This document shows, piece by piece, positions 1 to 64,000 of a stretch of DNA of 64,000 nucleotides. The translations under genes were made by a program, and so were the position numbers. The notes under the pieces were generated by a model. The model was not told the DNA's origin. It did not search any database and worked only from the letters and a program-made list of their open reading frames with translations. Source of the stretch: Pontibacter akesuensis. Its GTDB lineage: Bacteria > Bacteroidota > Bacteroidia > Cytophagales > Hymenobacteraceae. The number at the start of each line of letters is the position of its first letter. The stretch's first letter is position 1. The stretch is from positions 3,968,001 to 4,032,000 of the forward strand of contig NZ_CP014766.1 in the NCBI RefSeq assembly GCF_001611675.1. Direction: 5' to 3'.

Positions 1-447
1 AGATAACTTCAAATATAATTCAAAATGTGGTGTGATTGCATAAGGCGGTATGGTCAAGTTTCAAGTAGGCTGCGATATGCAAGGCTTGGAACACAAAAGC
101 CCGATTCCGAAAGCAGTGTCAGCGTCACGGCAAGCAACCTATCTGCACCCTCTTAAACTATATGCACATTTTTTCAATCCAGATTCGACCTACAGCTCGC
201 CCTATACTGACGGATTTTGCTGCCTTCATTTTTCCAGATAAAAAGGAGAGGCTTTCGTTCAATGCAGGCCTTGGCTCGAAGATGTGCCAAATAATTTTAG
301 TAAAGCATTAAGAATATAAAGTATAAGTATTATGAGATTAGTTTATGCTATTTATATTTACTGAAATTGATGCACCATCCCTTCTTCCTGCTGCTGATCC
401 CTTGCAGTCACGCTAAACTTATTGTTTAACAATTTATAAATAACGCT
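1..447. other. Leading intergenic region, no gene seen
   Basis: A short open frame at 50-241 gives a peptide with no recognisable domain, no membrane segment and no compositional sign of selection. The last 130 bases are AT-rich and probably hold the promoter of the lipoprotein that starts at 448. I see no RNA gene or clear repeat. Confidence 0.5.
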
Positions 448-1275
448 ATGACTAAAGTATGGACTCGCGGCTATAAGCTGCTGGGAATGTTTGTTGCGCT
501 CGCCCTTTTTGGTTGCGAGAGCCAGGAAGACGTGCAGCCAGGTAGCATGCAGTCTTCCCTGGAGCAGGAGCAGAAGAAAGTAAAAACGACTGTTTATTAC
601 GGGCCACTTACAGCGTATTTAGGCGGAACCGCCCGCACTTGGGTTGAAGTGGTGAATGGCAAGCCTATTGCCATAGGAATAGAACTCTCTGAGGACGTAC
701 TGGTGAATCTTCCGGAGGAGATGGGAGAGTTTGTGCTTAAGCTCCCCGGTCAGGCACATTCCACCGGAATAAAGACCATAATGGTGGGGTGGAACCCAAT
801 GGGACACGATCCTGAAGGCGTGTACACAATCCCTCACTTCGACTTTCACTTTTATACCATCACCCATGGGCAGATTAAGCAGATCACCGGAGGAGTGGAT
901 GAAGGGGCCTATACGCTCCAGGAAAAGGGGATTTTCCCCGCAGTCTATACTTTTGGCCCCGTGCCTTTTGCTGTCCCCCACATGGGCGTGCACTGGTCGG
1001 ATATAACCTCTCCTGAGTTTTCACCTGCAGGTTTTAGCAAAACATTTATTTATGGCTCAAACAAGGACAGGGTCACCTTCCTGGAGCCTATGATTACACT
1101 TGCCTACCTCAGGAGCCTGGGGGCAAATCAATCAGTTGAGACACCCATCCCTTCATTGCTCAGGTACGAGGACCCGGGTTACTACCCAGAGTCCTACACC
1201 GTCACGTATGATGCTGCTTCCGGCACCTACAGTATTGCCTTAACAGACCTGATATGGCATAACAGGAATAAGTAA
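448..1275 (+). CDS. Lipoprotein, DUF5602/TTHB210-like
   Basis: Predicted outer-membrane or periplasmic lipoprotein of 275 residues. The N-terminus is a signal peptide with a lipobox ending ALFGC (Cys about residue 23). The rest looks like a compact all-beta domain with a conserved FDFHFYTI segment and several His residues near residue 130. It recalls the DUF5602/TTHB210-like family, whose function is unknown. It stands alone: upstream is a gene-free stretch, downstream a strong hairpin and a convergent regulator gene. The start is the ATG just before the charged signal-peptide region. The lipoprotein call is firm; the domain name is from memory of the family pattern. Confidence 0.75.
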   Translation: MTKVWTRGYKLLGMFVALALFGCESQEDVQPGSMQSSLEQEQKKVKTTVYYGPLTAYLGGTARTWVEVVNGKPIAIGIELSEDVLVNLPEEMGEFVLKLPGQAHSTGIKTIMVGWNPMGHDPEGVYTIPHFDFHFYTITHGQIKQITGGVDEGAYTLQEKGIFPAVYTFGPVPFAVPHMGVHWSDITSPEFSPAGFSKTFIYGSNKDRVTFLEPMITLAYLRSLGANQSVETPIPSLLRYEDPGYYPESYTVTYDAASGTYSIALTDLIWHNRNK

Positions 1276-1277
1276 TT

Positions 1278-1319
1278 AAAAAGCAGGCTCCTTACCTGAT
1301 CGTAAGGAGCCTGCTTTTT
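1278..1319. terminator. Bidirectional rho-independent terminator
   Basis: A perfect 18-bp stem (arms 1278-1295 and 1302-1319, loop of 6) runs from an A-tract on one side to a T-tract on the other. It can end both the + lipoprotein gene and the convergent - regulator gene. Confidence 0.9.
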
Positions 1320-1355
1320 GATTTTGTTGATGTGTTGGTGTTTATAGATTCAGCT

Positions 1356-2354
1356 TTAAGGAATCAGAAGTTTGTCTTTCTGCTGGACCTGCTTGTTATA
1401 CTTGTTGCGGTACTCGATGGGCGTAAGTCCGGTGATTTTCTTGAAGACGGTCCGAAAGGCTTTGGTATCGGTATACCCCACGTCAAACAATACTTCGTTG
1501 ATGTTTTTTCTACTGGTTTCGAAACTGCGTTTAGCAGCTTCTATTTTAACCCGTTGCATATACTCCAGCACCGAGTTATGGGTGGCTTTATAAAAACGGC
1601 GCTCAAAACTGCGCCGGCCTACGGCTACTTTTTCAGCTAACTGGTCCACTGAAATCCTGTCATTGTAATTTTTTTCGATGTATTCCTGAGCCGCTTTTAC
1701 AGCTGAGTCATTGTGGCCTTTCTGCCCCTGAAACAAAGCAAAAGCTGCCTGGCTGTTTCGGTCTATATCAATGGCAAAATATTTCGAGGCAAGTATAGCT
1801 GTTTCGCGGTCTGTATATTTTTCCACCAAGTGCAGCAACAGGTTCCAATAAGAGTTGGCCCCGCCACTGGAGTACAGCCGGTTTTCCTCGGTCACTATAC
1901 TTCCATCAGCCACCTCCACATCCGGAAACATTTCCCTGAACTCATTGGCAAAGCCCCAGTGGGTTGAGCACTTTTTACCAGCTAGCAAACCCGTTGAAGC
2001 CAGCAGAAAGGCACCCACACAAAGCGAGGCGACTTCAGCCCCCTTATGGTACTGCGCCACGATCCAGGGCACAAGGTTCTGGTTTGCCGCCACCGCACTT
2101 GCCATATCTCCAGCCAGAGCAGGAACGATGACCAGATCTGTTTGCGGCACATCTTTCAGTTCCTTGTCAGCATGCACCGTAAAGAGCCCCTCGTTTAGTT
2201 TCACCTCGCACCTGAACCCGACAAGCTGCACATGGAACAGGGGCGCCCTTCCTGCTACGGCTAAAAACTGGTTTACAGCGGTAAACAGATAACGCGGGTC
2301 AGCAATGGCCTGCATCACCGACAATTCGGGAACCAGGATGGAGACATGTTTCAT
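1356..2354 (-). CDS. GlxA-type AraC family transcriptional regulator
   Basis: A 332-residue regulator with two parts. Residues 1 to about 190 form a DJ-1/PfpI (class I glutamine-amidotransferase-like) domain, with the elbow cysteine in SLCVGAF (Cys112). Residues about 220-320 form the paired AraC helix-turn-helix domain. This is the GlxA arrangement, in which the amidotransferase-like domain is thought to sense a ligand; the ligand here is unknown. It is divergent from the SRPBCC gene at 2539, so it may regulate that gene as well as itself (inference). Length is normal for the family. Confidence 0.9.
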   Translation of the reverse strand: MKHVSILVPELSVMQAIADPRYLFTAVNQFLAVAGRAPLFHVQLVGFRCEVKLNEGLFTVHADKELKDVPQTDLVIVPALAGDMASAVAANQNLVPWIVAQYHKGAEVASLCVGAFLLASTGLLAGKKCSTHWGFANEFREMFPDVEVADGSIVTEENRLYSSGGANSYWNLLLHLVEKYTDRETAILASKYFAIDIDRNSQAAFALFQGQKGHNDSAVKAAQEYIEKNYNDRISVDQLAEKVAVGRRSFERRFYKATHNSVLEYMQRVKIEAAKRSFETSRKNINEVLFDVGYTDTKAFRTVFKKITGLTPIEYRNKYNKQVQQKDKLLIP

Positions 2355-2538
2355 AGGGGTTAATATACAGAATTAGTGGCGCAAAATGCCCTTTCTTTGT
2401 CGTTTTTGTACAGGTTGTTTGTCTGATATTCCCGCTAAGTTTGTCATGTTGATCAAGGCATGATGTTTTTGTAAGTCTGCTATATAGCCATCTGGAAAAC
2501 GAAAAATATTTTAAAGTACACCACTAAAAAAGATAGAA

Positions 2539-2967
2539 ATGGAAACCATGAACAAAACAGCCATAACCGTTGAAACGACTGTTCACGCCCCTGTAGCGAA
2601 GGTATGGGCGTGCTGGAATGAGCCACAGCACATCACAAACTGGGCTTTTGCTTCGGATGACTGGCACGCCCCGCATGCAGAAAATGACTTACGCGAGGGA
2701 GGTAAATTCAAAACGACCATGGCGGCCAAGGACGGAAGTATGGGTTTTGATTTTAAAGGCGTCTATACTTCCCTCAAAGATCAGGGAATGATTGCCTATA
2801 CTATACTTGATGGCCGGAAAGTAAACATTGCATTCACTGCAAAAGGTGAAGCAACTCATATTGTAGAGACGTTTGAGGCGGAAGACAACCTTCTGCCCGA
2901 ACTACAGCAGGACGGTTGGCAAGCAATCCTTGACAATTTTAAAAAGTATGTGGAAGCAAACCGGTAA
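2539..2967 (+). CDS. SRPBCC / AHSA1 family protein
   Basis: A 142-residue single-domain START-like protein of the AHSA1 (activator of Hsp90 ATPase 1-like) type. The typical opening is present: ITVETTVHAPVAKVWACWNEP, then a short helix with HITNW. The C-terminal helix contains WQAILDNFKKYVE. Such proteins bind hydrophobic ligands in a beta-grasp cavity; the bacterial stand-alone members mostly lack known substrates. The annotated start is the first ATG (2539); a second in-frame ATG lies three codons on. The divergent GlxA-type regulator is its likely controller. Confidence 0.9.
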   Translation: METMNKTAITVETTVHAPVAKVWACWNEPQHITNWAFASDDWHAPHAENDLREGGKFKTTMAAKDGSMGFDFKGVYTSLKDQGMIAYTILDGRKVNIAFTAKGEATHIVETFEAEDNLLPELQQDGWQAILDNFKKYVEANR

Positions 2968-2983
2968 GTCTAAAGCCTGAACA

Positions 2984-3176
2984 ATGAAACCATTGTAGAC
3001 CTAGTGACAGCAGCCATTATGCTGGAGCGCCTTCAGAGCCGGATGCCCTAAGCAGAAATCAACTTCGATCTGGAAGACTGCGACAACATATGAAGGGTAA
3101 AAGCGAAACAGTGCCTGTTCAGTCCTTTCTGGCGTTGGTTCAAGCACACGGCGTTCACTGTGTCGTATTGCCCTAG
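2984..3176 (+). pseudogene. Decayed small ferredoxin-fold protein gene
   Basis: Reading across frames gives a recognisable small-protein pattern: IVDLVTAAIMLERLQSRMP, stop, AEINFDLEDCDNI, stop, RVK, then after a frame change VPVQSFLALVQAHGVHCVVLP and a stop at 3174-3176. The block INFDLEDCDNILRV is one I associate with ~65-70 aa Bacteroidota proteins of HMA-like size. Two in-frame stops and two frame changes (near 2990 and 3108) mean it cannot be translated whole. It lies just after the SRPBCC gene and just before a terminator, so it was probably the last gene of that operon. The family assignment is from memory. Confidence 0.5.
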
Positions 3177-3238
3177 CCAGGATTTCATTGCAGTCGTAGC
3201 TAAGCAATGACTAATACCAGGAGGATAAATAACACATT

Positions 3239-3279
3239 AAAAAAAGCCGCTCTACAGAATGAGGAGCGGCTTTTTTGTG
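3239..3279 (+). terminator. Rho-independent terminator
   Basis: A GC-rich stem (AAAGCCGCTC with GAGCGGCTTT, loop about 9) is followed by a run of T. It closes the SRPBCC gene and the decayed gene that follows it. Confidence 0.85.
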
Positions 3280-3280
3280 A

Positions 3281-4113
3281 TTTCCATAACGATGTTGTAT
3301 TCCTGAAAAGCATGCTTAATTAGCGATCAATGGAGTGGTAAAAAAAGATCAAGTCCACTCCATTGCTATAGCTTGCTGCTAATGATTGGATGGACACATT
3401 GTATATTCTCTTATCGATATATACAACTGGAGTTACGTGTACAGGATGTATTCGGGAGAAGCCAAATCTTACCACGCCCTGAAGGACTTCGGGCCTATCT
3501 CTCGGTTAACTGAGTGAAATTTACTGACGCAAAGTTTCACCATCTTCCAGCGAGCCAGTCAAAACGATGTTCATTCTTTTTATAGAAGCTTTGCCACCGC
3601 AAAAATTAATAGAGCTGCTGTTTGAAAATACTTCCTGTAGTTAAAAAAGGGGAGTGCCGCCGTAGTTTTGTTGCGTCTGTGCATGATGCTTTTGTAACAG
3701 CGGCATGTGATAAACCTGTACTTTTAATCCTTTATACTTTACAGGGTGACCTACCTTCGGCTCCAGAAGCCTTGCTTTAGCAGTCTTATAAAAAAACTTT
3801 TCATCCACAATACTCAAGGTTTGCATCAAGGCGCTGCCCTATGCAAGTGAAACAGGTTACCAGCTAACCCTATTTTACTTGCATAATTTACTGGTTTGCA
3901 GACAAAATAATGGACTTCGTCTAAATCTATAGATGCTAGTTTGTAATACATAGTACTATGTGCTACTTTGGTGATGCAAGTACACCCGTACGATTGGAGC
4001 TGTGGGGGAATGCAGCTCATATAGTAGAAAATTAAAACACTTTTTCTGCTTATTTAATTACCTGAAGTTCAGATGATAGAGCTTAATTGTATATACGCTA
4101 GCACAATAAAACT
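3281..4113. other. Long intergenic region with weak coding remnants
   Basis: No convincing gene. Two short minus-strand frames (3641-3829 and 3826-4020) overlap by four bases but have no recognisable domain. A plus-strand stretch near 3437-3510 reads GEAKSYHALKDFGPISRLTE and then stops, which looks like a protein fragment I cannot name. The last 100 bases are AT-rich and probably contain the promoter of the ABC transporter operon. Confidence 0.4.
3328..3365. repeat. Perfect 11-bp inverted repeat
   Basis: Arms CAATGGAGTGG (3328-3338) and CCACTCCATTG (3355-3365) enclose a 16-base A-rich spacer. There is no T-run after it, so a terminator is unlikely. It could be an operator or the end of a decayed element. 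Confidence 0.6.
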
Positions 4114-5025
4114 ATGAAACTACAAATCACCAATATCTCCAAAACATATCCCAATGGGGTGCAGGCGCTCCAGGATATCACGCTCACCATTCCAAATGGC
4201 ATGTACGGCCTGCTGGGACCAAACGGGGCTGGTAAATCTACGCTCATGCGGATTCTGGCAACCCTGCAGGAACCAGACAGCGGCAGTATTCAACTCGGGG
4301 AAATAGATGTACTGAAGCAGCAGGACGAAGTGCGCCAGACACTGGGGTACCTGCCGCAGGAGTTTGGGGTTTACCCTAAAGCAAGGGCCGAGGACCTGCT
4401 GGACTATTTTGCCGTGCTCAAAGGCATCATCAACCGGGCTTCCAGAAGAGAGGTGGTAGAAGCCTTATTGAAACAAACCAACCTGTGGGATAAGCGCAGG
4501 CAGAAACTGGGCGGCTTCTCGGGTGGTATGAAACAGCGTTTTGGTGTGGCAGTAGCACTGCTTGGCAATCCCAAGTTGATGATTGTGGATGAACCAACGG
4601 CGGGGCTGGACCCAGCCGAGCGGGTGCGCTTTCTTAACCTGTTGAGCGAGTTGGGTGAGAACAGTGTGGTGCTGCTATCTACGCATATTGTAGAAGATGT
4701 GAGCGAGCTCTGTACCCGTATGGCCATCATCAACAAAGGGCAAATACTGCAGGAAGCGGAGCCTATAAGAGCAGTAGAAGGACTGCAGGGGAGGATCTGG
4801 CGCCGCATTGTGGAGAAAAGTGTGTTGCCGGAGTTGGAGCGGGAGCATAAGGTTATCTCTACCAAACTGCTAAGCGGACGAACCTTAGTCCATATCTACA
4901 GCGAAGAAGATCCCGGCAGTGGGCTCGAATTGGTTCAGCCCAATCTGGAAGATGTATATTTCACCACCATGGCGGGATATGCTCAAAAGCAGGTGCTGCC
5001 ACAGGAGAGGGAGGTGCAGCTATGA
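4114..5025 (+). CDS. ABC transporter ATP-binding protein
   Basis: A 303-residue ABC ATPase. Walker A is GPNGAGKST (residues 35-43), the signature is FSGGMKQR (about 134-141), and Walker B is MIVDEPTAGLDP (about 154-165). The C-terminal ~80 residues are an extension like that of the CcmA/NatA subgroup. Its stop codon overlaps the start of the next gene by four bases (ATGA at 5022-5025), so the two are translationally coupled and form one transporter. It would energise the permease/peptidase fusion encoded next. The substrate is unknown. Confidence 0.95.
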   Translation: MKLQITNISKTYPNGVQALQDITLTIPNGMYGLLGPNGAGKSTLMRILATLQEPDSGSIQLGEIDVLKQQDEVRQTLGYLPQEFGVYPKARAEDLLDYFAVLKGIINRASRREVVEALLKQTNLWDKRRQKLGGFSGGMKQRFGVAVALLGNPKLMIVDEPTAGLDPAERVRFLNLLSELGENSVVLLSTHIVEDVSELCTRMAIINKGQILQEAEPIRAVEGLQGRIWRRIVEKSVLPELEREHKVISTKLLSGRTLVHIYSEEDPGSGLELVQPNLEDVYFTTMAGYAQKQVLPQEREVQL

Positions 5026-8000
5026 AGCTGTGGAAGATTTTTCGCTTTGAGTTCGCCTACCTGGCCGGGCGCATCTCCACCTGGCTTTATGTAGGTGTCC
5101 TGCTCGCCTTCACTTTTGGTATGACCCAGTTCATCAAACCTGGGGACGGCGTGTATCCTAACAATACCTTACTCATCACGGCTATTACTGTCATTGGCAT
5201 CTTTCTCTGGCTTGTGATAGGCGCATCCACCGCTGGTGAAGCAGCAGCGCGGGACGTGCAGACGCGGATGCATCCCCTTACCTATATCACCCCGGTTACG
5301 AAGTTTAGCTACCTGGGCGGACGGTTTCTTGCAGCCTTTGCTGTGAATGCACTCCTGTTGCTTTCTTTGCCTTTAGGTGCGCTGCTTTCCTTCTACCTGC
5401 CAGGTTTGGCTCAGGAGGGATTACTACCGTTCAGGCCAGCAGTATATTTGAATGTCTACTTCCTGATTGCCTTACCGCTTGTTTTTATTGCCACAGCCCT
5501 ACAATTCACCTTTGCTGCGCTGAGCCGCCAGGTGATGACCAGTTATTTGGCCAGCCTGCTATTAGCACTTGTTGCTCAGATAATCGCTATTTCGGTGGCA
5601 AAACTCTTCGGGAATTGGGACCTGGTTAAATTACTGGATCCTGTAGGTGTCTCCGGTATTATAGGCAACGAACTGCAAACATGGACGCCTACTGACAAAA
5701 ATACGCGTCTTGTAGAACTGGAAGGCATGTTTCTGCTGAATCGCATCTTGTGGGGAATTGTGGCTGTGGGGTTGTTGTGGCTTACGTACCTCCGCTTCAG
5801 CTTTACTCATCCTGAAACAAGCAGCTGGATGGGGCGCATTATGCGGCGGCCAAAAGTACAGGCTAGTACAACTGCCGAACCCGCCGTGGTTAGAGCAGCC
5901 GCCATTCAGGTTCCGCAGGTGCAGCGAAGTTTCGGCTCTGCCACTTATTTCCGTCAGGCACTCAAAATTGCCTGGGCATCTTTCGGGAAGATAGCCAGAC
6001 ACCCTCTTGGACTCACGCTGGTAGGTGCCATTGCCTTGCTCACAGCTGTATTCGGCGACAAAATCGTGAGTGAGTTTGGTATTCCGCTGCTCCCCACTAC
6101 GCAGCAGGTGGTTGACTTCCTGACCGCTCCTGTAAGTAACATCAGTACCCCTTGGGTGGTTATTCCGTTACTCATCATGTACTTTGTCGGCATGCTTGTC
6201 TGGCATGAGCGGGATGGGGGCATAAGCGATATGGCCGATGCGGCACCGGTACCGGAATGGGTGCTCTTCACTGGGAAGTTTCTGGGGGTAGCTCTTATCA
6301 TCGTGGTATGGATGGTCATCCTCATGGCCGGCGGTATGGGGATGCAGATAGGCCTGGGCTACGATCAATTGGAAATAGGCCTATACGTGCAGGCGCTCTT
6401 CGGACTGCAGCTCGTGGACTACCTGCTCTTTGCTCTGCTTGCCTTTGTGGTACACGTAGTCGTAAATCAAAAACACATTGGCTTCCTGGTATTACTTTTG
6501 GTCTTTAGTTTCATGGCCTTTCCTTCTCATTTCAATGTTGAGCACCACATGCTCATTTTTGGAGCAGACACAGGCTGGTGGTACACCGACATGCGTGGCT
6601 TCGGCCCTTCTCTTGGGCCGTGGCTGTGGTTTAAGTTGTATTGGACTGCCTGGGCATTACTGTTGGCAGTGGGAGCGCGCTTGCTTTGGGTACGGGGAAG
6701 AGAACAAAGTCTGCAATCCCGTCTGAAGTCAGCTCAGCGCCGTTTTACAGGCTCCACAACCTGGGTTGCCGTACTTGGCATAGGGCTTCTCCTTACCCTG
6801 GGGAGCTTCATTTTCTATAACACCAATGTGCTGAACGAGTACCTGCCAGTATCCGACATACTTGAACGGAAGGCTGAATACGAACGACGCTACGGCCAGT
6901 ACAGAAACACCCCGCAACCCCAACTGACGTCTACCAAGCTGCACGTGGAGATATACCCTGACCAACAGCAAGTCGTGATACGTGCTGCTTACACGTTGGT
7001 GAACAGGGAGACAGAACCTATTGACTCTATCCATCTGGGAAGCGTATCGGGCATAGCGCCTGCTGAAGTCTCTTTCGACCGGCCAGCTGCCGGCGTGCTG
7101 CTAGACAACGAGCTCAGTTATCACATGTATGCCCTGGAAGAATCGCTTCAGCCAGGAGATTCGCTGCAACTAAACTTTGTAGTAAATTATAAACAGCAGG
7201 GTTTCAGTCACAGCGGCGCCAGCGCAATGGTAGTGGAGAATGGCACCTACTTCACGAATTTCGACCTGCTCCTAACCATTGGCTACCAACACTTTAGAGA
7301 AATTGATGATGCAGTTCTTCGGAAAAAGCATAAGCTGGCTGCGCGCCCTGAACTACCTTCTCTTTATGATGAAGAGGCGCGTAAGAAGCCGTTCAGTACT
7401 GATCAAAGCACTTTTGAGGCCATACTTGGTACAGCAAATGATGAAGTAGCCGTAGCGCCGGGCGCTTTAAAACGAACCTGGACAAAAGGTGACCGCCGCT
7501 ACTTCCACTACAAAGCTAATGTACCTATTGGTGGGGAGTTCGCCATCTTATCCGGAAAATATGCGGTGCAGCAAAGTAAGTGGAATGATGTCGCGATCAG
7601 AATTTACTATCATCCAAACCATGCTCAAAACATAGGCCGAATGCTTAGGAGCGCAAAAGCGTCACTAGCGCATTTTACTGAGCAGTTTGGGCCTTACCCC
7701 TTTAAGCATTTCACGTTGGTAGAGCGTGCTGGTTCCGGATTTGGCGCAACTGCGGATGCGGGCATCGTCTATTATGGCGAGCAGTATCCGCTTATGAATC
7801 CAGATGACAGTCAGGATGGCTTTGACCTTCCTTACTATATTATGGCGCATGAAGTGGGGCACCAGTGGTGGGGGATGGCCCGATTAACACCAGCATACGT
7901 CGAAGGAGCCGGCGTCCTGATTGAAGGTCTTGCCGTTTACGCCGGCATGCAGGTTCTGGAGAAGAACTATGGAGATGTCCATCTGCAGCAGTACGTGAAT

Positions 8001-8600
8001 TTTCTGCACTCGACCTATGAAATGCCACGCTCTCTTGCCACAGCCTCTTTGCTGCAGGCAGACGAAGATTTTTTATACTATCGAAAAGGGGGGCTTGCCC
8101 TACATGCCCTGGCAAGATACTTAGGGAAAGACAAGGTCAATGGGGCGCTTCGGAACCTGCTCCAAAAACGCACTGCGGGAGAGATTCCCCATCCAACAAC
8201 CCTGGACCTTTATCAGGAGCTGCAAACAATTACCCCAGACTCCTTGAATTACTTGTTACACGACCTGTTTAAGGAGAACACGTACTGGCGCCTCAAGACA
8301 AACCGATTTGAAGTAGAACAAACAAAAGAGGGCAGCTGGCAGGTAACGCTGGAGGTGCAGGCTCAAAAGGCGATAGTGGACCGTACAGGTTCTGAAAGGG
8401 AAGTGCCGATGAATGATTGGCTGGAAGTTGGTATTTATGAGGAAGGCAAAACATTAAGGGAGCCGCTCTACCTTCAGATGCACCGCATCCGGTCTGGAGA
8501 GCAGACCATAAAAGTGACAGTGCCCCGAAAACCTGACCGCGGCGGCATAGATCCGAACCACCTGATGATTGACCTTAGACGGGATGATAATATTAAGTGA
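5022..8600 (+). CDS. ABC-2 permease fused to M1-family metallopeptidase
   Basis: A 1192-residue inner-membrane protein. The N-terminal ~600 residues hold two ABC-2-type blocks of hydrophobic helices (roughly residues 15-260 and 330-610). The C-terminal ~500 residues are an M1 aminopeptidase-like domain with the zinc motif HEVGHQWWG (His943) and Glu residues 15 and 22 positions downstream, in VEGAGVLIEG. The spacing of the third zinc ligand is slightly longer than in classical M1 enzymes. A fused permease-peptidase next to its ATPase suggests that export or sensing is coupled to peptide cleavage on the outer face of the membrane (inference). This architecture recurs in Bacteroidota, but its substrate is not known to me. 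Confidence 0.9.
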   Translation: MKLWKIFRFEFAYLAGRISTWLYVGVLLAFTFGMTQFIKPGDGVYPNNTLLITAITVIGIFLWLVIGASTAGEAAARDVQTRMHPLTYITPVTKFSYLGGRFLAAFAVNALLLLSLPLGALLSFYLPGLAQEGLLPFRPAVYLNVYFLIALPLVFIATALQFTFAALSRQVMTSYLASLLLALVAQIIAISVAKLFGNWDLVKLLDPVGVSGIIGNELQTWTPTDKNTRLVELEGMFLLNRILWGIVAVGLLWLTYLRFSFTHPETSSWMGRIMRRPKVQASTTAEPAVVRAAAIQVPQVQRSFGSATYFRQALKIAWASFGKIARHPLGLTLVGAIALLTAVFGDKIVSEFGIPLLPTTQQVVDFLTAPVSNISTPWVVIPLLIMYFVGMLVWHERDGGISDMADAAPVPEWVLFTGKFLGVALIIVVWMVILMAGGMGMQIGLGYDQLEIGLYVQALFGLQLVDYLLFALLAFVVHVVVNQKHIGFLVLLLVFSFMAFPSHFNVEHHMLIFGADTGWWYTDMRGFGPSLGPWLWFKLYWTAWALLLAVGARLLWVRGREQSLQSRLKSAQRRFTGSTTWVAVLGIGLLLTLGSFIFYNTNVLNEYLPVSDILERKAEYERRYGQYRNTPQPQLTSTKLHVEIYPDQQQVVIRAAYTLVNRETEPIDSIHLGSVSGIAPAEVSFDRPAAGVLLDNELSYHMYALEESLQPGDSLQLNFVVNYKQQGFSHSGASAMVVENGTYFTNFDLLLTIGYQHFREIDDAVLRKKHKLAARPELPSLYDEEARKKPFSTDQSTFEAILGTANDEVAVAPGALKRTWTKGDRRYFHYKANVPIGGEFAILSGKYAVQQSKWNDVAIRIYYHPNHAQNIGRMLRSAKASLAHFTEQFGPYPFKHFTLVERAGSGFGATADAGIVYYGEQYPLMNPDDSQDGFDLPYYIMAHEVGHQWWGMARLTPAYVEGAGVLIEGLAVYAGMQVLEKNYGDVHLQQYVNFLHSTYEMPRSLATASLLQADEDFLYYRKGGLALHALARYLGKDKVNGALRNLLQKRTAGEIPHPTTLDLYQELQTITPDSLNYLLHDLFKENTYWRLKTNRFEVEQTKEGSWQVTLEVQAQKAIVDRTGSEREVPMNDWLEVGIYEEGKTLREPLYLQMHRIRSGEQTIKVTVPRKPDRGGIDPNHLMIDLRRDDNIK

Positions 8601-8924
8601 TTGTACAGGGGAAAGGCCCAATCCACAGCATAAACTTGTACTGAAGTCGAACTTCATCAGCACAGCATATGCCGCGCTGGCCTTGCATCTAGCAGTGGGA
8701 GCGTAGAGTACCTGTCTGTCCTGCTGAACATGTGGGGCTTTAAGTCAGTACTTGTTCTCTGTTTCTTACTTAACTTAGTATTATGCCGCAACTACTTCAT
8801 AAGCTACCACCATTACTTGTCATGAGTAATTACTGCACAGCATAACAATTCTTCACCCTGTCATGAAATAAAAAAGAAGCAGAAAGCAGTATTCCAAGTG
8901 TCAGTTACCGTAACAGGAAATACT
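8601..8924. other. Intergenic region, nothing recognised
   Basis: About 320 bases between the ABC operon and the M50-like protease gene. It becomes AT-rich towards the end. I see no hairpin strong enough to call and no RNA gene. Confidence 0.4.
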
Positions 8925-9605
8925 ATGTTTGGAGTAAGTGATATACCGAAGTTTTTTCTCGCCTTCTTTCTGGTGCTTCCTATCATCTCATTTGTGCACG
9001 AGGCAGGGCATGTTTTCTTTGCCTGGCTGATGGGTGGCAGGAACATCAAAGTAACCGTTGGCTCCGGTGATGTGCTGTTTAGAGCTGGGATGCTGGAGAT
9101 ACGCAAGTACTATTTCTGGTACGGCCTCTGCTCATTTGACAACCTGAAGCGCAATCACCGCTTTGCCAATATCCTGATCTTTGCCGGGGGAGCGCTGTTC
9201 AACGCCATTGCCGCGGTGGTGGTGATTTACCTGATAGAGAACAATATCTTAAAGCCTAACTTGGCCACTTACCAGTTTACCTATTTTTCGCTTTACTATA
9301 TTTTTTTCGCGCTTCTGCCAATGCCATACCCTGGTGGAAGCGCCAGCGACGGTAAGATTATACTTGACCTGATCCGAAACAAAAAGCAGCTGGGAGAGAG
9401 AACGTATCGTGTACAGTGGAACGAGGAAGAGAAGCAGTGGCATGTGTTGAACGACGACCACGAACTGGTGCAGGCGTTTGAGGATGAAGAGCAGGCCCTC
9501 ACTAAAGCACATGAGGTAGCCCAAAGCAACCGCCCCAGCCGCTTGGTTAACAGCCAAAACGGCAAAGAAGTGGAGGTACAGAACTACCCAAGAATTCCTT
9601 TATAA
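8925..9605 (+). CDS. M50-like (site-2 protease type) membrane metallopeptidase
   Basis: A 226-residue integral membrane protein. The first helix region carries the zinc motif HEAGH (in SFVHEAGHVFFAWLMGG). A later helix boundary carries LLPMPYPGGSASDGK, in the position of the NPDG-type motif that supplies the third zinc ligand in M50 enzymes. The C-terminal ~75 residues are hydrophilic. Family members cut substrates within the membrane. I chose the ATG at 8925 over a GTG at 8898 because AGGAAA sits just upstream. No obvious substrate (anti-sigma factor or similar) is adjacent. Confidence 0.75.
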   Translation: MFGVSDIPKFFLAFFLVLPIISFVHEAGHVFFAWLMGGRNIKVTVGSGDVLFRAGMLEIRKYYFWYGLCSFDNLKRNHRFANILIFAGGALFNAIAAVVVIYLIENNILKPNLATYQFTYFSLYYIFFALLPMPYPGGSASDGKIILDLIRNKKQLGERTYRVQWNEEEKQWHVLNDDHELVQAFEDEEQALTKAHEVAQSNRPSRLVNSQNGKEVEVQNYPRIPL

Positions 9606-9757
9606 GTTTTTTTAATGGAAGTAGTTCTTGTATAAAACACTGTAGGGTTGCAGGTTACTCCTCTCCAGAAGATGGTCTGGAAGTATGATGGCATCGTCAT
9701 AAAAATCTATACTGGCAGTGCTCCGTAACAAAAGGACGTCAACTCATACCTGAATCT

Positions 9758-10372
9758 ATGATTGCAGTCATCCTTAGTTTCCTGGTCATGCTCAACCCCT
9801 TCGCTCTTTTCCTGTACCTGAAACCTGTTATGAACGATTTATCGGACGCAGATTTCCGGGCGGTGTTTCTGAAAGCAAGTATGATTACCTTCTTTATCTA
9901 CCTGGTTTTCCTGCTCTTTGGTGACATCGTTTTTCAGAAAGTGTTTCGCATCAACTTTGAGTCCTTTCGCATATTCGGTGGGATTGTGCTCTTCTCTTTT
10001 GCCTATATCTTTATCGTGCAGGGCAAAAAAGCCTTTATCCAGATAAAAGGAGATTTGCACGACCTGGCATCAGAAATAGCCTTGCCTTTTATGGTGGGGG
10101 CAGGCACCATCTCTCTCACTATCCTGATGTCGGAGCAGCTCGTGCTGTGGCAGGGCGTGGTGTCGCTGGTGCTTATCATGCTCATTAACTTCGGTATAAT
10201 AATGGGACTCAAGCAAATACGTCGCGGAATGCGCTCTAAAAGTGTCCAAACCGCATTCGACAAGAACATGGAGCTGCTGTTGCGCATCAACGGCTTTTTT
10301 CTGGGTGCCATCGGTGTCGACATGGTGGTGACCGGAATCAGTAACCTCGTGACCGCGGCGAGTCAGGGTTAG
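9758..10372 (+). CDS. MarC family integral membrane protein
   Basis: A 204-residue protein with about six transmembrane helices. It opens with FLVMLNPFALFLYL, the typical MarC/YhgN start, and has the conserved helix FRIFGGIVLFSFAY and the loop IALPFMVGAGTISLTIL. MarC proteins were once linked to multiple antibiotic resistance, but that link was not upheld and their function is open. It converges with the universal-stress gene, with only 18 bases between the two stop codons. Confidence 0.9.
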   Translation: MIAVILSFLVMLNPFALFLYLKPVMNDLSDADFRAVFLKASMITFFIYLVFLLFGDIVFQKVFRINFESFRIFGGIVLFSFAYIFIVQGKKAFIQIKGDLHDLASEIALPFMVGAGTISLTILMSEQLVLWQGVVSLVLIMLINFGIIMGLKQIRRGMRSKSVQTAFDKNMELLLRINGFFLGAIGVDMVVTGISNLVTAASQG

Positions 10373-10390
10373 GCTATAGCGTGCCGCCTT

Positions 10391-11266
10391 TTACTTGATA
10401 ACTTCCTCCGAATACACCAGCCAAAGCGGAGTGTCAATGTCCATGTTATAAATTTTTGTTGGTACGCTGCCCAGGCTAAGCGACGGGATAGGGTTGTTTC
10501 CCTTTAAACCTAGCACCAGCAGATCGTGCTTTCCTTTACGCAGCTGCAGGCTAATGCGCTCTGCCGTGCTTTTCCCGGCGGCACGAACTAAGGTATAAGG
10601 CACTCCAGCTACTTCCGTGTGTCGTTTCTGAAGCTCCTTGAATTTTCCGTTTACCACCTCTTCCGCCTTTTTAATGGCTTTCTCTTCTGATATCAGCGGG
10701 AAATACTGCGTGGGCAGTTTATAAACATGCATAATCTCCAGGCTAAGCCTAAGTTCATCAGCGAGGCTCTTACTAAGCCGTAGCGCGTGCACCGAGGCGT
10801 CGGAGAAGTCAATAGGTGTCAGCACCCGTTCGATATTAAAGCTGGCTGTCTCCGGAAATACCAGTATGCTGCAGGGCAGGATGCGCAGCAATTTGGTGCC
10901 CAGAGATCCTGTACTTTTGTTACTCATCCGCTTGCCGAGTAAGGTCAGCTTTACGTCATAACGTTTCACCAGGTCTGCCATCATCACCTCTGTATTCGGT
11001 TCTTCGCTTACGAGCACCTCATGGTCGCAGCCCCCGGCAAAGTGCTCTGCCACGATGTCGGATATGTTGGCCTCCACCTCTTTGCTCAGGTCTATGTCAC
11101 CGAAGGTTTCCCTGAAATCCTCGCTCAACTCTGATGTCTTGATGTTATGTACAAAATAAACCTTTTTTACCGGCAGCCGCTGGCATATTGAACGGGTAAA
11201 GGCCACCAACTTCTCGTCTATGTCGCTCAGGTCAAGGCAAACCATCATGGCGTCAATTATAATCAT
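10391..11266 (-). CDS. Tandem universal stress protein
   Basis: A 291-residue cytoplasmic protein made of two UspA folds. The first (about 1-140) opens with AMMVCLDLSDIDEKLV. The second (about 145-290) opens with RVLTPIDFSDASVHAL and ends with LLVLGLKGNNPIP, close to the G-2X-G-9X-G(S/T) nucleotide-binding loop. It lies 17 bases after the BCCT transporter gene and is almost surely co-transcribed with it. Usp proteins paired with transporters often tune activity through ATP or cAMP binding; that role here is inferred. Confidence 0.9.
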   Translation of the reverse strand: MIIIDAMMVCLDLSDIDEKLVAFTRSICQRLPVKKVYFVHNIKTSELSEDFRETFGDIDLSKEVEANISDIVAEHFAGGCDHEVLVSEEPNTEVMMADLVKRYDVKLTLLGKRMSNKSTGSLGTKLLRILPCSILVFPETASFNIERVLTPIDFSDASVHALRLSKSLADELRLSLEIMHVYKLPTQYFPLISEEKAIKKAEEVVNGKFKELQKRHTEVAGVPYTLVRAAGKSTAERISLQLRKGKHDLLVLGLKGNNPIPSLSLGSVPTKIYNMDIDTPLWLVYSEEVIK

Positions 11267-11283
11267 GTCTCTGCTGTTTTAAG

Positions 11284-12933
11284 TTATAGCGTGTCGTTTC
11301 TTTTATCTTCCGGAGTAAACGTCTGCTGCTTTGCGGCACGTTTTGCCAGCAGTTCCGTAATCTGCTGCTGGTAGTCTTTCCGTTGCTGTGCTAAGCCCAA
11401 CCTTTTTTCTTCTTCCAGCTCCTCGCTCAGCCCTTTGTACAAACTGTAGCACATAGAGAGCAGAATAAACGCAAAGGGCAGACCCGTGATGATAACGGCT
11501 GTTTGCAGGGCCTGCAGACCGCCGCCAATCAGCAGCACCGCCGCTACAGCTCCCTCTGCCAAGGCCCAGAATATGCGCACGCCTACTGGAGAGTCCGGTC
11601 TTCCACCCGATGTCAGGCTGTCGACAACCAGAGAGCCAGAATCGGAGGAAGTCACAAAAAAGCCTGTGATCAGAATAATGCCGATGATAGAAAGCACCGT
11701 GGAGAAAGGAAGCTGCTCAAAGAAAACGAATAGGGCCGTAGATACATCGGCAGCCACTGCATCAGAAATAGCAGTTTCGCCAGCCAGTACCTCCCGCAGG
11801 GCAGTGCTGCCGAACACGGTCATCCACAGAAAGGAGAGCAGGGACGGAACGATCAGTACTCCCAGCACGAACTCCCGAATGGTGCGGCCTTTGGAAACAC
11901 GCGCAATAAAAATGCCCACAAAAGGCGCCCACGAAATCCACCAGGCCCAGTAGAACACCGTCCAGCCCCCCTGCCAGTTTCGGGTGGAGTAGGCCTCGTT
12001 CCAGAACGACAACTGCAGGAAATTGCTAATGTAAGAGCCGGTATTCTGTACATAAGACCCAAGTATAAAGACTGTCGGTCCTAAAAAAAGAACAGCCAGT
12101 AGCACCAGCAGGGCAATGCGGATGTTCCACTCGCTTAAAATACGAACACCCTTGTCTACACCCGTTACCACGGAGACGGTGGCGACGCCGGTTATACCTG
12201 CAATTAGCATCACCTGCGTCGTTACGTCACTCGAAATGCCGGGGAACACGTGGTGCAGTCCGGCCGCCACCTGTTTCACGCCCAGCCCCAGGGAAGTGGC
12301 CAAGCCAAAGACTGTTGCCAGCACAGCCAGGATGTCGATGATATCCCCGATAAGCCCGTGGATGCGCTCCCCCAGGAAAGGGTAAAATGCCGAGCGGATG
12401 GTTAGGGGCAATTTGCGGCTATAGGTGAAATAGGCCAATGCCAGGCCTACCAGTGCGTAAATGGCCCAGGCATGGAAACCCCAGTGCAGAAAAGTGAAGT
12501 TCATGGCCTGCCTCGCCGCAGCAGGAGTGCCCGGCTCCCCGAGCGGTGGCGTTTGAAAGTGATTGATGGGCTCGGCAATGCTCCAGAACAAAAGCCCGAT
12601 ACCCATACCCGCGCTAAAGAGCATGGCAAACCAGGAGGAGGTGCTGAACTCCGGCTTCGCCTCCTTGCCGCCCAGCCGGATATCACCGAACTTGCCGAAG
12701 GCCATGTACAGGCAGAAGGCCACAAATATATTTACGCTTAGTATAAACAGCCAGCCCATGCTGGAGGTAACAGCCGCCTGTACATCGCTAAAGAACGTTT
12801 CGGCACCCTCCCTGAAAATAAGGACAAGCGCTATACTTATGATCAGGATGATGATAGAAGACCAGAAAACAGGCCCGTTCACTTCCAGCCCCAGGGACTT
12901 CTTTGTATCACTTCTTGCTACTTTACTCATCAA
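11284..12933 (-). CDS. BCCT family betaine/carnitine/choline transporter
   Basis: A 549-residue inner-membrane transporter with 12 predicted helices, normal for the family. The BCCT signature region is present: FYWAWWISWAPFVGIFIARV followed by SKGRTIREF. The glycine-rich helix is FSAGMGIGLLFWSIAEP. BCCT members import compatible solutes such as glycine betaine or choline with Na+ or H+. The tail is charged (about 60 residues, Lys/Glu/Gln-rich), as in osmosensing members. It sits between an outer-membrane porin and a Usp protein, which suggests one osmotic-stress operon read from the minus strand. Confidence 0.95.
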   Translation of the reverse strand: MMSKVARSDTKKSLGLEVNGPVFWSSIIILIISIALVLIFREGAETFFSDVQAAVTSSMGWLFILSVNIFVAFCLYMAFGKFGDIRLGGKEAKPEFSTSSWFAMLFSAGMGIGLLFWSIAEPINHFQTPPLGEPGTPAAARQAMNFTFLHWGFHAWAIYALVGLALAYFTYSRKLPLTIRSAFYPFLGERIHGLIGDIIDILAVLATVFGLATSLGLGVKQVAAGLHHVFPGISSDVTTQVMLIAGITGVATVSVVTGVDKGVRILSEWNIRIALLVLLAVLFLGPTVFILGSYVQNTGSYISNFLQLSFWNEAYSTRNWQGGWTVFYWAWWISWAPFVGIFIARVSKGRTIREFVLGVLIVPSLLSFLWMTVFGSTALREVLAGETAISDAVAADVSTALFVFFEQLPFSTVLSIIGIILITGFFVTSSDSGSLVVDSLTSGGRPDSPVGVRIFWALAEGAVAAVLLIGGGLQALQTAVIITGLPFAFILLSMCYSLYKGLSEELEEEKRLGLAQQRKDYQQQITELLAKRAAKQQTFTPEDKRNDTL

Positions 12934-12947
12934 TCAGAAATTTTAAA

Positions 12948-14093
12948 TCAGAAATAATACCCCATGTTCATGTTAAAACGCATGTGCCAGTCCGTGTCTC
13001 CGGGTGTTCCCAAGGCAAGGGAGTTTGTCCATTCAGGGCCAAGCCAGGGCTGGTTATAGCCAAAGGCCGCATCTGTATAAATGTACATAGGGCCTGCGGT
13101 AAATAAGGCTCCCAGCACGTTCATGTGGGTGTTTTCAAAGCCATCTACCTGCTTGTTATAGTAGCCGTAGTTGTTGTAAAAGGTAATGCCCTGCAGCAGG
13201 CGGGTATCGATGGGCAGGTGATAGGCTACGCTGGCGGTATACATTTCGCCTCTGGTGGCTACGTTGTAACTTGCGCCGTAGGCACCCATTTCTACAAAAT
13301 CCAAGTCTGCCCCGGTTGCATAGCGTGGGTTTATGCGGTAGAGCATGGCTTGTAACTTTACATTCCAGGGGCTGTAGATTGGTTTATACTCATAATGCAG
13401 AGCTGCAGCGTACCTGTTGCCGTTACGCTCTGTGTCCAGGTTGTACAGGAGCCCGCCCTGCAGGGAGGCGCCCAGTTCATGGGCAAGGCTGTCGCCCATG
13501 CGCCGTACCAGCTTAAAGTTAAGCTGATTGTTCTCTTTGTTGCGCCCGGTGATATCGTAGGAATAGCGATTGGGGCTGGGCTCCGCAAGGCCAAATAAAA
13601 ACTCCTCGGCGCTTTTGTAGTAGGCTGCCTGCCATTGCCACCGGCCGTTGTCGTGTATGTATTTCACTCCCATGTCATGGTCATCCTCAAAACCAAGATA
13701 GTAGGTGATGTTGAAAAACCAGTTGTTGGAGTTGTACTGCTGAATACCAAACGGTACCTGGTTCAGCCCGACCTGTACCTGTGAATTCTCAGAGAAGTCG
13801 TGCTGGAACCAACCCTGTTTTAGAAAGCCTCCGCCAAAAGCCTCGGAATAGTAACGAAACTCAGCGTTAAGTTTTATACCCTTATAGGCTGATTCAACAT
13901 TGAGGCGGAACACATCATAACCAAAATCACCGCCTCGCTCAAGCTGGTCTTTTTTCCAGGTGGAAAGGTTGTAGTTGAAACGCAAAGCCCCGCCTATTTT
14001 TAAAACTGGCTCATCAGGGTCTTCTTCCGGATACTGTGCATAGCACAGTGTGCTGATGAGGCAGGTAACTATAAGTAAAATAAATTTTTGCAT
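12948..14093 (-). CDS. OprP/OprO-like outer-membrane porin
   Basis: A 381-residue protein with a signal peptide ending LCYAQ and then a sequence of alternating aromatic and polar residues that fits a 16-strand beta barrel. It ends in NMGYYF, the aromatic C-terminus typical of outer-membrane proteins. Segments such as GGALRFNYN and WFQHDF recall phosphate-selective porin (OprP/OprO) relatives. It is the first gene of the porin-BCCT-Usp operon, 14 bases before the BCCT start, so it probably supplies the outer-membrane route for the same solute (inference). Confidence 0.75.
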   Translation of the reverse strand: MQKFILLIVTCLISTLCYAQYPEEDPDEPVLKIGGALRFNYNLSTWKKDQLERGGDFGYDVFRLNVESAYKGIKLNAEFRYYSEAFGGGFLKQGWFQHDFSENSQVQVGLNQVPFGIQQYNSNNWFFNITYYLGFEDDHDMGVKYIHDNGRWQWQAAYYKSAEEFLFGLAEPSPNRYSYDITGRNKENNQLNFKLVRRMGDSLAHELGASLQGGLLYNLDTERNGNRYAAALHYEYKPIYSPWNVKLQAMLYRINPRYATGADLDFVEMGAYGASYNVATRGEMYTASVAYHLPIDTRLLQGITFYNNYGYYNKQVDGFENTHMNVLGALFTAGPMYIYTDAAFGYNQPWLGPEWTNSLALGTPGDTDWHMRFNMNMGYYF

Positions 14094-14328
14094 ATAAATG
14101 ACATTGCCACAAGTATGAAATCTTCCATTTGTTTGACGGGTTCAAAGCAGAAATGTTGTTCCAAGGCTGATTTCAGGTGTTTCTTTCCACTGTTTGAGAG
14201 CTTTGATACCTTGATGATCTATGAGATGAGGGTGCTAATAAAGTACAGCTTCCCTTTGTTTCGATTGCCATCTCTAGAGTCAAAATAATGATTATGATAT
14301 TGCTGGTGAGGCCATTTGAGCTAATTAA

Positions 14329-14523
14329 AATGAGCTTGCCGAGTATGACTACTACATTGGGGTAAGAAGCAAGCTGATGGGGCAAGCGAACTTAGTGCGT
14401 ATCGGGCAGATTTATCTGTACCCGAACGGTTTCATCACTTTGTCTACTGGTATCCTGGCAGACGACCCAGTTATCATAACTGCAGGCGCATCGCTAGTAA
14501 ATGGGGGATATCCATCTTTGTGA
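14329..14523 (+). pseudogene. Possible C-terminal remnant of an RND efflux adaptor
   Basis: An open stretch with no start codon reads EYDYYIGVRSKLMGQANLV, then GQIYLYPNGFITLS and DDPVIITAGASLVNGG before a stop. The closing pattern, a beta strand then GD-type VIxxGASLV, is like the end of periplasmic adaptor subunits of RND metal efflux pumps. This would fit a lost efflux locus beside the copper genes. The match is from memory and weak. Confidence 0.25.
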
Positions 14524-14688
14524 AAGCCGTTGCACTTGAAAAAGGAGTTGGGTTACCTGGTGTGGTGGAAGGCACTTATCAATAAAGACTAAAACATTAA
14601 GCATTATTCAACCCCGAGGCGCAAAGTTATCAACGGGTATGTGCAATGTATCAAAGGAAGAGGGAATGGCGAAATAATCAGGATCTAC

Positions 14689-14868
14689 GAATAGTGTCCG
14701 AAGCAAATAAAAAAAGGCCTTCAGTGTTAGCTGAAGGCCTTTCGTGTAGACCGAAGGAGTGAATTATCGAACTTTATCCACAGTGATTTAGTGGCTGTGG
14801 AAACTTATCTTCAGTTAGGAGAGGAAGTTTGATATACATTCGCCTGTTGAACATAACTGTTGGTATAG
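14689..14868 (+). repeat. Long direct repeat, copy 1
   Basis: About 180 bp, closely similar to 20110-20286 and in the same orientation. In order: GAATAGTGTCCGAAG, a terminator-like hairpin (14713-14742), GAATTATCGAA, the nonamer TTATCCACA (14774-14782) in a small stem with GGCTGTGGA, and a tail GTTGAACATAAC. The two copies bracket the copper/silver cassette. Confidence 0.8.
14713..14742. terminator. Terminator-like hairpin inside repeat copy 1
   Basis: Arms AAAGGCCTTCAG and CTGAAGGCCTTT with a 6-base loop, preceded by an A-run. It could end minus-strand transcription from the copper ATPase gene. The hairpin is kept in the second repeat copy, where its arms are longer. Confidence 0.65.
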
Positions 14869-15010
14869 GTAGCACATGGCTCTTTTTCACAGTTAGAAAG
14901 ATTTGATAGCTAATTACGGGAGCCTGTACAAAGTAACGCTTTTACTCCGCCTTGCTTTCGGGGCTGGATTATGCTTGTTGTCATAGATTGTGGTAGATGC
15001 TGTGTCTAGG

Positions 15011-17152
15011 TTACTTTATCTGCCTTCGCAGCAGCTGCGCGTTGACGGCGACAATAACAGTGCTGAGACTCATCAGAGCGGCCCCGACAGCCGGGGATAC
15101 CATGATGCCCTGGTTATACAGTACGCCTGCCGCCAGCGGAAGTGCTACAATGTTGTAACCTGTGGCCCAGATAAGGTTCTGAATCATCTTGCGGTAAGTG
15201 GCTTTGCCGAAGAGGATAAGGGAGGCGATATCCTGCGGGTTGCTGTTGACCAGGATAATGTCGGCTGTCTCTGCCGCCACGTCCGTTCCGGAGCCTACGG
15301 CGATGCCCACATCAGCCTGGGCAAGGGCAGGGGCGTCGTTCACGCCGTCGCCTGTCATGGCCACGAACTCTCCCTGCTGCTGCAGCTCCTTTACCTTCTC
15401 CTGCTTCTGGTGCGGCAGCACGTTGGCCAGGTAGCCGTCCATGCCCAGCTTGTCGCTCACGCTTTTAGCCACGCGCTCGTTGTCGCCGGTCAGCAGCAGG
15501 TTCTTGATGCCGTTCTCCTTCAGCACTCGGATGGCGCCGGCAGACTCAGGGCGTATCTGGTCCCGCAGCGTGATGTAGCCTGCCACCTGCCGGTCTACCA
15601 GCACATACACCACCGTCTCCACGCCTTCCTCCGCCTGGCTCTGGGGCACCTGCACGTTGAATTCTTTGATATAGTTAGGCCCTACCACCTTCACGTCTCT
15701 TCCCTCCACAAGGCCTTCCAGCCCTTTTCCTGGCAAGTAATTAAAGGAATCTGAGGCAGGGACTGCGATGCCTTCGGCCTTTGTTTTCTTGAGGATTCCC
15801 TGTGAGATATAATGCTCCGAGTGCTGCTCCACACCGGCCGCTAAACGGAGTAGCTCCTGCTCATTAAATGCCTGCTGAAACACCACTACCTGGGCCACCT
15901 CGTGGGAGCCTTGGGTAAGGGTGCCCGTCTTGTCAAAGATGATAGTGGTGATGTTGCGGGAGTTCTCGAAGGCAGTTCGGTTGCGGATCAGCAGGCCGTT
16001 GTTGGCAGAAACTGCTGTGGAGATGGCCACCACCAGCGGAATGGCCAAACCAAGGGCATGAGGGCAGGAGATCACCATCACCGTCACCATGCGTTCCAAG
16101 GCGAAGTCCAGCTCGGCACCGGCTATCAACCAGGCGGCAAAGGTGGCAAAGCCAGCCGTCAGGGCCAGGTAGGCCAGCCATTTGGCGGCTTTGTCGGCCA
16201 TGCGCTGCGTCTCTGACTTTGTCTTCTGGGCGTCCTGCACCAGGGTTATTACCTTGTTGAGGTAGCTGTCCTTGCCGGTGCTCTCCACGCGCACCTGCAG
16301 CGAGCCGTTGCCGTTGATGGAGCCGCCGATCACCTGGTCGTCCTTTGCCTTCTGCACCGGCTTGCTCTCGCCAGTCAGCATACTCTCGTTCAGGTAGCTA
16401 TCGCCCTGCACGACCACGCCGTCAGCAGGCACTTTCTCTCCCGGTTTCACAAGGATGATGTCTCCCTGCCGCAGTTCCTCCACCTTTATAGTATAGGTTT
16501 GCCCGTCCCGGATCACCTGCGCCTCGGCGGGCATCATGCTCACCAGTAGCTCCAGCGCCTTGGAAGCACCTAGCACCGAGCGCATCTCGATCCAGTGGCC
16601 CAGCAGCATCACCACGATCAGCGTGGCCAGCTCCCAAAAGAAGTCCATGCCCTCCAGGCCGAAGGTGACGGCCGTGCTGTAGATATAGGCCACGGAAATG
16701 GCCACGCCGATCAGCGTCATCATGCCTGGTGATCCCTTCTTCACCTCCTCAACAAGCCCTGTGAGGAAGGGCCAGCCGCCGTAGAAGTAGATGACGCTGG
16801 AGAGCACGAAGGCGATGTACATGCTGTAGGGCACGTCGAGCGTGTAGCCCAGGATGTGCTGCACCATGGGGCTTAGCACAATCACCGGCACTGACAGCGC
16901 GAGCGATACCCAGAAGCGCTTTTTGAAGTCCTCGATCATCATCCGGTGGTGGTCGTGCCCATGCCCGCCGTGCCCCATGTGCTCCTCATGCGGCGGGCGC
17001 GTCCCTTCCCCGTGCGGCATGGCGTGGGAGTGGCCGTGGAGGGTTTTCTCCTCCAGCCGCTCCGCTGCTTTACCTGCTATGTCCTCAATCTTCCTGCTTG
17101 GACTTTTGTGGTTATGGCCATGGAGCTTGTGGTCGTGATGATCGTCTTGCAT
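15011..17152 (-). CDS. copB: CopB-like copper/silver P1B-type ATPase
   Basis: A 713-residue inner-membrane metal-export ATPase. The N-terminal ~80 residues are rich in His (HHDHKLHGHNH, HGGHGHDHH) and lack a CxxC domain. Membrane helix 6 has the CPH motif (SCPHALGLAIP, about residue 362), which marks the CopB group (Cu+/Cu2+/Ag+ export) rather than the CPC group. Further motifs are the phosphorylation site DKTGTLT (about 404), TGES in the actuator domain and GDGVNDAPAL at the hinge. It follows the channel-like gene on the same strand and is divergent from the Cys-rich copper protein beyond that, so together they form a copper defence cassette. Confidence 0.93.
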   Translation of the reverse strand: MQDDHHDHKLHGHNHKSPSRKIEDIAGKAAERLEEKTLHGHSHAMPHGEGTRPPHEEHMGHGGHGHDHHRMMIEDFKKRFWVSLALSVPVIVLSPMVQHILGYTLDVPYSMYIAFVLSSVIYFYGGWPFLTGLVEEVKKGSPGMMTLIGVAISVAYIYSTAVTFGLEGMDFFWELATLIVVMLLGHWIEMRSVLGASKALELLVSMMPAEAQVIRDGQTYTIKVEELRQGDIILVKPGEKVPADGVVVQGDSYLNESMLTGESKPVQKAKDDQVIGGSINGNGSLQVRVESTGKDSYLNKVITLVQDAQKTKSETQRMADKAAKWLAYLALTAGFATFAAWLIAGAELDFALERMVTVMVISCPHALGLAIPLVVAISTAVSANNGLLIRNRTAFENSRNITTIIFDKTGTLTQGSHEVAQVVVFQQAFNEQELLRLAAGVEQHSEHYISQGILKKTKAEGIAVPASDSFNYLPGKGLEGLVEGRDVKVVGPNYIKEFNVQVPQSQAEEGVETVVYVLVDRQVAGYITLRDQIRPESAGAIRVLKENGIKNLLLTGDNERVAKSVSDKLGMDGYLANVLPHQKQEKVKELQQQGEFVAMTGDGVNDAPALAQADVGIAVGSGTDVAAETADIILVNSNPQDIASLILFGKATYRKMIQNLIWATGYNIVALPLAAGVLYNQGIMVSPAVGAALMSLSTVIVAVNAQLLRRQIK

Positions 17153-17288
17153 AGCTTTTAAACAGTTAAAGGTATGGTTTACAAATACTCGTACAGGAGC
17201 AGATTGGTTAGTTACCTAACAGCAAATATCGGAAAGAGGCAAAGTTGGGCAGGTACCCAAATGGGTAGATACACAAAACACATTTATA

Positions 17289-18299
17289 TTATGAGCTATA
17301 TACTTCCTGCCAGGACCAGCCGTCCATCTCCAGCAGGGAGGAAAGCATCATCTGCCGGTGCCTTTTGTCCGGGGACTGGCTCTGGCTTGTTTCCTCAGCG
17401 TTGCGCAGCGGTACTCCCTTCTCCTGCAGTTGCCTCACATCTGTTGTTGGGGCCTGCTGCTTGGGTAAGTGGCCTTTTACGGTTCCCTTCAGCACGTCCA
17501 GGTAGGTGTCAAGCGCGGTTTGAAGCATCTCTATGCCCGTGTCATCCTTCACTGCTCCCTGGGGCACCCGGTACCTGAGGAGCCGGTGCGCCTCGTACAG
17601 CTGCACGATAGCCGGTATGGCGGCGCGGCCCGGCTTGCTGTTGTGGAAGTAGTGGATAACCGGGTAAGAGTGGTGGTTCATGGTGTGCTGCATCAGCATC
17701 TGGCACAGGTTTGAGGTCTTGCCGAAAAAGGAGGAGAAGTCCTTCCCGTTCCAGCCGTTGGCCAGCATCTGCTGGGGTGTTTTGCCCATGCCGCTGATGT
17801 AGAGGCTGAGCGTGCTCTGCAGCCCCACGGCAGAGAGCACGGGCACAAAGTAGGTGATGGAGAGCGTAAGGGAGGCGAAGCCGCAGAACGCCGCAGCGCT
17901 GGTGACAAGGCGCCACGCATCGCTGGATGCCTTGTAGTCCCCCATGCCCAGGGTGGAGAGGGTAAAGCCGGCGTAGTAGAGCTTCTCCAGGGGCCCGGCA
18001 CTCACCAGGGTCTTGCTGTTAACGACGGAGCCCGGATCGGACAGCAGCACCAGGAACAGCCCCGACCAAAGGCCGAGGACCCAGGTCAGCAGGATGGACA
18101 CCAGGATGGCAGGGCCGGAGTAGCTTAGCAGCTTCGATGTGCCGCTTTTCCCCGCCATAAGGAAGAAAACCTTCCATACCCCCTTTGTCACGGCGTTTGT
18201 CACCCTACCTCCGCCGCTGGAGGAGAGCGCCGTCTTGATGATGTCCAGTATGATTAAGGTAAATACAAGTATGCCAAGGCACAGGTACAGGATGTTCAT
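17289..18299 (-). CDS. Potassium-channel-family protein
   Basis: A 336-residue inner-membrane protein. Helices lie near residues 3-20, 60-85, 105-125 and 145-170, and the rest is cytosolic. A pore-loop-like segment, GFTLSTLGMGDY, lies between two helices; the selectivity filter reads LGMGD where K+ channels have VGYGD. This places it in the two-helix ion-channel superfamily with an altered filter. It is upstream of copB on the same strand (136 bases apart) and divergent from the copper-binding gene. A link to metal stress is inferred from position only. Confidence 0.75.
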   Translation of the reverse strand: MNILYLCLGILVFTLIILDIIKTALSSSGGGRVTNAVTKGVWKVFFLMAGKSGTSKLLSYSGPAILVSILLTWVLGLWSGLFLVLLSDPGSVVNSKTLVSAGPLEKLYYAGFTLSTLGMGDYKASSDAWRLVTSAAAFCGFASLTLSITYFVPVLSAVGLQSTLSLYISGMGKTPQQMLANGWNGKDFSSFFGKTSNLCQMLMQHTMNHHSYPVIHYFHNSKPGRAAIPAIVQLYEAHRLLRYRVPQGAVKDDTGIEMLQTALDTYLDVLKGTVKGHLPKQQAPTTDVRQLQEKGVPLRNAEETSQSQSPDKRHRQMMLSSLLEMDGWSWQEVYSS

Positions 18300-18456
18300 G
18301 ATTCGTGTAGCAACAATGGTTTGTTCTAATCAACGAGGCTGCTGCTGCTTGGGTTAGGAAGCTCAACGGACAAGAGGCGAAGAGAGCAGTCAGAGTGGGT
18401 TTTAGTGGGGCCTTGGCGGAAATTATGTAACGAATATCTAAAATTGTATAAAACCC

Positions 18457-18466
18457 CAGGCGCCTG
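18457..18466. promoter_or_regulatory. Perfect 10-bp palindrome in divergent promoter region
   Basis: CAGGCGCCTG lies in the 220-bp region between the channel gene and the copper-binding gene, about 50 bases before the latter's start. It is placed where an operator could act on both genes. No known regulator site is matched. Confidence 0.3.
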
Positions 18467-18518
18467 TTCGGGTATAATACAGCATACATGAACATTTAAA
18501 CATATAAACATCAGAACT

Positions 18519-18839
18519 ATGAACAAGGACTTGATAAGAACACTGGCCGAGTGCGCCGCCGCCTGTAACAACTGTGCCATCTCCTGCCTGGGAGAGGACG
18601 ATATCAAAATGATGGTGCCCTGCATCAGGCTGGACCTGGACTGCGCCGCCATCTGCAAGGAGGCCATAGACTACGTGTCGCGCGACTCCCGCTACGCAGG
18701 TGAGATCCTGCAGCAGTGCGCCAAAATTTGCAGGGACTGCGGCCAGGAATGCCAGCAGCATGAGGCACAGCACTGCAAGGATTGCGCCGAGGCATGCTTC
18801 AAGTGCGCCGAGGCTTGCGAGCAGTACCAAACTGCTTAA
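18519..18839 (+). CDS. Four-helix bundle copper-binding (Csp-like) protein
   Basis: A 106-residue protein with 16 cysteines, many spaced CxxxC or CxxC (for example AECAAACNNCAISC and HCKDCAEACFKCAEAC). This is the DUF326/copper storage protein (Csp) pattern, where Cys residues line the core of a four-helix bundle and hold many Cu(I) ions. There is no signal peptide, so it should be cytosolic like Csp3. It is transcribed away from the channel and CopB genes and is followed by a strong terminator. Copper storage beside a copper exporter is a coherent pair of functions. Confidence 0.92.
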   Translation: MNKDLIRTLAECAAACNNCAISCLGEDDIKMMVPCIRLDLDCAAICKEAIDYVSRDSRYAGEILQQCAKICRDCGQECQQHEAQHCKDCAEACFKCAEACEQYQTA

Positions 18840-18863
18840 GCCTTAGGAATAAACATAGGTAAG

Positions 18864-18903
18864 GCAAGAGCGCCTGCGATGATCGCGGGCGCTCTTGCTT
18901 TTT
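18864..18903 (+). terminator. Rho-independent terminator
   Basis: Stem GCAAGAGCGCC / GGCGCTCTTGC with a 12-base loop, followed by TTTTT. It closes the copper-binding protein gene. Confidence 0.9.
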
Positions 18904-19098
18904 GAGCCTTATTTCACCTGGTAAGGAGAACTTTTTCCGCCTCAAGGTTTCTGTAGCTTTCCCAACCTGTTGCTGTTCTGGTATCACTACAAGAAGAATT
19001 GATGCGAAATACCCTCTTGTAGGGGAGTGCTTTTAAAACTGCCGGTTAATGTGTTAATTAGCAGCCTGAAGCCAATCTACTGTAAGTCAAACCCGCAC

Positions 19099-19737
19099 AT
19101 GAATAAAGGACTCCACCACTGCCTGTTCGCTCTGGCCTTTTGCTTTTCACTCTCTTCTTGTAGCCAACAGGAGGCAAACCGGGAAGCGCCGGAACAGGAA
19201 AACCAACATGCTGCCCATGAAGCCAAAGCAACGGAGGGCACGCTGGCCATACAGGCGCAGTCCGAGCCGGACACTTTGAAAGGGAGCCTGAAGGCCGAGG
19301 CACACGGGATGATAGGCCCTGCGCATCTGACCATCGCCTATCATTCTCCAGCTGTGCGGGGCCGAATGGTATGGGGTGGTTTGGTGGCTAATGATCAGGT
19401 GTGGGTAACCGGTGCCCATTCAGCCACCAGCTTGCAGACAGACCACCCGATCATGCTCGGTGACGAGGTGATAGAGGCAGGAAAGTACGCGCTGTTCACC
19501 ATTCCGGGGGAAGAGGAGTGGACGGTAATCATCAACAAAAACTGGAACCAGCATCTTGCGGACGACTATTCCGAGGCAGAAGACGTGGTGCGGTTCAAGG
19601 TAAAGCCGGAAATTCTACAGCAGCATCAGGAGCGGCTTCGGTACGAAATCCTATCTCAAGGAGAAGAGCAAGGTGCAGTTGTGATAACTTGGGACAAGCT
19701 AAAACTGGCGGTTCCGGTGAGTGCGCCTTCCATATAG
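19099..19737 (+). CDS. DUF2911 domain lipoprotein
   Basis: Predicted lipoprotein of 212 residues from the ATG at 19099, which gives a clean signal peptide with lipobox SLSSC. An upstream GTG at 19027 would bury that signal peptide, so I rejected it. After a charged Gln/Glu/His-rich linker, the DUF2911 domain follows: IAYHSPAVRGRMVWGGLV, then VWVTGAHSAT and YALFTIPGEEEWTVIINKNW. DUF2911 proteins are common in Bacteroidota and of unknown function. It is the last gene inside the repeat-bracketed copper cassette. Confidence 0.88.
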   Translation: MNKGLHHCLFALAFCFSLSSCSQQEANREAPEQENQHAAHEAKATEGTLAIQAQSEPDTLKGSLKAEAHGMIGPAHLTIAYHSPAVRGRMVWGGLVANDQVWVTGAHSATSLQTDHPIMLGDEVIEAGKYALFTIPGEEEWTVIINKNWNQHLADDYSEAEDVVRFKVKPEILQQHQERLRYEILSQGEEQGAVVITWDKLKLAVPVSAPSI

Positions 19738-20555
19738 ACGAGTGCGTGCTGGAGAGGACTAACCCTCTCTGCTGTTTATTACTCTCTTCTACGCCTTGTG
19801 GTGTCCCAGAAAAAGGCCGTTTTAGCGATACTGGTAAGCAGTATACAAGTTTTGTGTATAGTGAGTCCCAATTTGCCGTCTCATTAATCAAACCGGTATT
19901 TTGATTAATGAGATGAGTTGGTGATACAGTAGAGCGACTTTACTTCTAGAGCATATCAACGAACATTCAATAGAGAGGGGAGGCCAAGAGAATAGGAGCA
20001 GGTTGCGCTGGAAGGTGGAAAGAAAAGTAAAGAAACATTAGCTCCCGTTAATGGTCAATTCAGCCTACTTATGGGGAGCGCATGACAGAGATGCGCAGCT
20101 TTAGTGTCCGAATAGTGTCCGAAGTACACGAAAGGCCTTCAGGGTTAACTGAAGGCCTTTCGTGTAGAACCGTAGGATTGAATTATCGAACCTTATCCAC
20201 AATGATTTAGTGGCTGTGGAAACGTATCTTCAGGTAGGAGAGGAGGTTTGAAACACACTCTCTTGTTGAACATAACAGCTGTTATAAACCTCCTTTAAGG
20301 ACAATCAACCTTATGCTAAAGGCGGAAAAGCTGTAGAGCCTGATAGAACTTTGACCTAAAGCAGCGCCTTAACTGTCAACCATGCCCAATGCGGATCTTT
20401 ATACAAGCGTGGCTTCTGCACATTAATAATAACGACACTTATGCTCGGCAGAGATAACCGGCTTCTAGATGCATTACAAGTCTAAGAACTTCCTGTTGCA
20501 CCTGGTGATGATAGCGGGTATTCCGGCTCCGGACTTCATGCCGACTTTGGCTGGC
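19738..20555. other. Intergenic region carrying repeat copy 2
   Basis: No intact gene. It contains the second copy of the ~180-bp direct repeat (20110-20286), preceded by an extra AGTGTCCGAA unit at 20103. The rest shows no recognisable coding remnant. Confidence 0.6.
20110..20286 (+). repeat. Long direct repeat, copy 2
   Basis: Same order of elements as copy 1 at 14689: GAATAGTGTCCGAAG, hairpin, AATTATCGAA, TTATCCACA (20193-20201), TTTAGTGGCTGTGGAAAC, TTGTTGAACATAAC. Here the hairpin arms are 17 bp (ACACGAAAGGCCTTCAG and its complement). Differences from copy 1 are scattered substitutions, so the duplication is not recent. Confidence 0.8.
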
Positions 20556-21968
20556 TTATTCGGATTTACCGGCAAGAATACTTCTCAAGAAGTGCCCGTA
20601 AACAGAGATTCCTGACTCCAGGGAAGCGACGGGTATGCGCTCATTTGAGCTGTGGATGGTGCGCAGCAGCTCCTCTGTAAGGTAAAGCGGCAGCAACCCA
20701 TAAGCGGGAACCCCGTGCGCCCGGAAGTGGCTGTTGTCGTTTGAGGCCGGAAAAAGGATCGGCACCACCACCGCGTCCGGGTGTACCCGCTTGACCGCAT
20801 GGCTCAGCGCATTGAAGAAAAAGCCCTCTGGCTTCGTGAACGGCCCCTCCTCAAAGCCCGACAGGACCTCAAGCTCAATTTCCTTGTTGCCGAGCGTATT
20901 TCTAAGTTTGCGCATAAAGCTCCGCTGGGTTGTTCCCGGCAACAGCCGGCAGTCCAACGTGGCTGTCACGCGCTGTGGGATCTGATTCACGCCCAGCCTG
21001 GGGTTTGAGATATTGGTGACAGTGGCCGTGTTGGTGACCAGGGCCTGGATGAGGGGCTCCTGCCGCAGGTACCTGCCCCCGAACAGCTTCAGCAGCCACG
21101 TGTGGCGCATGGCAACGCCCCTTAAGCCGCTTTCGTGCTTTCCCAGCGCCTCAAACATGAGCTTCGCAGGGTCTGAGAGCTTTATGTCCGGGTCCCGGTC
21201 CAGCAGCCTGCCCAAAGCGGCCACCATGGCCTTGTTGGCGTAATCGTGCGGGGGCACGGAGCCGTGACCGGCAGAGGCCACGCGAAGGCTCAGCCGCACC
21301 CTGATGCCCCGCTTCTGGGCAATCTCTATTCCAAAGACCTGCCTGTCCGGGGCAGACTTCAATACACCGGAGACGCCGGACCCTCCCTCTCCCAGCACCA
21401 GGACCGGGTTAAGTTCCCCTAAGTACCTGTCGGCAACAAGCCCGGCACCAAGCGCTCCCCCTGTCTCCTCCGACGAAACCGACAGCATCGTCACGTTGTA
21501 GGGCAGGTCACGGGCGGCGGCAAGCCCTACCAGGTCCGCCACCGCCAGCAGCTGCATGATGGCCATGCCCTTGTTGTCCAGGGCGCCCCTGCCCCACACC
21601 ATGCCGTCGGCCACGGCCCCCGAGAAGGGAGGGTACAGCCAATCAGCGGAGTTGCCCGCCACGGGTACCACATCCAGGTGGTTCAACAGGATGATATTGG
21701 GTTTGCGGCTTTCCAGGGGATAAAGAGAGGCTGTGAAGTTATACGAGTCGGGTGCGGAGGAAAGCACTTTCACATGCAGGCCTTTGCCCCTGCAAAGCCC
21801 GGAGAGGAAAACCCCGGCCTCCTTTTCCGATCCCGTCACGGAGGCCAATTGAATGTATTGGTTTAGGAGTGCGGCAGGCTCGGGAAGCTTCGCTGCGCTG
21901 CCTTGTGAAAAGGCAGCGGGGTGGCACGCGGCAAGCAGGCAAGTCAGCAAAAAGAGTGTTCGTGTCAT
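20556..21968 (-). CDS. M20 family metallopeptidase (carboxypeptidase-like)
   Basis: A 470-residue secreted or lipid-anchored peptidase of the M20 family. The signal peptide ends LLAACHPA, a possible lipobox. The metal-binding motifs are present: NHLDVVPV (His/Asp), WGRGALDNKG (bridging Asp) and SSEETGG (catalytic Glu and Glu ligand); the dimerisation (lid) domain occupies about residues 230-350. The arrangement is like the CPS1/PM20D1 branch. I chose the ATG at 21968 because AAAGAAGA precedes it and it begins the signal peptide; the frame extends 18 codons further upstream. Confidence 0.88.
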   Translation of the reverse strand: MTRTLFLLTCLLAACHPAAFSQGSAAKLPEPAALLNQYIQLASVTGSEKEAGVFLSGLCRGKGLHVKVLSSAPDSYNFTASLYPLESRKPNIILLNHLDVVPVAGNSADWLYPPFSGAVADGMVWGRGALDNKGMAIMQLLAVADLVGLAAARDLPYNVTMLSVSSEETGGALGAGLVADRYLGELNPVLVLGEGGSGVSGVLKSAPDRQVFGIEIAQKRGIRVRLSLRVASAGHGSVPPHDYANKAMVAALGRLLDRDPDIKLSDPAKLMFEALGKHESGLRGVAMRHTWLLKLFGGRYLRQEPLIQALVTNTATVTNISNPRLGVNQIPQRVTATLDCRLLPGTTQRSFMRKLRNTLGNKEIELEVLSGFEEGPFTKPEGFFFNALSHAVKRVHPDAVVVPILFPASNDNSHFRAHGVPAYGLLPLYLTEELLRTIHSSNERIPVASLESGISVYGHFLRSILAGKSE

Positions 21969-22207
21969 ATCTTCTTTCCCTTGGGTAAGCGCAGCCGGCG
22001 TCAGCGCAAGGGTGCGGCACATTTGGGAAGTTTATGTAACTGCTGCTTCGGGCAATAGGTTTTAAACTCTGCCTTTGGTACTCCCGTTTGAAGCTTTACC
22101 CGGTTGTCAGAGTCGGTCAGGGCTGCGGGGGAGCTGTAGCGCCCTATCTACGGGGTACCCGGCAAACAACCTTAGCCCGTCTTCTAAAACATAACAAACC
22201 TCTTAAA

Positions 22208-23524
22208 ATGGAGATACTAGTACTAATCGTATTAACCCTGCTGAACGGCTTCTTTGCCCTCTCCGAGCTTTCCATCATTTCGGTCAAGAAGAGCCGCATG
22301 GAGCAGGCGGCCCGGCAGGGCAACAGCAACGCCCGTACCGTCATGGACCTGCTCCGGGACCCCGAGGATTTTCTTTCCGCCATCCAGGTGGGCATTACCC
22401 TCATCGGGATTGTTTCGGGCGCCTACGGCGGGGCGGCTTTGGCTGACGATGTGGGGGGGTGGATGCGCAGCGTCGCTTTTCTGGCACCGTACGCAGACAC
22501 GCTTTCCCTGGTGCTGGTCATTGGGCTGATCACCTATTTCACCATTGTCATCGGAGAGCTAATACCTAAAACCATCGCCCTGGGAAACGCTGACAAGATA
22601 GCCCTTTCCGTGGCTCCGCTCATCAGCCTGTTCACCAAAGCCACCATGCCGCTGGTCAAGCTGCTTTCAGGCTCCACCAACCTGGCTGTCCGACTGCTGG
22701 GGGTAAAGGAGCCGTCGGAGGAGAAGATGTCGGAGGAGGAGCTCCGGCAGATTATCCGGACGGCGGGAAAGCAAGGGATACTAGCCAAGGAGGAGAGCGA
22801 GCTGCACCAGAACATTTTCATCTACGCCGATCAGCGGGCAAAGAACCTGAGAACCCACCGCATGGAGGTGGAGTGGGTGGATATCAACGCACCGCTCGAG
22901 CTCATCAAGCAAACACTGCAGGCGAGCGCGCACTCAAAGTTCCCCGCCGCCGACGGCAGCATTGACAACCTGGTGGGGGTGCTGCATGCGCGCGACTTTT
23001 ACGAGTACCTCATCTCAGGGGCGCAGGGTTCCCTGACCGGCATCCTGCAGCAACCGATTTATGTGCCGGAGTCAATGCTGGCCAACTCTGTGCTGAACAC
23101 CTTCAAACGGCAGAAGCAGTACATGGGCATCGTCATAGATGAGTTCGGCGCCATAGAGGGCGTCATCACACTCCACGACATTCTGGAGTCGATTGTGGGC
23201 GACTTGCCGGACCTCGATGAGGTGGTTGCGCAGACAATTGTCGAAAGGGAGGATGGATCCCTGCTGGTCAGCGGCGCTGTCCCCATCCGCGAGCTGAACC
23301 GGGAGCTAAGGCAGGAATTTATCCCCAAAGACACGGACGGCTACGACACCTTGGCCGGATTCATTATCCAGTACCTGGACAGAATTCCTGTGGAGGGGGA
23401 GAGGCTGGTGCACAAAGACTTCACGATGGAGATTGTGGACATGGACGGCGTTCGCATAGACAAGGTGATCCTGATCAAGCGGCCAACTGAACAAGCAGGG
23501 GAGGGGTTAGGGAGCGGTACGTAA
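22208..23524 (+). CDS. CNNM/CorC family protein (hemolysin-like, DUF21-CBS)
   Basis: A 438-residue membrane protein. An N-terminal DUF21 (CNNM) domain of about 190 residues has several helices (start MEILVLIVLTLLNGFFALSE). Two CBS domains follow (about 215-335), then a C-terminal CorC/HlyC domain. This family is linked to Mg2+/Co2+ efflux. I chose the ATG at 22208; the 40 codons in front read as unstructured sequence. The gene stands alone, divergent from the M20 peptidase. Confidence 0.93.
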   Translation: MEILVLIVLTLLNGFFALSELSIISVKKSRMEQAARQGNSNARTVMDLLRDPEDFLSAIQVGITLIGIVSGAYGGAALADDVGGWMRSVAFLAPYADTLSLVLVIGLITYFTIVIGELIPKTIALGNADKIALSVAPLISLFTKATMPLVKLLSGSTNLAVRLLGVKEPSEEKMSEEELRQIIRTAGKQGILAKEESELHQNIFIYADQRAKNLRTHRMEVEWVDINAPLELIKQTLQASAHSKFPAADGSIDNLVGVLHARDFYEYLISGAQGSLTGILQQPIYVPESMLANSVLNTFKRQKQYMGIVIDEFGAIEGVITLHDILESIVGDLPDLDEVVAQTIVEREDGSLLVSGAVPIRELNRELRQEFIPKDTDGYDTLAGFIIQYLDRIPVEGERLVHKDFTMEIVDMDGVRIDKVILIKRPTEQAGEGLGSGT

Positions 23525-23747
23525 GTTCCTGATGCAAATTCTTTATTGAGGAGGTAAAAGGTTGTGGCGCACCTCAGCGTGCCATGTACACAGACTTAGC
23601 AAAAGAAGGGGGAGGATAGCCTGAAAACGAAACACTAGTACATTAGGAACACCTTCAGCAAAGCGCCTGTAGTCGGTTCTCAAAAACTGTAACCCGGAAG
23701 CACTGCAGGCAGGCACCTCCCGTTTCAAAACCAGAGGAAGAGGGGAA

Positions 23748-23924
23748 CTACCTTCTGAACATCCTGAGTATGAAGTACCCGATGGCAACGATGATGGCAA
23801 TGATGATGATGGCGGTCCAAAACCCGAATTCCAGCACGTCACCGACAAAGTCACAGCCTGTGAGTGTGAGGGAGAAGGTTAAGAAGAGCAGGCTAAGCAG
23901 CCAGTTGAGGTTTAGTTTTTTCAT
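23748..23924 (-). CDS. Small lipoprotein, paralogue 1
   Basis: A 58-residue protein starting MKKLNLNWLL. A signal peptide with lipobox LTLTGC is followed directly by DFVGDVLEFG and a 20-residue hydrophobic helix, ending in a basic tail (RMFRR). A close paralogue lies at 25333-25512 on the same strand. A lipid anchor plus a transmembrane helix in so short a protein suggests an envelope-bound regulator or stress peptide; function is unknown. The frame is open upstream, but the internal ATG at 23924 gives the signal peptide. Confidence 0.75.
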   Translation of the reverse strand: MKKLNLNWLLSLLFLTFSLTLTGCDFVGDVLEFGFWTAIIIIAIIVAIGYFILRMFRR

Positions 23925-24224
23925 AACTTTATTTATTTCGTTCAGGGACAGACACTTGCCACCCTTTGATATATACCCGCATGGGGCCTGACGGGTTGCA
24001 TTGCCCAGTCCTTGCGTCGGGCACGGCACATGTTGCAGGGTTAGCGAATAAGGGAGTACCACGAAAAAGGAATCTTTGCGCGCTGGGTAACTAACCTTCA
24101 CAACATAGCTTTGTGCCTATACTCAATTTACTAATCGCAGATTTAACTATTGAAGGCAGTGGGGCCTCGATAAACTAACACTTAGAGACCCCGTAGACTT
24201 TAATAAGACCAAACAAACCAAACT

Positions 24225-24854
24225 ATGAAAAAAAGTACCATCATGATGATTTTAGGAGTTGCGGCTTTTACAGCCTGCAACGACCCGCAGGGAAATGTAG
24301 AGAACGATACCATGGCCGATGCGACGGCCGATACAGCCGTTGCTTACCAGGATGAACGCGGCGCAGTAGAAGCTGACGGCGTGCAGATAAAAGACGTTGG
24401 AGAAGACTTCTGGGCAGGCATCGACTGGGATGCGCCTGTTGTAGAGGATCCTGAGATGACGAACGCCGGCGTGGAGGTAAGATCAAACAACCAGTACAAC
24501 ATCTATACGATGGATGACCGCGTGCTGTTTGACACCGACAAAGCACAGATACGCTCAGAGGGTGAGCAGAAACTGCAGGAGATCGCGAATGAGATAAAGA
24601 ACCTGCCGCAGAACGGACAGATCCGCATATTTGGCCATGCCGACGCCCGGGCCAGCAACGAGTACAACAAACAGCTCTCCGAAGAGCGCGCAAGAGCTGT
24701 GCAGGACTGGCTTCAGAACAACGGGGGCATCGACGGGAACCGTTTATCAGTAGAGGCGATGGGCGAAACCGAGCCGAGAGCCACAAACGAAACAGCCAGG
24801 GGCCGCCAGCTTAACCGCCGTGTCGCCCTGGTGGTAGTTACCCAGCAGCAGTAG
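24225..24854 (+). CDS. OmpA family lipoprotein
   Basis: A 209-residue lipoprotein with lipobox AFTAC. The C-terminal ~110 residues are an OmpA/Pal peptidoglycan-binding domain: VLFDTDKAQIRSEGEQKLQEI, then FGHADARASNEYNKQLSEER and ETEPRATNETARGRQLNRRV. The region between the lipobox and the domain is acidic and probably a linker. It would tether the outer membrane to the cell wall. The 5' leader contains a weak stem (GGGGCCTC with GAGACCCC). A strong terminator follows. Confidence 0.92.
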   Translation: MKKSTIMMILGVAAFTACNDPQGNVENDTMADATADTAVAYQDERGAVEADGVQIKDVGEDFWAGIDWDAPVVEDPEMTNAGVEVRSNNQYNIYTMDDRVLFDTDKAQIRSEGEQKLQEIANEIKNLPQNGQIRIFGHADARASNEYNKQLSEERARAVQDWLQNNGGIDGNRLSVEAMGETEPRATNETARGRQLNRRVALVVVTQQQ

Positions 24855-24862
24855 AATACTTG

Positions 24863-24915
24863 CAAGCCAACAGAAAAGCCGCTGATTGAACATCAGCGGC
24901 TTTTCTGTTGGCTTG
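24863..24915. terminator. Long rho-independent terminator
   Basis: A stem of about 24 bp built around CAAGCCAACAGAAAAGCC and its complement, with a five-base loop. It closes the OmpA gene. Confidence 0.85.
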
Positions 24916-24999
24916 AGGCTAAGCATTTCAAGTGATTCCGGTAAATGGTACCCAGGCTAAGCCTTCTGACAAAGCGGTTGATCTGAGGGGCAGTCCGCC

Positions 25000-25191
25000 T
25001 TACAGGCTGTCAATCCACTCTTTCACCTCGTGCTTTGCCTTGCCGAGCTTCTGCTGCAGCTTGCCCAGCCACTCATCCTGCTTGCCCTCCTCGTAGGTAA
25101 GGTCGTCATCGGTCAGGTCGCCGTAGCCCTGCTTCATCTTTCCCTTCACCTCGTTCCAATTGCCCTTTGCTCTATATTCTATCTTGTTCAT
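25000..25191 (-). CDS. CsbD family stress protein
   Basis: A 63-residue hydrophilic protein starting MNKIEYRAKGNWNEVKGKMK with the CsbD repeat motif GDLTDDDL and a Lys-rich second half. CsbD proteins are general-stress small proteins of unknown mechanism. It lies between the two small-lipoprotein paralogues on the same strand, which supports a shared stress setting. Confidence 0.93.
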   Translation of the reverse strand: MNKIEYRAKGNWNEVKGKMKQGYGDLTDDDLTYEEGKQDEWLGKLQQKLGKAKHEVKEWIDSL

Positions 25192-25332
25192 AGTTGTTAT
25201 AGTTTGTTTGTATGTGATGTCTTGTTAAAACTATCGCGGCGTGGCCGCAAAAGTTTGACCGCTCACGATCCTAAGCGCTCCGGGCGCGAGTGACGTTTAG
25301 CTGAGCAAGATGCTTCTTTTCAAAGACTGCAG

Positions 25333-25512
25333 CTACCTTCCCCGGAACTTCTTGGCGACGAAGTAAACGAGCAGGACAAGGATGACGATGATGACAAGGG
25401 CCGTCCACATACCCAGCTCGAAGACGTCACCGACAAAGTCGCATCCGCCCAGCGTAAGGGTGAACAACAGGAACAAAAGGCTGTAGAGCCCGTTCAGAGA
25501 TAGCTTTTTCAT
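25333..25512 (-). CDS. Small lipoprotein, paralogue 2
   Basis: A 59-residue protein starting MKKLSLNGLYSLLFLL. Like the gene at 23748-23924 it has a signal peptide with a lipobox (LTLGGC), then DFVGDVFELGMWTA, a hydrophobic helix rich in Val/Ile/Leu, and a basic end (KKFRGR). The core GCDFVGDV is identical in the two. Nothing else is known to me about the family. Confidence 0.75.
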   Translation of the reverse strand: MKKLSLNGLYSLLFLLFTLTLGGCDFVGDVFELGMWTALVIIVILVLLVYFVAKKFRGR

Positions 25513-25858
25513 AGTTTATACTTTTTAACAGTTTTTCTTCACAAGGGCTCTCCTTCTGACTTTCAGTGGGTACCCTTTCTAAAGATACCCTTTTCAGAGG
25601 GTGTAGGTTATGCTCCTCCCCCTAAGACGCCCCTTGCCCAGGTCCCTGTGGGCTGGCCAGCAGCTCCAGGTTAAGGCGGCCTTTGACAGGGGAAGCAGCA
25701 AAGTTTCCTGCTACGTGCGGGCAGGCTTCCGCAGGGCCTGGGAACGTATAAATTAAACAATTGGGTTTGGCTCCCGTTACTTATAGTACATCACATGCAG
25801 CAATGAACATGTCTGCATGTAACTTTTTGTTCCACTTTTCACACTAATGACGAGAACT
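25513..25858. other. Divergent intergenic region
   Basis: About 345 bases between the small lipoprotein (leftward) and the beta-barrel protein (rightward). Contains an 8-bp inverted repeat at 25793-25820 near the rightward start. No gene seen. Confidence 0.4.
25793..25820. promoter_or_regulatory. Inverted repeat in 5' leader
   Basis: ACATGCAG (25793-25800) and CTGCATGT (25813-25820) with a 12-base spacer, about 40 bases before the OMP start codon. It could be an operator or an mRNA leader hairpin. Confidence 0.35.
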
Positions 25859-26464
25859 ATGAAAAAGATATTTTCACTTGCAATCATGCTAGCCGCTGGC
25901 GCTCTAAGTGCCTCGGCCCAGGTTACGGACGAGGTGCTGGACCGACGGCCGCAGACCACGGCCCCGGTGTCAGGGGAGGCCATCCAGCAGGGCAACTGGC
26001 TGGTGGGTGCCGAGATCGGCAACATCGGCCACAACTTCAAATCGGAGACCTTCACGCTTGACTTGGCGCCGCGGGCGGGCTACTTCGTGAGCGACAACGC
26101 CGTGATCGGCGCATCAGTGCAACTGGGCCTGTCCGTGTATGACGGCGGGGAGTCCTTCCGCTACGGCCTGACGCCTTTCGTGCGCTACTACTTCCCGGAG
26201 GGCGCCGCCCCCACCCACCGCTGGTTTGGTGAGGCCGTGCTTGGACTGGCGGGCAGCTCCGAGGAAGACAGCGACGGTGACGCCATTTTCTCCAGGGTGT
26301 ACGGCGTAAAGGCAGGGTATGCCCACTTCGTGGCCTCCAACGTTGCCCTGGAGGGAACCCTCAACCTGATCCGCAGCAGCGCTGACATTGACACGGGCAA
26401 TTCATCCACCGGGCTTTCCCTGGGGCTGGGCCTGCAGGTGTACCTGCCGGGAAGGAACAACTGA
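25859..26464 (+). CDS. Outer-membrane beta-barrel protein
   Basis: A 201-residue protein with a Sec signal peptide ending ALSASAQ, then a small beta barrel of about eight strands in which every second residue is hydrophobic or aromatic (for example RAGYFVSDNAVIGASVQLGL and FGEAVLGLAG). It ends LGLGLQVYLPGRNN. It fits the porin-superfamily/OMP_b-brl type. I took the ATG at 25859 (MKKIFSLAIML) over one four codons upstream. A weak terminator-like stem follows. Confidence 0.85.
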   Translation: MKKIFSLAIMLAAGALSASAQVTDEVLDRRPQTTAPVSGEAIQQGNWLVGAEIGNIGHNFKSETFTLDLAPRAGYFVSDNAVIGASVQLGLSVYDGGESFRYGLTPFVRYYFPEGAAPTHRWFGEAVLGLAGSSEEDSDGDAIFSRVYGVKAGYAHFVASNVALEGTLNLIRSSADIDTGNSSTGLSLGLGLQVYLPGRNN

Positions 26465-26489
26465 TAGCCCCTGTTTCCTGCAATCATTG

Positions 26490-26524
26490 AAGGGCCTCCC
26501 TTACCAGGGGTGGCCCTTTTTTGC
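26490..26524 (+). terminator. Probable terminator
   Basis: AAGGGCC with GGCCCTT as outer stem, an imperfect inner part, then a run of six T. Follows the outer-membrane barrel gene by about 25 bases. Confidence 0.6.
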
Positions 26525-26695
26525 CCTGGATTCACTTTAGCCGCATGCTTGCGGGTAGGCTAGAGAAGGAGGTTGTTCTAAAATGCGAAGAAGTATGGGA
26601 ATGACTCCCCTAGAACACCGGCTTCAAGGGAAAACAGCCGCAGGGACATTAGTAGTATGGTTACCTTCCCCTCCTTATTTTCCGGTCCGCCTTCT

Positions 26696-27709
26696 TTAAA
26701 TCAGCTTTGTCTCCCTGTGGCCTATCCTGCGCATTATCCGTAGCGAGATGAGGATGGGGAAGTGGTCTGAGCCGAAGCTGTCCAGCCGCTCCATCCAGAT
26801 GAAGCCGAAGTCGTCAGAGAAGAAGACGTGGTCCAACGGGTAGCGCAGCAGCGGCACCTTTGCGTTAAAGGTGTTGTACATGCCGCGTCCCTGCCTGGGG
26901 TCCAGCAGGCCACTGTAGCGCTGGAACAGCTCGGAGGTGCGCGACCAGGCCACGTCGTTCAAGTCACCCGCCACCACGGCCGGGCGGCCCCTCTCCCTGA
27001 CCCGCCTGCCCACCAGCAGGATCTCGGCGTCCCGCTCGTAGGTGTCCGTTCCGGGCTTGGGCGGGCGGGGGTGCAGCCCGTAGAAGTCAAAGTTATCCCC
27101 CGAGGGAAGCATTACCTCGGCAAATACCGACGGCACGTCCGGCTCAACAAGGAAGTTCAACTCCTGCTCCCGTAGTGGAAGTCGGGAGTAAAGAATCATG
27201 CCGTAGGTGTTTCCAAGCGGGTGCTTGATGCTGTAGGGATAAGCCTCGCCCAGCGGCTGCAGCTGCCGCTCCCACCAGTCGTCCGGCTCGTTTATGAGCA
27301 GTATGTCGGGGTTGTGGCGCCTGACCAACTCCAGAAAATCACCTGCCCTGCGGTTGTCCATCAGCACGTTGCTGACCAGCAGGCTGAAGCTGCGCTGCTC
27401 CGTGGCCCGGTCGCTGTCAAGCGCCTGCTTGACATAGAGCGGCATGTAGACGATAATTTTGCTTGCCTGGTACAGGAAAGAGGCTGCCAGCAGCAGGACC
27501 AAGCTGAGCTTCAACCTCGGCCTGACCTCCAGGAAAACAACAGACAGCACGAACGCCACCAGGGAGGCGACGGCGACCTGGGTCCTTGGGTAGTCGAACA
27601 CGCGCACCCACCACTGCGGACCTGGAACCAGGGACAGGAGCGTGGCCAGTAAAGATAGGCCGCTTAGCAGCAGACTAGCCCAACTTAGGACTTTCGATCT
27701 GTTTTTCAT
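26696..27709 (-). CDS. Membrane-anchored endonuclease/exonuclease/phosphatase protein
   Basis: A 337-residue protein. Three hydrophobic helices fill the first ~90 residues. The rest is an exonuclease-endonuclease-phosphatase fold with the catalytic pieces NPDILLINEPDDWWERQ, GLHPRP, VVAGDLNDVAWS and FGSDHFPILI. This is the common layout in bacteria for periplasm-facing members; substrates are usually unknown (phosphodiesters or phospholipids are possible). It lies 64 bases downstream of the 540-aa surface-antigen-like gene on the same strand, so the two are probably one operon. Confidence 0.88.
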   Translation of the reverse strand: MKNRSKVLSWASLLLSGLSLLATLLSLVPGPQWWVRVFDYPRTQVAVASLVAFVLSVVFLEVRPRLKLSLVLLLAASFLYQASKIIVYMPLYVKQALDSDRATEQRSFSLLVSNVLMDNRRAGDFLELVRRHNPDILLINEPDDWWERQLQPLGEAYPYSIKHPLGNTYGMILYSRLPLREQELNFLVEPDVPSVFAEVMLPSGDNFDFYGLHPRPPKPGTDTYERDAEILLVGRRVRERGRPAVVAGDLNDVAWSRTSELFQRYSGLLDPRQGRGMYNTFNAKVPLLRYPLDHVFFSDDFGFIWMERLDSFGSDHFPILISLRIMRRIGHRETKLI

Positions 27710-27773
27710 TGAGTTACTTTATTTTTTTCGCGGGTCGTGCTGACTTACCGCCTGAGGCGCCTTTCGGGGAGGC

Positions 27774-29396
27774 TCATCGTCTGTGGCCCTCCCGGTCGAA
27801 GAAGTTCACCTCGGGCTTTTTGCTGGTCTTGTCCTTTGTCTCCGGGCCAGCTTCGATCCTGGTCCCGCGCGGGGTGTCGTACACCCACGTCTTCCTGCCC
27901 CAGCCCTTCACCTTAGAGGAGTCGTAGACCTCGTCCTGCCCGCGGCCGCCCACGATCTTGACCTTTATTCCTTTGTCCGCCTCGCCTGACACGCGGAACA
28001 CGTCGTTCTCGGCCAGCCCGTGCAGCACGATTTCCTTTGTCTCACCGGGATAAAACACCCTGTGGTAGCGCACCTCCCCATCCGAATCCCTGCGCACCGT
28101 CACCTCAGTCTCTCCGCCTTGTAGGCGCCTTACCTCGAAGATATCCTCCCTGTCGGTTCCCACCACAAGCACTTCCTTCGAGAGGATTTTGTAGAATTCC
28201 CGGGCCGCCTCGTCCAGCTTGTCCCTTCTGCTCTTTAGCTTGCGCACCATCTCCTCTCCCTGCTGGCGGTATACCGGCTCCGGCAGCCTGAGCACGGCCC
28301 GCTCGATCACTTCATCGGTGATCTGCTGCTGCAGCACATGGGCGATGGAGTCGAACTGCGCCCGCGTGAGCTCGGGCATGGCGCGGGCGTCGATAAAGGC
28401 GGAGTTGACCATGAGAGCCTTCACGTCGCGGTAGTCGGCGGTGAAGCTCTCAAACTTGCGGAAGGCCCACCTGCGGCTGAAAAGCCAGGAGAACAGCCCG
28501 TCTCCGAAGCGGTAAAAGGCGTTGTCGCGGTCCTTGGGGATGGGGCGGTATAGGTGCTCCCCGTTCTCTTTATACTCGGCCCACTCCCACTGGCCCACGT
28601 GCCGGTCCCAGTCGCCGATGAGCAGGTCCAGCAGGCGCGCTCGGGCGAAGGCCTTCTGGTCGATGAAGTGGTCGTCCTTCCCGTAGCGGTGGTTGAGCAT
28701 CTTGTTGGGCCCCGCGATGTCGTGTGCACGCTCCAGGTCACCGACCAGTGCCCGCTTGTCGTTGTACTTCTCCTCGAGCATGTAAAGCTGGTCGCTTAGC
28801 CTTTGCGCGTGCTCGCCCAGCGCCTCCTCCTCCGGCAGGACGTACACTAGCCGCGGGGTGGCGTGCGGTAAGCCCGCCGCCTCGGCGAGGGGGGCCACCA
28901 CCAGCGCCCCATAGGGGTTGAGCGCAGAGGCCTGGTCCCGCACCAGGTTAGCCACGAAGGTTTTGCGGAAGGGGAGCGGGAGCACCTTCTCCGAGCGCTT
29001 GTCCACTGTGCGCAGGGAATAGGTCATGCCGTCCCCGCCCTCCATGGCCGCGTTGATCGTCTGCATGCCCCCGCCGATCTTCTCCACCTCCAGGCCGCCC
29101 TTTGCTGTGTCCAAGTCCAGCACGGGCACCCGCACCGGTGTGGTCCAGGCCTTGCGGTTCCTAGCTCCCCAGAGCGTCCGGTGCAGCAGGCCGCGCCCGT
29201 AGTGGCTGCCGGCCTGCACCGTCACGCTGTCCACACCGCCCGCGCCGCCCCTGAGCTGGCGGTAGGCTTCAGGGTCTGCGACGGGGGTGTCGGCATAAAA
29301 ATTCTTCTTGGCGCAGCCAAAGGGGAGAAGTAACAGAAAAAGGGAGAACAATATGTTGGATGCGCTTGGAGTGCGCTTGTTTGTGTCGGTGCTCAT
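27774..29396 (-). CDS. Barrel-less relative of BamA/metallophosphatase surface proteins
   Basis: A 540-residue lipoprotein (lipobox LPFGC). It matches the central region of very large Bacteroidota proteins that run metallophosphoesterase, this region, then a BamA-type barrel. Matching blocks are WTTPVRVPVLDL, NPYGALVVAPLAEAAGL, RARLLDLLIGDWDRHVGQWEW, RPIPKDRDNAFYRFGDG and the tail KTWVYDTPRGT. The N-terminal phosphoesterase and the C-terminal barrel are both absent; the gene stops about where the barrel would start. GDWDRHxxQW resembles a kinase-like nucleotide site, so enzymatic activity is possible (inference). Confidence 0.7.
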   Translation of the reverse strand: MSTDTNKRTPSASNILFSLFLLLLPFGCAKKNFYADTPVADPEAYRQLRGGAGGVDSVTVQAGSHYGRGLLHRTLWGARNRKAWTTPVRVPVLDLDTAKGGLEVEKIGGGMQTINAAMEGGDGMTYSLRTVDKRSEKVLPLPFRKTFVANLVRDQASALNPYGALVVAPLAEAAGLPHATPRLVYVLPEEEALGEHAQRLSDQLYMLEEKYNDKRALVGDLERAHDIAGPNKMLNHRYGKDDHFIDQKAFARARLLDLLIGDWDRHVGQWEWAEYKENGEHLYRPIPKDRDNAFYRFGDGLFSWLFSRRWAFRKFESFTADYRDVKALMVNSAFIDARAMPELTRAQFDSIAHVLQQQITDEVIERAVLRLPEPVYRQQGEEMVRKLKSRRDKLDEAAREFYKILSKEVLVVGTDREDIFEVRRLQGGETEVTVRRDSDGEVRYHRVFYPGETKEIVLHGLAENDVFRVSGEADKGIKVKIVGGRGQDEVYDSSKVKGWGRKTWVYDTPRGTRIEAGPETKDKTSKKPEVNFFDREGHRR

Positions 29397-29756
29397 GCTG
29401 TTTATAAACGATGCTTGGCGGAATTGTTTTCTTTTAACTCACCGCTGGTTGTGAGTGCCTACTTTAAAAGCCTTAAGTTGAATGCAGACATAACCTGCAT
29501 CCTTGACTTGGGGAATGGACAGTAACACAGAGGGTTTGGGACGGCTTCTCCGCTGGCCCCGCGCAACCAGGTTTTCGTGTCGTTTTCCTGCTTCGGATTA
29601 AAAGATAAACCCGGGGTTAAGGCCAAAGGTAGGCGGTTAATGGGAGGGGCGTGTCCTACTATAGACGTATTTCCTAGACTACGCATGGGCAGCCATAAAA
29701 AAAATACGAACCAGTTAATTTATTTTGGGGTAGACTGTAAGAAACGACCATTAGGC

Positions 29757-30671
29757 ATGCTGATAGAAAAGAGAATCCCCAAGCGCTATATTTTCAACAA
29801 AGTGAAATACGACTTGCTGCGGGTGTTGCTTTTTTCGGTTGCCTTTCACCTGCTGAAGCACTTTTTCTCCGAGCACCTGCCCCATGTCCCGTTCCAGCTG
29901 CCCGCCATCCTGGGCACCTCCATCTCTTTGCTGCTGGCTTTCAGGCTAAACCAGTCGTACGACCGCTGGTGGGAGGCCCGCAAGGTGTGGGGTGCCATCG
30001 TGAACGACTCGCGCTCCCTGGTTTTGCAGCTGAAGGCCTTCATCAAGGATGACTTTCTGCACCTGGAGGAGGGCAATATTCTGCTCCGCCGGATGGCCTA
30101 CCGGCAGATTGCCTGGTGCTACTGCCTGGGCCAGTCGCTGCGCGGCCTGGAGCCCGTTTCCCAAGTGCAGGAGGAACATTTGCCGGCGGAGGACCTACGC
30201 TTTATCAAGGGGCAGAGCAACAAACCCTACGCGCTGCTGATGCGGCACATGGTCGATCTGAAGTACCTGCACCAGCAGGAGGCAATAAACGCCTTCCAGC
30301 AGGTGCAGCTGGACAATACCCTGGTCCGGCTGTGCGACTCCATGGGAAAGGCCGAGCGCATCAAAGGCACCGTCTTCCCGGTCACCTACAGTCTGTTCGT
30401 GCACTTTTTCATTTACCTGTTCCTTGTCGTGCTGTCGCTGGCGCTGGTGGAGACCATCGGCATCTACGAGATCCCGGTGCTGATGCTCATTGCCTCCACC
30501 TTCTTTCTGCTGGAGAAAACTTCTAAGCACCTGCAGGAGCCCTTCAGGAACAAGCCAACAGACACATCGGTCACTGCTATCGCCCGTACCATAGAGATCA
30601 ACATCAAGCAGGTACTCCAGGAGTCCGACGTGCCGCAGCCGCTTGCCCCGGAGGAATTCTACATCATGTAA
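29757..30671 (+). CDS. Bestrophin family anion channel
   Basis: A 304-residue bestrophin (UPF0187/YneE) protein. The signature block is RLNQSYDRWWEARKVWGAIV, followed by NDSRSLVLQ. There are four helical membrane regions and a conserved C-terminal ETIGIYEIPVLMLIAS. Bacterial bestrophins are pentameric channels passing Cl-, bicarbonate or in some cases cations. I took the ATG at 29757; the 60 upstream codons do not resemble the family. The carbonic anhydrase gene begins 17 bases after its stop, so HCO3- is an attractive substrate (inference). Confidence 0.92.
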   Translation: MLIEKRIPKRYIFNKVKYDLLRVLLFSVAFHLLKHFFSEHLPHVPFQLPAILGTSISLLLAFRLNQSYDRWWEARKVWGAIVNDSRSLVLQLKAFIKDDFLHLEEGNILLRRMAYRQIAWCYCLGQSLRGLEPVSQVQEEHLPAEDLRFIKGQSNKPYALLMRHMVDLKYLHQQEAINAFQQVQLDNTLVRLCDSMGKAERIKGTVFPVTYSLFVHFFIYLFLVVLSLALVETIGIYEIPVLMLIASTFFLLEKTSKHLQEPFRNKPTDTSVTAIARTIEINIKQVLQESDVPQPLAPEEFYIM

Positions 30672-30688
30672 ACCATAACCGACAACAT

Positions 30689-31342
30689 ATGAGAACACAC
30701 ACAAAAGAAACGCAACAGAGTTTGACGCCCGACAAGGCCCTGCTGTTCCTCAAGGAGGGAAACCAACGGTTCGTGGGCAACCTGAAAGCCAACAGGAACC
30801 TGCTCCAGCAGGTGAACGAGACCTCCGAGGGACAGTTCCCCTTTGCCACCATCCTTAGCTGCATAGACTCCCGCACGTCTTCCGAGCTTATATTTGACCA
30901 GGGGCTGGGGGATGTTTTCAGCATCAGGATAGCGGGAAACATACTGAACCAGGACATACTGGGCAGTATGGAGTTTGCCTGCAAAGTAGCGGGGTCCAAG
31001 CTGCTGCTGGTGCTCGGGCACACCCGGTGCGGCGCCATATACGGTGCCTGCAACCATGTGGAGATGGGTAACCTGACGGCGCTGCTGGAGAAAGTGAAGC
31101 CGGCCATGGACGCCGAGCGGGAAACACCGCCGCAGGAAAGAAACGGGGGCAACGACAAGTTCGTCTACAACGTGACGGTCAACAATGTGCACTGCGTGAT
31201 CGACAGGGTCAGAAGGGAAAGCCCGGTATTGGCAGACATGGAGAAAAACGGAGAGATAAAGATAGTGGGCGGCCTGTATGATGTGGAGACGGGGCAGGTA
31301 ACCTTCTACGGGGAAACTGACGAGGGAGGACAGCCCGCATAA
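30689..31342 (+). CDS. Beta-class carbonic anhydrase
   Basis: A 217-residue beta carbonic anhydrase (CO2 + H2O to HCO3- + H+). The zinc ligands and the Asp/Arg dyad are visible: SCIDSRT (Cys, Asp, Arg) and GHTRCGA (His, Cys) about 60 residues later. There is no signal peptide, so it should be cytosolic. It is almost certainly co-transcribed with the bestrophin gene. Length is normal. Confidence 0.94.
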   Translation: MRTHTKETQQSLTPDKALLFLKEGNQRFVGNLKANRNLLQQVNETSEGQFPFATILSCIDSRTSSELIFDQGLGDVFSIRIAGNILNQDILGSMEFACKVAGSKLLLVLGHTRCGAIYGACNHVEMGNLTALLEKVKPAMDAERETPPQERNGGNDKFVYNVTVNNVHCVIDRVRRESPVLADMEKNGEIKIVGGLYDVETGQVTFYGETDEGGQPA

Positions 31343-31401
31343 ACAGTGCGGAACGGCGGCAGCGGTTTTGTGGCAGCTGCCGGCCGGTAAATCAGGGGGT
31401 G

Positions 31402-31854
31402 CTACCCGAAGGCAAACTGCAGGGGCAGCAGGAGGTACGCCTTCTGGATGGCCGAATGCCTGCGCAGCAAGTCCATTAGGGACTTCTCGGCCTTGTCCGA
31501 CAAGTCCAACTTCTGCTCTATGGATCCCGTCGCCGATGAGATCTCCAGCGTTTTATCAGTTGACAGGAAAAACAGCACGCAGAACACGGCCAGGCTCACA
31601 GAGGAGAAGGCTACGCCCTCTGGTCAGTTTAGAAGCAGTGACACCGGCGCAAGCGTGAGCGCCGTGGCCATTCCCACGACCCAGGATGCGTTTCTGCGGT
31701 GCACAACCTCACACCCGTAAACCTGCTTAAGAAAAACATGATTCCCGTAAGTTGGGGGGATGTCACTCGTTTTTTGACTTACCCTAAGGTTTGTCAGGAT
31801 CAGTTCTTGCTTGGGTGTGATCAGTAGTATCTTTTCTCCTTCAAGTAGCTTCAT
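31402..31854 (-). pseudogene. Membrane protein with PH-like start, split by an in-frame TGA
   Basis: Starting at the ATG at 31854, the frame reads MKLLEGEKILLITPKQ, then ELILTNLRVSQKTSD, as in bacterial PH-like membrane proteins, and enters a hydrophobic stretch (WVVGMATALTLAPVSLLLN). A TGA at 31624-31626 interrupts it. The same frame then continues with a second hydrophobic segment and a soluble tail to the stop at 31402-31404. One C-to-T change on the plus strand (TGG to TGA) would explain the break. Readthrough or a sequencing error cannot be excluded. Confidence 0.6.
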
Positions 31855-32078
31855 AGCGTTGGTTTTTGCAAAGCAAGCCTTTCGCCCCACCCGCTGTTTG
31901 GGTCAGGTAGCACATGGCAAAGATTGATGGGCCCTGCAGCCCGGGGCCTTGCTGTTGTGGCTGTACGGCACGTTCGCGACTGTTGTACTTCCCTTACAGG
32001 AACCCTGATGCCAAGGTTGTATCAGGTTGCGCTGTTATCAAGGGAGCGGGGAACCAAAGGCAAAAGAGGCGCAGGGGC

Positions 32079-33176
32079 TTACCGCATATTGGTCTTTGGA
32101 AACATGACCTTGTCGGGCTGGCGCCTGAGCTCCTCCATCATCCTGGTGAAAAGCCTGCCTTTCACCGCGCCCGACTGCTTCGGTTCCACCAGGTAGCGCA
32201 CCGTCACCTGAATCCAGGTGTTGTCGTGGGCGCTGAAGGAGACGGATCCTCCCGCACGCACCTCCACCTCATCCACAGGCGTCTCCAGCAGGATACTCCG
32301 GTAGAGCTCCACCCGGTGGGCCATCTCCGGCCCGATGCTTTCCTGCACGACTTTTTTCAACGTATCGGCGACCCACCCCAGGTCGCTCTCATAGGATACG
32401 AACAGCTTTATCTCTTTCCAGATGTAGGGGAACAGCGGCCAGGAGTAGTTGATCACATAGTCACTGAAAACCCTGGAGTTGGAAAAGCGGATGATTCTCC
32501 CGCTGGGGTGGTCCCCGGAGACGTAGTCGCCGCTGAACTCCCAGAGGGTCGTGTCCAGGTACCCCAGCTCAATCACATCCCCCGTGGCATTGCCGATCTT
32601 GATGCGGTCCCCCACCTCGTAGGGCTTCCGGACAAGGATGTAAACCCAGCCGAAGAAACTTGTGATGGGGTTCTGCAGCGCCAGGCCCAGCACCAGGGAG
32701 GCCACCCCCAGCGACACGGCGGCAGCGTACCAGTTGGCAAACAGTATGGAGACGAAGATAAGGAAGATTAGCAGGGAGACGGCAAGGTCCATGATCCGCC
32801 CCAGGTTGTAGCGGGTGGCTGCGCTTTCCAGCCTGCGCTCCAGCAGGAAACGAATCAGGCGGGCAGCCGCCAGCACCACTGCCGTCAGCATGGTGCCCGC
32901 CATCAGGTTCTGCAGTAGCGGGAGGTAACGGCTCCTGATGGGAAAGGCCTCTAGGCGGAAGAGGTAGTAGAGCACACCGGCAACCAGCAATAGGGCACCG
33001 TATACCCAGAGAACCGAACGCTCCCGCCCAGCGGTTATGGGAGCGCCCTGGTGCCCGTCCCTCTTTGGCCGGTACTCCCCAAGTGCCTGCCGGACACGCG
33101 GGTTTTCCCGAAGCGTCTGGGCTTCTGTTACCTTTCTTTTCTCCAATTTCCTTGAATCCTGTCTTTGCCCTCCCAC
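32079..33176 (-). CDS. MscS-type mechanosensitive channel
   Basis: A mechanosensitive-channel protein of about 365 residues. Three or four helices come first, then the MscS pore helix and beta domain: VASLVLGLALQNPITSFFGW, KPYEVGDRIKIGNATGDVIE and SNSRVFSDYVINYSW. It would open under hypo-osmotic stress. The start is uncertain: the frame stays open to 33308, but that extension crosses a 13-bp inverted repeat and looks non-coding. No ATG lies between there and the second helix, so I propose the GTG at 33176. It is divergent from the AI-2E family gene. Confidence 0.85.
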   Translation of the reverse strand: MGGQRQDSRKLEKRKVTEAQTLRENPRVRQALGEYRPKRDGHQGAPITAGRERSVLWVYGALLLVAGVLYYLFRLEAFPIRSRYLPLLQNLMAGTMLTAVVLAAARLIRFLLERRLESAATRYNLGRIMDLAVSLLIFLIFVSILFANWYAAAVSLGVASLVLGLALQNPITSFFGWVYILVRKPYEVGDRIKIGNATGDVIELGYLDTTLWEFSGDYVSGDHPSGRIIRFSNSRVFSDYVINYSWPLFPYIWKEIKLFVSYESDLGWVADTLKKVVQESIGPEMAHRVELYRSILLETPVDEVEVRAGGSVSFSAHDNTWIQVTVRYLVEPKQSGAVKGRLFTRMMEELRRQPDKVMFPKTNMR

Positions 33177-33252
33177 CAAAAGAGCCCCTGCCGGGGCGGG
33201 GACTCCTTCACTATGGGTACTGGAGTTAACGCGGCACCCCGCTGCGGGTTTC

Positions 33253-33301
33253 GTTTTGAACTTGCGGGAACCCTTCTGTTGCTTTCCAGCAAGTTCAAAA
33301 C
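33253..33301. repeat. 13-bp perfect inverted repeat between divergent genes
   Basis: GTTTTGAACTTGC (33253-33265) and GCAAGTTCAAAAC (33289-33301), spacer 23. It lies between mscS (leftward) and the AI-2E family gene (rightward). There is no T-run, so it is more likely a protein-binding site or leader hairpin than a terminator. Confidence 0.6.
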
Positions 33302-33373
33302 CAAGCAAAGGCGAAAGGAGTAGGACATAGGGGCAGGACTGCTTTGCCGTACCTTATACTTAACACCATCCCT

Positions 33374-34447
33374 ATGACTGATATCTACACCTTCTCCAAA
33401 AAGGCTGCCATCACAGCATTTATTGCGCTGCTCATAGCGGCGGCGGCTTACCTGTTGACCCAGCACGGGCACTTCTTCCTGCTGGTGTTCTCCGGGGTCC
33501 TGATGGCTGCGATGTTCAGCGGCATGGCCGACTGGGTAGCGGCAAAGACAGGATGGAAGCGTTGGGTAGCGCTGTTGCTCTCGGTGCTGTTCTTCTTCGG
33601 TGCGCTGGTAGCCGCCTTCTGGCTCCTGGCCCCTACGGTGGGGGAGCAGGTGAGCCAGATGCGGGAGACGCTTCCGGAGTCAGTCGACAAGGCACGGGAG
33701 TGGCTCGGGGAGCGGGGCTGGGGGGAACGGGTGTTGGAGCGGGTGCCCCAGAGTGCGGAGGGCGTGCTTCCGGAGCGTTCCAGCCTCGTCTCAGGACTTG
33801 GCGGCGCCTTTTCCTCCACACTGGGGATACTGGCGGACCTGCTGATCGTCATCGTCACTTCCCTTTTCCTGGCCTCCAGCCCATCGCTCTACACGCAGGG
33901 GCTGGCCAGGCTTTTCCCGGTCCGCAACCGGTCAAGGGTGAAAGAGGTACTCGGCAAATGCTATGACACCCTAAGAAAGTGGCTGGTGGGGATGCTGTTG
34001 GCCATGGCCGTCATCGGGGTGAGCACCGCCGTCGGCTACAGCCTGATAGGCCTGCCGATGGCCTTTGCCCTGGCCTTCATTGCCTTCCTCTTTGCCTTTG
34101 TGCCCAATATTGGCCCTTGGATCGCTGGTATTCCGGCCGTCCTGATAGGGCTGATGGAGGGAGGTCAGATGGCGCTTTACGTCCTCCTTATCTACGGGGG
34201 CATACAAATGGTGGAGAGTTACGTGCTGACTCCTATCATTTTCAAGCGAACAGTGAACCTGCCCCCCGCCCTGCTGCTATTCTTTCAGGTGCTGCTGGGG
34301 CTGCTGCAGGGCGGGCTGGGACTGCTGCTGGCGGCGCCTATCCTGGCTGTGCTGCTGGTGCTCGTTGAGGAGCTGTACGTGAAGGACGTGCTGGAGGCCC
34401 AGCCGCTGGACGCGGGTGCTGCCGATAACCCAACGGTCATAAGGTAA
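33374..34447 (+). CDS. AI-2E family (PerM/UPF0118) transporter
   Basis: A 357-residue membrane protein with about eight helices. The typical elements are FSGVLMAAMFSGMADW near the start, a soluble segment rich in Glu/Arg/Trp (about 65-150), FAFVPNIGPWIAGIPAVLIG and the closing QVLLGLLQGGLGLLLAAPIL. Family members are exporters or Na+/H+ antiporters; the autoinducer-2 role applies only to a few. I took the ATG at 33374 over one ten codons upstream. It overlaps no gene, and 15 bases after its stop comes the DUF1206 gene. Confidence 0.9.
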   Translation: MTDIYTFSKKAAITAFIALLIAAAAYLLTQHGHFFLLVFSGVLMAAMFSGMADWVAAKTGWKRWVALLLSVLFFFGALVAAFWLLAPTVGEQVSQMRETLPESVDKAREWLGERGWGERVLERVPQSAEGVLPERSSLVSGLGGAFSSTLGILADLLIVIVTSLFLASSPSLYTQGLARLFPVRNRSRVKEVLGKCYDTLRKWLVGMLLAMAVIGVSTAVGYSLIGLPMAFALAFIAFLFAFVPNIGPWIAGIPAVLIGLMEGGQMALYVLLIYGGIQMVESYVLTPIIFKRTVNLPPALLLFFQVLLGLLQGGLGLLLAAPILAVLLVLVEELYVKDVLEAQPLDAGAADNPTVIR

Positions 34448-34462
34448 CGGCAACAGGAATCC

Positions 34463-35269
34463 ATGACTGACATCGCATCCATTTTCCCCTCTGTTCCCCA
34501 CAAATGGACCAAGCGACTCGCCCGCGTAGGCCTTGCTGCCAAAGGCGCCGTCTACTTCCTGCTGGGGGTGTTGGCTCTTATGGTGGCCTTCGGGCTTGGC
34601 AACGGCAGGGGTGTCAGCAGGAAACACGTCTTTCTCTTTATAGAGGAACTAGCCTTTGGTAGGCTCTTGGTGGGGCTCTTGGCCATCGGTCTTGCGAGCT
34701 ACTGCGCCTGGAGGCTGCTGCAGGCCTGTGCTGACACGGAAGGAAAGGGGACTGACTGGAAAGGCATCCTGTACCGGTTGCGGTACGCGGCCAGCGGAAC
34801 GTTTTATAGCCTACTTGCCTTTGGGGCCGGCAAGCTGGCTCTCGGCGGCGGCGGGTCCGGCATCAGACAGGCCGTGATCGGGCAGCTGCTGCAAAGGCCG
34901 CTAGGACTGCTGCTGGTGATAGGGGGTGGCTTGGTCGTCGCGCTAGCCGGTGTTTTCCAGATCTACCAGGGCCTTTCAGAGCATTATACCACCAAAGTGC
35001 GGGAGCAACAACTTAGTCCAGGGGTGGAGGAGACAATGATTAAAACCGGCAAGGTAGGCTATGTGGCCCGAGGGACTGTGTGGGGCATCGTCGGTTATCT
35101 GCTGCTGCGGGCTGCCTTTACGGCACAGCAGCGGCCAACCGGAGGGGCTTTCCAATTTCTAGAGAGTATGCCCTATGGGTCCTATCTTCTGGGGACCGTG
35201 GCCGTGGGCCTGATCTGTTACAGCTTTTTTGTTTTCATACAGGCAAGGTTCCGGTACAGCAGCAAGTAG
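34463..35269 (+). CDS. DUF1206 domain membrane protein
   Basis: A 268-residue protein made of three repeats of the DUF1206 unit, each a pair of helices with a conserved G-x-x-A-K-G or similar start (RVGLAAKGAVYFLLGVLAL, RYAASGTFYSLLAFG and KVGYVARGTVWGIVGYLLL). Function unknown. Its close spacing to the AI-2E gene makes an operon likely. DUF1206 genes often lie among salt- and acid-stress genes, which fits this neighbourhood. Confidence 0.92.
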   Translation: MTDIASIFPSVPHKWTKRLARVGLAAKGAVYFLLGVLALMVAFGLGNGRGVSRKHVFLFIEELAFGRLLVGLLAIGLASYCAWRLLQACADTEGKGTDWKGILYRLRYAASGTFYSLLAFGAGKLALGGGGSGIRQAVIGQLLQRPLGLLLVIGGGLVVALAGVFQIYQGLSEHYTTKVREQQLSPGVEETMIKTGKVGYVARGTVWGIVGYLLLRAAFTAQQRPTGGAFQFLESMPYGSYLLGTVAVGLICYSFFVFIQARFRYSSK

Positions 35270-35545
35270 GATGGTGCTGTTTTCCCAGATCATGCTCAAT
35301 CTTAGTAGCCGATCATCCAAGTTCATACTCTTTGTTCAATGTTTAGCTTTATTTGATACAAAGCACCCTTACTCTTTTTATTGTTACTATTTCATGGATG
35401 ATAACATTTACAAGCGTTTGATTAATATTGGTTGCTGTAGTAACACACAAACAGAAAAGAATTACTACCCGTAGACAATAAAGTAGTAAGTTTGACTTGA
35501 AGCTTACTATTCAATTGTTTACCACTTTACTAGACGTTTACAGCT

Positions 35546-35836
35546 ATGAAAAAAGGCAAAGCAAAACTTTTGGCCATCGCAGGCACCATAATTTTGGTTT
35601 CTTCCTGTGGAACCCCTTCCGACTTGCGTCCTGAAGACAAGGTTTCGGTGGAGTATGTAGAACCCGGAACACGCAGCACTTATAATATCGGTAAAGTAAA
35701 CGAAGTGCACCCACCCTCGGATGAGGGGGAGGTTATGCCTGACCGTGACTTAGGGGGCAACCACATGGTACAGCCTAATGACAGCATTAAAGAGACAACT
35801 GAAACCAACACAGTGTTAGGTACAACCAAAGAGTAA
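35546..35836 (+). CDS. Small lipoprotein
   Basis: A 96-residue protein with a signal peptide and lipobox ILVSSC. The mature part is hydrophilic (Pro/Glu/Asp/Thr-rich) and looks disordered. I do not recognise a family. The leader contains TAGTAAG (35484-35490) paired with CTTACTA (35503-35509), a possible operator. Confidence 0.7.
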   Translation: MKKGKAKLLAIAGTIILVSSCGTPSDLRPEDKVSVEYVEPGTRSTYNIGKVNEVHPPSDEGEVMPDRDLGGNHMVQPNDSIKETTETNTVLGTTKE

Positions 35837-36322
35837 GCCTTCCTAAGGACCACATGTTGCTGCAAACCATTTAACGACAGGCGCTATTGTGCCAACAAAT
35901 AAGCAGAGTGGTGACTTGAGCCAGCACTTCGTTAGCCGTCTGTGGAGAAAGGGAACGTTGTCTAAAATTCCATAAGTGAAGATTGTAATATGCGGGGAAT
36001 AGGTGTATGTTAACTTAACAACTAATGCTGCCTTGTTGACAGGCGCTGTCCCAAGAGCGGCCATTTTCCCACTACAGGTTTTGAAGGTCATCCCCGGTAT
36101 TGCTTCCGCTTGCTCCTGCTTGTTTTTGCTTGCCTATGCTTGTTATTGCTTGCTCTTGTCCCGGAAAAATGAGGGTTAAATGAGACGAATTGGGTGAGGG
36201 CTTAGCATAAGAGAAATTTCAATTACAGCCTCTAAAAACTAATATGGTACATTATATATAGGTAAAGTAGTCAGGGAATTTGCCTGGCTGCTTACAGCCT
36301 ACATAAAAGACTAACAGGCTTT
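35837..36322. other. Intergenic region at proposed left edge of the element
   Basis: No gene. The block ACAGGCGCT occurs twice (near 35877 and 36041). The 10-bp-period array A1 lies at 36099-36160. An open minus-strand frame at 35843-36091 has no recognisable content. Confidence 0.5.
36099..36160 (-). repeat. 10-bp-period CAAGC array A1
   Basis: GCTTG on the plus strand recurs at 36108, 36118, 36128, 36138 and 36148, an exact 10-bp step. Read on the minus strand it is CAAGC, the same word as in the right-hand arrays. Confidence 0.8.
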
Positions 36323-37420
36323 TTACCTGAGAAATATCTTGAATTTACTTCCTTCCCCTACCTTACTTTCAACTTCAATTTTCCCGTGGTTGCCCTCTAC
36401 TAGTTTAGCAACCAGCCCCAAGCCTACTCCTGTCCCTTCCACTACAGTATCATTGTCCACTCTCTGGTACATTGAGAAAATCCGTTTCTTATCTTCCTCT
36501 TCTATGCCCATGCCATTGTCAGCCACCTCCAGCAGTGTGTACCCTTCGGTCAGAGACGTTTTGATGCTGATTTCAGGCTTTCTTTTTGGGGACTTATACT
36601 TGATGGCGTTTGTAATTAGGTTCTGCAGAATACTGCGGATATGCTTTGTCGGATACCTGACAAAGGGGGCCTCGGCATAGTCTTCATGGAAGACAGCCTG
36701 GGCGGTTTTAATATCATTGCTCAGTAAGAGCTTAATATCATCTACCACATCCTTGAAGGACTGGTAGGTGTAATGCTCACTCTCCTCTTGAGCGGCCCTG
36801 GCCATGTCGGTAATTACGACCTTGAACTTCAGGGCGGATTGGTGCATCAGCTCCACGATCTTTGAGATCCCGTCATCACTTACCTTGTTTTCAAGTTCAC
36901 TCTTCAGCAGCAGGGAGAGTCCCTCTATGTTGTTGATGGGGGCCTTCAGGTCGTGCGAGGCAGTATAAGCGAAGTTGTTGAGATCGGCATTCATCCTCTT
37001 GAAATCTTCTATCTTACTCTGCAACTGGTCATGCAGCTTCTTTTTCTCAGACTGGTCCTGGGTTATCTTCACATAACCTACAAACTTTCCGCTGTCATCT
37101 GTAATCTTAGTCAGCACCACAAACGCCCAGAAAAGCTCCCCGCTTTTGGGCCTTCTCCAGTTCTCCGTCTCATACCGGCCTTTTTCTTTTGCTATTGCTA
37201 TCTCCTTTTCAGGCAAATGTTTATCTCTCAGGAAACTGGGGAAAAGCATGCTGTAATTTTGGCCGATTACTTCTTCTGCTTTGTAGCCTTTCATAAGTTC
37301 ACACCCAGGGTTCCATGTAAGAATTACCCCATCCTTGTCCAACATGTAGATAGCGAAGCCTTTGACTTTGGAAACTACATTGGGAAAATAGGACTCAAGA
37401 GGTTTATCTGCCTTTGCCAT
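36323..37420 (-). CDS. PAS-domain sensor histidine kinase
   Basis: A 365-residue soluble kinase. An N-terminal PAS domain (about 15-125) contains WNPGCELMKGYKAEEVIG and YVKITQDQSEKKK. A short coiled coil leads to the HisKA box ASHDLKAPINNIEGLSLLL (His about 156), then the HATPase_c domain with N, G1 and G2 boxes (NLITNAIKYKS, DNGMGI, GTGVGLGLVAKLVEGNHG). No membrane segment and no receiver gene lies next to it, so it is an orphan kinase. Whether it belongs to the mobile element or to flanking chromosome is uncertain. Confidence 0.93.
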   Translation of the reverse strand: MAKADKPLESYFPNVVSKVKGFAIYMLDKDGVILTWNPGCELMKGYKAEEVIGQNYSMLFPSFLRDKHLPEKEIAIAKEKGRYETENWRRPKSGELFWAFVVLTKITDDSGKFVGYVKITQDQSEKKKLHDQLQSKIEDFKRMNADLNNFAYTASHDLKAPINNIEGLSLLLKSELENKVSDDGISKIVELMHQSALKFKVVITDMARAAQEESEHYTYQSFKDVVDDIKLLLSNDIKTAQAVFHEDYAEAPFVRYPTKHIRSILQNLITNAIKYKSPKRKPEISIKTSLTEGYTLLEVADNGMGIEEEDKKRIFSMYQRVDNDTVVEGTGVGLGLVAKLVEGNHGKIEVESKVGEGSKFKIFLR

Positions 37421-37559
37421 GCCGGTTGAATATTATATAGTGCGTTAATCAGGTGTGCTAATATACTTGCCTTACACAATTAGGTTAGAAGCCCATCGGT
37501 AGACCTTACTGGTGAGCTGTCTTTCTGCCGCCACTTGCTTAGGCGGTCAGGATCATTTC

Positions 37560-37646
37560 CTATAACTCATCGACTACCTCTTTCACTGATCCCCTCACAT
37601 AGGAGAGGTCAATGGCCATCCGCTTGAAGGAGGCATCAAATACACT
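37560..37646 (-). pseudogene. IS3-family orfA fragment
   Basis: The minus strand reads FDASFKRMAIDLSYVRGSV then KEVVDEL and stops. This is the start of the helix-turn-helix of an IS3-type OrfA transposase (usual continuation EVADELGI). The frame runs upstream into array A2, which is not part of any transposase, so only the fragment is real. Confidence 0.6.
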
Positions 37647-37670
37647 TCTGAAACTACCTGGCAGTGCGAT

Positions 37671-37750
37671 CGGTTGCTCCAGGTTGCCCGTGGTTGCTGT
37701 CCGTTGCCCACGGTTGCTCTGCGTTGCTCTCGGTTGCCCTTGGTTGCTCC
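37671..37750 (-). repeat. 10-bp-period GTTGC array A2 (8 units)
   Basis: GTTGC starts at 37673, 37683, 37693, 37703, 37713, 37723, 37733 and 37743, an exact 10-bp step with no slippage. Flanking bases favour GG before and C or T after. On the minus strand the word is GCAAC. Confidence 0.95.
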
Positions 37751-37896
37751 TGTCCCAGTTTTGTGGATGCAAACAGCTGCCCGAAACCGAAAACGGCTGT
37801 CGCACACCTGGTGCTGCCCCTTTCCGAAGCTGTTTCAAACGCTTTCCACCCGAAAGCAACAGAATGTTGCTACCTGTTGCCTGGAAAAAGGCCTAT

Positions 37897-37936
37897 ATAA
37901 AAGAAGGGCTCCCCGCCTGGAGAGCCCTTCTTTTAT
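37897..37936. terminator. Bidirectional terminator-like hairpin
   Basis: Perfect 15-bp stem ATAAAAGAAGGGCTC / GAGCCCTTCTTTTAT with a 10-base loop and A/T runs on both sides. No intact gene ends here now, so it may be left over from a lost gene. Confidence 0.75.
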
Positions 37937-38274
37937 GATAAGTACTTAAATACTTTTCAACTTTTAGCCGTGTCTTTGTACGCTCGCGCTTTCGCCGTGG
38001 TTGCGCAAACAGCGGAAAAACAGTGCAATTTTCCGGACCCGCTCACTCATGCGGGCAAAAAGAAAAGGGCAGCCAGCGGCCGCCCCTTCGTCATGTAATT
38101 CACCTTAACAACTGTGGTCCTATCTTGGCTAAAAGTTGAAAACCACAGCAGCCATACACGCAATCGGCGGTAATGATTCCACGTTTTCCGGAATATTTGT
38201 CGCCTCCGCGGAGAATCATACGCTTTCGCTGGAGGAGTGCAATCCGCTGGCCCCCGGCAGGACTGGGAAGCGGT

Positions 38275-38490
38275 GTTGCTTCCTTGTTGCCAACCGTGTT
38301 GCTAGTGGCAACAAAGCATTGGCAACACCGGATTTTTGCGAGTACACATCTATTCCAAGACACTTAAATACTGCCCTGAAAACCCTTTTGGCGCAGTATA
38401 GCGTGTGAAAGAGGGGAAGCACCCGCATTTTATGCGCGTTGCCGGTCCTGTTGCCATTTTGTTGCTTTCCCGCGTTGCCGCCTGTTGCTA
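38275..38490 (-). repeat. Irregular GTTGC array A7
   Basis: GTTGC starts at 38275, 38286, 38298, then 38438, 38450, 38461, 38474 and 38484, with steps of 10-13 bp. Reverse-orientation GCAAC words near 38308 and 38322 form small inverted pairs with the first group. It is a looser version of the exact arrays. Confidence 0.65.
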
Positions 38491-38595
38491 CTACTCCGCC
38501 TGAGCGAGGTAGCGGTAGCAGGTGGCCCTGCCAATACCGTGGTGCAAACTCACGAAATCCACGCCCTGCCGCTGGAATATATAGACCAGGTCGAT
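38491..38595 (-). pseudogene. C-terminal remnant of a resolvase/invertase
   Basis: The minus strand reads IDLVYIFQRQGVDFVSLHHG then IGRATCYRYLAQAE and stops. This matches the Hin-type helix-turn-helix end of small serine recombinases (IGRATVYRYL). The frame is closed by a stop directly upstream, and the catalytic domain is missing. It abuts the IS3 fragment that follows. Confidence 0.6.
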
Positions 38596-38630
38596 CTAAT
38601 ACTTTAACGCTAGGTCACAAGAGAGAAGAA

Positions 38631-38813
38631 AATTCTAAAAGGAAGCTCAAGCAGATGGCCGTGGATCTCAGCAAGAGCAGGGATCAATTCTTTAAACTGG
38701 GTATACATGCCGAGCTTACGTACCGCTGGCGCTCGGAGCACCTGGAAAAGCCGGAGGGCAGCATAACAGGCCACGGTAAGGTCAGACATATTGTAAACCG
38801 GAGTGCTAGCTAG
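38631..38813 (+). pseudogene. IS3-family orfA fragment
   Basis: RKLKQMAVDLSKSRDQFFKL then GIHAELTYRWRSEHLEKPEG is an IS3 OrfA DNA-binding segment with a few residues deleted between DQ and LGI. It lacks the true start and orfB. It points away from the orfA fragment at 37560, so the two may be ends of a destroyed composite insertion or two independent events. Confidence 0.65.
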
Positions 38814-38879
38814 CAGAAGATAAGTTACCATGATTCATCCTAATTTTTCTATATTGCCTTAGAAAGCAGACACTCCGCA

Positions 38880-41800
38880 ATGCAGCACACAGTACTACGG
38901 CCGAAGCAGGCACTAAACAAGGCATACCTCCGTAACAAGACATCACGCACTGAGATGGAGCAGTTCAAGGAGGCGCTCAGCACCCTGCTCGACAGCATCG
39001 ACTTGACCGAGAGCGAGGAGCACGTAAAGAACCACCTGCGCGACTTCCTGAAAGGCACGTTCTACGGAAAGCACGGCGTGAACACCAAAGGCAAGACGGA
39101 CCTGGTGATACACACCGGCGCCAATACCAAGAGCCCTGCCGGCGTGCTGCTGGAGGTGAAGCGGCCTACTAACAAGGCCGACATGCCTACCCGCGAGAGC
39201 CTGAACTGTAAGGCCATGCACGAGCTGGTGCTGTATTACCTGCGCGAGCGGGTGGAGCACAAGAACAACGACCTCAAGCAGCTCGCCATCACCAGCGTGC
39301 ACGAGTGGTTTGTGTTCGATGCCCTGGAGTTCGACCGCCTGTTTTACCGCAACGGCCAGCTGAGGCGGGATTTCACCGACTGGAGCCAGGGCAAGAAGTC
39401 CGGCAATAGCACCGACTTCTTCTACAAGGAGATAGCCGCGCCTTACATAGCCAAGCTGCAGGAGAGCATCACCTTCACACATTTCAACCTGAAGGATTAC
39501 GAGAAGCCGCTGCGCAACAAGGACCTGAAGGACGACGTGAAGCTGGTGGCGCTGTACAAGCTGCTCTCGCCGGCGCACCTGCTCAAGGAATCCTTCACCA
39601 ACGATGCCAACTCACTGGACCCCGGCTTTTACCTGGAGCTGCTGCACATCATCGGCCTGGAGGAGGTGAAGGAGGGTGGCCGTAAGCTGATCCAGCGCAA
39701 GGCAAAGCCCGACGGCGGCTCACTGCTGGAGGCTGCCTACCAGAAGCTAAAATCCGAGGATTTGATCAGCGGCCTGGATAACCCCTACAGCTACGGCAGC
39801 ACCCGCGAGGAGCAGCTGTTCAGCGTGGCCCTGGAGCTGTGCATCACTTGGATGAACCGCATCCTGTTCCTGAAACTGCTGGAGGCGCAGCTGGCCAGCT
39901 ACCACCACGGCGACAAGGCCTACGTGTTCATGCGCCACGATAACCTGAAGGAGTTTGACGATTTGAACGAGCTGTTCTTCGACGTGCTGGCGGAGCGGCC
40001 CGAGAACCGCAGCGCCAACGTGCGCCACAAGTATAGCCACATCCCGTACCTCAACTCTTCGCTGTTCGAGACCACGGCCCTGGAGAAACGCACGCTGCGT
40101 ATCTCCAACCTGAAGGACAACAGCCGCCTGCCGCTTTACGCCAAGACCGTGCTGCGTGACGTGTCGGGCAAGCCGCTGATCAAAAGCCAGCCCGACATGC
40201 GCACGCTGGAGTACCTGCTGCGCTTTCTGGCCAGCTACGACTTTGGGGCCGAGGGCAAGGAGGAGATACAGGAGGAGAACAAGACGCTGATCACGGCCTC
40301 GGTGCTGGGGCTGATCTTCGAGAAGATAAACGGCTACCGCGACGGCTCCTTCTACACGCCCGGCTTCATCACCATGTACATGAGCCGCGAGGCTATTAGG
40401 CGGGCCGTGGCGCGGCGCTTTGCCGAGAAGTATGGCTGGGGATCTGGTTCGGATAAAAACGGACTCACGTTCGAATCCCTGCAGCTCCACATACACCAGA
40501 ACTACAGCTTAGAAAACATAAGGGAGTACAACCAGCTCATCAACGGCATCCGGGTCTGCGACCCGGCCGTGGGCTCGGGGCACTACCTGGTGAGCGCCCT
40601 GAACGAGCTGATTGTGATAAAGCATGAGCTGAGACTGCTGCTGAGCCGGCAGGGAAAGCCGCTGCACTATGGAGGCATAGAGGTGGCTAACGACGAGCTG
40701 ATCATAACCGACCTGCACGGCGATCCTTTCAGCTACACCGTGACTGACCATGCAGACGGGCACCGCACAGTAAACCCTCAGGTGCAGGAGCTGCAGGAGG
40801 CGCTTTTCCATGAGAAGCAGACCATCATCGAGAACTGCCTGTTCGGCGTGGACATCAACCCGAACTCGGTGAAGATATGCCGCCTGCGCCTCTGGATAGA
40901 GCTGCTCAAGAACGCCTACTACCAGCAGCAGGAAACAGGCAACTACACCCAGCTGCAGACGCTTCCCAACATCGACATTAACATAAAGCAGGGCAATTCG
41001 CTGCTGAGCCGCTACCCGCTCTCGGCCGACCTGCAGGAGGCATTCGGCAAGAAGGGCCACAGCCTGCAAGCCTACCGCGAGGCGGTGCTGAAGTACAAGC
41101 ACACCAACTCCAAAGATGACAAGAAGCGGCTGGTGGCTTTCCTGGACGAGATTAAGCAGGGCTTCAGAACCTCTTTGTCTAACCGCGACCCGCTTCGCAA
41201 GGCTCTGTCCAAGATCAGGGGGGAGCTGGCCATGCTGGACAACAACATCGACCTGTTTGGCAACAAGTTTAAGAAAGAGGAGGACAGGGTTTGGGAGAAA
41301 AAGCGGTTGGTGAAGCTACTGGAGCAGAAGGAAAAAGAGGTGGAGGACATAGAGGCCAACGCCATGTTTCAGAACGCCTTTGAGTGGCGGTTTGAATTCC
41401 CGGAGGTGCTGGACGAGCAGGGTAGCTTTACTGGTTTTGATGTGGTGATCGGAAACCCGCCGTACATACGGCAGGAGGAGCTAGGCAGCTTTAAAGTATA
41501 CTTGAAGAAGGCCTATAGCACCTTTGCTGGCACCGCCGACCTGTATGTTTACTTTGTGGAGCGTGGCATAGAGCTGCTGCGCGAGGGCGGGCAGTTCAGC
41601 TACATTTTGCCTAACAAATGGATGCGCGCCGGTTACGGACAGTCGCTGCGAACCTGGCTCCAAAACCATACGTTGGTGCAGCTGCTGGACTTCGGCGATC
41701 TGCCTGTGTTTGAGGAAGCCACCACATACCCGCTCATACTTGCCGTGGCAAAGTATAAACCTGAGGCTGGCTATACTTTTGAGGCCGCCACTATAAACAC

Positions 41801-42785
41801 CCTAAAGTATGAGCAGGGGATGGAGGCATACGTGCAGCAACACAAGTATGAAGTGCAGGCCGACTTGCTGCCCGACTCCGGTTGGACACTCTCCGATAGC
41901 ACCGCACAGCAACTGCTGGAGAAGCTGAAAAACACCGGCACGCCGCTTGGCGAGTATGTGGAGGGTAAAATTTACCGTGGCGTTCTGACTGGCCTTAATG
42001 AGGCTTTTGTAATTGATGAAGCCACCAAAGATCGCCTCATTGCTGAAGACTCGCGAAGTGCAGAAATCATAAAACCATTTCTGGCTGGCCGTGATGTGAA
42101 ACGGTATCAGCCACCTAAGTCGGATAAACATCTTATACTTTTTCCTGCTGGATTCACGAAAAGTAAGATTGGTAACGCGAATGAACAAAAGGCTTGGGAG
42201 TGGATACAGCAGAACTATACTGCTGTAGCTCGATTTTTGGCCCCCTTTGCTGATAAGGCAAGAAAGCGTGCTGATAAAGGTAATTACTGGTGGGAATTGA
42301 GAGCCTGTGCATACTATGACGAGTTTGAGAAGCCAAAGATTCTTTTTCAGGAAATTGCCACTTTCAATGCTTTTGCTTGGGATGTATCAGGCGCTTATTC
42401 CAACAACAAGACTTTTATAGTTCCGGATGCTGATTTATACTTGCTTGGTCTGCTTAACTCTAAAGTAGTTTGGTACTTCATAAACCAGATTGCTTCAAAA
42501 CTTCAGGGTGGAGCTTTAGCCATGCAAACACCTTATACTTTCCAAATTCCTATAGTTTCTGATGACGAAGAATCGAAAGTAAGTATAACGCAGCTGGTGG
42601 AGCAGATACTAAGTATAAAACAAGCCGATGCCGCTGCCGACACATCAAAACTGGAGGCTAAAATAGATGTGCTGGTGTACCGCCTCTACCACCTCACCTA
42701 TGAGGAGGTGCTATTGGTAGACCCCGGCTTTGCCCTCAGCCGTGACCAATATGAGTTTGCTCCGGCCTTTGTGGCCAAAGTTTAG
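38880..42785 (+). CDS. Eco57I-like type IIG restriction-modification protein
   Basis: A 1301-residue fused nuclease and DNA methyltransferase. The N-terminal part has a PD-(D/E)xK-like nuclease pattern (TDLVIHTG about residue 75 and LLEVKRP about 92). The methyltransferase has motif I DPAVGSGHYLVSALN (about 560) and motif IV NPPYIRQEE (about 859), as in N6-adenine enzymes. The last ~350 residues should be the target-recognition region. From about 41.98 kb the DNA becomes visibly more AT-rich than the first part, which suggests exchange of the recognition module. I keep the start at 38880 because LNKAYxxxxxxxxxxEQFK matches the family N-terminus. It needs no separate subunits. Confidence 0.88.
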   Translation: MQHTVLRPKQALNKAYLRNKTSRTEMEQFKEALSTLLDSIDLTESEEHVKNHLRDFLKGTFYGKHGVNTKGKTDLVIHTGANTKSPAGVLLEVKRPTNKADMPTRESLNCKAMHELVLYYLRERVEHKNNDLKQLAITSVHEWFVFDALEFDRLFYRNGQLRRDFTDWSQGKKSGNSTDFFYKEIAAPYIAKLQESITFTHFNLKDYEKPLRNKDLKDDVKLVALYKLLSPAHLLKESFTNDANSLDPGFYLELLHIIGLEEVKEGGRKLIQRKAKPDGGSLLEAAYQKLKSEDLISGLDNPYSYGSTREEQLFSVALELCITWMNRILFLKLLEAQLASYHHGDKAYVFMRHDNLKEFDDLNELFFDVLAERPENRSANVRHKYSHIPYLNSSLFETTALEKRTLRISNLKDNSRLPLYAKTVLRDVSGKPLIKSQPDMRTLEYLLRFLASYDFGAEGKEEIQEENKTLITASVLGLIFEKINGYRDGSFYTPGFITMYMSREAIRRAVARRFAEKYGWGSGSDKNGLTFESLQLHIHQNYSLENIREYNQLINGIRVCDPAVGSGHYLVSALNELIVIKHELRLLLSRQGKPLHYGGIEVANDELIITDLHGDPFSYTVTDHADGHRTVNPQVQELQEALFHEKQTIIENCLFGVDINPNSVKICRLRLWIELLKNAYYQQQETGNYTQLQTLPNIDINIKQGNSLLSRYPLSADLQEAFGKKGHSLQAYREAVLKYKHTNSKDDKKRLVAFLDEIKQGFRTSLSNRDPLRKALSKIRGELAMLDNNIDLFGNKFKKEEDRVWEKKRLVKLLEQKEKEVEDIEANAMFQNAFEWRFEFPEVLDEQGSFTGFDVVIGNPPYIRQEELGSFKVYLKKAYSTFAGTADLYVYFVERGIELLREGGQFSYILPNKWMRAGYGQSLRTWLQNHTLVQLLDFGDLPVFEEATTYPLILAVAKYKPEAGYTFEAATINTLKYEQGMEAYVQQHKYEVQADLLPDSGWTLSDSTAQQLLEKLKNTGTPLGEYVEGKIYRGVLTGLNEAFVIDEATKDRLIAEDSRSAEIIKPFLAGRDVKRYQPPKSDKHLILFPAGFTKSKIGNANEQKAWEWIQQNYTAVARFLAPFADKARKRADKGNYWWELRACAYYDEFEKPKILFQEIATFNAFAWDVSGAYSNNKTFIVPDADLYLLGLLNSKVVWYFINQIASKLQGGALAMQTPYTFQIPIVSDDEESKVSITQLVEQILSIKQADAAADTSKLEAKIDVLVYRLYHLTYEEVLLVDPGFALSRDQYEFAPAFVAKV

Positions 42786-42973
42786 GTAACATGGCTGTGA
42801 AAAATCTATAAAATACCCAAGTAGCAGGGGCAATATGTCAGGGCAAGCTGCACCATTACATAGAAAGGGCTAAGAGCGCCGGCAAATATGCATGGCCGAA
42901 GGGTTTTGAGGAGGCCCTGTTCTTTACAGTTTTAAGCAATACACCACAAAAAAATATACAAGAACACCGTTAT
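42786..42973 (+). other. Short intergenic stretch with coding-like remnant
   Basis: A plus-strand open stretch from 42812 with no start codon reads CQGKLHHYIERAKSAGKYAW then PKGFEEALFF. It looks like protein sequence but I cannot name it. It runs on into the antisense of the next gene. Confidence 0.25.
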
Positions 42974-43984
42974 TTAAACGGTGGCCAGCAGGAAGTCGGC
43001 TATATCCAAACCCTCCTGCCTTTGCCGCTCGTTGGCAATCCGCTCCAAAAGGTCAGAAACCGTTAAGGAAACGATATTTTGTAGCTCCTGCGCTTTCTGG
43101 CGCCACTTCTCGTAACCTCCTAAATCCGGGAAGAGCGTGACGTCCCTGCCCTGGAGCACACTGCACCGCTCCGCCGTCAACATAAAGAGGCCGCCCAACG
43201 CCAGCCATATGTACCTTGGCAGCATCAATGAGCAGATAATGGCCGTCTTCTCGCTCTCCACCACGGCCACCGGCTTTTTGGGGAACTGCCGCAGCAGGTG
43301 CTCTCCGAACAGGCACTGCCTGAGGCAGTAATCCTCCTGCTTAAGATGCCGGTGCGCCCAATCGATGTGGTCATACGGCTTCTTGACCCTTTTGCCCGTA
43401 ATCTTGTTGTAGAGCATGATCTTTCCCGTCCTGATTTTTCCCTGTTGGTCGATCTGCCAAAAAACCGTGGCCCCGGGCCACCTTTTGGAGGTGCCGATAT
43501 GGTATAGCGAGACAAGTTTTTCGGCTGTTTCTACTCCTAGCTTGCTTATGAGATACTGCACAAAGTTATTCTGCCCGTAGTGCCTGCGGCTTTCCTGCAG
43601 CACCTCCAACGGCACGCAGGAGGGCTGTTGCGCTTTGTTGCTTTGCGCAGACAGCGAAGCAACAAAGTGTTGCCCGTTGTTGCCACTAGATGGTTTCTGG
43701 TGTTGCCGACCTCTGACAGCCATGTTGCTTTTTGGCAACCGGTCTGTTGCCCCGGTGTTGCCGCTCTCGGCAAGCCACGGGTTATCCTCATAGAACTGCC
43801 TCGGCGAGTAGCTATAGCCGCACTTGCTCTGCCTGTTGCAGCTCCCCACCGTCTCGTGCACGTAATTGCCCGTGTCGGTGTCTATGTAGCGCGTGAACTC
43901 CCTTTTCTTTCCGCAGCCGGGGCAAGCGTGGCGTGTGTTCCGGCCGCTGCCGTAGGGCTCAAGGATGTATCTGTACCGGCTCAT
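42974..43984 (-). CDS. DUF6371 / toprim-like primase protein
   Basis: A 336-residue protein. The N-terminus has a CHC2-like zinc ribbon: HACPGCGKKREFTRYIDT and GSCNRQSKCGYSY. The C-terminal half has a toprim-like core (KKPVAVVESEKTAIICSL, then LFPDLGGYEKWRQKA). This is the layout of DUF6371 proteins, which I read as primase-related. The middle (about 75-120) is encoded by array A6 and is Gln/Asn/Ser-rich. I took the ATG at 43984; the longer frame would translate the 27-bp inverted repeat. It follows the DUF3987 gene, and the two probably act in element replication. Confidence 0.75.
   Translation of the reverse strand: MSRYRYILEPYGSGRNTRHACPGCGKKREFTRYIDTDTGNYVHETVGSCNRQSKCGYSYSPRQFYEDNPWLAESGNTGATDRLPKSNMAVRGRQHQKPSSGNNGQHFVASLSAQSNKAQQPSCVPLEVLQESRRHYGQNNFVQYLISKLGVETAEKLVSLYHIGTSKRWPGATVFWQIDQQGKIRTGKIMLYNKITGKRVKKPYDHIDWAHRHLKQEDYCLRQCLFGEHLLRQFPKKPVAVVESEKTAIICSLMLPRYIWLALGGLFMLTAERCSVLQGRDVTLFPDLGGYEKWRQKAQELQNIVSLTVSDLLERIANERQRQEGLDIADFLLATV
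43627..43761 (-). repeat. GTTGC array A6 inside the primase-like gene
   Basis: GTTGC starts at 43627, 43637, 43669, 43679, 43702, 43724, 43746 and 43757. Steps are 10, 32, 10, 23, 22, 22 and 11, all near multiples of 10.5. In the coding (minus) sense the word is GCAAC. One opposite word lies at 43734. Confidence 0.75.
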
Positions 43985-44009
43985 TGCTTGTTTTCCTCTG
44001 CTTTGCCCG

Positions 44010-44071
44010 TTGCATTTCTTGCACTTTGTGCACTTTACTCCTGCAAAGTGCACAAAGTGCAAGAAATGCAA
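44010..44071. repeat. Perfect 27-bp inverted repeat
   Basis: Arms 44010-44036 and 44045-44071 are exact complements around an 8-base spacer. Each arm contains the words TGCACTTTGTGCACTTT, so the arm itself has an internal repeat of GTGCAC-type half sites. It fills the gap between the DUF3987 stop (44077) and the DUF6371 start (43984). There is no T-run after it. Candidate roles are an operator, an RNA hairpin controlling the second gene, or a replication/transfer origin structure. Confidence 0.95.
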
Positions 44072-44076
44072 TGTTG

Positions 44077-45516
44077 TTAAAGCTGCTTTTCATACTGCCC
44101 GTGGCTTACCTTGGTGAAGAGCGTCTTCTCCGACAGGAACTTCTTGAACGTCCGTTCAGGCATTCCGTGCCGCTCGGCCGCAAGCAGTCCCTCGGCCGTG
44201 GTGAAGTGCTGCGGCAGCTGCGCGTAAAGGTTTCGCTGCCCCTGGCTGTAGCGGTCGAGCGGGTCCTCGTTGCGCACGATGCGCTGCACCACCCTTGCCG
44301 TGGCGCGGAAGTACTCGGCCAGCAGTATGGCCCCCTCCACGGCCTTCAGCTCTATCGCCTCCTTCCCGTCCTCGTTGCAGGCCCAGGCCATCAGCTGCAA
44401 CACCAGCGCGAAGCGGATGGCGTAGGACTCCAGCTTCGTGTAGACGCCCTGCAGTGCCTCGCTCTCGGCTGCGTTGCAGAGATCCGTGTTCACCGCCTGC
44501 CACTCCTGCAGCCTTGCCCAGGCGGCGGGGGAGAAGCGCAGCTGGCGCGGCACGGGCGTATCCCACTCGTCCTTCTCCAGCCTCAGGTCCGTCAGAAACG
44601 AGATGCACTTTTCCCAGTTGTAGGCGTGGGCCGCGTCGAGGGTGAGATCGCTCCACCTTTCCTTGCGTACCTGCTGGGGCATGGCGAAGAGGAACCTGTC
44701 TATAAAGCCGTTGTCGGACTTGCCGTCCCTGGCCAGCTGCAGCAGTACCCCATTCTGGATCGTTCCGACTATGGGGATGAAGGGCCGCTTGATGCGCAGC
44801 GAGATGCGCGAGAGGCGGTCCACGCTCACGGTCTTGCCGCTCCAGGCGCTGAGCCAGAACTCCACGTCGCCGCCACTTGTGTAGCGGTTGAGGTTCTTGA
44901 TGAAGCCGGCCAGCTCGTCGGCCACCACGCACACGCCCCTGGGGTTGTGGCTGTGCGCCTCGGTCAAGGCCTCCTGGGTGAAGTCCGACACCAGGTTCTT
45001 GCTTAGCACCGGCTTCTCGATTTCCTCCGCCGCAGGATCACGCTGCTTGCGGCTCATGCCCTGCAGCATGTCGTACTCCTTCCGCTCCTGGGCGTAGCGG
45101 TGGTAGGACTCGTCGTCGCGCTTTGCCAGGGGTGCGAAGGCAAAGGTGAGCGGATGGCTCTTGTTCGAGCCGGGCGGGGCCACGAGCGCAGCGTACAGCA
45201 CGGCGCCCTCCTGCCATCCCGGCATCACATAGGCCGTGTGCGTGTTGCCGATGGCCGTGGCCGCCGCAGTGAGCATGGAGGTGGCGATGAAGTCCAGCGG
45301 GAAGCGCAGGCTCTCGTTGGTGGCGCGGATGATCCGCTGCACGGCCTGCGGGAAGGCCTGCACCGGGAACGGGTTTGCCGCCGGGCTCTTAGCTTTTGAT
45401 GCCGCGGGTGCGGGCTCCTTTCGCAGCTCCTCTAGGATAAGGTCCGCCTGCGTGAAATCGGGCGTCAGCGTGTCCGGCTGCGCCTGTGTGTCTTGTTGTG
45501 GTTGCTCCATTTGCAT
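44077..45516 (-). CDS. DUF3987 protein (primase-helicase-like)
   Basis: A 479-residue protein of the DUF3987 family, common on Bacteroidota mobile elements and prophages. A P-loop-like segment APPGSNKSHPL (about residue 113) is followed by a Walker-B-like GVCVVADELAGFIKNL and a sensor-like PFIPIVGTIQNGVLLQL. The N-terminal ~45 residues are Gln/Pro/Ala-rich and probably disordered. The pattern suggests a RecA/AAA-type ATPase used in replication. It is transcribed leftward ahead of the DUF6371 gene. Confidence 0.8.
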   Translation of the reverse strand: MQMEQPQQDTQAQPDTLTPDFTQADLILEELRKEPAPAASKAKSPAANPFPVQAFPQAVQRIIRATNESLRFPLDFIATSMLTAAATAIGNTHTAYVMPGWQEGAVLYAALVAPPGSNKSHPLTFAFAPLAKRDDESYHRYAQERKEYDMLQGMSRKQRDPAAEEIEKPVLSKNLVSDFTQEALTEAHSHNPRGVCVVADELAGFIKNLNRYTSGGDVEFWLSAWSGKTVSVDRLSRISLRIKRPFIPIVGTIQNGVLLQLARDGKSDNGFIDRFLFAMPQQVRKERWSDLTLDAAHAYNWEKCISFLTDLRLEKDEWDTPVPRQLRFSPAAWARLQEWQAVNTDLCNAAESEALQGVYTKLESYAIRFALVLQLMAWACNEDGKEAIELKAVEGAILLAEYFRATARVVQRIVRNEDPLDRYSQGQRNLYAQLPQHFTTAEGLLAAERHGMPERTFKKFLSEKTLFTKVSHGQYEKQL

Positions 45517-45576
45517 CGGTGTATTTGGGTGAACGATCGATGCAAAACAAGCGGGTTTTAGTCGGAAAAGCGTGCC

Positions 45577-45605
45577 GGTAACGGCATTGGTAATGACTTT
45601 GGTAA
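45577..45605. promoter_or_regulatory. Three direct repeats of GGTAA, 12-bp spacing
   Basis: GGTAA occurs at 45577, 45589 and 45601 (steps of exactly 12), just upstream of the DUF3987 start and inside the gap after the unknown 314-aa gene. The same word forms the arms of the operator-like TTACC-TTTG-GGTAA at 46714-46727. It could be a binding-site cluster for the element's own regulator. Confidence 0.55.
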
Positions 45606-45627
45606 TGAATAGGGGAGTGTAACCGCC

Positions 45628-46572
45628 TTATTTCCTTTTACTTGAGCCGGGCCTTTGTTTGATGCCGTCGAACTTGGGCCTGTAGGCGGTGGTGTACACG
45701 TCCGGGTACACAAAGCCGCGACTGGGCTTGACCAGCTGGCGAATCGTGTCACCTTTGGTATAGGCGGCGCTGATTGTCCTGTGCTCGATTTCCTTGATCC
45801 ATCCCTTTCGCTTCAGCTCGATGTGCATTTCCGCCAGCTCCTTCTGTGTTCCGAGCCACTCAAATTTGTTTAACCCCAGTGCCGTCACGTCGAGCGGTAC
45901 GTGCAAGCTCTCCGTTTCGCGCGTGTCCTCCTTCTCCCGTTGCGCAGTTTCGTTCAAAGCCGACTGGAAAAGCTCTGGGAATAGCCTGATGCCGATGGCC
46001 TCCACCGCATTGAAGTCCCGCAGCCCCGGCTCAACGTTGTCTATCTTCGCTGCCTCGAGCTGTATCTGCTCTTGTGTGAAGGCGGGCTCCAGCCTCCTCA
46101 CCTGGCTTGTCAGGGTGTGGTACACTATAAGGAATTTGGCAACGGCGCTGTCACCTTCGGCAGTGCCTGCTGCTGTTTGGCTTTCCAGGCGCTGCACCCA
46201 GCGAAGCCAGTAGCGGAAGGCTTCCTCGCTCACGCGCTCCAGGTTTGCGATAGTGCCGTCTGCGTGGAGGGCGGCAAGCTTGAGCATCCCTGACAGGCTT
46301 ACCTCCCTTGCCTTGGCGATGCCCGCCGAGGGCGCAGATCTTCTGTTAATAGAGAAAGCGCCCTCGAATACGGTGATGATCTCTTGCAGCCGAGGCGTTT
46401 TCTCAAAAGACTTCCTGAGCGCGCCAATGGACAGGAGCTGCAGGTAAAAGGCCAGGCCTTTGTGCCCGACCTCTTCCAGGCTTGTTCTCACTTGCTGCAG
46501 CGCGAAGCTTTCGTACCGCTTCTGAAGTGCCCAGAAGCGGCTGTCACTGTATGTCGGTGCTGTGTTGCTCAT
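45628..46572 (-). CDS. Unknown element protein, possible winged-helix end
   Basis: A 314-residue mostly helical protein that I do not recognise. It starts MSNTAPTYSDSRFWALQKRY. The region 225-270 (LGLNKFEWLGTQKELAEMHI, then ELKRKGWI) resembles a small winged-helix or replication-initiator-type DNA-binding segment. The tail is basic (KQRPGSSKRK). It is divergent from the MerR-like gene, and its mRNA leader consists of array A5. Position ahead of the DUF3987/DUF6371 genes suggests a replication or control role (inference). Confidence 0.7.
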   Translation of the reverse strand: MSNTAPTYSDSRFWALQKRYESFALQQVRTSLEEVGHKGLAFYLQLLSIGALRKSFEKTPRLQEIITVFEGAFSINRRSAPSAGIAKAREVSLSGMLKLAALHADGTIANLERVSEEAFRYWLRWVQRLESQTAAGTAEGDSAVAKFLIVYHTLTSQVRRLEPAFTQEQIQLEAAKIDNVEPGLRDFNAVEAIGIRLFPELFQSALNETAQREKEDTRETESLHVPLDVTALGLNKFEWLGTQKELAEMHIELKRKGWIKEIEHRTISAAYTKGDTIRQLVKPSRGFVYPDVYTTAYRPKFDGIKQRPGSSKRK

Positions 46573-46610
46573 TGTTGCTACTTGTTGCTACTTGTTGCTG
46601 TTTGTTGCCA
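46561..46610 (-). repeat. 10-bp-period GTTGC array A5 (5 units) in an mRNA leader
   Basis: GTTGC starts at 46564, 46574, 46584, 46594 and 46604, exactly 10 apart. It spans the start codon (46570-46572) and the whole predicted leader of the 314-aa gene. A further GTTGC lies at 46625. Confidence 0.95.
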
Positions 46611-46616
46611 AATATA
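46609..46616 (-). promoter_or_regulatory. Predicted -7 box for the 314-aa gene
   Basis: On the minus strand TATATTTG fits the Bacteroidota -7 consensus TAnnTTTG. The -33 position reads TTT rather than TTG. Transcription would begin about 46602, so the leader is almost wholly made of GCAAC repeats. Confidence 0.5.
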
Positions 46617-46690
46617 CGGCTTCCGTTGCGGCTAAGGAAACGATGCCCTGGCCCGTCTCTGGCGCTTCGAAAAAAAATTCTAGGGCTGCC

Positions 46691-46727
46691 TTGTTTTACG
46701 GATGTCTATTATATTACCTTTGGGTAA
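46691..46727 (+). promoter_or_regulatory. Bacteroidota promoter with overlapping operator-like palindrome
   Basis: TTG (46691-46693), a 21-base spacer and TACCTTTG (46715-46722) give a good -33/-7 promoter for the MerR-like gene at 46743. TTACC (46714-46718) and GGTAA (46723-46727) flank the -7 box as an inverted repeat, so a bound protein would block the promoter. Autoregulation is likely. Confidence 0.7.
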
Positions 46728-46742
46728 CAAACTAGATAAGCA

Positions 46743-47678
46743 ATGAGCGTTGTAGACACCCTTCTTAAGTTCATCTCGCACCGGGACCTGCTCTGGGGCT
46801 CACAGGGGGATTTCCTGGCTTTCATGGCTCACTACCACAGCCGCCTTTTCACCGTGCGCGACACGCTGGTGACGCCCAAGCGCTTCCACGACTGGCTGCA
46901 CGAGGGCCTGCTGCCGCTGGAAGTGCCCGAGGGGAAAAAGAATATGATGAGCCTGCCCGAGTTCGTCTGGGTGAAGCTCATTGATAAGCTGCGCCAGGTG
47001 GGAACGCCCCTGGATCACATCAGGGAGCTGAAGGGCTTCCTGTTTACAAAGGTGGACCCGCAGCACCTGAGGCAGGCGCTTTCGGAGCAGCAGGGGGCGA
47101 GGGCGGCGATGATGCGCCAGCTCGGCGGCCTAGGCCTCGGTAATGAGGAGCGCGAGGCGGTGGAGGATAGGCTGGAGGAGGGTGACTTCTTCTCCGTGCT
47201 GGAGGGCATCGGGCAGACGGTGCTGGACTCCCTGCTCATACGCCTGCTGCTGACCCCGGACGAGGCGGGCGTGATGCTCATGCCGAGCGGCTACTTCCGC
47301 GTGTGGCTGGAGAGCGCGGGCGAGCCCCGGATGAACCAGACCCATGTGTACCTGTCCATCTCCGAGGAGCTGAGTCTGTTTCGCAGCAACAGCCTGCGGG
47401 CGCAGAGCCCGGGGTCGCTCAACGATGTGTCGGACGAGGAGTGGCAGGTGGTGTGGGCCATCCGCGACAGGCGGGCCCGGGAGGTGACGGTGAGCTTCGT
47501 GGAGAAGGGCGAGCGGCGCCAGATAGACATTACCACCACCACCGACCACGTGTTCGACAAGGAGAAGGACGAGCAGGCCATTCAGCGGATCACGCAGGGC
47601 AAGTACCTGGACGTGCGCATCAAGACGCAGGACGGCAAGACCCTGTTCATCGAGCGCAAGAAGCGAAAGCGGGTGTAG
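46743..47678 (+). CDS. MerR-like helix-turn-helix regulator of the element
   Basis: A 311-residue protein. Residues about 38-105 look like a MerR-type winged helix: LVTPKRFHDWLHEGLLPLEV, then MSLPEFVWVKLIDKLRQVG and TPLDHIRELKGFLF. The C-terminal ~100 residues (VVWAIRDRRAREVTVSFVEK, ending IERKKRKRV) form a basic beta-rich domain I do not recognise. It faces the replication-like genes across a short divergent promoter with an operator-like palindrome. A role as the lysogeny-type switch of the element is inferred. Confidence 0.7.
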   Translation: MSVVDTLLKFISHRDLLWGSQGDFLAFMAHYHSRLFTVRDTLVTPKRFHDWLHEGLLPLEVPEGKKNMMSLPEFVWVKLIDKLRQVGTPLDHIRELKGFLFTKVDPQHLRQALSEQQGARAAMMRQLGGLGLGNEEREAVEDRLEEGDFFSVLEGIGQTVLDSLLIRLLLTPDEAGVMLMPSGYFRVWLESAGEPRMNQTHVYLSISEELSLFRSNSLRAQSPGSLNDVSDEEWQVVWAIRDRRAREVTVSFVEKGERRQIDITTTTDHVFDKEKDEQAIQRITQGKYLDVRIKTQDGKTLFIERKKRKRV

Positions 47679-48014
47679 AAAGCGCGTGAATGAAGCGCTG
47701 GACCACAAAAGCAGCCCAAGAACAAGCAGAAGCAAGCACCGGCAAGCAAAAGCAAGACAAGCCAAGCAAAAGCAATACAAAACAAGCAGGACCAATACAG
47801 AGCAAGCAGAAGCATAAGCACAGCAACCGGAAGCAACCAACAGCAACGCAGAGCAACCAAGAGCAACCGGAAGCAACGCTGGTCAAGCATAAGCAAGACA
47901 AAACAAGCAAAAGCAAGACTGCGTGCCAAGTAAACGGCACTGAAGACCTTAGGCCGATAGAGAGCAGGGCGGCCGTACCGGAAAAACCGGACGGCCGCGC
48001 TAACGGAAGAATCC
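47679..48014 (+). other. Array-filled gap between regulator and recombinase genes
   Basis: Two thirds of this stretch is array A3 (47721-47920). A frame open across it (47690-48106) would give a 138-residue Lys/Gln/Ser-rich chain translated from the repeats; I do not count it as a gene because it has no independent coding signal. Confidence 0.6.
47721..47920 (+). repeat. 10-bp-period GCAAG/GCAAC array A3 (20 units)
   Basis: Twenty units of 10 bp with one single-base phase shift between unit 10 and unit 11. Units 1-10 mostly carry GCAAG, ACAAG or GCAAT, units 11-16 carry GCAAC, and units 17-20 return to the CAAG type. The variable half of each unit differs freely, so only the 5-bp core and its spacing are kept. 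Confidence 0.95.
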
Positions 48015-48335
48015 GTGAACACTTCAACTATAACCAAACTAAAAGAGCATTCAGAGAAAAAGCAGCGCCCGAAGGGGCAGAAAAAGAAAAACAAACCGGC
48101 CGCTAACCCTCAAAAGCCTGGGGAAGCCGATCCGCAGGAGGAGGGCCTGTACGCGCAGGTAAGGCAGGACGAGGCGCTTCGGGCCTACCACACCGCAAGG
48201 CTCCTGGAAACACCCGGCTACGGGCACCTGGGCGAAGGCGGGGCAGGTGAGATGGTCGAGCAGATGCTCCGGCTCTCCACGCTCCTCTACGAGATGCTCC
48301 TGGAGGAAAGGAAGGAGGCAATCCATGAACGGTGA
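48015..48335 (+). CDS. Small protein coupled to the recombinase
   Basis: A 106-residue protein from a GTG start. The first 45 residues are Lys/Pro-rich. The second half is helical (EEGLYAQVRQDEALRAYHTA, then GEMVEQMLRLSTLLYEMLLE). Its last codons overlap the start of the recombinase gene (ATG at 48325, stop at 48333-48335), so the two are translationally coupled. It could be a recombination directionality factor or accessory protein, but nothing in the sequence proves this. Confidence 0.6.
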   Translation: MNTSTITKLKEHSEKKQRPKGQKKKNKPAANPQKPGEADPQEEGLYAQVRQDEALRAYHTARLLETPGYGHLGEGGAGEMVEQMLRLSTLLYEMLLEERKEAIHER

Positions 48336-50298
48336 AAGCGGGAAAAGGCAGCGGGGCGGCAAGCAGGCATCAATAGTCAGGAAAAGCAACCGTGGGCAAC
48401 CAACAGCAACCGGGAGCAACCAAGAGCAACAACAAGCAACGCAGGACAAGCAAAAGCAAGACAAAACAAGCAAAAGCAAGACAAAACAAGCAGGAGCAAT
48501 ACAGGTCAAGCAGGAGCAACGCACAGCAACCGAGGGCAACCATGAGCAACGCAGAGCAACCGGGAGCAACAAGAAGACGAAAAACGGCAACAAAACAGCA
48601 ACAATGGGCAACAGCAAAGCAACAGGCAGGACGATGGCAAATAAGCAAAAGGCAACAAGCGGCAACACGCAGGCGGCAACAAAAGGCAACACGGACCTAA
48701 GCGTATTCGCCCGGCCGCAGCTGGCAGGCAAGAAGAAAAGCAAAGCGGCCGTAAGGGGAAAGGTGGCCGTGATCTACACCCGCGTCTCCACCAAGGAGCA
48801 GGCCGAGACGAACCAGAGCCTGGAGACGCAGCTGGAGCGCTGCCGCGGTTATGCCCAGCGCCACGGCTATGAAGTCGTGAACGAGTTCGGCGGCACCTAC
48901 GAGAGCGCCAAGAACGATGAGCGCAAGCACTTCCAGCTGATGCTTGACTTCGTGAAGAAGAGCCGCCACAAGGTCGGCCACATCATCGTCTACTCCCACG
49001 ACCGCTTCTCGCGCTCGGGCTCCAACGCCATCTACATCGCCGACCAGCTCGCGCAGCTGGGCATCTCGGTGGTGGCCGTCACCCAGCCGGTGGACACGAT
49101 GACCGCCTCGGGCAAGCTGCAGCAGGGCATCCAGTTCCTCTTCTCCCAGTTCGACAACGACCAGCGGCGCGAGAAGTGCGTGACGGGCATGGAGGCCAAG
49201 GTGCGCAAGGGCTACCTGATGGGCAAGGCACCCATGGGCTACGACCAGCTGCGGGTGAACGGAGAGCAGGTGATAAAGCCGAACAAAGACGGGAAGCTCA
49301 TCCGCCTGGCCTTCCAGCTCAAGGCCGAGCAGGGGCTAAGTAACACCGACATCATCAAGCGGCTGAAGGCGCAGGGCCTCTCGCTCTACAACCAGACGCT
49401 CACCAAGATCTTCAAGAACCCGTTCTACTGCGGCCTGATCACGCATGGCTTGCTGGACGAGGGCGAGGTGATCGTGGGAAGGCACGAGCCGCTTATATCG
49501 CGCGACGTTTTCCTAAGGGTGAACGGCCTGCAGGCGCAGAACGCCCACGGCTACACCCAGGTGAAGGAGGACGAGCAGCTGCCACTAAGACATCACGTCA
49601 AGTGCGGCAGCTGCCAAAAGCCGCTCACGGGCTACGAGATGAAGAAGAAGGGCATCCACTACTACAAGTGCAACACCAGGGGCTGCTGCCTCAACAGAAA
49701 CGCCGGAAAGATGCACGAGCTGTACGGTGATCTGCTCAAAGAATACCAGATAGACCCCATGCTTTTGCCGCAGGTGCAGGAGATGATGTCGCAGGTGTTC
49801 AAGAAGCTGGGCCAGGACCATGAGCAGCAGGAAAAAAGACTGAAGCTGCAGCTATCGGAGTTGGAAAAGAAAAAGGATACGCTCGAGCGACGCTACGCCT
49901 ACGGCGAGATCAACGGGGAAATATTCTCAAAATTCAGCGGTGAGCTGAAAGGGGAGATGGGGGAAATAGAGGTGAACATGGAAAAACTCTCCGGCCCCTT
50001 ATCGAACCACAAAACGCTGCTGGGAAAAGGGCTTAAAATGATGCTAAGTCTCTCATCCACATGGGCTAAGGCTGAAGTGTCGCAAAGGAAGAGGCTGCAG
50101 GCGTTGGTGTTCCCGGACGGGGTGGAATATGAGCGCGAAAAGCAGGCTTATCGAACCACCCGCGTCAACTCCTTTTTCGGCCTTGCCGCGGAGATTTCAC
50201 AGGAAATGGGGCAAAAAGAAAGAGGGAAAAGCGATCCTGAAAATCACTTTTCCCTCCTGGTAGCCCGTAGGGGAATCGAACCCCTGTTACTAGAATGA
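48325..50298 (+). CDS. Large serine recombinase (integrase)
   Basis: A 657-residue large serine recombinase. The catalytic domain starts at about residue 148 (VAVIYTRVSTKEQ, nucleophile Ser155), unusually late. Then come a recombinase domain (about 290-400), a zinc ribbon (VKCGSCQKPLTG and CNTRGCC), a coiled coil (about 490-560) and a C-terminal tail. The ~110 residues before the catalytic domain are encoded by array A4. The last residues (LLVARRGIEPLLLE) are simply the antisense of the tRNA-Glu gene. I took the ATG at 48325, coupled to the small ORF; the frame is open 26 codons further. Confidence 0.93.
   Translation: MNGESGKRQRGGKQASIVRKSNRGQPTATGSNQEQQQATQDKQKQDKTSKSKTKQAGAIQVKQEQRTATEGNHEQRRATGSNKKTKNGNKTATMGNSKATGRTMANKQKATSGNTQAATKGNTDLSVFARPQLAGKKKSKAAVRGKVAVIYTRVSTKEQAETNQSLETQLERCRGYAQRHGYEVVNEFGGTYESAKNDERKHFQLMLDFVKKSRHKVGHIIVYSHDRFSRSGSNAIYIADQLAQLGISVVAVTQPVDTMTASGKLQQGIQFLFSQFDNDQRREKCVTGMEAKVRKGYLMGKAPMGYDQLRVNGEQVIKPNKDGKLIRLAFQLKAEQGLSNTDIIKRLKAQGLSLYNQTLTKIFKNPFYCGLITHGLLDEGEVIVGRHEPLISRDVFLRVNGLQAQNAHGYTQVKEDEQLPLRHHVKCGSCQKPLTGYEMKKKGIHYYKCNTRGCCLNRNAGKMHELYGDLLKEYQIDPMLLPQVQEMMSQVFKKLGQDHEQQEKRLKLQLSELEKKKDTLERRYAYGEINGEIFSKFSGELKGEMGEIEVNMEKLSGPLSNHKTLLGKGLKMMLSLSSTWAKAEVSQRKRLQALVFPDGVEYEREKQAYRTTRVNSFFGLAAEISQEMGQKERGKSDPENHFSLLVARRGIEPLLLE
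48381..48690 (+). repeat. 10-bp-period GCAAC/ACAAG array A4 (19 exact units plus tail)
   Basis: From 48381 to 48570 there are 19 consecutive 10-bp units with the core in the last five positions: six GCAAC, then a mix of ACAAG, GCAAG, GCAAT and TCAAG, then six GCAAC. A looser tail follows, with GCAAC at 48587, 48598, 48608, 48619, 48652, 48662, 48676 and 48686. The whole array is within the coding sequence of the recombinase. Confidence 0.97.
50224..50254 (-). terminator. Terminator of tRNA-Glu
   Basis: GGGAAAAG (50224-50231) pairs with CTTTTCCC (50247-50254), followed on the minus strand by a T-rich run. It lies four bases after the tRNA CCA end and inside the last codons of the recombinase frame. 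Confidence 0.75.
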
Positions 50299-50332
50299 AA
50301 ATCTAGCGTCCTAACCCCTAGACGAACGGGCC
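50258..50332 (-). tRNA. tRNA-Glu (TTC)
   Basis: The minus strand folds as a full cloverleaf. The acceptor stem GGCCCGT pairs with ACGGGCT (first pair G-U), the anticodon stem is CTAGA/TCTAG with loop TTTTCAT (anticodon TTC), and the T arm is GGGGTTCGATTCCCC. The discriminator is A and CCA is encoded (50258-50260). The serine recombinase ends inside it on the opposite strand, which marks it as the likely integration site. Confidence 0.95.
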
Positions 50333-50351
50333 GTTCTGTCTGATTGTGGTG

Positions 50352-50382
50352 CAAATATAGAGGGGGCATTTTACTTGTGCAA
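50352..50382 (-). promoter_or_regulatory. Bacteroidota promoter of tRNA-Glu
   Basis: Minus strand: TTG (50380-50382), spacer of 20, then TATATTTG (50352-50359), a perfect match to the TTG/TAnnTTTG pattern. The tRNA begins 20 bases downstream. So the tRNA keeps its own promoter and the insertion lies on its 3' side. Confidence 0.85.
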
Positions 50383-50390
50383 CAGCGCAG

Positions 50391-50444
50391 GTAAAAAAAA
50401 TATGGCTGTAGCTTAAAACGGCTGATTTACAGCCGCATAATTTT
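50391..50444 (-). terminator. Terminator of the transglutaminase-like gene
   Basis: GGCTGTA (50404-50410) pairs with TACAGCC (50428-50434), extended by A- and T-runs on the two sides. It follows the stop of the minus-strand gene directly. Confidence 0.7.
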
Positions 50445-51335
50445 TTACTTCTCGAAGGTTATTACGCTGTAAAGTTCTGGCTCCAGAAATGGGCCGCCTG
50501 GATGGGAGGCAGTATAATCGAAATTAATCCAAAGGTCGTCTCCTGTTTCATGGAAATGGATTTTACCCCCAGCCACCTCATCTGGAAAGAGCGTACGCAC
50601 CGCATAACTCACTTGCTCCAGGTCATCTACAGATCCCATTTTCACCTCGGTGTACATGTGGGTCGGCGATATCACCACGCGGGCCTCGCCTCCGATGGCC
50701 ATTACTGATGAAGCCATTAAGATAGCGTAGTCGTCACAGTCGCCGGCAAGCAGGCTCATACTTTCAGTAGGAGGAGAGTAGTAGTCCATGCCGAGCGGGT
50801 CGTTTACATATTTCCAATTAAGGCGAATGTGCTTGAAAAGCGAAAAGTAGCGGGTAAGTTTACCGAACTTGCGGTAGTACTCGTCATGAAAGTAGCGTGT
50901 GGAGTTCTCAACGGCGAAAGCCCGGACCTGAGGGTGCGTGGGTTGCATGGCGCTTTTCACGCGTTGGTTCTGAAAATAGGTGCCGCGCACAGGCTTGAAA
51001 TAAGAAACCTTATGCGGGTTACTCGTCATGTTCACCATCATGGCATTGTAATCATCGTAAATGCCATCAAACGTCTGGTCTTCAAACGTGCTGTTAAACC
51101 AGAACATGCCCAGGATGCCGAAGAACATGACAACAATAAGCTTGCGGCTATACTTGGTTACAACTACAGAGATTGCAGCTGCCAGCATCAGGCACAGCAG
51201 GAAGTGCAGCTCATACTCCATCGAATTGTAAGGGTGAATGTAGAAGCTGAGCAGCACGGCCATTGGGAACACAATGATGATTTGAATGAACCGCACGGTG
51301 AACTTCAAAAAATTATGTCGTAGAAACTGCGTCAT
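50445..51335 (-). CDS. Membrane protein with transglutaminase-like domain
   Basis: A 296-residue protein with three hydrophobic helices in the first ~85 residues. The rest is a transglutaminase-like fold: nucleophile in LLAGDCDDYAILMASSVM (Cys about 211), then ARVVISPTHMYTEV (His) and an Asp-containing WINFDYT near the end. Family members act as proteases or amidases in the periplasm or have lost activity; all three catalytic-type residues appear present here. Substrate unknown. Confidence 0.85.
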   Translation of the reverse strand: MTQFLRHNFLKFTVRFIQIIIVFPMAVLLSFYIHPYNSMEYELHFLLCLMLAAAISVVVTKYSRKLIVVMFFGILGMFWFNSTFEDQTFDGIYDDYNAMMVNMTSNPHKVSYFKPVRGTYFQNQRVKSAMQPTHPQVRAFAVENSTRYFHDEYYRKFGKLTRYFSLFKHIRLNWKYVNDPLGMDYYSPPTESMSLLAGDCDDYAILMASSVMAIGGEARVVISPTHMYTEVKMGSVDDLEQVSYAVRTLFPDEVAGGKIHFHETGDDLWINFDYTASHPGGPFLEPELYSVITFEK

Positions 51336-51652
51336 TCGGGTACTTCTTTAGCTAGTGTGCAATGTGCATCCAGCACGAACGGATATGCTTTTGGTACTGG
51401 AGGCCTTTCCTGTAATGATAACGCAAAATTCACGCCTTTTCGCTCCATCAAGTAAAGGTTTTTCCGAATATTTTTTGTTTCACCCAAGTTAAGGCATCCG
51501 ACCAACTTTTTCAATAGCCTTGCCTTCTGAAGGTTAGCCTCTTTTTGCGAAGGGAGTATCAGGTAAGCACTAGAGGAAAGAGGCTTTCGAGCGTTGTGAA
51601 GCCTTTTATCTTAAAAAGAGGAGGAGTGGGGGATGGAAATAACTAAGCCAAT
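51336..51652. other. Intergenic stretch, uncertain small frame only
   Basis: A 60-codon minus-strand frame (51332-51514) ends with its stop overlapping the start of the transglutaminase-like gene. It has no recognisable domain and I do not call it. The rest is plain sequence. Confidence 0.4.
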
Positions 51653-51700
51653 AAAAAACTCGCCCACATGAACCTGAGCAAGGTTCTATGCGGGCGAGTC
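51653..51700 (-). terminator. Rho-independent terminator
   Basis: ACTCGCCC...GAACC pairs with GGTTC...GGGCGAGT around 51660-51699, with TTTTTTATT on the minus-strand 3' side. It closes the lipoprotein gene at 51721. Confidence 0.85.
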
Positions 51701-51720
51701 ATACTTGTGCCTGCCGCTTC

Positions 51721-52731
51721 CTACTGGTACTGAATGTACAGTGGCGACGGTGTGAGTGCGGCGATTTCCTCAGGCGTCATCAGGCGCGAGTTGTTCTTCA
51801 GGTCGTTTTTGTAAAACACCTTGAAGCCCGTGAACTGTACCGGCTCATTCTTGATATACCTGCGGTACGTGTCTTTTTTCAATGCGGGAGGTCCCCAGCC
51901 GTCCATGTGCATGACCACCTGCACTTCCGGCCTTAGCGTGATGTTTTCGCTGTTAGTGATCATGCCTTGGGTAAAGCGGTGCACGATAAGTAGCTTGGGC
52001 GGCAACTGGTGTTCCTTCACCAGGCTGGCCAGGTAGCCAGTGGCATAGTCAATGTCCTTGGCATCGAAAGTGCCGATCTTGCGCCCGGGAACGCTGCCGT
52101 TCTTCATCGAGAATTCAGCATCTATCCCTAAGTGCACGTGGGGCAGCAGCAGGTATTTCTCCAGTGCCGGCAGCTCTTCCTGCAGGGTGCTATGGCCTAC
52201 CTGCACATCCAGGAACACGATCGCATCGCGCTTTTTGGCCATAGCCAGCACATCATCAATCATTTTATCAGTCATGCGCAGCCTATACTTGCCTCCAGCG
52301 CTCGGGTGGCCCTGGGCTGTTACAACAATGGCATGCAGTGCCGGTTGCACGGGGAGGTTGGGGTCTACTTTGTTCCAGTTGGCTACCTCCTCATCCAGCC
52401 GGGCCAGCATCTGGTCTACTGGCAGCTCGCCAAGTATACCCATGCGTTTTGAGAGCGGGTTTCCGTAATACGCCACAATGCGCTTGCCCGGAAGGATGGC
52501 CCCAGCCAAAGGGGCAGGCCCTGGGTATTCGGGGGCAGCGGTGGTATCAGGGGATACAATAGCTCCTGCAGTATCAGGGGGGGCAGCGGCTACGGGCGTG
52601 GAGTCCGGTTGCGCCACAGCGGGCGCTTCTGCCTTGGCAGTGGGAGTAGTGCTTGGGGCTTCCTGATTACAGGCACTTGAAAAGACCAGGCTGCAAAGTA
52701 TAGCAGTGGCCCAGGTAGTATGCTTTTTCAA
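51721..52731 (-). CDS. Lipoprotein with TIM-barrel-like domain, unknown function
   Basis: A 336-residue lipoprotein (lipobox FSSAC). Residues 22-75 are Ala/Pro/Thr-rich and probably a flexible linker. The remainder (GKRIVAYYGNPLSKRMGILG to LTPSPLYIQYQ) alternates strands and helices as in a TIM barrel: DAIVFLDVQVGHSTLQEEL, VHLGIDAEFSMKNG and LIVHRFTQGMI. GIDAEF and VHRF sit where glycosidase-type active-site acids might lie. I do not recognise a named family. It probably acts at the cell surface. Confidence 0.75.
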   Translation of the reverse strand: MKKHTTWATAILCSLVFSSACNQEAPSTTPTAKAEAPAVAQPDSTPVAAAPPDTAGAIVSPDTTAAPEYPGPAPLAGAILPGKRIVAYYGNPLSKRMGILGELPVDQMLARLDEEVANWNKVDPNLPVQPALHAIVVTAQGHPSAGGKYRLRMTDKMIDDVLAMAKKRDAIVFLDVQVGHSTLQEELPALEKYLLLPHVHLGIDAEFSMKNGSVPGRKIGTFDAKDIDYATGYLASLVKEHQLPPKLLIVHRFTQGMITNSENITLRPEVQVVMHMDGWGPPALKKDTYRRYIKNEPVQFTGFKVFYKNDLKNNSRLMTPEEIAALTPSPLYIQYQ

Positions 52732-52893
52732 AAAAAGTTAAGCTTAAGGTGAAAGTGTTTGGTTGTTGAATCCGCCAGCAATGCCGTTAACTGGCGCAGC
52801 AAACAGGCTACCAGAACCCGGCAAAATAACAAGCTCAAGATAAGCATATTTCAGACCTGTACCTTACACCTCGAAAAAATCTTAGCGAAAATC

Positions 52894-53685
52894 TCAGGTG
52901 TGGGTGTAATGGCGCTTTAACCACTGGCTCAGCCCTGTAAGACCTGGGAAAAGTACGCGCTCCGTAATATTCGCCTGGTCCAGTTTGTCGCGCACCTCCC
53001 ACTTAAGTTCCTTTGGGATAATCACGCGGTAGTACAGCTCAGGGTGCTGCCCCAGCCACTGGGTTAGGTCCGCTTTGGCGTGCGACATCATAGAGAAGAG
53101 CGCGTACTGGTGCATGATGCGGGCATCGAGCGTGGGAGGCTCCAGAAACACCACAAATTCATCCTCCTGCAAACTTTGTAGTTCTGAAAGCGAGGAGCAA
53201 ACAGGCTCCAGCACCTCCGGCGTAAATACATTGGAGCCTTCCTTGGTCAACGCGTCCTTCATGGGTTTCGGCAGTTCCTCCTTTGCTTTCACGTAATTGA
53301 TACACCACACAGCCCCGTCTTCGTGGTACCTGTTCAGGTCCGCTGTGGCAAAGTGCAGCGCTACGTACGGAGAGTATGTCCAGTCGAGGAGGCGGGTGGG
53401 CAGGCCATGGTGCTGCGCTACGGCCAGCCAGTTCCACACCGAGTTAACGGGGGTGGCGTTGCTGTGAGCGTATTTTTTGAAATTACGGAGTATGTGCGGC
53501 TCAAATTCATCGTAGCGGCTGCCAATCCGCGAAATGCTGGTATCCAGCCAGTACTCTTTACAACAGGCCCCCCTGAACACATACGATGACCTGAAGCGTC
53601 CGATCTCGCTGTTCCAGCTGTGTTGAAACAGCACTTCCTGTAAGTGCAGCCAGCTCTCGGCGATGATGTCGTTCTCTTTTCTCAT
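52894..53685 (-). CDS. FRG domain protein
   Basis: A 263-residue protein with an FRG domain, named for its conserved F-x-R-G-like motif (SSYVFRGACCKEYWLDTSISR). Further family marks are VAQHHGLPTRLLDWTYSPYV then ALHFATAD, and a C-terminal LEPPTLDARIMHQYALFSM. FRG proteins are common in bacteria and phages and are often suspected of toxin or defence roles, but the biochemical activity is not settled. It stands alone between a lipoprotein and the catalase gene. Confidence 0.9.
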   Translation of the reverse strand: MRKENDIIAESWLHLQEVLFQHSWNSEIGRFRSSYVFRGACCKEYWLDTSISRIGSRYDEFEPHILRNFKKYAHSNATPVNSVWNWLAVAQHHGLPTRLLDWTYSPYVALHFATADLNRYHEDGAVWCINYVKAKEELPKPMKDALTKEGSNVFTPEVLEPVCSSLSELQSLQEDEFVVFLEPPTLDARIMHQYALFSMMSHAKADLTQWLGQHPELYYRVIIPKELKWEVRDKLDQANITERVLFPGLTGLSQWLKRHYTHT

Positions 53686-54016
53686 GTGCTGTTATTGCTG
53701 TTCGTGACTATGAGAGGCTTGTGATTACTAAACTGACTTACATGCAGCAGGAAATTTTTGTTGTTCCTCTACCTGCTTTTAGGTGTTTATCCATCCTCAA
53801 ATCTGTAGTTATAACAAACCAGGCAACCTATAAAAGGTGCTTTGTAGTGCCGGAACAGGTTAAAACGTTAAATTTCTAAAAGCTATTATGTAATTATTTA
53901 GATAAACAATTATAGAGTAAGGGTATGATATGATAGATTTTATCTAACAAAAAGTTATAACATGGATTTCCTGCGGCCGTACCTCTTCCTATGTATTACA
54001 ACTTAATTTCCAAGCT
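53686..54016. other. AT-rich divergent intergenic region
   Basis: About 330 AT-rich bases between the FRG gene (leftward) and the catalase gene (rightward). Both promoters should be here. I see no box that matches the consensus fully and no RNA gene. Confidence 0.4.
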
Positions 54017-54901
54017 ATGTTCTATCATGATAACAAACTACAGTACAAAGTAAGAGTCGACAAGCCTAATCCCGCTTTCGCCAACATGCTCCAGCAAGCC
54101 ATAGGGGGCATAGAAGGGGAAATCCGGGTTTGCCTACAATACCTGTTTCAGGCCTGGGGCTCCCGCGGGCCGCAAAAGTACCGCGACATGCTGATGGAGA
54201 CCGGAACCGAGGAAATTGCACACATAGAGATGCTCGCCACAGCAGTCGCCCTGAATTTGGAGGGGGCGCCTATGTCGATGAAAGATGAAATGGCAAAAGA
54301 CCAGGTAATCGGTGCTGTGATGGGTGGCATGAACCCACGGCACGTGCTCTCGTCAGGCTTGGCCGCTATGGCCGTAGACAGCAACGGGGTGCCTTTTAAC
54401 GGTTCCTGGGTAGTGGGCAGCGGAAACCTTGCCGCTGATATGTACGCCAACGTAATGGCCGAATCAACCGGACGTTTGCTGGCCACGCGCCTTTGGGAAG
54501 CCACCGATGACACAGGCATGAAAGATATGCTAGCCTTCCTGATTGCCCGCGATACCATGCACCAGAACCAGTGGCTGGCTGTCCTCGAGGAACTTGGCGG
54601 CCTGAACGGTGTGCACCCGATTCCGAACTCCTTCCCGCAGACAGAGGAAAATCAGGAAAACAACTATAACTTCGTTTCTACCAGGGTGAACGATATGGAC
54701 GGTACGGCTGAAAGAATGCGCAATGCCCGCTGGGGTAACGGAACATCCATGGACGGCAAGGGTACCTTTACGGTAACGCCTGCCATGCCGAAGGGTGATG
54801 TGCCGCAGCTGGCTCCCCCGGATCCGCGTGGCCATGCCCAGGTAGAGCAAATGACGGGCTCTGACGGTAGTTTGTTAGATAAAGCAAAGAATATTCTTTA
54901 A
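54017..54901 (+). CDS. Manganese catalase
   Basis: A 294-residue non-haem catalase (2 H2O2 to 2 H2O + O2) using a di-manganese centre. The ferritin-like four-helix ligands are visible: GIEGEIRVCLQYLFQAWGSR (Glu), ETGTEEIAHIEMLATAV (Glu, His) and AFLIARDTMHQNQWLAVLEE (His). The C-terminal extension (about 210-294) is typical of the family. It has its own terminator and no operon partner. Confidence 0.95.
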   Translation: MFYHDNKLQYKVRVDKPNPAFANMLQQAIGGIEGEIRVCLQYLFQAWGSRGPQKYRDMLMETGTEEIAHIEMLATAVALNLEGAPMSMKDEMAKDQVIGAVMGGMNPRHVLSSGLAAMAVDSNGVPFNGSWVVGSGNLAADMYANVMAESTGRLLATRLWEATDDTGMKDMLAFLIARDTMHQNQWLAVLEELGGLNGVHPIPNSFPQTEENQENNYNFVSTRVNDMDGTAERMRNARWGNGTSMDGKGTFTVTPAMPKGDVPQLAPPDPRGHAQVEQMTGSDGSLLDKAKNIL

Positions 54902-54925
54902 GTCCGCAACTTAAAATCAGTACAG

Positions 54926-54960
54926 AAGCAGCGGTAGCATTATGCTACCGCTGCTTTTAT
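54926..54960. terminator. Rho-independent terminator
   Basis: 15-bp perfect stem AAGCAGCGGTAGCAT / ATGCTACCGCTGCTT with a minimal loop and a following T-rich tract. It closes the catalase gene and lies before the convergent radical SAM gene. Confidence 0.88.
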
Positions 54961-55003
54961 GTTTCAATGGAGGAGGGGGCCACTGACCAACGCTTCATGA
55001 TAG

Positions 55004-56068
55004 TTAAAAAAAGTCCAGCTGCTTTCCTTTGCGCTGGCAGAAGTGAGTATAGTCGTAAGGTTTCATACTTCGGCCAGCCATGTACTTTTGCTTGCTCATC
55101 CGGAATAGTTTGGCGATGGCTTCGGCAAATTTGCCCTCGCCGCTCATCCGTACACCAAAGCGGCTGTCGTTTAGTTGTCCGCCATGGCAATCCGCTATTT
55201 GGCTCAGCACCTTGTCGGCCCGGTCTGGAAAAGCCTGCCGGATCCAGTCCTCAAAGATGGGCCCGATGCTGCCGTTGAGGCGAACAATAGTATAGGCTGC
55301 GTTGGAGGCACCTGCTTCGGCGGCGGCTTTCAGGAGCTGCGGAATCTCCGAATCGTTCAGGCCGGGTATGATGGGTGCCGTCATGACGTTCACCGGTATG
55401 CCTGCCGCAGCTAATTTCCGCACTACCTCCAACCGCTTGGCGGCAGATGCGGTGCGCGGCTCCAGTTTCTGCCGTAGGGCCTCATTAAGTGTGGTGATGC
55501 TAATATTGGCGTGCACCAGGTTATACTTGTTCAGTTCCTGCAGCAGGTCGAGGTCGCGGAGAATAAGTGCGTTTTTGGTGATGATGCTCACCGGATGCCG
55601 GTACTGCAACAGTACCTCCAGCACCTGCCGCGTCAACATTTTTTTTGCCTCGATGGGCTGGTAGCAGTCAGTATTGCCCGCCAGCATGATGGGCATCACC
55701 TGCCAGTTCGGACTTTCGAGTTGTTTAGCCAGGGTTTGCGCTGCATTTTCCTTGATGATAATCTTGCGCTCAAAATCAAGCCCGGCGCCATAGCCCCAGT
55801 ACTGGTGGGTGTTGCGGGCATAGCAGTACACGCAGCCATGTTCGCAGCCCTGGTAGGGGTTGAGCGAATAAACCAGCCCAAGGTCCGGACTATCGATCTT
55901 GTTCACCACCTTTTTCGGATGTTCCTGCAGGAACTCTGTTATGGAATTGCTAAGCATGGGTTCATCCAGCCCTTCTACATGCTCCGCCACATACTCCTGT
56001 TTCAGGTAAGGGTTTTGGGGGTTGTACTGCGCTCCGCGTCCTTTCAAAAAATCTTCTGCCTTTATCAT
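55004..56068 (-). CDS. PA0069 family radical SAM protein
   Basis: A 354-residue radical SAM enzyme. The [4Fe-4S] motif is CEHGCVYCYAR (about residues 76-86), with the family context NPYQGCEHGC and THQYWGYGAGLDFERKI. The domain continues as an SPL-like barrel (ISIITKNALILRDLDLLQEL). Related Rv2578c/PA0069 proteins are distantly similar to spore photoproduct lyase; their substrate is unknown. Only 81 bases separate it from the photolyase gene upstream on the same strand, which hints at a DNA-damage role (inference). Confidence 0.92.
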   Translation of the reverse strand: MIKAEDFLKGRGAQYNPQNPYLKQEYVAEHVEGLDEPMLSNSITEFLQEHPKKVVNKIDSPDLGLVYSLNPYQGCEHGCVYCYARNTHQYWGYGAGLDFERKIIIKENAAQTLAKQLESPNWQVMPIMLAGNTDCYQPIEAKKMLTRQVLEVLLQYRHPVSIITKNALILRDLDLLQELNKYNLVHANISITTLNEALRQKLEPRTASAAKRLEVVRKLAAAGIPVNVMTAPIIPGLNDSEIPQLLKAAAEAGASNAAYTIVRLNGSIGPIFEDWIRQAFPDRADKVLSQIADCHGGQLNDSRFGVRMSGEGKFAEAIAKLFRMSKQKYMAGRSMKPYDYTHFCQRKGKQLDFF

Positions 56069-56149
56069 ACATGGTTATACTTGACGCTAATATAATTAGT
56101 TTAACTAAATATATTAGCATTAAGTGGTGAGATAGCAGAAAGTATAAAT

Positions 56150-57451
56150 TCATGCCCCGGCTTCAGCGATAGCCTTTTTATAGGTTTCCAGAGCTCTGTC
56201 GCGGGCCAGGCTGTGGTCCAGCATAGGTTTGGGATAGGAAGATGTGTCGTACTCGGGAATCCAACGTTTGATGTAAGCATATTCTTTGTCGAACTTATTG
56301 ATCTGGCTGTCGGGGTTGAATACGCGGAAGTATGGCTGGGCATCCGCCCCTGTTCCGGCGGCCCACTGCCAATTCCCGACATTGCTCGCCTGCTCATAAT
56401 CCAGCAGCTTTTCGGCAAAGTATGCCTCGCCCCAGCGCCAGTCTATCAGCAAATCCTTCACCAGAAAGCTTGCCACCACCATGCGTACGCGGTTGTGCAT
56501 AAAGCCTGTTTCATTCAGTTCGCGCATGCCGGCATCTACCAACGGAAAACCAGTAGTACCCTCACACCACCGCTGAAACTCTTCCTCGATGTTGCGCCAG
56601 TTTATACTTGAAAACTTTGGGGAGAAGCTACTGTCGGCAGAGGCAGGGAAATGAAACAGTAGCTGCATAAAAAACTCGCGCCAGATCAGCTCCTGTAGCC
56701 ACACATCGTTGTGCGCCAGCGCCTCTTTTACCGCCTCGCGTACGCTAACTGTGCCAAAACGCAGGTGCGGGCTCAGGCGGGAGGTGGCATCCAGGGCGGG
56801 TAGGTTTCGCGTGCTGTGGTAGGCGCTTAAAGTTTCAGGGGAGAGGTCGTGGGGGGGCACCTCAATCTTAGAGCGGGTAAAGCCTATTTCCTGCAAGGTG
56901 GGCAGATTTGTTTTGAAGTGGGGGAGAAGCTGCCTAAAGTACTCCCGGCAAGTATAAGGTGCTGCCATCTCTGATGTAAAGGCTTTCTTCCACGCGTTTT
57001 TGTAGGGCGTATATACTTTGTATGGCGTCCCGCTTTGGGTCATGATCTCACTTTTCTCAAAGATCACCTGATCCTTAAAGGTGCTGAATTCCACCTGGTG
57101 TTGCTGCGCCAGTTCAGCCATGGCTTTGTCACGCTCCTGGGCGTAAGGTTCGTAATCACGGTTCGTGTATATTCCCTCCACCTCATACTTGTTCAGTAGT
57201 TCAGAAAGCACCTCCAGCGGCTCGCCATACTTTACCAGTAGCGTACTGCCTGAATCCTCCAACTCCCGTTGCATTTTAGTAACCGTGTCATGAATAAAGG
57301 AGACTCGCGCATCTGCTTTGTCTTCCAGTTTAGCAAGTATGGCCCGATCAAAAATGAAGAGCGGCAGCACAGGTTTGCCGGAGGCAAGCGCATGAAAGAG
57401 ACCGGCATTATCATGCAGCCGCAGGTCGCGGCGAAACCAGAAGAGGAGCAT
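56150..57451 (-). CDS. phrB: Deoxyribodipyrimidine photolyase
   Basis: A 433-residue class I cyclobutane pyrimidine dimer photolyase, light-driven with FAD and an antenna cofactor. The N-terminal antenna domain begins LLFWFRRDLRLHDNAGL. The FAD domain has LSPHLRFGTVSVREAV, WQELIWREFFMQLL-type and TGFPLVDAGMRELNETGFMHN, then DWRWGEAYFAEKLLDYEQAS and WQWAAGTGADAQPYFRVFNP. All key segments are intact. A heptamer repeat lies just upstream. Confidence 0.95.
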   Translation of the reverse strand: MLLFWFRRDLRLHDNAGLFHALASGKPVLPLFIFDRAILAKLEDKADARVSFIHDTVTKMQRELEDSGSTLLVKYGEPLEVLSELLNKYEVEGIYTNRDYEPYAQERDKAMAELAQQHQVEFSTFKDQVIFEKSEIMTQSGTPYKVYTPYKNAWKKAFTSEMAAPYTCREYFRQLLPHFKTNLPTLQEIGFTRSKIEVPPHDLSPETLSAYHSTRNLPALDATSRLSPHLRFGTVSVREAVKEALAHNDVWLQELIWREFFMQLLFHFPASADSSFSPKFSSINWRNIEEEFQRWCEGTTGFPLVDAGMRELNETGFMHNRVRMVVASFLVKDLLIDWRWGEAYFAEKLLDYEQASNVGNWQWAAGTGADAQPYFRVFNPDSQINKFDKEYAYIKRWIPEYDTSSYPKPMLDHSLARDRALETYKKAIAEAGA

Positions 57452-57456
57452 CTTAG

Positions 57457-57496
57457 GAATTATGAATTATGAATTAAGAATTATGAATTATGAATG
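57457..57496. repeat. Heptamer tandem repeat GAATTAT
   Basis: Five units of GAATTAT (the third is GAATTAA) plus a partial sixth, starting at 57457, 57464, 57471, 57478 and 57485. It separates the photolyase and SDR genes. Such AATTATGA-type repeats are common in Bacteroidota intergenic DNA. Confidence 0.9.
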
Positions 57497-57506
57497 AGAA
57501 AGGGAG

Positions 57507-58226
57507 CTACAATAGTTTGATAGAGCTCATGCCGCCGTCCAGGTGCAGGATCTGGCCGGTCATCCAACTGGAATCCTCGCCCAGCAAGTATAAAGCTGCG
57601 CTTGCCATGTCCTGAGTCGTGCCTACACGGCCCAGCGGATGCCGCTTTGCAGCTGCCTCCGTTTTCTCGGGTGTGTTTAGCAAGGGCTGAGCCAGCGGCG
57701 TGTCGGTGAGCGAAGGGGCAATAGCGTTAAAGCGGATGCGGGAGGAACTGTACTCGGCTGCAAGTGAGATTGTGAGCCCCTGCACGGCTGCTTTGGCTGT
57801 GGCAATGGAGGCGTGGAAGGGCATTCCCAATTGCGCCGCCACCGTACTGAAGAGAACTACGCTGGCCCCACCGGCCTTTTTCAGGTGCGGCGCTACAGCC
57901 TGCAGCACCTGCACGGCTCCCAGCACGTTCAGCTCCAGGTCGAGTCTGAAATCCTCCATCCTTATTCTTTCAAATGGCTTCAGCTTAATATTTCCCGGAC
58001 TGTACACCAGTCCGTGCAATACCTCTGGCAGCGCTTCCGCAAATCCTTTGTCAAACTGCAGCACGTCCAGTGGCAGGTGCGCCAGGTTTAAGGCTTCGGA
58101 CTCCTCAGAGGGTTTGCGGGAGGCGGTGATCACGTTGGCGCCTTTTTCCTGCAGCAACTTTGCCGTTTGCAGCCCTATACCGGAGCTACCACCTATTACA
58201 AGTATGTTTTTGTCTTTGAAAGGCAT
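57507..58226 (-). CDS. SDR family oxidoreductase
   Basis: A 239-residue short-chain dehydrogenase/reductase. The NAD(P)-binding motif is VIGGSSGIGLQTAKLL (about residues 12-27, TGxxxGxG type). The structural motif is LVYSPG (in place of NNAG), and the C-terminal part has LHLDGGMSSI. The catalytic Tyr of YxxxK is not obvious: the usual place reads FHASIATAKAAVQ, so the Tyr may be replaced by another residue. The substrate cannot be predicted. Confidence 0.85.
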   Translation of the reverse strand: MPFKDKNILVIGGSSGIGLQTAKLLQEKGANVITASRKPSEESEALNLAHLPLDVLQFDKGFAEALPEVLHGLVYSPGNIKLKPFERIRMEDFRLDLELNVLGAVQVLQAVAPHLKKAGGASVVLFSTVAAQLGMPFHASIATAKAAVQGLTISLAAEYSSSRIRFNAIAPSLTDTPLAQPLLNTPEKTEAAAKRHPLGRVGTTQDMASAALYLLGEDSSWMTGQILHLDGGMSSIKLL

Positions 58227-58636
58227 GTTACAGAGGGAATGATGGGTGATTGTTCTTGTCTCTACTTAACCCCTTCATTATCCTTTTGTTCTAACTAGTG
58301 AATTCCGGAAAGTTTAAGCCTGTTCGGGTGCCGCTGCTACTGTTACAGTTATGAAAGTATGTATAATACAGCAAATATAAAGTGCCGTCATCGTGGTGCC
58401 TTGGCATGTTAAAAAATGTCAAAAAAACGCTTAATAAGCGTCTGGCAAAGCATATAACCTTATACCACAAAATCATGTATTATCAGCAACTGCAGCATAA
58501 TATCAATAATATTTAATATTTGTGATTGTTGTGCGGTGGCCGTAGCTTAAAGCTTGTTAAGCCGCTTGCATACTTTAGTGAATGCGAAACCCATGCACCT
58601 TAAACCAACTGAATCCCTAATCAAAGCTCACCTCCT
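58227..58636. other. Divergent intergenic region
   Basis: About 410 AT-rich bases between the SDR (leftward) and pyruvate carboxylase (rightward) genes. AATATTTG near 58520 is close to a -7 box but not exact. No gene or RNA seen. Confidence 0.45.
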
Positions 58637-61600
58637 ATGAAGATTAAAAAAGTACTTGTTGCCAACCGTGGCGAAATCGCGATCCGGGTGCTGCGCGCCT
58701 GCACCGAACTCAACATCAAAACGGTGGCCATTTATACTTACGAAGACCGCTATTCGCTGCACCGCTACAAGGCTGATGAGGCTTATCAGATCGGTAAGGA
58801 CAACCAGCCCCTGCAACCTTACCTCGATATTGAAGGCATCATCAAAATTGCCAAAGACAACGAGGTGGATGCCATTCATCCGGGCTATGGCTTTCTTTCT
58901 GAAAACCAGCATTTCTCCCAGCGCTGCGCCGACAACGGAATCATCTTCATAGGCCCGAGGCCTGAGGTAATGGCCTCTCTGGGCGATAAGATCGCAGCCA
59001 AGAAAGTTGCTATCAGCTGTGACGTGCCCATCATACAAAGTAACGACCTCGACCTGAACACCTACGAAACGGCACAGGAGGAAGCAGACCGCATTGGTTA
59101 TCCGCTGATGCTGAAAGCGGCCGCAGGTGGCGGTGGCCGTGGCATGCGCGTGATCCGCGATGATGACCAGCTAGAGAAAGGCTTTTTTGAGGCGAAGAAC
59201 GAGGCCCTGAAAGCCTTTGGCGATGATACGGTTTTCCTGGAGAAGTTTGTGGAGAACCCTAAGCACATTGAGGTGCAGATCGTGGCCGATGCCTATGGCA
59301 ACATCACGCATCTTTACGAGCGCGATTGCTCGGTGCAGCGTCGTTTCCAGAAAGTAGTGGAAGTGGCGCCGGCCATCAGCCTGAATGAGGAGACACGCCA
59401 GAAGCTGTACGACTACGCCGTGCGCATTTGCAAGGCCGTAAACTACAATAACGTGGGCACAGTGGAGTTCCTGGTGGAGCCGCAGACAAACAACATTTAC
59501 TTTATAGAGGTAAACCCGCGCATTCAGGTGGAGCACACCGTTACCGAGATGATTACGGGCATTGACTTGATTAAAACACAAATATACATTGCCGCCGGCT
59601 ACAGGCTGGATGATGAAGAAGTGCTGCTGGGACCGGACCAGCAGATAAAGCCATCGGGCGTGGCCATCCAATGCCGCATCACCACCGAAGATCCGGAGAA
59701 CGATTTCAAGCCGGACTACGGTACTATCATTGCCTACCGCAGTGCGGGTGGCTTTGGAATTCGAATCGATCAGGGCAGCGTGTACACGGGTGCCAAAATA
59801 ACGCCTTTCTTTGATTCGCTGCTGGTAAAGGTATCCACGCACGCGCCAACGCTGGCGCATGCCGCCACTAAAATGTCGCGCACACTGGATGAATTCCGTA
59901 TTCGCGGTGTGAAGCAGAACATCCAGTTCCTGCAGAACATCATAAACCACCCTGTTTTCATTTCTGGCGATGCGACGGTGGACTTTGTGAAGAGCTACCC
60001 AGAGCTGTTCGTGTTCAAGCAGCGCCAGGACAGGGCCACTAAAATGCTTACTTTCCTGGCGGACGTAGTGGTGAACGGCAATCCCGACGTGAAAAAGATC
60101 AGGCCTGACAAAGTGATGCGCAAACCAGACCTGCACGACCTGCACCTGGCCAAGCCCTACGAGAGAGGCACCAAAGATTTGCTGACGGAGCTGGGGCCGG
60201 AGGAATTCTCCAAATGGCTGCGCAACGACCCGCAGATCCATTACACTGACACCACCTTCCGCGATGCGCATCAGTCGCTGCTGGCTACGCGCATGCGCAC
60301 GTTTGATATGATGAAGATTGCAGAGCCTTTTGCCAAAGACCACCCGCAGATCTTTAGTATGGAAGTATGGGGCGGCGCCACGTTCGATGTATGCCTGCGC
60401 TTCCTGCACGAGGACCCGTGGGACCGCCTCGCACAGATCAGAAAAGCCATACCAAACATCCTGCTGCAAATGCTCATCCGGGGCTCCAACGGGGTTGGCT
60501 ACAAGGCCTATCCGGATAACCTGATCGAGGCTTTTGTGGAGAAATCGTGGGAAACGGGTATCGATATCTTCCGCATCTTCGATTCGCTGAACTGGATGAA
60601 GAGCATGGAGCCCTGCATCAACTATGTGCGCAAACGTACCAAGGGATTGGCTGAAGGCACCATCTGCTACACGGGCGATATCCTTAACCCTGCCAAAACA
60701 AAGTATAACCTGAACTATTACCTGCAGCTGGCAAAGCAGCTGGAAGATGCCGGCGCCCATATTCTGGCAGTAAAAGACATGGCTGGCCTGCTGAAGCCTT
60801 ACGCTGCCACAGAGCTGATCACCGCGCTGCGCGATACGGTAAAAATCCCGATTCACCTGCACACACACGACACCTCTTCCATTCAATCAGCCACCTACCT
60901 GAAAGCCATTGAGGCAGGGGTGGATGTAGTGGATGTGGCCCTTGGCTCTATGTCTGGCCTGACGTCTCAGCCAAACTTCAACTCGATCGTGGAAATGATG
61001 CGCTTCCAGGAGCGCCACCGCGAGTTCGACCAGAAGAGCCTGAATCACTACTCCAACTACTGGGAAACCGTGCGGGAGTATTATTATCCGTTTGAGTCTG
61101 GCCTGAAGGCGGGCACGGCCGAAGTATACCGCCATGAGATTCCGGGCGGCCAATACTCTAACCTGCGCCCACAGGCAAACGCCCTGGGCCTGGGAGACAA
61201 GTGGGAGCTGATAAAAGAAACCTACGCCGAGGTAAACCAGCTCTTCGGGGATGTGGTGAAGGTAACGCCTAGCTCCAAGGTGGTAGGGGACATGGCGCTA
61301 TACCTGGTGTCCAACGGCTTTACGACGCTGGATGTGCTGGAGCGTGGCGAGCAGATTTCATTCCCGGATTCCGTGCAGTCGTTCTTCAGGGGCGAGTTGG
61401 GCCAACCGGTGGGCGGTTTCCCGAAGAAACTGCAGGACATCGTGCTCAAGAAAGGCGAATCGTTTACCGACCGGCCTAATGAGCACCTGGAGCCAGTCGA
61501 TTTTGACAAGGAGTTTAAGGCCTTTCAGGAAGAGTTCGGGCAGGACAAGAAGATGACAGACTTTCTCTCGTACCAGCTTTACCCGAAAGTATACAAAGAC

Positions 61601-62080
61601 TACCTGACCTATATTGAGCAGTACGGCGATGTGGCCAAAATTCCGACGCGCCTGTTCTTCTACGGCATGCAGCCTGGCGAGGAAGCTATTATTGATATTG
61701 CCCGCGGTAAGTCCATTGTTGTGAAGTACCAGTCGATGGGGCCGGTAAACGAGGATGGCATGCGCACTGTGTTTTTTAAGCTGAACGGCCAGACCCGCAA
61801 CATCGATGTGCGCGACCGCTCGGTGAAAGTGGAGCGCGTGGTGAACCAGAAAGTAGACAAGAACAACCCGAAGCAGATTGGGGCGCCATTGCAGGGCATG
61901 TTGTCCAAGATACTGGTGGAGAAGGAGCAGCAGGTGAAAAAGAACACGCCGCTCTTCATCATTGAGGCCATGAAGATGGAAACCACCATCACGGCTACCA
62001 AAGAAGGAGCCGTGGCCGGTATCACTTTGTCAGAAGGGGAGATGGTGAATGCCGACGATCTTGTGCTGACGCTGGAGTAG
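58637..62080 (+). CDS. pyc: Pyruvate carboxylase
   Basis: A 1147-residue single-chain pyruvate carboxylase (pyruvate + HCO3- + ATP to oxaloacetate). Biotin carboxylase domain (about 1-450): KVLVANRGEIAIRVLRA, KAAAGGGGRGMR and EVNPRIQVEHTVTE. Carboxyltransferase domain (about 530-800): DTTFRDAHQSLLATRMRT and HLHTHDTSS. C-terminal carrier domain with biotinyl Lys in EAMKMET (about 1112). All parts are intact. It is an anaplerotic enzyme with its own terminator, not part of an operon. Confidence 0.98.
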   Translation: MKIKKVLVANRGEIAIRVLRACTELNIKTVAIYTYEDRYSLHRYKADEAYQIGKDNQPLQPYLDIEGIIKIAKDNEVDAIHPGYGFLSENQHFSQRCADNGIIFIGPRPEVMASLGDKIAAKKVAISCDVPIIQSNDLDLNTYETAQEEADRIGYPLMLKAAAGGGGRGMRVIRDDDQLEKGFFEAKNEALKAFGDDTVFLEKFVENPKHIEVQIVADAYGNITHLYERDCSVQRRFQKVVEVAPAISLNEETRQKLYDYAVRICKAVNYNNVGTVEFLVEPQTNNIYFIEVNPRIQVEHTVTEMITGIDLIKTQIYIAAGYRLDDEEVLLGPDQQIKPSGVAIQCRITTEDPENDFKPDYGTIIAYRSAGGFGIRIDQGSVYTGAKITPFFDSLLVKVSTHAPTLAHAATKMSRTLDEFRIRGVKQNIQFLQNIINHPVFISGDATVDFVKSYPELFVFKQRQDRATKMLTFLADVVVNGNPDVKKIRPDKVMRKPDLHDLHLAKPYERGTKDLLTELGPEEFSKWLRNDPQIHYTDTTFRDAHQSLLATRMRTFDMMKIAEPFAKDHPQIFSMEVWGGATFDVCLRFLHEDPWDRLAQIRKAIPNILLQMLIRGSNGVGYKAYPDNLIEAFVEKSWETGIDIFRIFDSLNWMKSMEPCINYVRKRTKGLAEGTICYTGDILNPAKTKYNLNYYLQLAKQLEDAGAHILAVKDMAGLLKPYAATELITALRDTVKIPIHLHTHDTSSIQSATYLKAIEAGVDVVDVALGSMSGLTSQPNFNSIVEMMRFQERHREFDQKSLNHYSNYWETVREYYYPFESGLKAGTAEVYRHEIPGGQYSNLRPQANALGLGDKWELIKETYAEVNQLFGDVVKVTPSSKVVGDMALYLVSNGFTTLDVLERGEQISFPDSVQSFFRGELGQPVGGFPKKLQDIVLKKGESFTDRPNEHLEPVDFDKEFKAFQEEFGQDKKMTDFLSYQLYPKVYKDYLTYIEQYGDVAKIPTRLFFYGMQPGEEAIIDIARGKSIVVKYQSMGPVNEDGMRTVFFKLNGQTRNIDVRDRSVKVERVVNQKVDKNNPKQIGAPLQGMLSKILVEKEQQVKKNTPLFIIEAMKMETTITATKEGAVAGITLSEGEMVNADDLVLTLE

Positions 62081-62100
62081 CCGATGCGAAGTATAATTAC

Positions 62101-62142
62101 AAGATGCCGCTTTCCACACCTGGGAGGCGGCATCTTTTTTTT
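62101..62142 (+). terminator. Rho-independent terminator
   Basis: AAGATGCCGC (62101-62110) pairs with GCGGCATCTT (62127-62136), followed by six further T. It closes pyc. Confidence 0.9.
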
Positions 62143-62302
62143 GCATGTGCCAAACATTTGAGGAGTTTAGCAAGTATCATTTGGCAGCATTTATTTGGAG
62201 TTGGCCAATAGCTGTTATACTTTTAAAAGCTAATCCATTTACTTTTTACCCATACTCCCCACCAGCTCTGTTTTATACTTCTGGTGCTCTTATTAATACC
62301 CT

Positions 62303-62599
62303 ATGTTTATAGCACTTAGCACATTTGAGATTGCCAACGACATGGCACCCGAGGTTAAACAGGCTTTTGTTGATCGTCCGCAGCTGGTAAATAACGCACC
62401 AGGCTTTATTCGGCTCGACGTGCTAAGCCCGAAGGAGAACCAGAATGAAATCTGGATGATGACGTTCTGGACAGATGAGGAAAGTTACCAGGTTTGGTAC
62501 AAAAACCACATGCGTGAGTCGCACCAGGGTGTACCGAAAGGACTGAAGCTGGTGCCGCACAGCTCAAAAGTGCGCTTTTTTGACCACGTGACAGCTTAA
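62303..62599 (+). CDS. Antibiotic biosynthesis monooxygenase (ABM) fold protein
   Basis: A 98-residue protein with a single ABM (dimeric alpha-beta barrel) domain: MFIALSTFEIANDMAPEV, FIRLDVLSPKENQNEIWMMT then FWTDEESYQVWYKNH. Relatives include haem-degrading IsdG/HmoB-type monooxygenases and quinone monooxygenases; the Trp/His pattern (SYQVWYKNHMRESH) is compatible with haem binding. The exact activity is open. Confidence 0.85.
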   Translation: MFIALSTFEIANDMAPEVKQAFVDRPQLVNNAPGFIRLDVLSPKENQNEIWMMTFWTDEESYQVWYKNHMRESHQGVPKGLKLVPHSSKVRFFDHVTA

Positions 62600-62625
62600 G
62601 CAAGTTATAGCCTAAGTATAAAGTA

Positions 62626-62665
62626 TAAAAGAGGGGCAGCATATTATTATGCTGCCCCTCTTTTA
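62626..62665. terminator. Strong bidirectional terminator
   Basis: 18-bp perfect stem TAAAAGAGGGGCAGCATA / TATGCTGCCCCTCTTTTA with a 4-base loop, flanked by A and T runs. It closes the ABM gene. Confidence 0.93.
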
Positions 62666-62763
62666 AATAGCAAGTATAACTGGCGCAAGCGTCCGCTTGT
62701 GCCTTGCGGCGGCAAATTTATACTTGTCCAGCACATGATATACTTTGGAACACCTCCACTATT

Positions 62764-62830
62764 GTCATCTCGACGATAGGAGAGATTTTTTACAAATTCC
62801 GGATAGATTTCTCGCCCTGCTCGAAATGAC
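62764..62830. repeat. REP-like imperfect palindrome, 67 bp
   Basis: GTCATCTCGACGATAGGAGA at the left end is mirrored by GATTTCTCGCCCTGCTCGAA and ATGAC at the right, with a ~15-base centre. This GTCATnTCGA...TCGAnATGAC form is a known kind of dispersed intergenic palindrome in Bacteroidota, seen in many copies per genome. Confidence 0.8.
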
Positions 62831-63115
62831 AGTAATATGGAAGTATTTATTTACCAGGTTGATTGGTGCACGTCAGCACAAGCGAATGCCTACACCAGAA
62901 ATAGCCAAGTATAAAACTTATGCTATGTGCTAGAGCCAAGCCCTTTCTGCCACTTTCCAGCCACACAAGTATGGCAGCCATTTTGACTATAGAATCGCCT
63001 TCCAGCAAAATAAGTATAACTTTTTAGGCTTGTAACAGTTTTAAATATAGCATTTGGAATTATGCTGCATGCATACTATTTTTGATGCAGGCGGTTTGAA
63101 AAGACTGGTAGCCGA

Positions 63116-63448
63116 TTAGTCATCTTCGTAATCCAGGCCCATCATTTTGTTATAGGCTTGCTGTAGTTCAGAGAACGCGTGCATGTTGCCTTCCTGCCGG
63201 CTAATCTGCATTCCTTTTTTATAAGTACGCTCTGCTACATCGCTTTGGCCCAGCTCTTCGTATAGCTTGGCAGCGTGGTAGTAGGTGCCCACATAGTTCT
63301 CGTGTTCGGCCAGCAGCTGCTCGTAGTATGCCAGCGCTTTCTGCGGATTTTCTTTACGATATTCTGTGGCGATGGCGTATAACGTAAAAGCGTCGTTCGG
63401 GTCATCTTCCAGGAACTTGAAGAGCTGCTCTAATCTGCTTTGGTTCAT
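63116..63448 (-). CDS. TPR-repeat protein
   Basis: A 110-residue helical protein with about two and a half tetratricopeptide repeats: DAFTLYAIATEYRKENPQKA, LAYYEQLLAEHENYVGTYYH then AAKLYEELGQSDVAERTYKK. The C-terminus is acidic (LDYEDD). TPR units mediate protein binding. CAAATCTA at 63481-63488, read on the minus strand as TAGATTTG, is a possible -7 box. It is divergent from etfB. Confidence 0.85.
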   Translation of the reverse strand: MNQSRLEQLFKFLEDDPNDAFTLYAIATEYRKENPQKALAYYEQLLAEHENYVGTYYHAAKLYEELGQSDVAERTYKKGMQISRQEGNMHAFSELQQAYNKMMGLDYEDD

Positions 63449-63513
63449 TTCGAATTGGCTATATTTTAATTAACTTCGCACAAATCTAAATTTAAAAGCT
63501 AACATTTCTAACC

Positions 63514-64000
63514 ATGAAAATATTAGTTTGCATCAGTAACGTACCGGATACAACATCCAAGATCAATTTTACGGCTGATAACAAAGAATTTGACAAAAAC
63601 GGTGTACAGTTCGTCATCAACCCCTGGGATGAGTACGCACTGACAAGAGCCATTGAGCTGAAAGAAGCCAAAGGCGGCACTGTAACTGTATTAAACGTAG
63701 GTGAGGCCGATGCAGAGCCGAACATTCGCAAAGCACTGGCCATTGGGGCAGACGATGCCATCCGCGTAAACGCAAACCCGAAAGATGCTTTCTTCGTTGC
63801 GCAGCAGATCACTGCCGTGGCCAAGGAAAACAACTATGACATGATCCTGATGGGCAAGGAGTCGATCGACTACAATGGCTCGCAGGTGCATAACATGGTG
63901 GGCGAGATGCTGGGCATTCCTTCGATTGTTCCTGCCTTTAAGCTGGACCTGGTGGATGACAACACTGCCGTTCTGGAACGAGAGATTGAGGGTGGCAAAG
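63514..64000 (+). CDS. etfB: Electron transfer flavoprotein, beta subunit (partial)
   Basis: The first 162 codons of the ETF beta subunit; the gene runs off the window. The N-terminus is MKILVCISNVPDTTSKINF, then VINPWDEYALTRAIELKE, GADDAIRV and NNYDMILMGKESIDYNGSQV, the AMP-binding domain pattern. With EtfA it carries electrons from acyl-CoA dehydrogenases to the quinone pool. The alpha subunit gene is expected just beyond the right edge. Confidence 0.96.
   Translation, partial: MKILVCISNVPDTTSKINFTADNKEFDKNGVQFVINPWDEYALTRAIELKEAKGGTVTVLNVGEADAEPNIRKALAIGADDAIRVNANPKDAFFVAQQITAVAKENNYDMILMGKESIDYNGSQVHNMVGEMLGIPSIVPAFKLDLVDDNTAVLEREIEGGK

What the first reader, a model, noticed from the sequence alone, without database searches (positions are those of the whole stretch)
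36099..48690. A family of phased 10-bp GCAAC/ACAAG arrays confined to one element
A five-base core (GCAAC, with ACAAG/GCAAG variants) recurs with a near-exact 10-bp step: 8 of 8 units at 37671, 5 of 5 at 46561, 20 units with one 1-bp slip at 47721, and 19 of 19 at 48381. A shorter CAAGC array at 36099 has 5 steps of 10, and looser arrays lie at 38275-38490 and 43627-43761. The other five bases vary freely, so this is not a simple microsatellite. A 10-bp step puts each core on nearly the same face of the helix, as expected for cooperative protein binding or bending. Ten is not a multiple of three, so protein coding cannot explain it. I noticed no comparable array elsewhere in the window.
Basis: seen in the sequence. 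Interest (0 to 1): 0.92.

Follow-up and report, generated by a model that had tools for sequence, protein, structure and literature searches.

The report
Helix-phased repeats around serine recombinases
A mobile DNA island carries many copies of a five-letter motif repeated almost exactly once per turn of the double helix, related islands carry the same pattern with somewhat different letters, and the arrays sit next to DNA-cutting recombinases, so they are probably landing strips for a still unidentified DNA-binding protein that controls the island.

Summary
GCAAC/GTTGC cores recur at 10 bp far beyond chance (pairs at 10 bp: 18 and 15; shuffle means 0.04 and 0.02). In the 4.83-Mb genome every four-unit array at exact 10-bp steps lies in this island. 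One further short array and some 3- to 5-unit CAAGC arrays lie elsewhere, next to resolvase-type sites.

The island sits at the 3' end of tRNA-Glu, beside its own large serine recombinase. Nine of about 35 related recombinase loci carry arrays. They lie in unlinked, weakly constrained places: intergenic gaps, a 5' leader, and linkers inside two unrelated replication genes. Core letters differ between islands (GCAAC, CAAAC, CAAYG), but spacing is 10 or 11 bp, mean 10.4, which is one helical turn. A small serine resolvase lies near 6 of 15 other array loci (0 of 19 random loci); the window holds a wreck of it.

Best explanation: binding tracks for an oligomerising DNA-binding protein, perhaps the island's MerR-like protein, that builds nucleoprotein complexes controlling the recombinase module. 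No binding was tested. Intrinsic curvature is not elevated. The closest known analogue I found is StbA on the 11-bp stbDR repeats of plasmid R388.

The parts
36097..36158 (-). 10-bp phased CAAGC array (CTTG on + strand), directly abutting a resolvase-type dimer site
   Evidence: 5/5 CTTG at 10 bp; related copies on the plasmid and at C1:3,895,216
36157..36187 (.). Resolvase-type site TGTCCCGGAAAA-ATGAGGG-TTAAATGAGACG (inverted half-sites)
   Evidence: the same type of site lies next to arrays in L190 and L259
36323..37420 (-). PAS-domain histidine kinase between two arrays; membership in the island uncertain
   Evidence: Pfam
37665..37752 (-). 10-bp phased GCAAC array, 8 of 8 units, ending in CTGTCCCAG
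   Evidence: inverted copy of part of 48491-48570 (78% over 80 nt)
38275..38490 (-). Looser GCAAC repeats, mixed orientation
38494..38595 (-). Remnant of a small serine resolvase (MKIGYARVSTQDQ type) with an internal deletion
   Evidence: DNA matches to the C-terminal end of the resolvase genes in L259, L262, L263, L269, L270
38880..42785 (+). Cargo: Eco57I-like type IIG restriction-modification enzyme
   Evidence: Pfam
42974..44071 (-). DUF6371 protein with zinc ribbon (replication module)
   Evidence: Pfam
43627..43761 (-). Loose CAAC repeats inside the linker of the DUF6371 gene; the same linker is phased at 10-12 bp in L175, L177 and L205
44077..45516 (-). DUF3987 helicase/primase-like protein
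   Evidence: Pfam and PHROGs
45628..46572 (-). Unknown 314-aa protein (U314)
   Evidence: No Pfam or PHROG match; AF2 model unusable
46561..46629 (-). 10-bp phased GCAAC array over the 5' leader and start codon of U314
   Evidence: the homologous leader of L175 and L205 also carries cores
46743..47678 (+). MerR-like protein U311, candidate array reader (weak evidence)
   Evidence: MerR_1 E=0.012, below cutoff; arrays in 8/8 loci of this U311 subclass versus 1/15 others, with looser array criteria for L174 and L205
47717..47919 (+). Phased CAAGC/GCAAC array, 19 units with one 1-bp slip, between U311 and the small ORF
   Evidence: arrays in the same gap in L171, L174, L175, L177, L208
48015..48335 (+). 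Conserved small protein (106 aa) upstream of the recombinase
   Evidence: 45-76% identical homologues in related islands; no Pfam match
48385..48623 (+). Phased GCAAC/CAAGC array (19 exact units, 23 in all) in the 5' leader of the recombinase gene
   Evidence: same position in L170, L171, L172, L205, L208
48325..50298 (+). Large serine recombinase (start 48325, or 48634 as in relatives); its stop lies inside tRNA-Glu
   Evidence: Pfam Resolvase and Recombinase, phrog_95 integrase
50258..50332 (-). tRNA-Glu(TTC), probable attachment site; right end of the island

Best explanation
The arrays are multi-site DNA binding tracks of a mobile-element family that inserts at tRNA-Glu with a large serine recombinase. 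SHOWN: one core per helical turn, core letters that tend to be island-specific, and placement at unlinked, weakly constrained positions around the recombinase and replication genes. INFERRED: a sequence-specific protein that oligomerises along one face of the helix binds them and joins separate arrays into a nucleoprotein complex. This complex would regulate recombinase expression and set the conditions for integration or excision.
For: Helical spacing: 10 bp x115 and 11 bp x60, mean 10.42, across nine islands. Arrays recur at homologous positions with different sequence: recombinase leader, U311-small-ORF gap, U314 leader, DUF6371 linker. In L172 the same CAAYG core appears in the recombinase leader and in the linker of an unrelated replication gene. 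Cores are more alike within than between islands (permutation p=0.019). No array of any core was found in 27 further recombinase loci. A small serine resolvase is near 6/15 other array loci versus 0/19 random loci, p=0.004. Res-like dimer sites lie within 300 bp of 3/28 arrays versus 0.15% of background windows. Array presence follows the U311 subclass, 8/8 versus 1/15. Inverted array pairs exist (L264).
Against: No protein has been shown to bind. No gene other than U311, the small ORF and the recombinase is common to all array-bearing islands, and those three also occur where arrays are absent. L170 has a long array with a divergent U311. U311 is only weakly MerR-like and its model is poor. 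Several array loci (L191, L254, L260, L264, L265, L267, L268, L271, L273) have no recombinase within reach. The U311 counts are not phylogenetically independent, and two of the nine islands (L174, L205) pass only looser criteria.
Confidence: 0.42

Rival explanations
1. Replication iterons or a centromere-like track: the island's replication protein or a partition-type protein binds the arrays to start replication or segregate the excised circle.
For: Arrays lie in and around the replication genes DUF6371, DUF3987 and U314. Phased direct repeats of about 11 bp are used this way on plasmid R388 (StbA, PMC3098194).
Against: Arrays persist across at least three unrelated replication modules. They are scattered over many places, some inside the recombinase leader, and also sit beside stand-alone small resolvases. 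No ParA-like gene was found among the genes examined.
Confidence: 0.2
2. RNA-level element: CAA-rich sense-strand leaders and linkers are bound as mRNA by a translational regulator, or simply keep the leader unstructured.
For: In nearly all islands the CAA strand is the sense strand, and arrays cover 5' leaders and start codons (U314, recombinase).
Against: RNA gives no reason for a 10.4-nt repeat across several cores. Arrays in opposite orientation lie 164 bp apart in one gap (L264). Some intergenic arrays have no downstream start. In coding regions the sense bias may simply reflect hydrophilic linkers.
Confidence: 0.12
3. Selfish dispersed minisatellite: the arrays expand and copy themselves around resolvase-site repeats and islands without binding anything.
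For: Segments of arrays within this genome resemble each other, for example 48451-48499 and 36110-36158 at 84%. Short arrays ride on a dispersed repeat family. BrickBuilt of Porphyromonas gingivalis is a minisatellite inside a miniature transposable element (PMC4596501).
Against: Spacers diverge while cores and register stay, in islands whose cores differ. Arrays within coding linkers seem to arise by substitution, not copying, since spacing varies between 10 and 12. Slippage would not favour the helical repeat.
Confidence: 0.15
4. Intrinsically curved DNA acting without a specific protein.
For: Helical phasing is the usual signature of curved DNA (general knowledge); one array, L205_6371, reached the 94th genome percentile of predicted curvature.
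Against: Predicted curvature of seven arrays ranged from the 31st to the 94th genome percentile and was not consistently above shuffles. The conserved five-base core is more than bending needs.
Confidence: 0.05

Closest known systems
StbA with stbDR repeats of plasmid R388
   Same: Direct repeats of a 9-bp TTGCATCAT motif spaced by 2 bp (11-bp step) in sets of five, with further copies at other promoters of the same element; bound by an element-encoded protein that controls maintenance and transfer (PMC3098194).
   Different: Here the element integrates, cores vary between relatives, units reach 19-23, arrays also lie inside coding linkers, and no StbA homologue was identified.
Accessory/regulatory DNA of serine resolvases (Tn3-type res, PMC9943657 and PMC2428073, listed)
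   Same: Serine recombinases whose sites are flanked by regulatory DNA; several arrays here abut inverted half-sites of resolvase type.
   Different: Known accessory subsites are recombinase dimer sites or single bends, not long one-per-turn short-core arrays (general knowledge); arrays here also accompany a large serine recombinase.
Phage phi29 protein p6
   Same: A genome-organising protein that wraps phage DNA around a multimeric scaffold and acts in replication and transcription control (PMC10899789, abstract).
   Different: From general knowledge p6 reads bendability, not a conserved core; no p6 homologue was sought or found here.
BrickBuilt minisatellite-MITE of Porphyromonas gingivalis
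   Same: Tandem array in a dispersed intergenic repeat of a Bacteroidota genome (PMC4596501).
   Different: 23-nt unit without variable spacers, and not described as tied to recombinases in the abstract.

Membership tests
Large-serine-recombinase integrative element at tRNA-Glu | Large serine recombinase next to the attachment site | tested here: met
   Resolvase + Recombinase domains and phrog_95; recombinase stop lies in tRNA-Glu, and tRNA-Glu follows the recombinase in most homologous loci tested
Large-serine-recombinase integrative element at tRNA-Glu | Defined left end and empty site | tested here: inconclusive
   DNA beyond the tRNA is not syntenic among relatives and no tRNA fragment is repeated at the left
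StbA/stbDR-type system | Helically spaced direct repeats at several places of one element | tested here: met
StbA/stbDR-type system | StbA homologue encoded by the element | tested here: inconclusive
   No Pfam match for U314 or the small ORF and only a weak MerR_1 match for U311; StbA itself was not compared
StbA/stbDR-type system | Specific binding of the protein to the repeats | not testable with these tools
   Needs a binding assay
Replication iterons | Repeats tied to one cognate initiator | tested here: not met
   Arrays occur with at least three unrelated replication modules
Curved-DNA element | Elevated predicted curvature | tested here: not met
   Bolshoy wedge model, seven arrays
Simple microsatellite/minisatellite | Near-identical tandem units | tested here: not met
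   Tandem Repeats Finder gives 65-88% matches at period 10; cores are kept and spacers vary
Known structured RNA | Rfam match | tested here: not met
   Only the tRNA matched in 35000-50500

The most novel reading that the evidence does not exclude
A previously undescribed DNA-organising code of mobile elements: a family of proteins reads one short core per helical turn, each element having its own core, through arrays that are laid even inside protein-coding linkers, and this gives serine recombinases of two subfamilies an element-specific synaptic or regulatory scaffold.
Probability: 0.25. Interest if true: 0.85.

Novelty: new variant of a known kind. Interest (0 to 1): 0.62.

Why it matters
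How large serine integrases are controlled, apart from directionality factors, is poorly known, and these enzymes are widely used tools. Arrays that keep helical register across several core sequences, and that are written into the linkers of unrelated genes, point to a strong and untested constraint on whole-element DNA architecture. The islands give ready-made pairs (with and without arrays, different cores) to test it.

Tried and rejected
Viral contigs held no relative of U311, and plasmids held no relative of the large recombinase at E<=1e-40. Structure models of U311 and U314 had mean pLDDT 45 and 35 and were not used. The reversed sequence proved a poor control because CAA and AAC mirror each other, so dinucleotide shuffles and unrelated loci were used. 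A clean left end was not found. Adhaeribacter and Hymenobacter plasmid relatives of the small resolvase have no arrays beside them, so the link with that resolvase is not obligatory. Small-resolvase genes of the window's own genome are only 30-35% identical to the array-associated type. Paper searches found no description of such arrays in these bacteria.

Full report
OBSERVATION. Exact 10-bp runs are GTTGC 8/8 at 37673-37743, GTTGC 5/5 at 46564-46604, CAA 9/9 and 10/10 at 47723-47803 and 47824-47914 (one slip), CAA 19/19 at 48387-48567 and CTTG 5/5 at 36109-36149. In 36000-48750 there are 18 and 15 GCAAC and GTTGC pairs at 10 bp, against shuffle means of 0.036 and 0.024; in 500 shuffles no GCAA chain exceeded four. 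A four-core pattern hits the 4.83-Mb genome 16 times, always here, and the reversed pattern never. In 396 kb sampled from 20 places in the same chromosome no core of any sequence forms a six-unit 10/11-bp chain.

SURROUNDINGS. The island ends at tRNA-Glu (50258-50332). It carries a large serine recombinase whose stop codon lies in the tRNA, a small conserved ORF, a weakly MerR-like protein (U311), an unknown protein (U314), DUF3987 and DUF6371 replication-type proteins, and a type IIG restriction-modification cargo gene. Homologous recombinases in the same taxonomic family are mostly followed by tRNA-Glu as well. The left end could not be fixed, because DNA beyond the tRNA is not syntenic in relatives.

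RELATED ISLANDS. I fetched about 35 recombinase loci. By periodicity scan and by eye, nine including the window have phased CAA arrays. With a strict any-core criterion seven pass (the window; L170, L171, L172, L175, L177 and L208); L174 and L205 pass only the looser test. Twenty-seven recombinase loci have none. Arrays recur at homologous positions: the recombinase leader, the gap between U311 and the small ORF, the leader of U314, and the linker of DUF6371. In L172, which has a different replication gene, the linker of that gene carries the array instead. Pooled spacing is 10 bp (115) and 11 bp (60), mean 10.42 over 9-12 bp. Regions were selected for having arrays, so the existence of a peak is not independent evidence here; the 10:11 mixture, which averages to the helical repeat, is informative. 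Core letters differ between islands and are more alike within an island (p=0.019).

SECOND SETTING. The same GCAAC phasing appears in other loci of the family. In six of fifteen loci a small serine resolvase lies within about 1.3 kb, versus none of 19 random loci. Inverted half-sites TGTCCCGGAAAA...TTTTGAGACG lie within 300 bp of 3 of 28 arrays, versus 0.15% of background windows. In the window, the 36099 array abuts such a site (36157-36187), and a resolvase remnant with an internal deletion lies at 38494-38595. Short versions of the 36099 array recur on the plasmid and elsewhere in the chromosome. Relatives of this resolvase on Adhaeribacter plasmids lack arrays, so the link is frequent, not strict.

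MECHANISM. Coding cannot explain the step, because spacing of 10, 11 or 12 is kept in reading frames and in gaps alike. Intrinsic curvature is not elevated. RNA-level action is less likely because inverted arrays share a gap (L264) and because the register matches the DNA helix. Replication iterons are less likely because arrays accompany at least three unrelated replication modules. A protein that binds one core per turn and oligomerises remains the best reading. U311 is a candidate: 8/8 loci of its subclass have arrays versus 1/15 others, by the looser array criterion and without correction for relatedness. None of this is shown by experiment.

KNOWN SYSTEMS. The nearest analogue found is StbA of R388, which binds sets of five 9-bp TTGCATCAT repeats spaced by 2 bp and has further copies at other promoters (PMC3098194). 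The present arrays work like that in layout, but no StbA homologue was identified, cores vary between elements, and arrays extend into coding linkers. I therefore call it a new variant of a known kind, and do not file it under any family.

Noticed in passing
window 14688-14867 and 19802-20286: Dispersed intergenic repeats (86% identical over 181 bp) with inverted half-sites such as GTCTCATTAATCAAACC...TTGATTAATGAGA; copies also in L254, L255 and the 116-kb plasmid. Similar half-sites lie upstream of small resolvases on Adhaeribacter plasmids.
   Followed up: partly
L262:9380-9560: A second core, AGCATG, is phased with alternating 11- and 10-bp steps (21-bp period) directly before a GCAAC array.
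   Followed up: no
window 46707-46732: Palindrome TTACC-CAAA-GGTAA between U314 and U311; similar in L177 and near U311 in L171; possible operator of the MerR-like protein.
   Followed up: no
window 47933-48038: About 105 bp upstream of the small ORF is conserved at 75-80% in L174, L175, L177, L205 and L208; possible attP or leader.
   Followed up: no
window 44010-44071: Perfect 27-bp inverted repeat with 8-bp loop at the start of the DUF6371 gene.
   Followed up: no
L265:2744-4075: In another genome an AAA_25-type gene has GCAAC cores phased across its 5' coding end, with GTTGCAAC palindromes.
   Followed up: no

Follow-up and report, generated by a model that had tools for sequence, protein, structure and literature searches.

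A perfect palindrome between predicted helicase and primase genes is a probable replication origin of an integrated element in Pontibacter akesuensis

The closest described counterparts of the locus studied here are the origins of staphylococcal and related mobile elements. SaPI/PICI origins are reported to lie directly 3′ of the initiator helicase gene and to contain two sets of short iterons with element-specific sequences (PMC6092414). In SCCmec, the Cch2 helicase is reported to contact, through its C-terminal domain, a 23-bp segment immediately 3′ of its own gene that holds three AAGTG iterons, a putative origin; unwinding needs AAGTG, and inverted repeats are dispensable for binding (PMC7581432). 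From three 5-mers in 23 bp we infer a 9-bp step. A third point of comparison comes from the Bacteroides mobilizable elements of the NBU1/Tn4555 type, for which plasmid and element records carry an integrase, a helix-turn-helix (HTH) protein, a DUF3987 protein or AAA ATPase, DUF6371, and then mobilization genes. This layout probably corresponds to NBU1 orf3-prmN1.

The window analyzed here is a 64,000-nt stretch of Pontibacter akesuensis DNA (NZ_CP014766.1, positions 3,968,001 to 4,032,000). Its features at the locus of interest are as follows.

42974..43984, minus strand: Zn_ribbon_16 and DUF6371 gene, predicted DnaG/T7-type primase (Pfam, model, fold matches, invariant Cys and acidic residues)
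44010..44036, minus strand: palindrome arm, with units AAAGTGCAC (44036-44028), AAAGTGCAA (44027-44019) and GAAATGCAA (44018-44010); TRF period 9 on the partner arm
44037..44044, no strand: 8-bp spacer, GCAGGAGT on the minus strand
44045..44071, plus strand: palindrome arm, with the same three units at 44045-44053, 44054-44062 and 44063-44071; TRF reports period 9 at 44044-44061
44077..45516, minus strand: DUF3987 gene, 479 aa, predicted MCM-like ring helicase (Pfam, structure model, fold matches to MCM and SCCmec Cch, 5dgk)
44086..44244, minus strand: codons of a winged helix predicted at the C terminus (residues about 425-477) and proposed to read the units (model secondary structure; weak HTH matches, NarL, E 0.04)

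An inverted-repeat search of the window recovered the perfect 27-base arms and 8-base loop that the preliminary description had reported: 44010-44036 and 44045-44071 are 100% complementary. The palindrome ranked first of 23 inverted repeats (arms of at least 16 nt, distance of at most 200 nt), and the probability of a perfect 27-nt match by chance is negligible at such a length. It occupies 62 of the 92 nt between the DUF3987 stop codon (44077) and the DUF6371 ATG (43984), with only 44072-44076 setting it off from the stop codon and 25 nt between it and the start codon. From the center outward, each arm reads as three 9-bp units with an AAGTG-like core, and the units of both arms point outward. 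GTGCAC half-site repeats had been proposed inside the arms; that motif is present once per arm, but the real internal repeat is the 9-bp unit. The claim that the palindrome is not a standard terminator was borne out. No T-run follows the stem on the coding strand in the window, and TTTT directly follows the repeat in only 2 of 42 relatives, so an intrinsic terminator was rejected. We also rejected a genome-wide repeat or REP/MITE copy, because the palindrome is single copy: a genome search returned only the palindrome itself in its two orientations, and an 18-mer allowed up to three mismatches hit 17 places, 4 of which belong to the palindrome, compared with 5 hits when the pattern was reversed. 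The second longest perfect inverted repeat in the window has 24-bp arms and a 5-nt spacer (24863-24915).

Relatives were collected by the DUF6371 protein or family. The first set held 128 oriented loci, reduced to 117 by removal of 11 duplicates and to 102 by removal of 15 without a placeable gene start; it still includes close relatives, which are removed in a nonredundant test of 30 loci. A second set, from viral contigs, was reduced from 80 loci to 31 by dropping those whose gene start could not be placed, whose sequence upstream was too short, or whose gaps were identical. In the relatives, an inverted repeat recurs at this position; its letters differ, but the build is the same, namely, short units, mostly 9 bp apart, in mirrored arms (for example, ATATTCTTG, TGTTCACAC, TGTAACAGT, and GTTTCCT). 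An inverted-repeat score of at least 13 was reached in 37 of 102 gaps and in 2 of 612 control windows taken from these loci; with the same thresholds, the second set gave 10 of 31 gaps and 2 of 186 control windows. Strictly defined gaps reached this score in 34 of 69 cases; for intergenic gaps of other kinds, where terminators are found, the figure was 14 of 193. The median distance from stop codon to repeat was 16 nt, with 4 repeats lying inside coding sequence. Spacer length differs widely, and the whole gap is mildly AT rich (0.56, versus 0.50 and 0.49 in the flanking genes; 44 loci). A conserved spacer motif, CCTATA/TATAGG, occurred in 15 of 102 gaps and 39 of 816 controls, a weak excess. 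Copies of the arms were found elsewhere in the loci at 7 places, versus 2 for reversed arms, which argues against a general repeat.

The earlier suggestion of selection on the palindrome was upheld. Homologous loci with no inverted repeat at this place, which the preliminary description had named as evidence against its reading, do exist: the gaps of L004, the closest relative, and of L007 are examples, but the helicase frame of L004 is cut short by a stop codon, and the upstream frame of L007 is not a recognized helicase. Second copies of a locus's own iterons were seen inside the DUF6371 coding region of L011 (1436-1482, a full inverted repeat in the linker) and of L099 (about 382 bases behind the zinc-ribbon start). 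L214 has a long imperfect inverted repeat of 9-nt units (GGGGCAATT GGGGCAAGT) at 3299-3533, in a gap that does not adjoin the DUF6371 match.

The unit spacing recurs across loci. Recurring 5-mers at a 9-nt step numbered 301 in the first set (37 expected) and 101 in the second (14.3 expected), with smaller peaks at steps of 7, 8, and 18, and their density was 37.9 per kb in the gaps versus 4.1 per kb in other intergenic gaps. AAGTG/CACTT was enriched over controls in the gaps of loci with D5 helicases (9.9 versus 1.9 per kb) and DUF3987 helicases (8.8 versus 2.0) and less so with AAA_25 (3.6 versus 1.4). Where neighboring units differ, the differing bases are paired in register in 209 of 260 cases and out of register in 28 of 260, the register having been picked as the best, which favors this result; the symmetry thus extends past the unit core. 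Unit cores are not spared by mismatches between the arms: core positions account for 50 of 77 mismatches and 566 of 828 matches (p 0.53). A pure iteron reading gets no support from this. Either an extruded cruciform or template-switch repair may underlie the arm symmetry.

Structures were modeled for both flanking proteins. The DUF3987 model (pLDDT 78, pTM 0.73; about 84 to 89 pLDDT at the C-terminal winged helix) matches MCM, and the SCCmec Cch helicase 5dgk is fifth in the Foldseek ranking (E 0.012), although Cch is not among the 50 matches listed by VIA-align. D5 relatives match 7ola ("DNA primase") by sequence (E 1.1e-17), presumably a SaPI5 protein. For DUF6371 (mean pLDDT 86), DnaG and T7 primases top the fold list, and the model aligns with 5guj over 190 residues (Z 14.7, rmsd 3.2). 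A sequence search of the PDB gave no convincing match for DUF6371. Its zinc cysteines and Toprim acids are among the residues that do not vary. With this zinc ribbon and Toprim core, DUF6371 is a predicted primase of the DnaG/T7 type.

We then compared the units with the upstream proteins, 40 of 97 of which were scanned with Pfam; the rest were classified by iterative searches seeded by six of them. Among the 40, DUF5906/D5_N/Pox_D5 accounted for up to 14, DUF3987 for 11, and AAA_25 for 11, in rows that can overlap. Several have HTH or winged-helix matches, C-terminal wherever placed. A score of at least 12 was found in 45 of 85 loci with a recognized helicase upstream and in 1 of 17 without one; the 40 helicase loci below this score include some with clear unit repeats and some with none. 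Spacing follows helicase type, with the 9-bp step in 24 of 26 D5 loci and 6 of 21 AAA_25 loci. Among the 30 nonredundant loci, unit similarity correlated with similarity of the helicase core (rho 0.27, 0 of 1,000 permutations as high; reversed-motif control, 0.12) and of the helicase C terminus (rho 0.12, 9 of 1,000 permutations; control, 0.03), but neither the zinc ribbon of the primase (−0.07) nor its Toprim part (−0.14) showed a correlation. Within AAA_25 alone (14 loci), the link holds (C terminus 0.32, 1 of 500); among the 7 D5 loci, it is seen for the core (0.43, 18 of 500) and not for the C terminus (185 of 500); within DUF3987 alone (9 loci), it is absent. These comparisons suggest that the unit sequence goes with the entire helicase, and with the C terminus only weakly.

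The module lies in a mobile element, two features of which mark its right side.

48247..50298, plus strand: large serine recombinase encoded by the element (true start uncertain), overlapping the tRNA-Glu gene
50258..50332, minus strand: tRNA-Glu, right edge of the element; followed from the right, the homology shared with four relatives breaks off at the 3′ end of this gene

Because this homology ends at the 3′ end of tRNA-Glu (50258), we place the right edge of the element there, and together with the recombinase running into the gene, this indicates an integrated element. A repeat common to other Pontibacter genomes occurs in the window at 14692-14789 and 20113-20208; since in L275 it immediately follows tRNA-Glu, the island might begin near 20.2 kb. 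The element differs from the NBU1/Tn4555 type in having a serine recombinase, and no relaxase was found by Pfam among six window proteins scanned. A circular 10-kb Bacteroides record encodes an AAA ATPase, DUF6371, an integrase, and mobilization functions, and no further replication gene is annotated on it. This suggests that helicase-DUF6371 modules can occur in circular form. In this record, the inverted repeat falls within the 3′-terminal part of the ATPase gene. Adjoining the replication module in the window is a 1,301-aa Eco57I/MmeI-like restriction-modification protein with DUF7149 and DUF7814 (38880-42785). The element also contains arrays of GCAAC(N5)/GTTGC(N5) with a 10-bp period (37671-37752, 46563-46608, 47719-47917, and 48385-48604; weaker at 36100-36155 and 43627-43680). 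Of the triple matches to this pattern genome-wide, 21 of 22 lie inside the element, and a control pattern gave 0. Elements that encode all or part of the 314-aa protein have the arrays (window, L042, and L008), and L041 and L004 lack them; they look like a second, helically phased iteron system.

We consider the palindrome to be probably the replication origin of this integrated element. In this reading, the three 9-bp units of an arm act as iterons, and the DUF3987 helicase, the product of the adjacent upstream gene, would attach to them through its C-terminal winged helix. Since the sets are mirror images, two helicase rings would be loaded facing opposite ways. They would melt the duplex between the arms or next to them, and primers would be made by the DUF6371 primase, whose gene follows directly downstream. 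The preliminary description was right to suggest a tie to replication, and an origin had been among its guesses. The recurrence of place, build, and unit spacing, the association of repeat and units with the helicase gene, the AAGTG cores, the predicted folds, and the circular Bacteroides record speak for an origin. Against it weigh the 40 helicase loci with low scores, the missing sequence link among DUF3987 loci, the mismatches in the unit cores, the spacer that is not AT rich, and the dispensability of inverted repeats for Cch2 binding.

The comparison with known systems is close in some respects only. As at SaPI/PICI origins, the palindrome is directly 3′ of a helicase gene and holds two sets of short iterons. 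The SaPI/PICI initiator is a ring helicase with a C-terminal DNA-binding domain; for DUF3987, an MCM-like core and a C-terminal winged helix are predicted. An AT-rich stretch separates the sets there, whereas here the palindrome is nearly contiguous and its 8-bp spacer is not AT rich; the primases of SaPIbov1 and SaPI5 are of the AEP type, whereas the one in the window is predicted to be DnaG type; and the host belongs to Bacteroidota. Because the AT-rich spacer is absent and origin activity is a prediction, we do not file the palindrome as a SaPI/PICI-type member. The putative origin at the SCCmec Cch2 site shares the AAGTG-like core, the deduced 9-bp step, and the position 3′ of the helicase gene, but Cch2 is a D5-type helicase that needs one direct set rather than two mirrored ones, and its partner is an A-family polymerase primase. 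By analogy, the palindrome most likely represents, for mobile elements of Bacteroidota, an origin of the SaPI/PICI/SCC kind that is palindromic and works with a DnaG-type primase. A literature search, with subscription papers mostly outside its coverage, found no publication on this origin.

Other functions could be served by the same sequence. The palindrome might be an operator through which the helicase winged helix or another element protein regulates the operon, with the origin elsewhere. Inverted sites between two genes fit such a role, and autoregulation would also explain the link to the helicase; we nevertheless regard it as unlikely, since the palindrome lies between co-oriented genes, after the helicase gene and not before it, three direct units per arm exceed the needs of a simple operator, and published relatives have an origin at this very place. 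Hardly different in probability is control of the second gene by an RNA hairpin, in which the 27-bp stem of the transcript would set the level or timing of DUF6371 translation or protect the mRNA. The coding-strand RNA would be very stable (−47.5 kcal/mol for 62 nt), the primase start codon follows closely behind the stem, and the strict in-register symmetry, in the register chosen as best, suits a hairpin. Yet mismatches in the arms of relatives show no G.U bias on the coding strand (A.C 24, G.T 16), which speaks against selection on that RNA and led us to reject it, so this part of the earlier proposal has lost ground. A hairpin would likewise not need the strong 9-nt recurrence, and the link of the repeats to helicase type, the highly variable spacer, and the similar units about 230 nt apart in L127 also count against it.

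The proposal of a primase site has fared less well still, and we think it improbable that the DUF6371 zinc ribbon reads a hairpin in single-stranded DNA as the signal to prime. A predicted primase with a zinc ribbon does adjoin the hairpin, but the unit sequence follows neither the zinc ribbon nor the Toprim part, and DnaG/T7-type primases recognize a short trinucleotide.

If the palindrome is an origin, a broader scheme can be entertained, though we hold it only tentatively and think it rather less likely than not to apply in full. A large class of Bacteroidota mobile elements might have a common origin design: ring helicases of three unrelated types (MCM-like DUF3987, D5, and AAA_25) would each load as a pair on strictly mirrored iterons of 7 to 9 bp. 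The exchangeable unit would be the helicase with its adjacent palindrome, and the DnaG-type primase would stay constant. In such a design, the strict mirror symmetry beyond the unit core would point to a palindrome that is also extruded as a cruciform or kept perfect by template switching.

The origins of integrative elements in Bacteroidota have hardly been described. The same layout across many related elements makes their unknown start sites testable, and the helicase-iteron pairs form a natural set for working out how the winged helices of helicases change DNA specificity.
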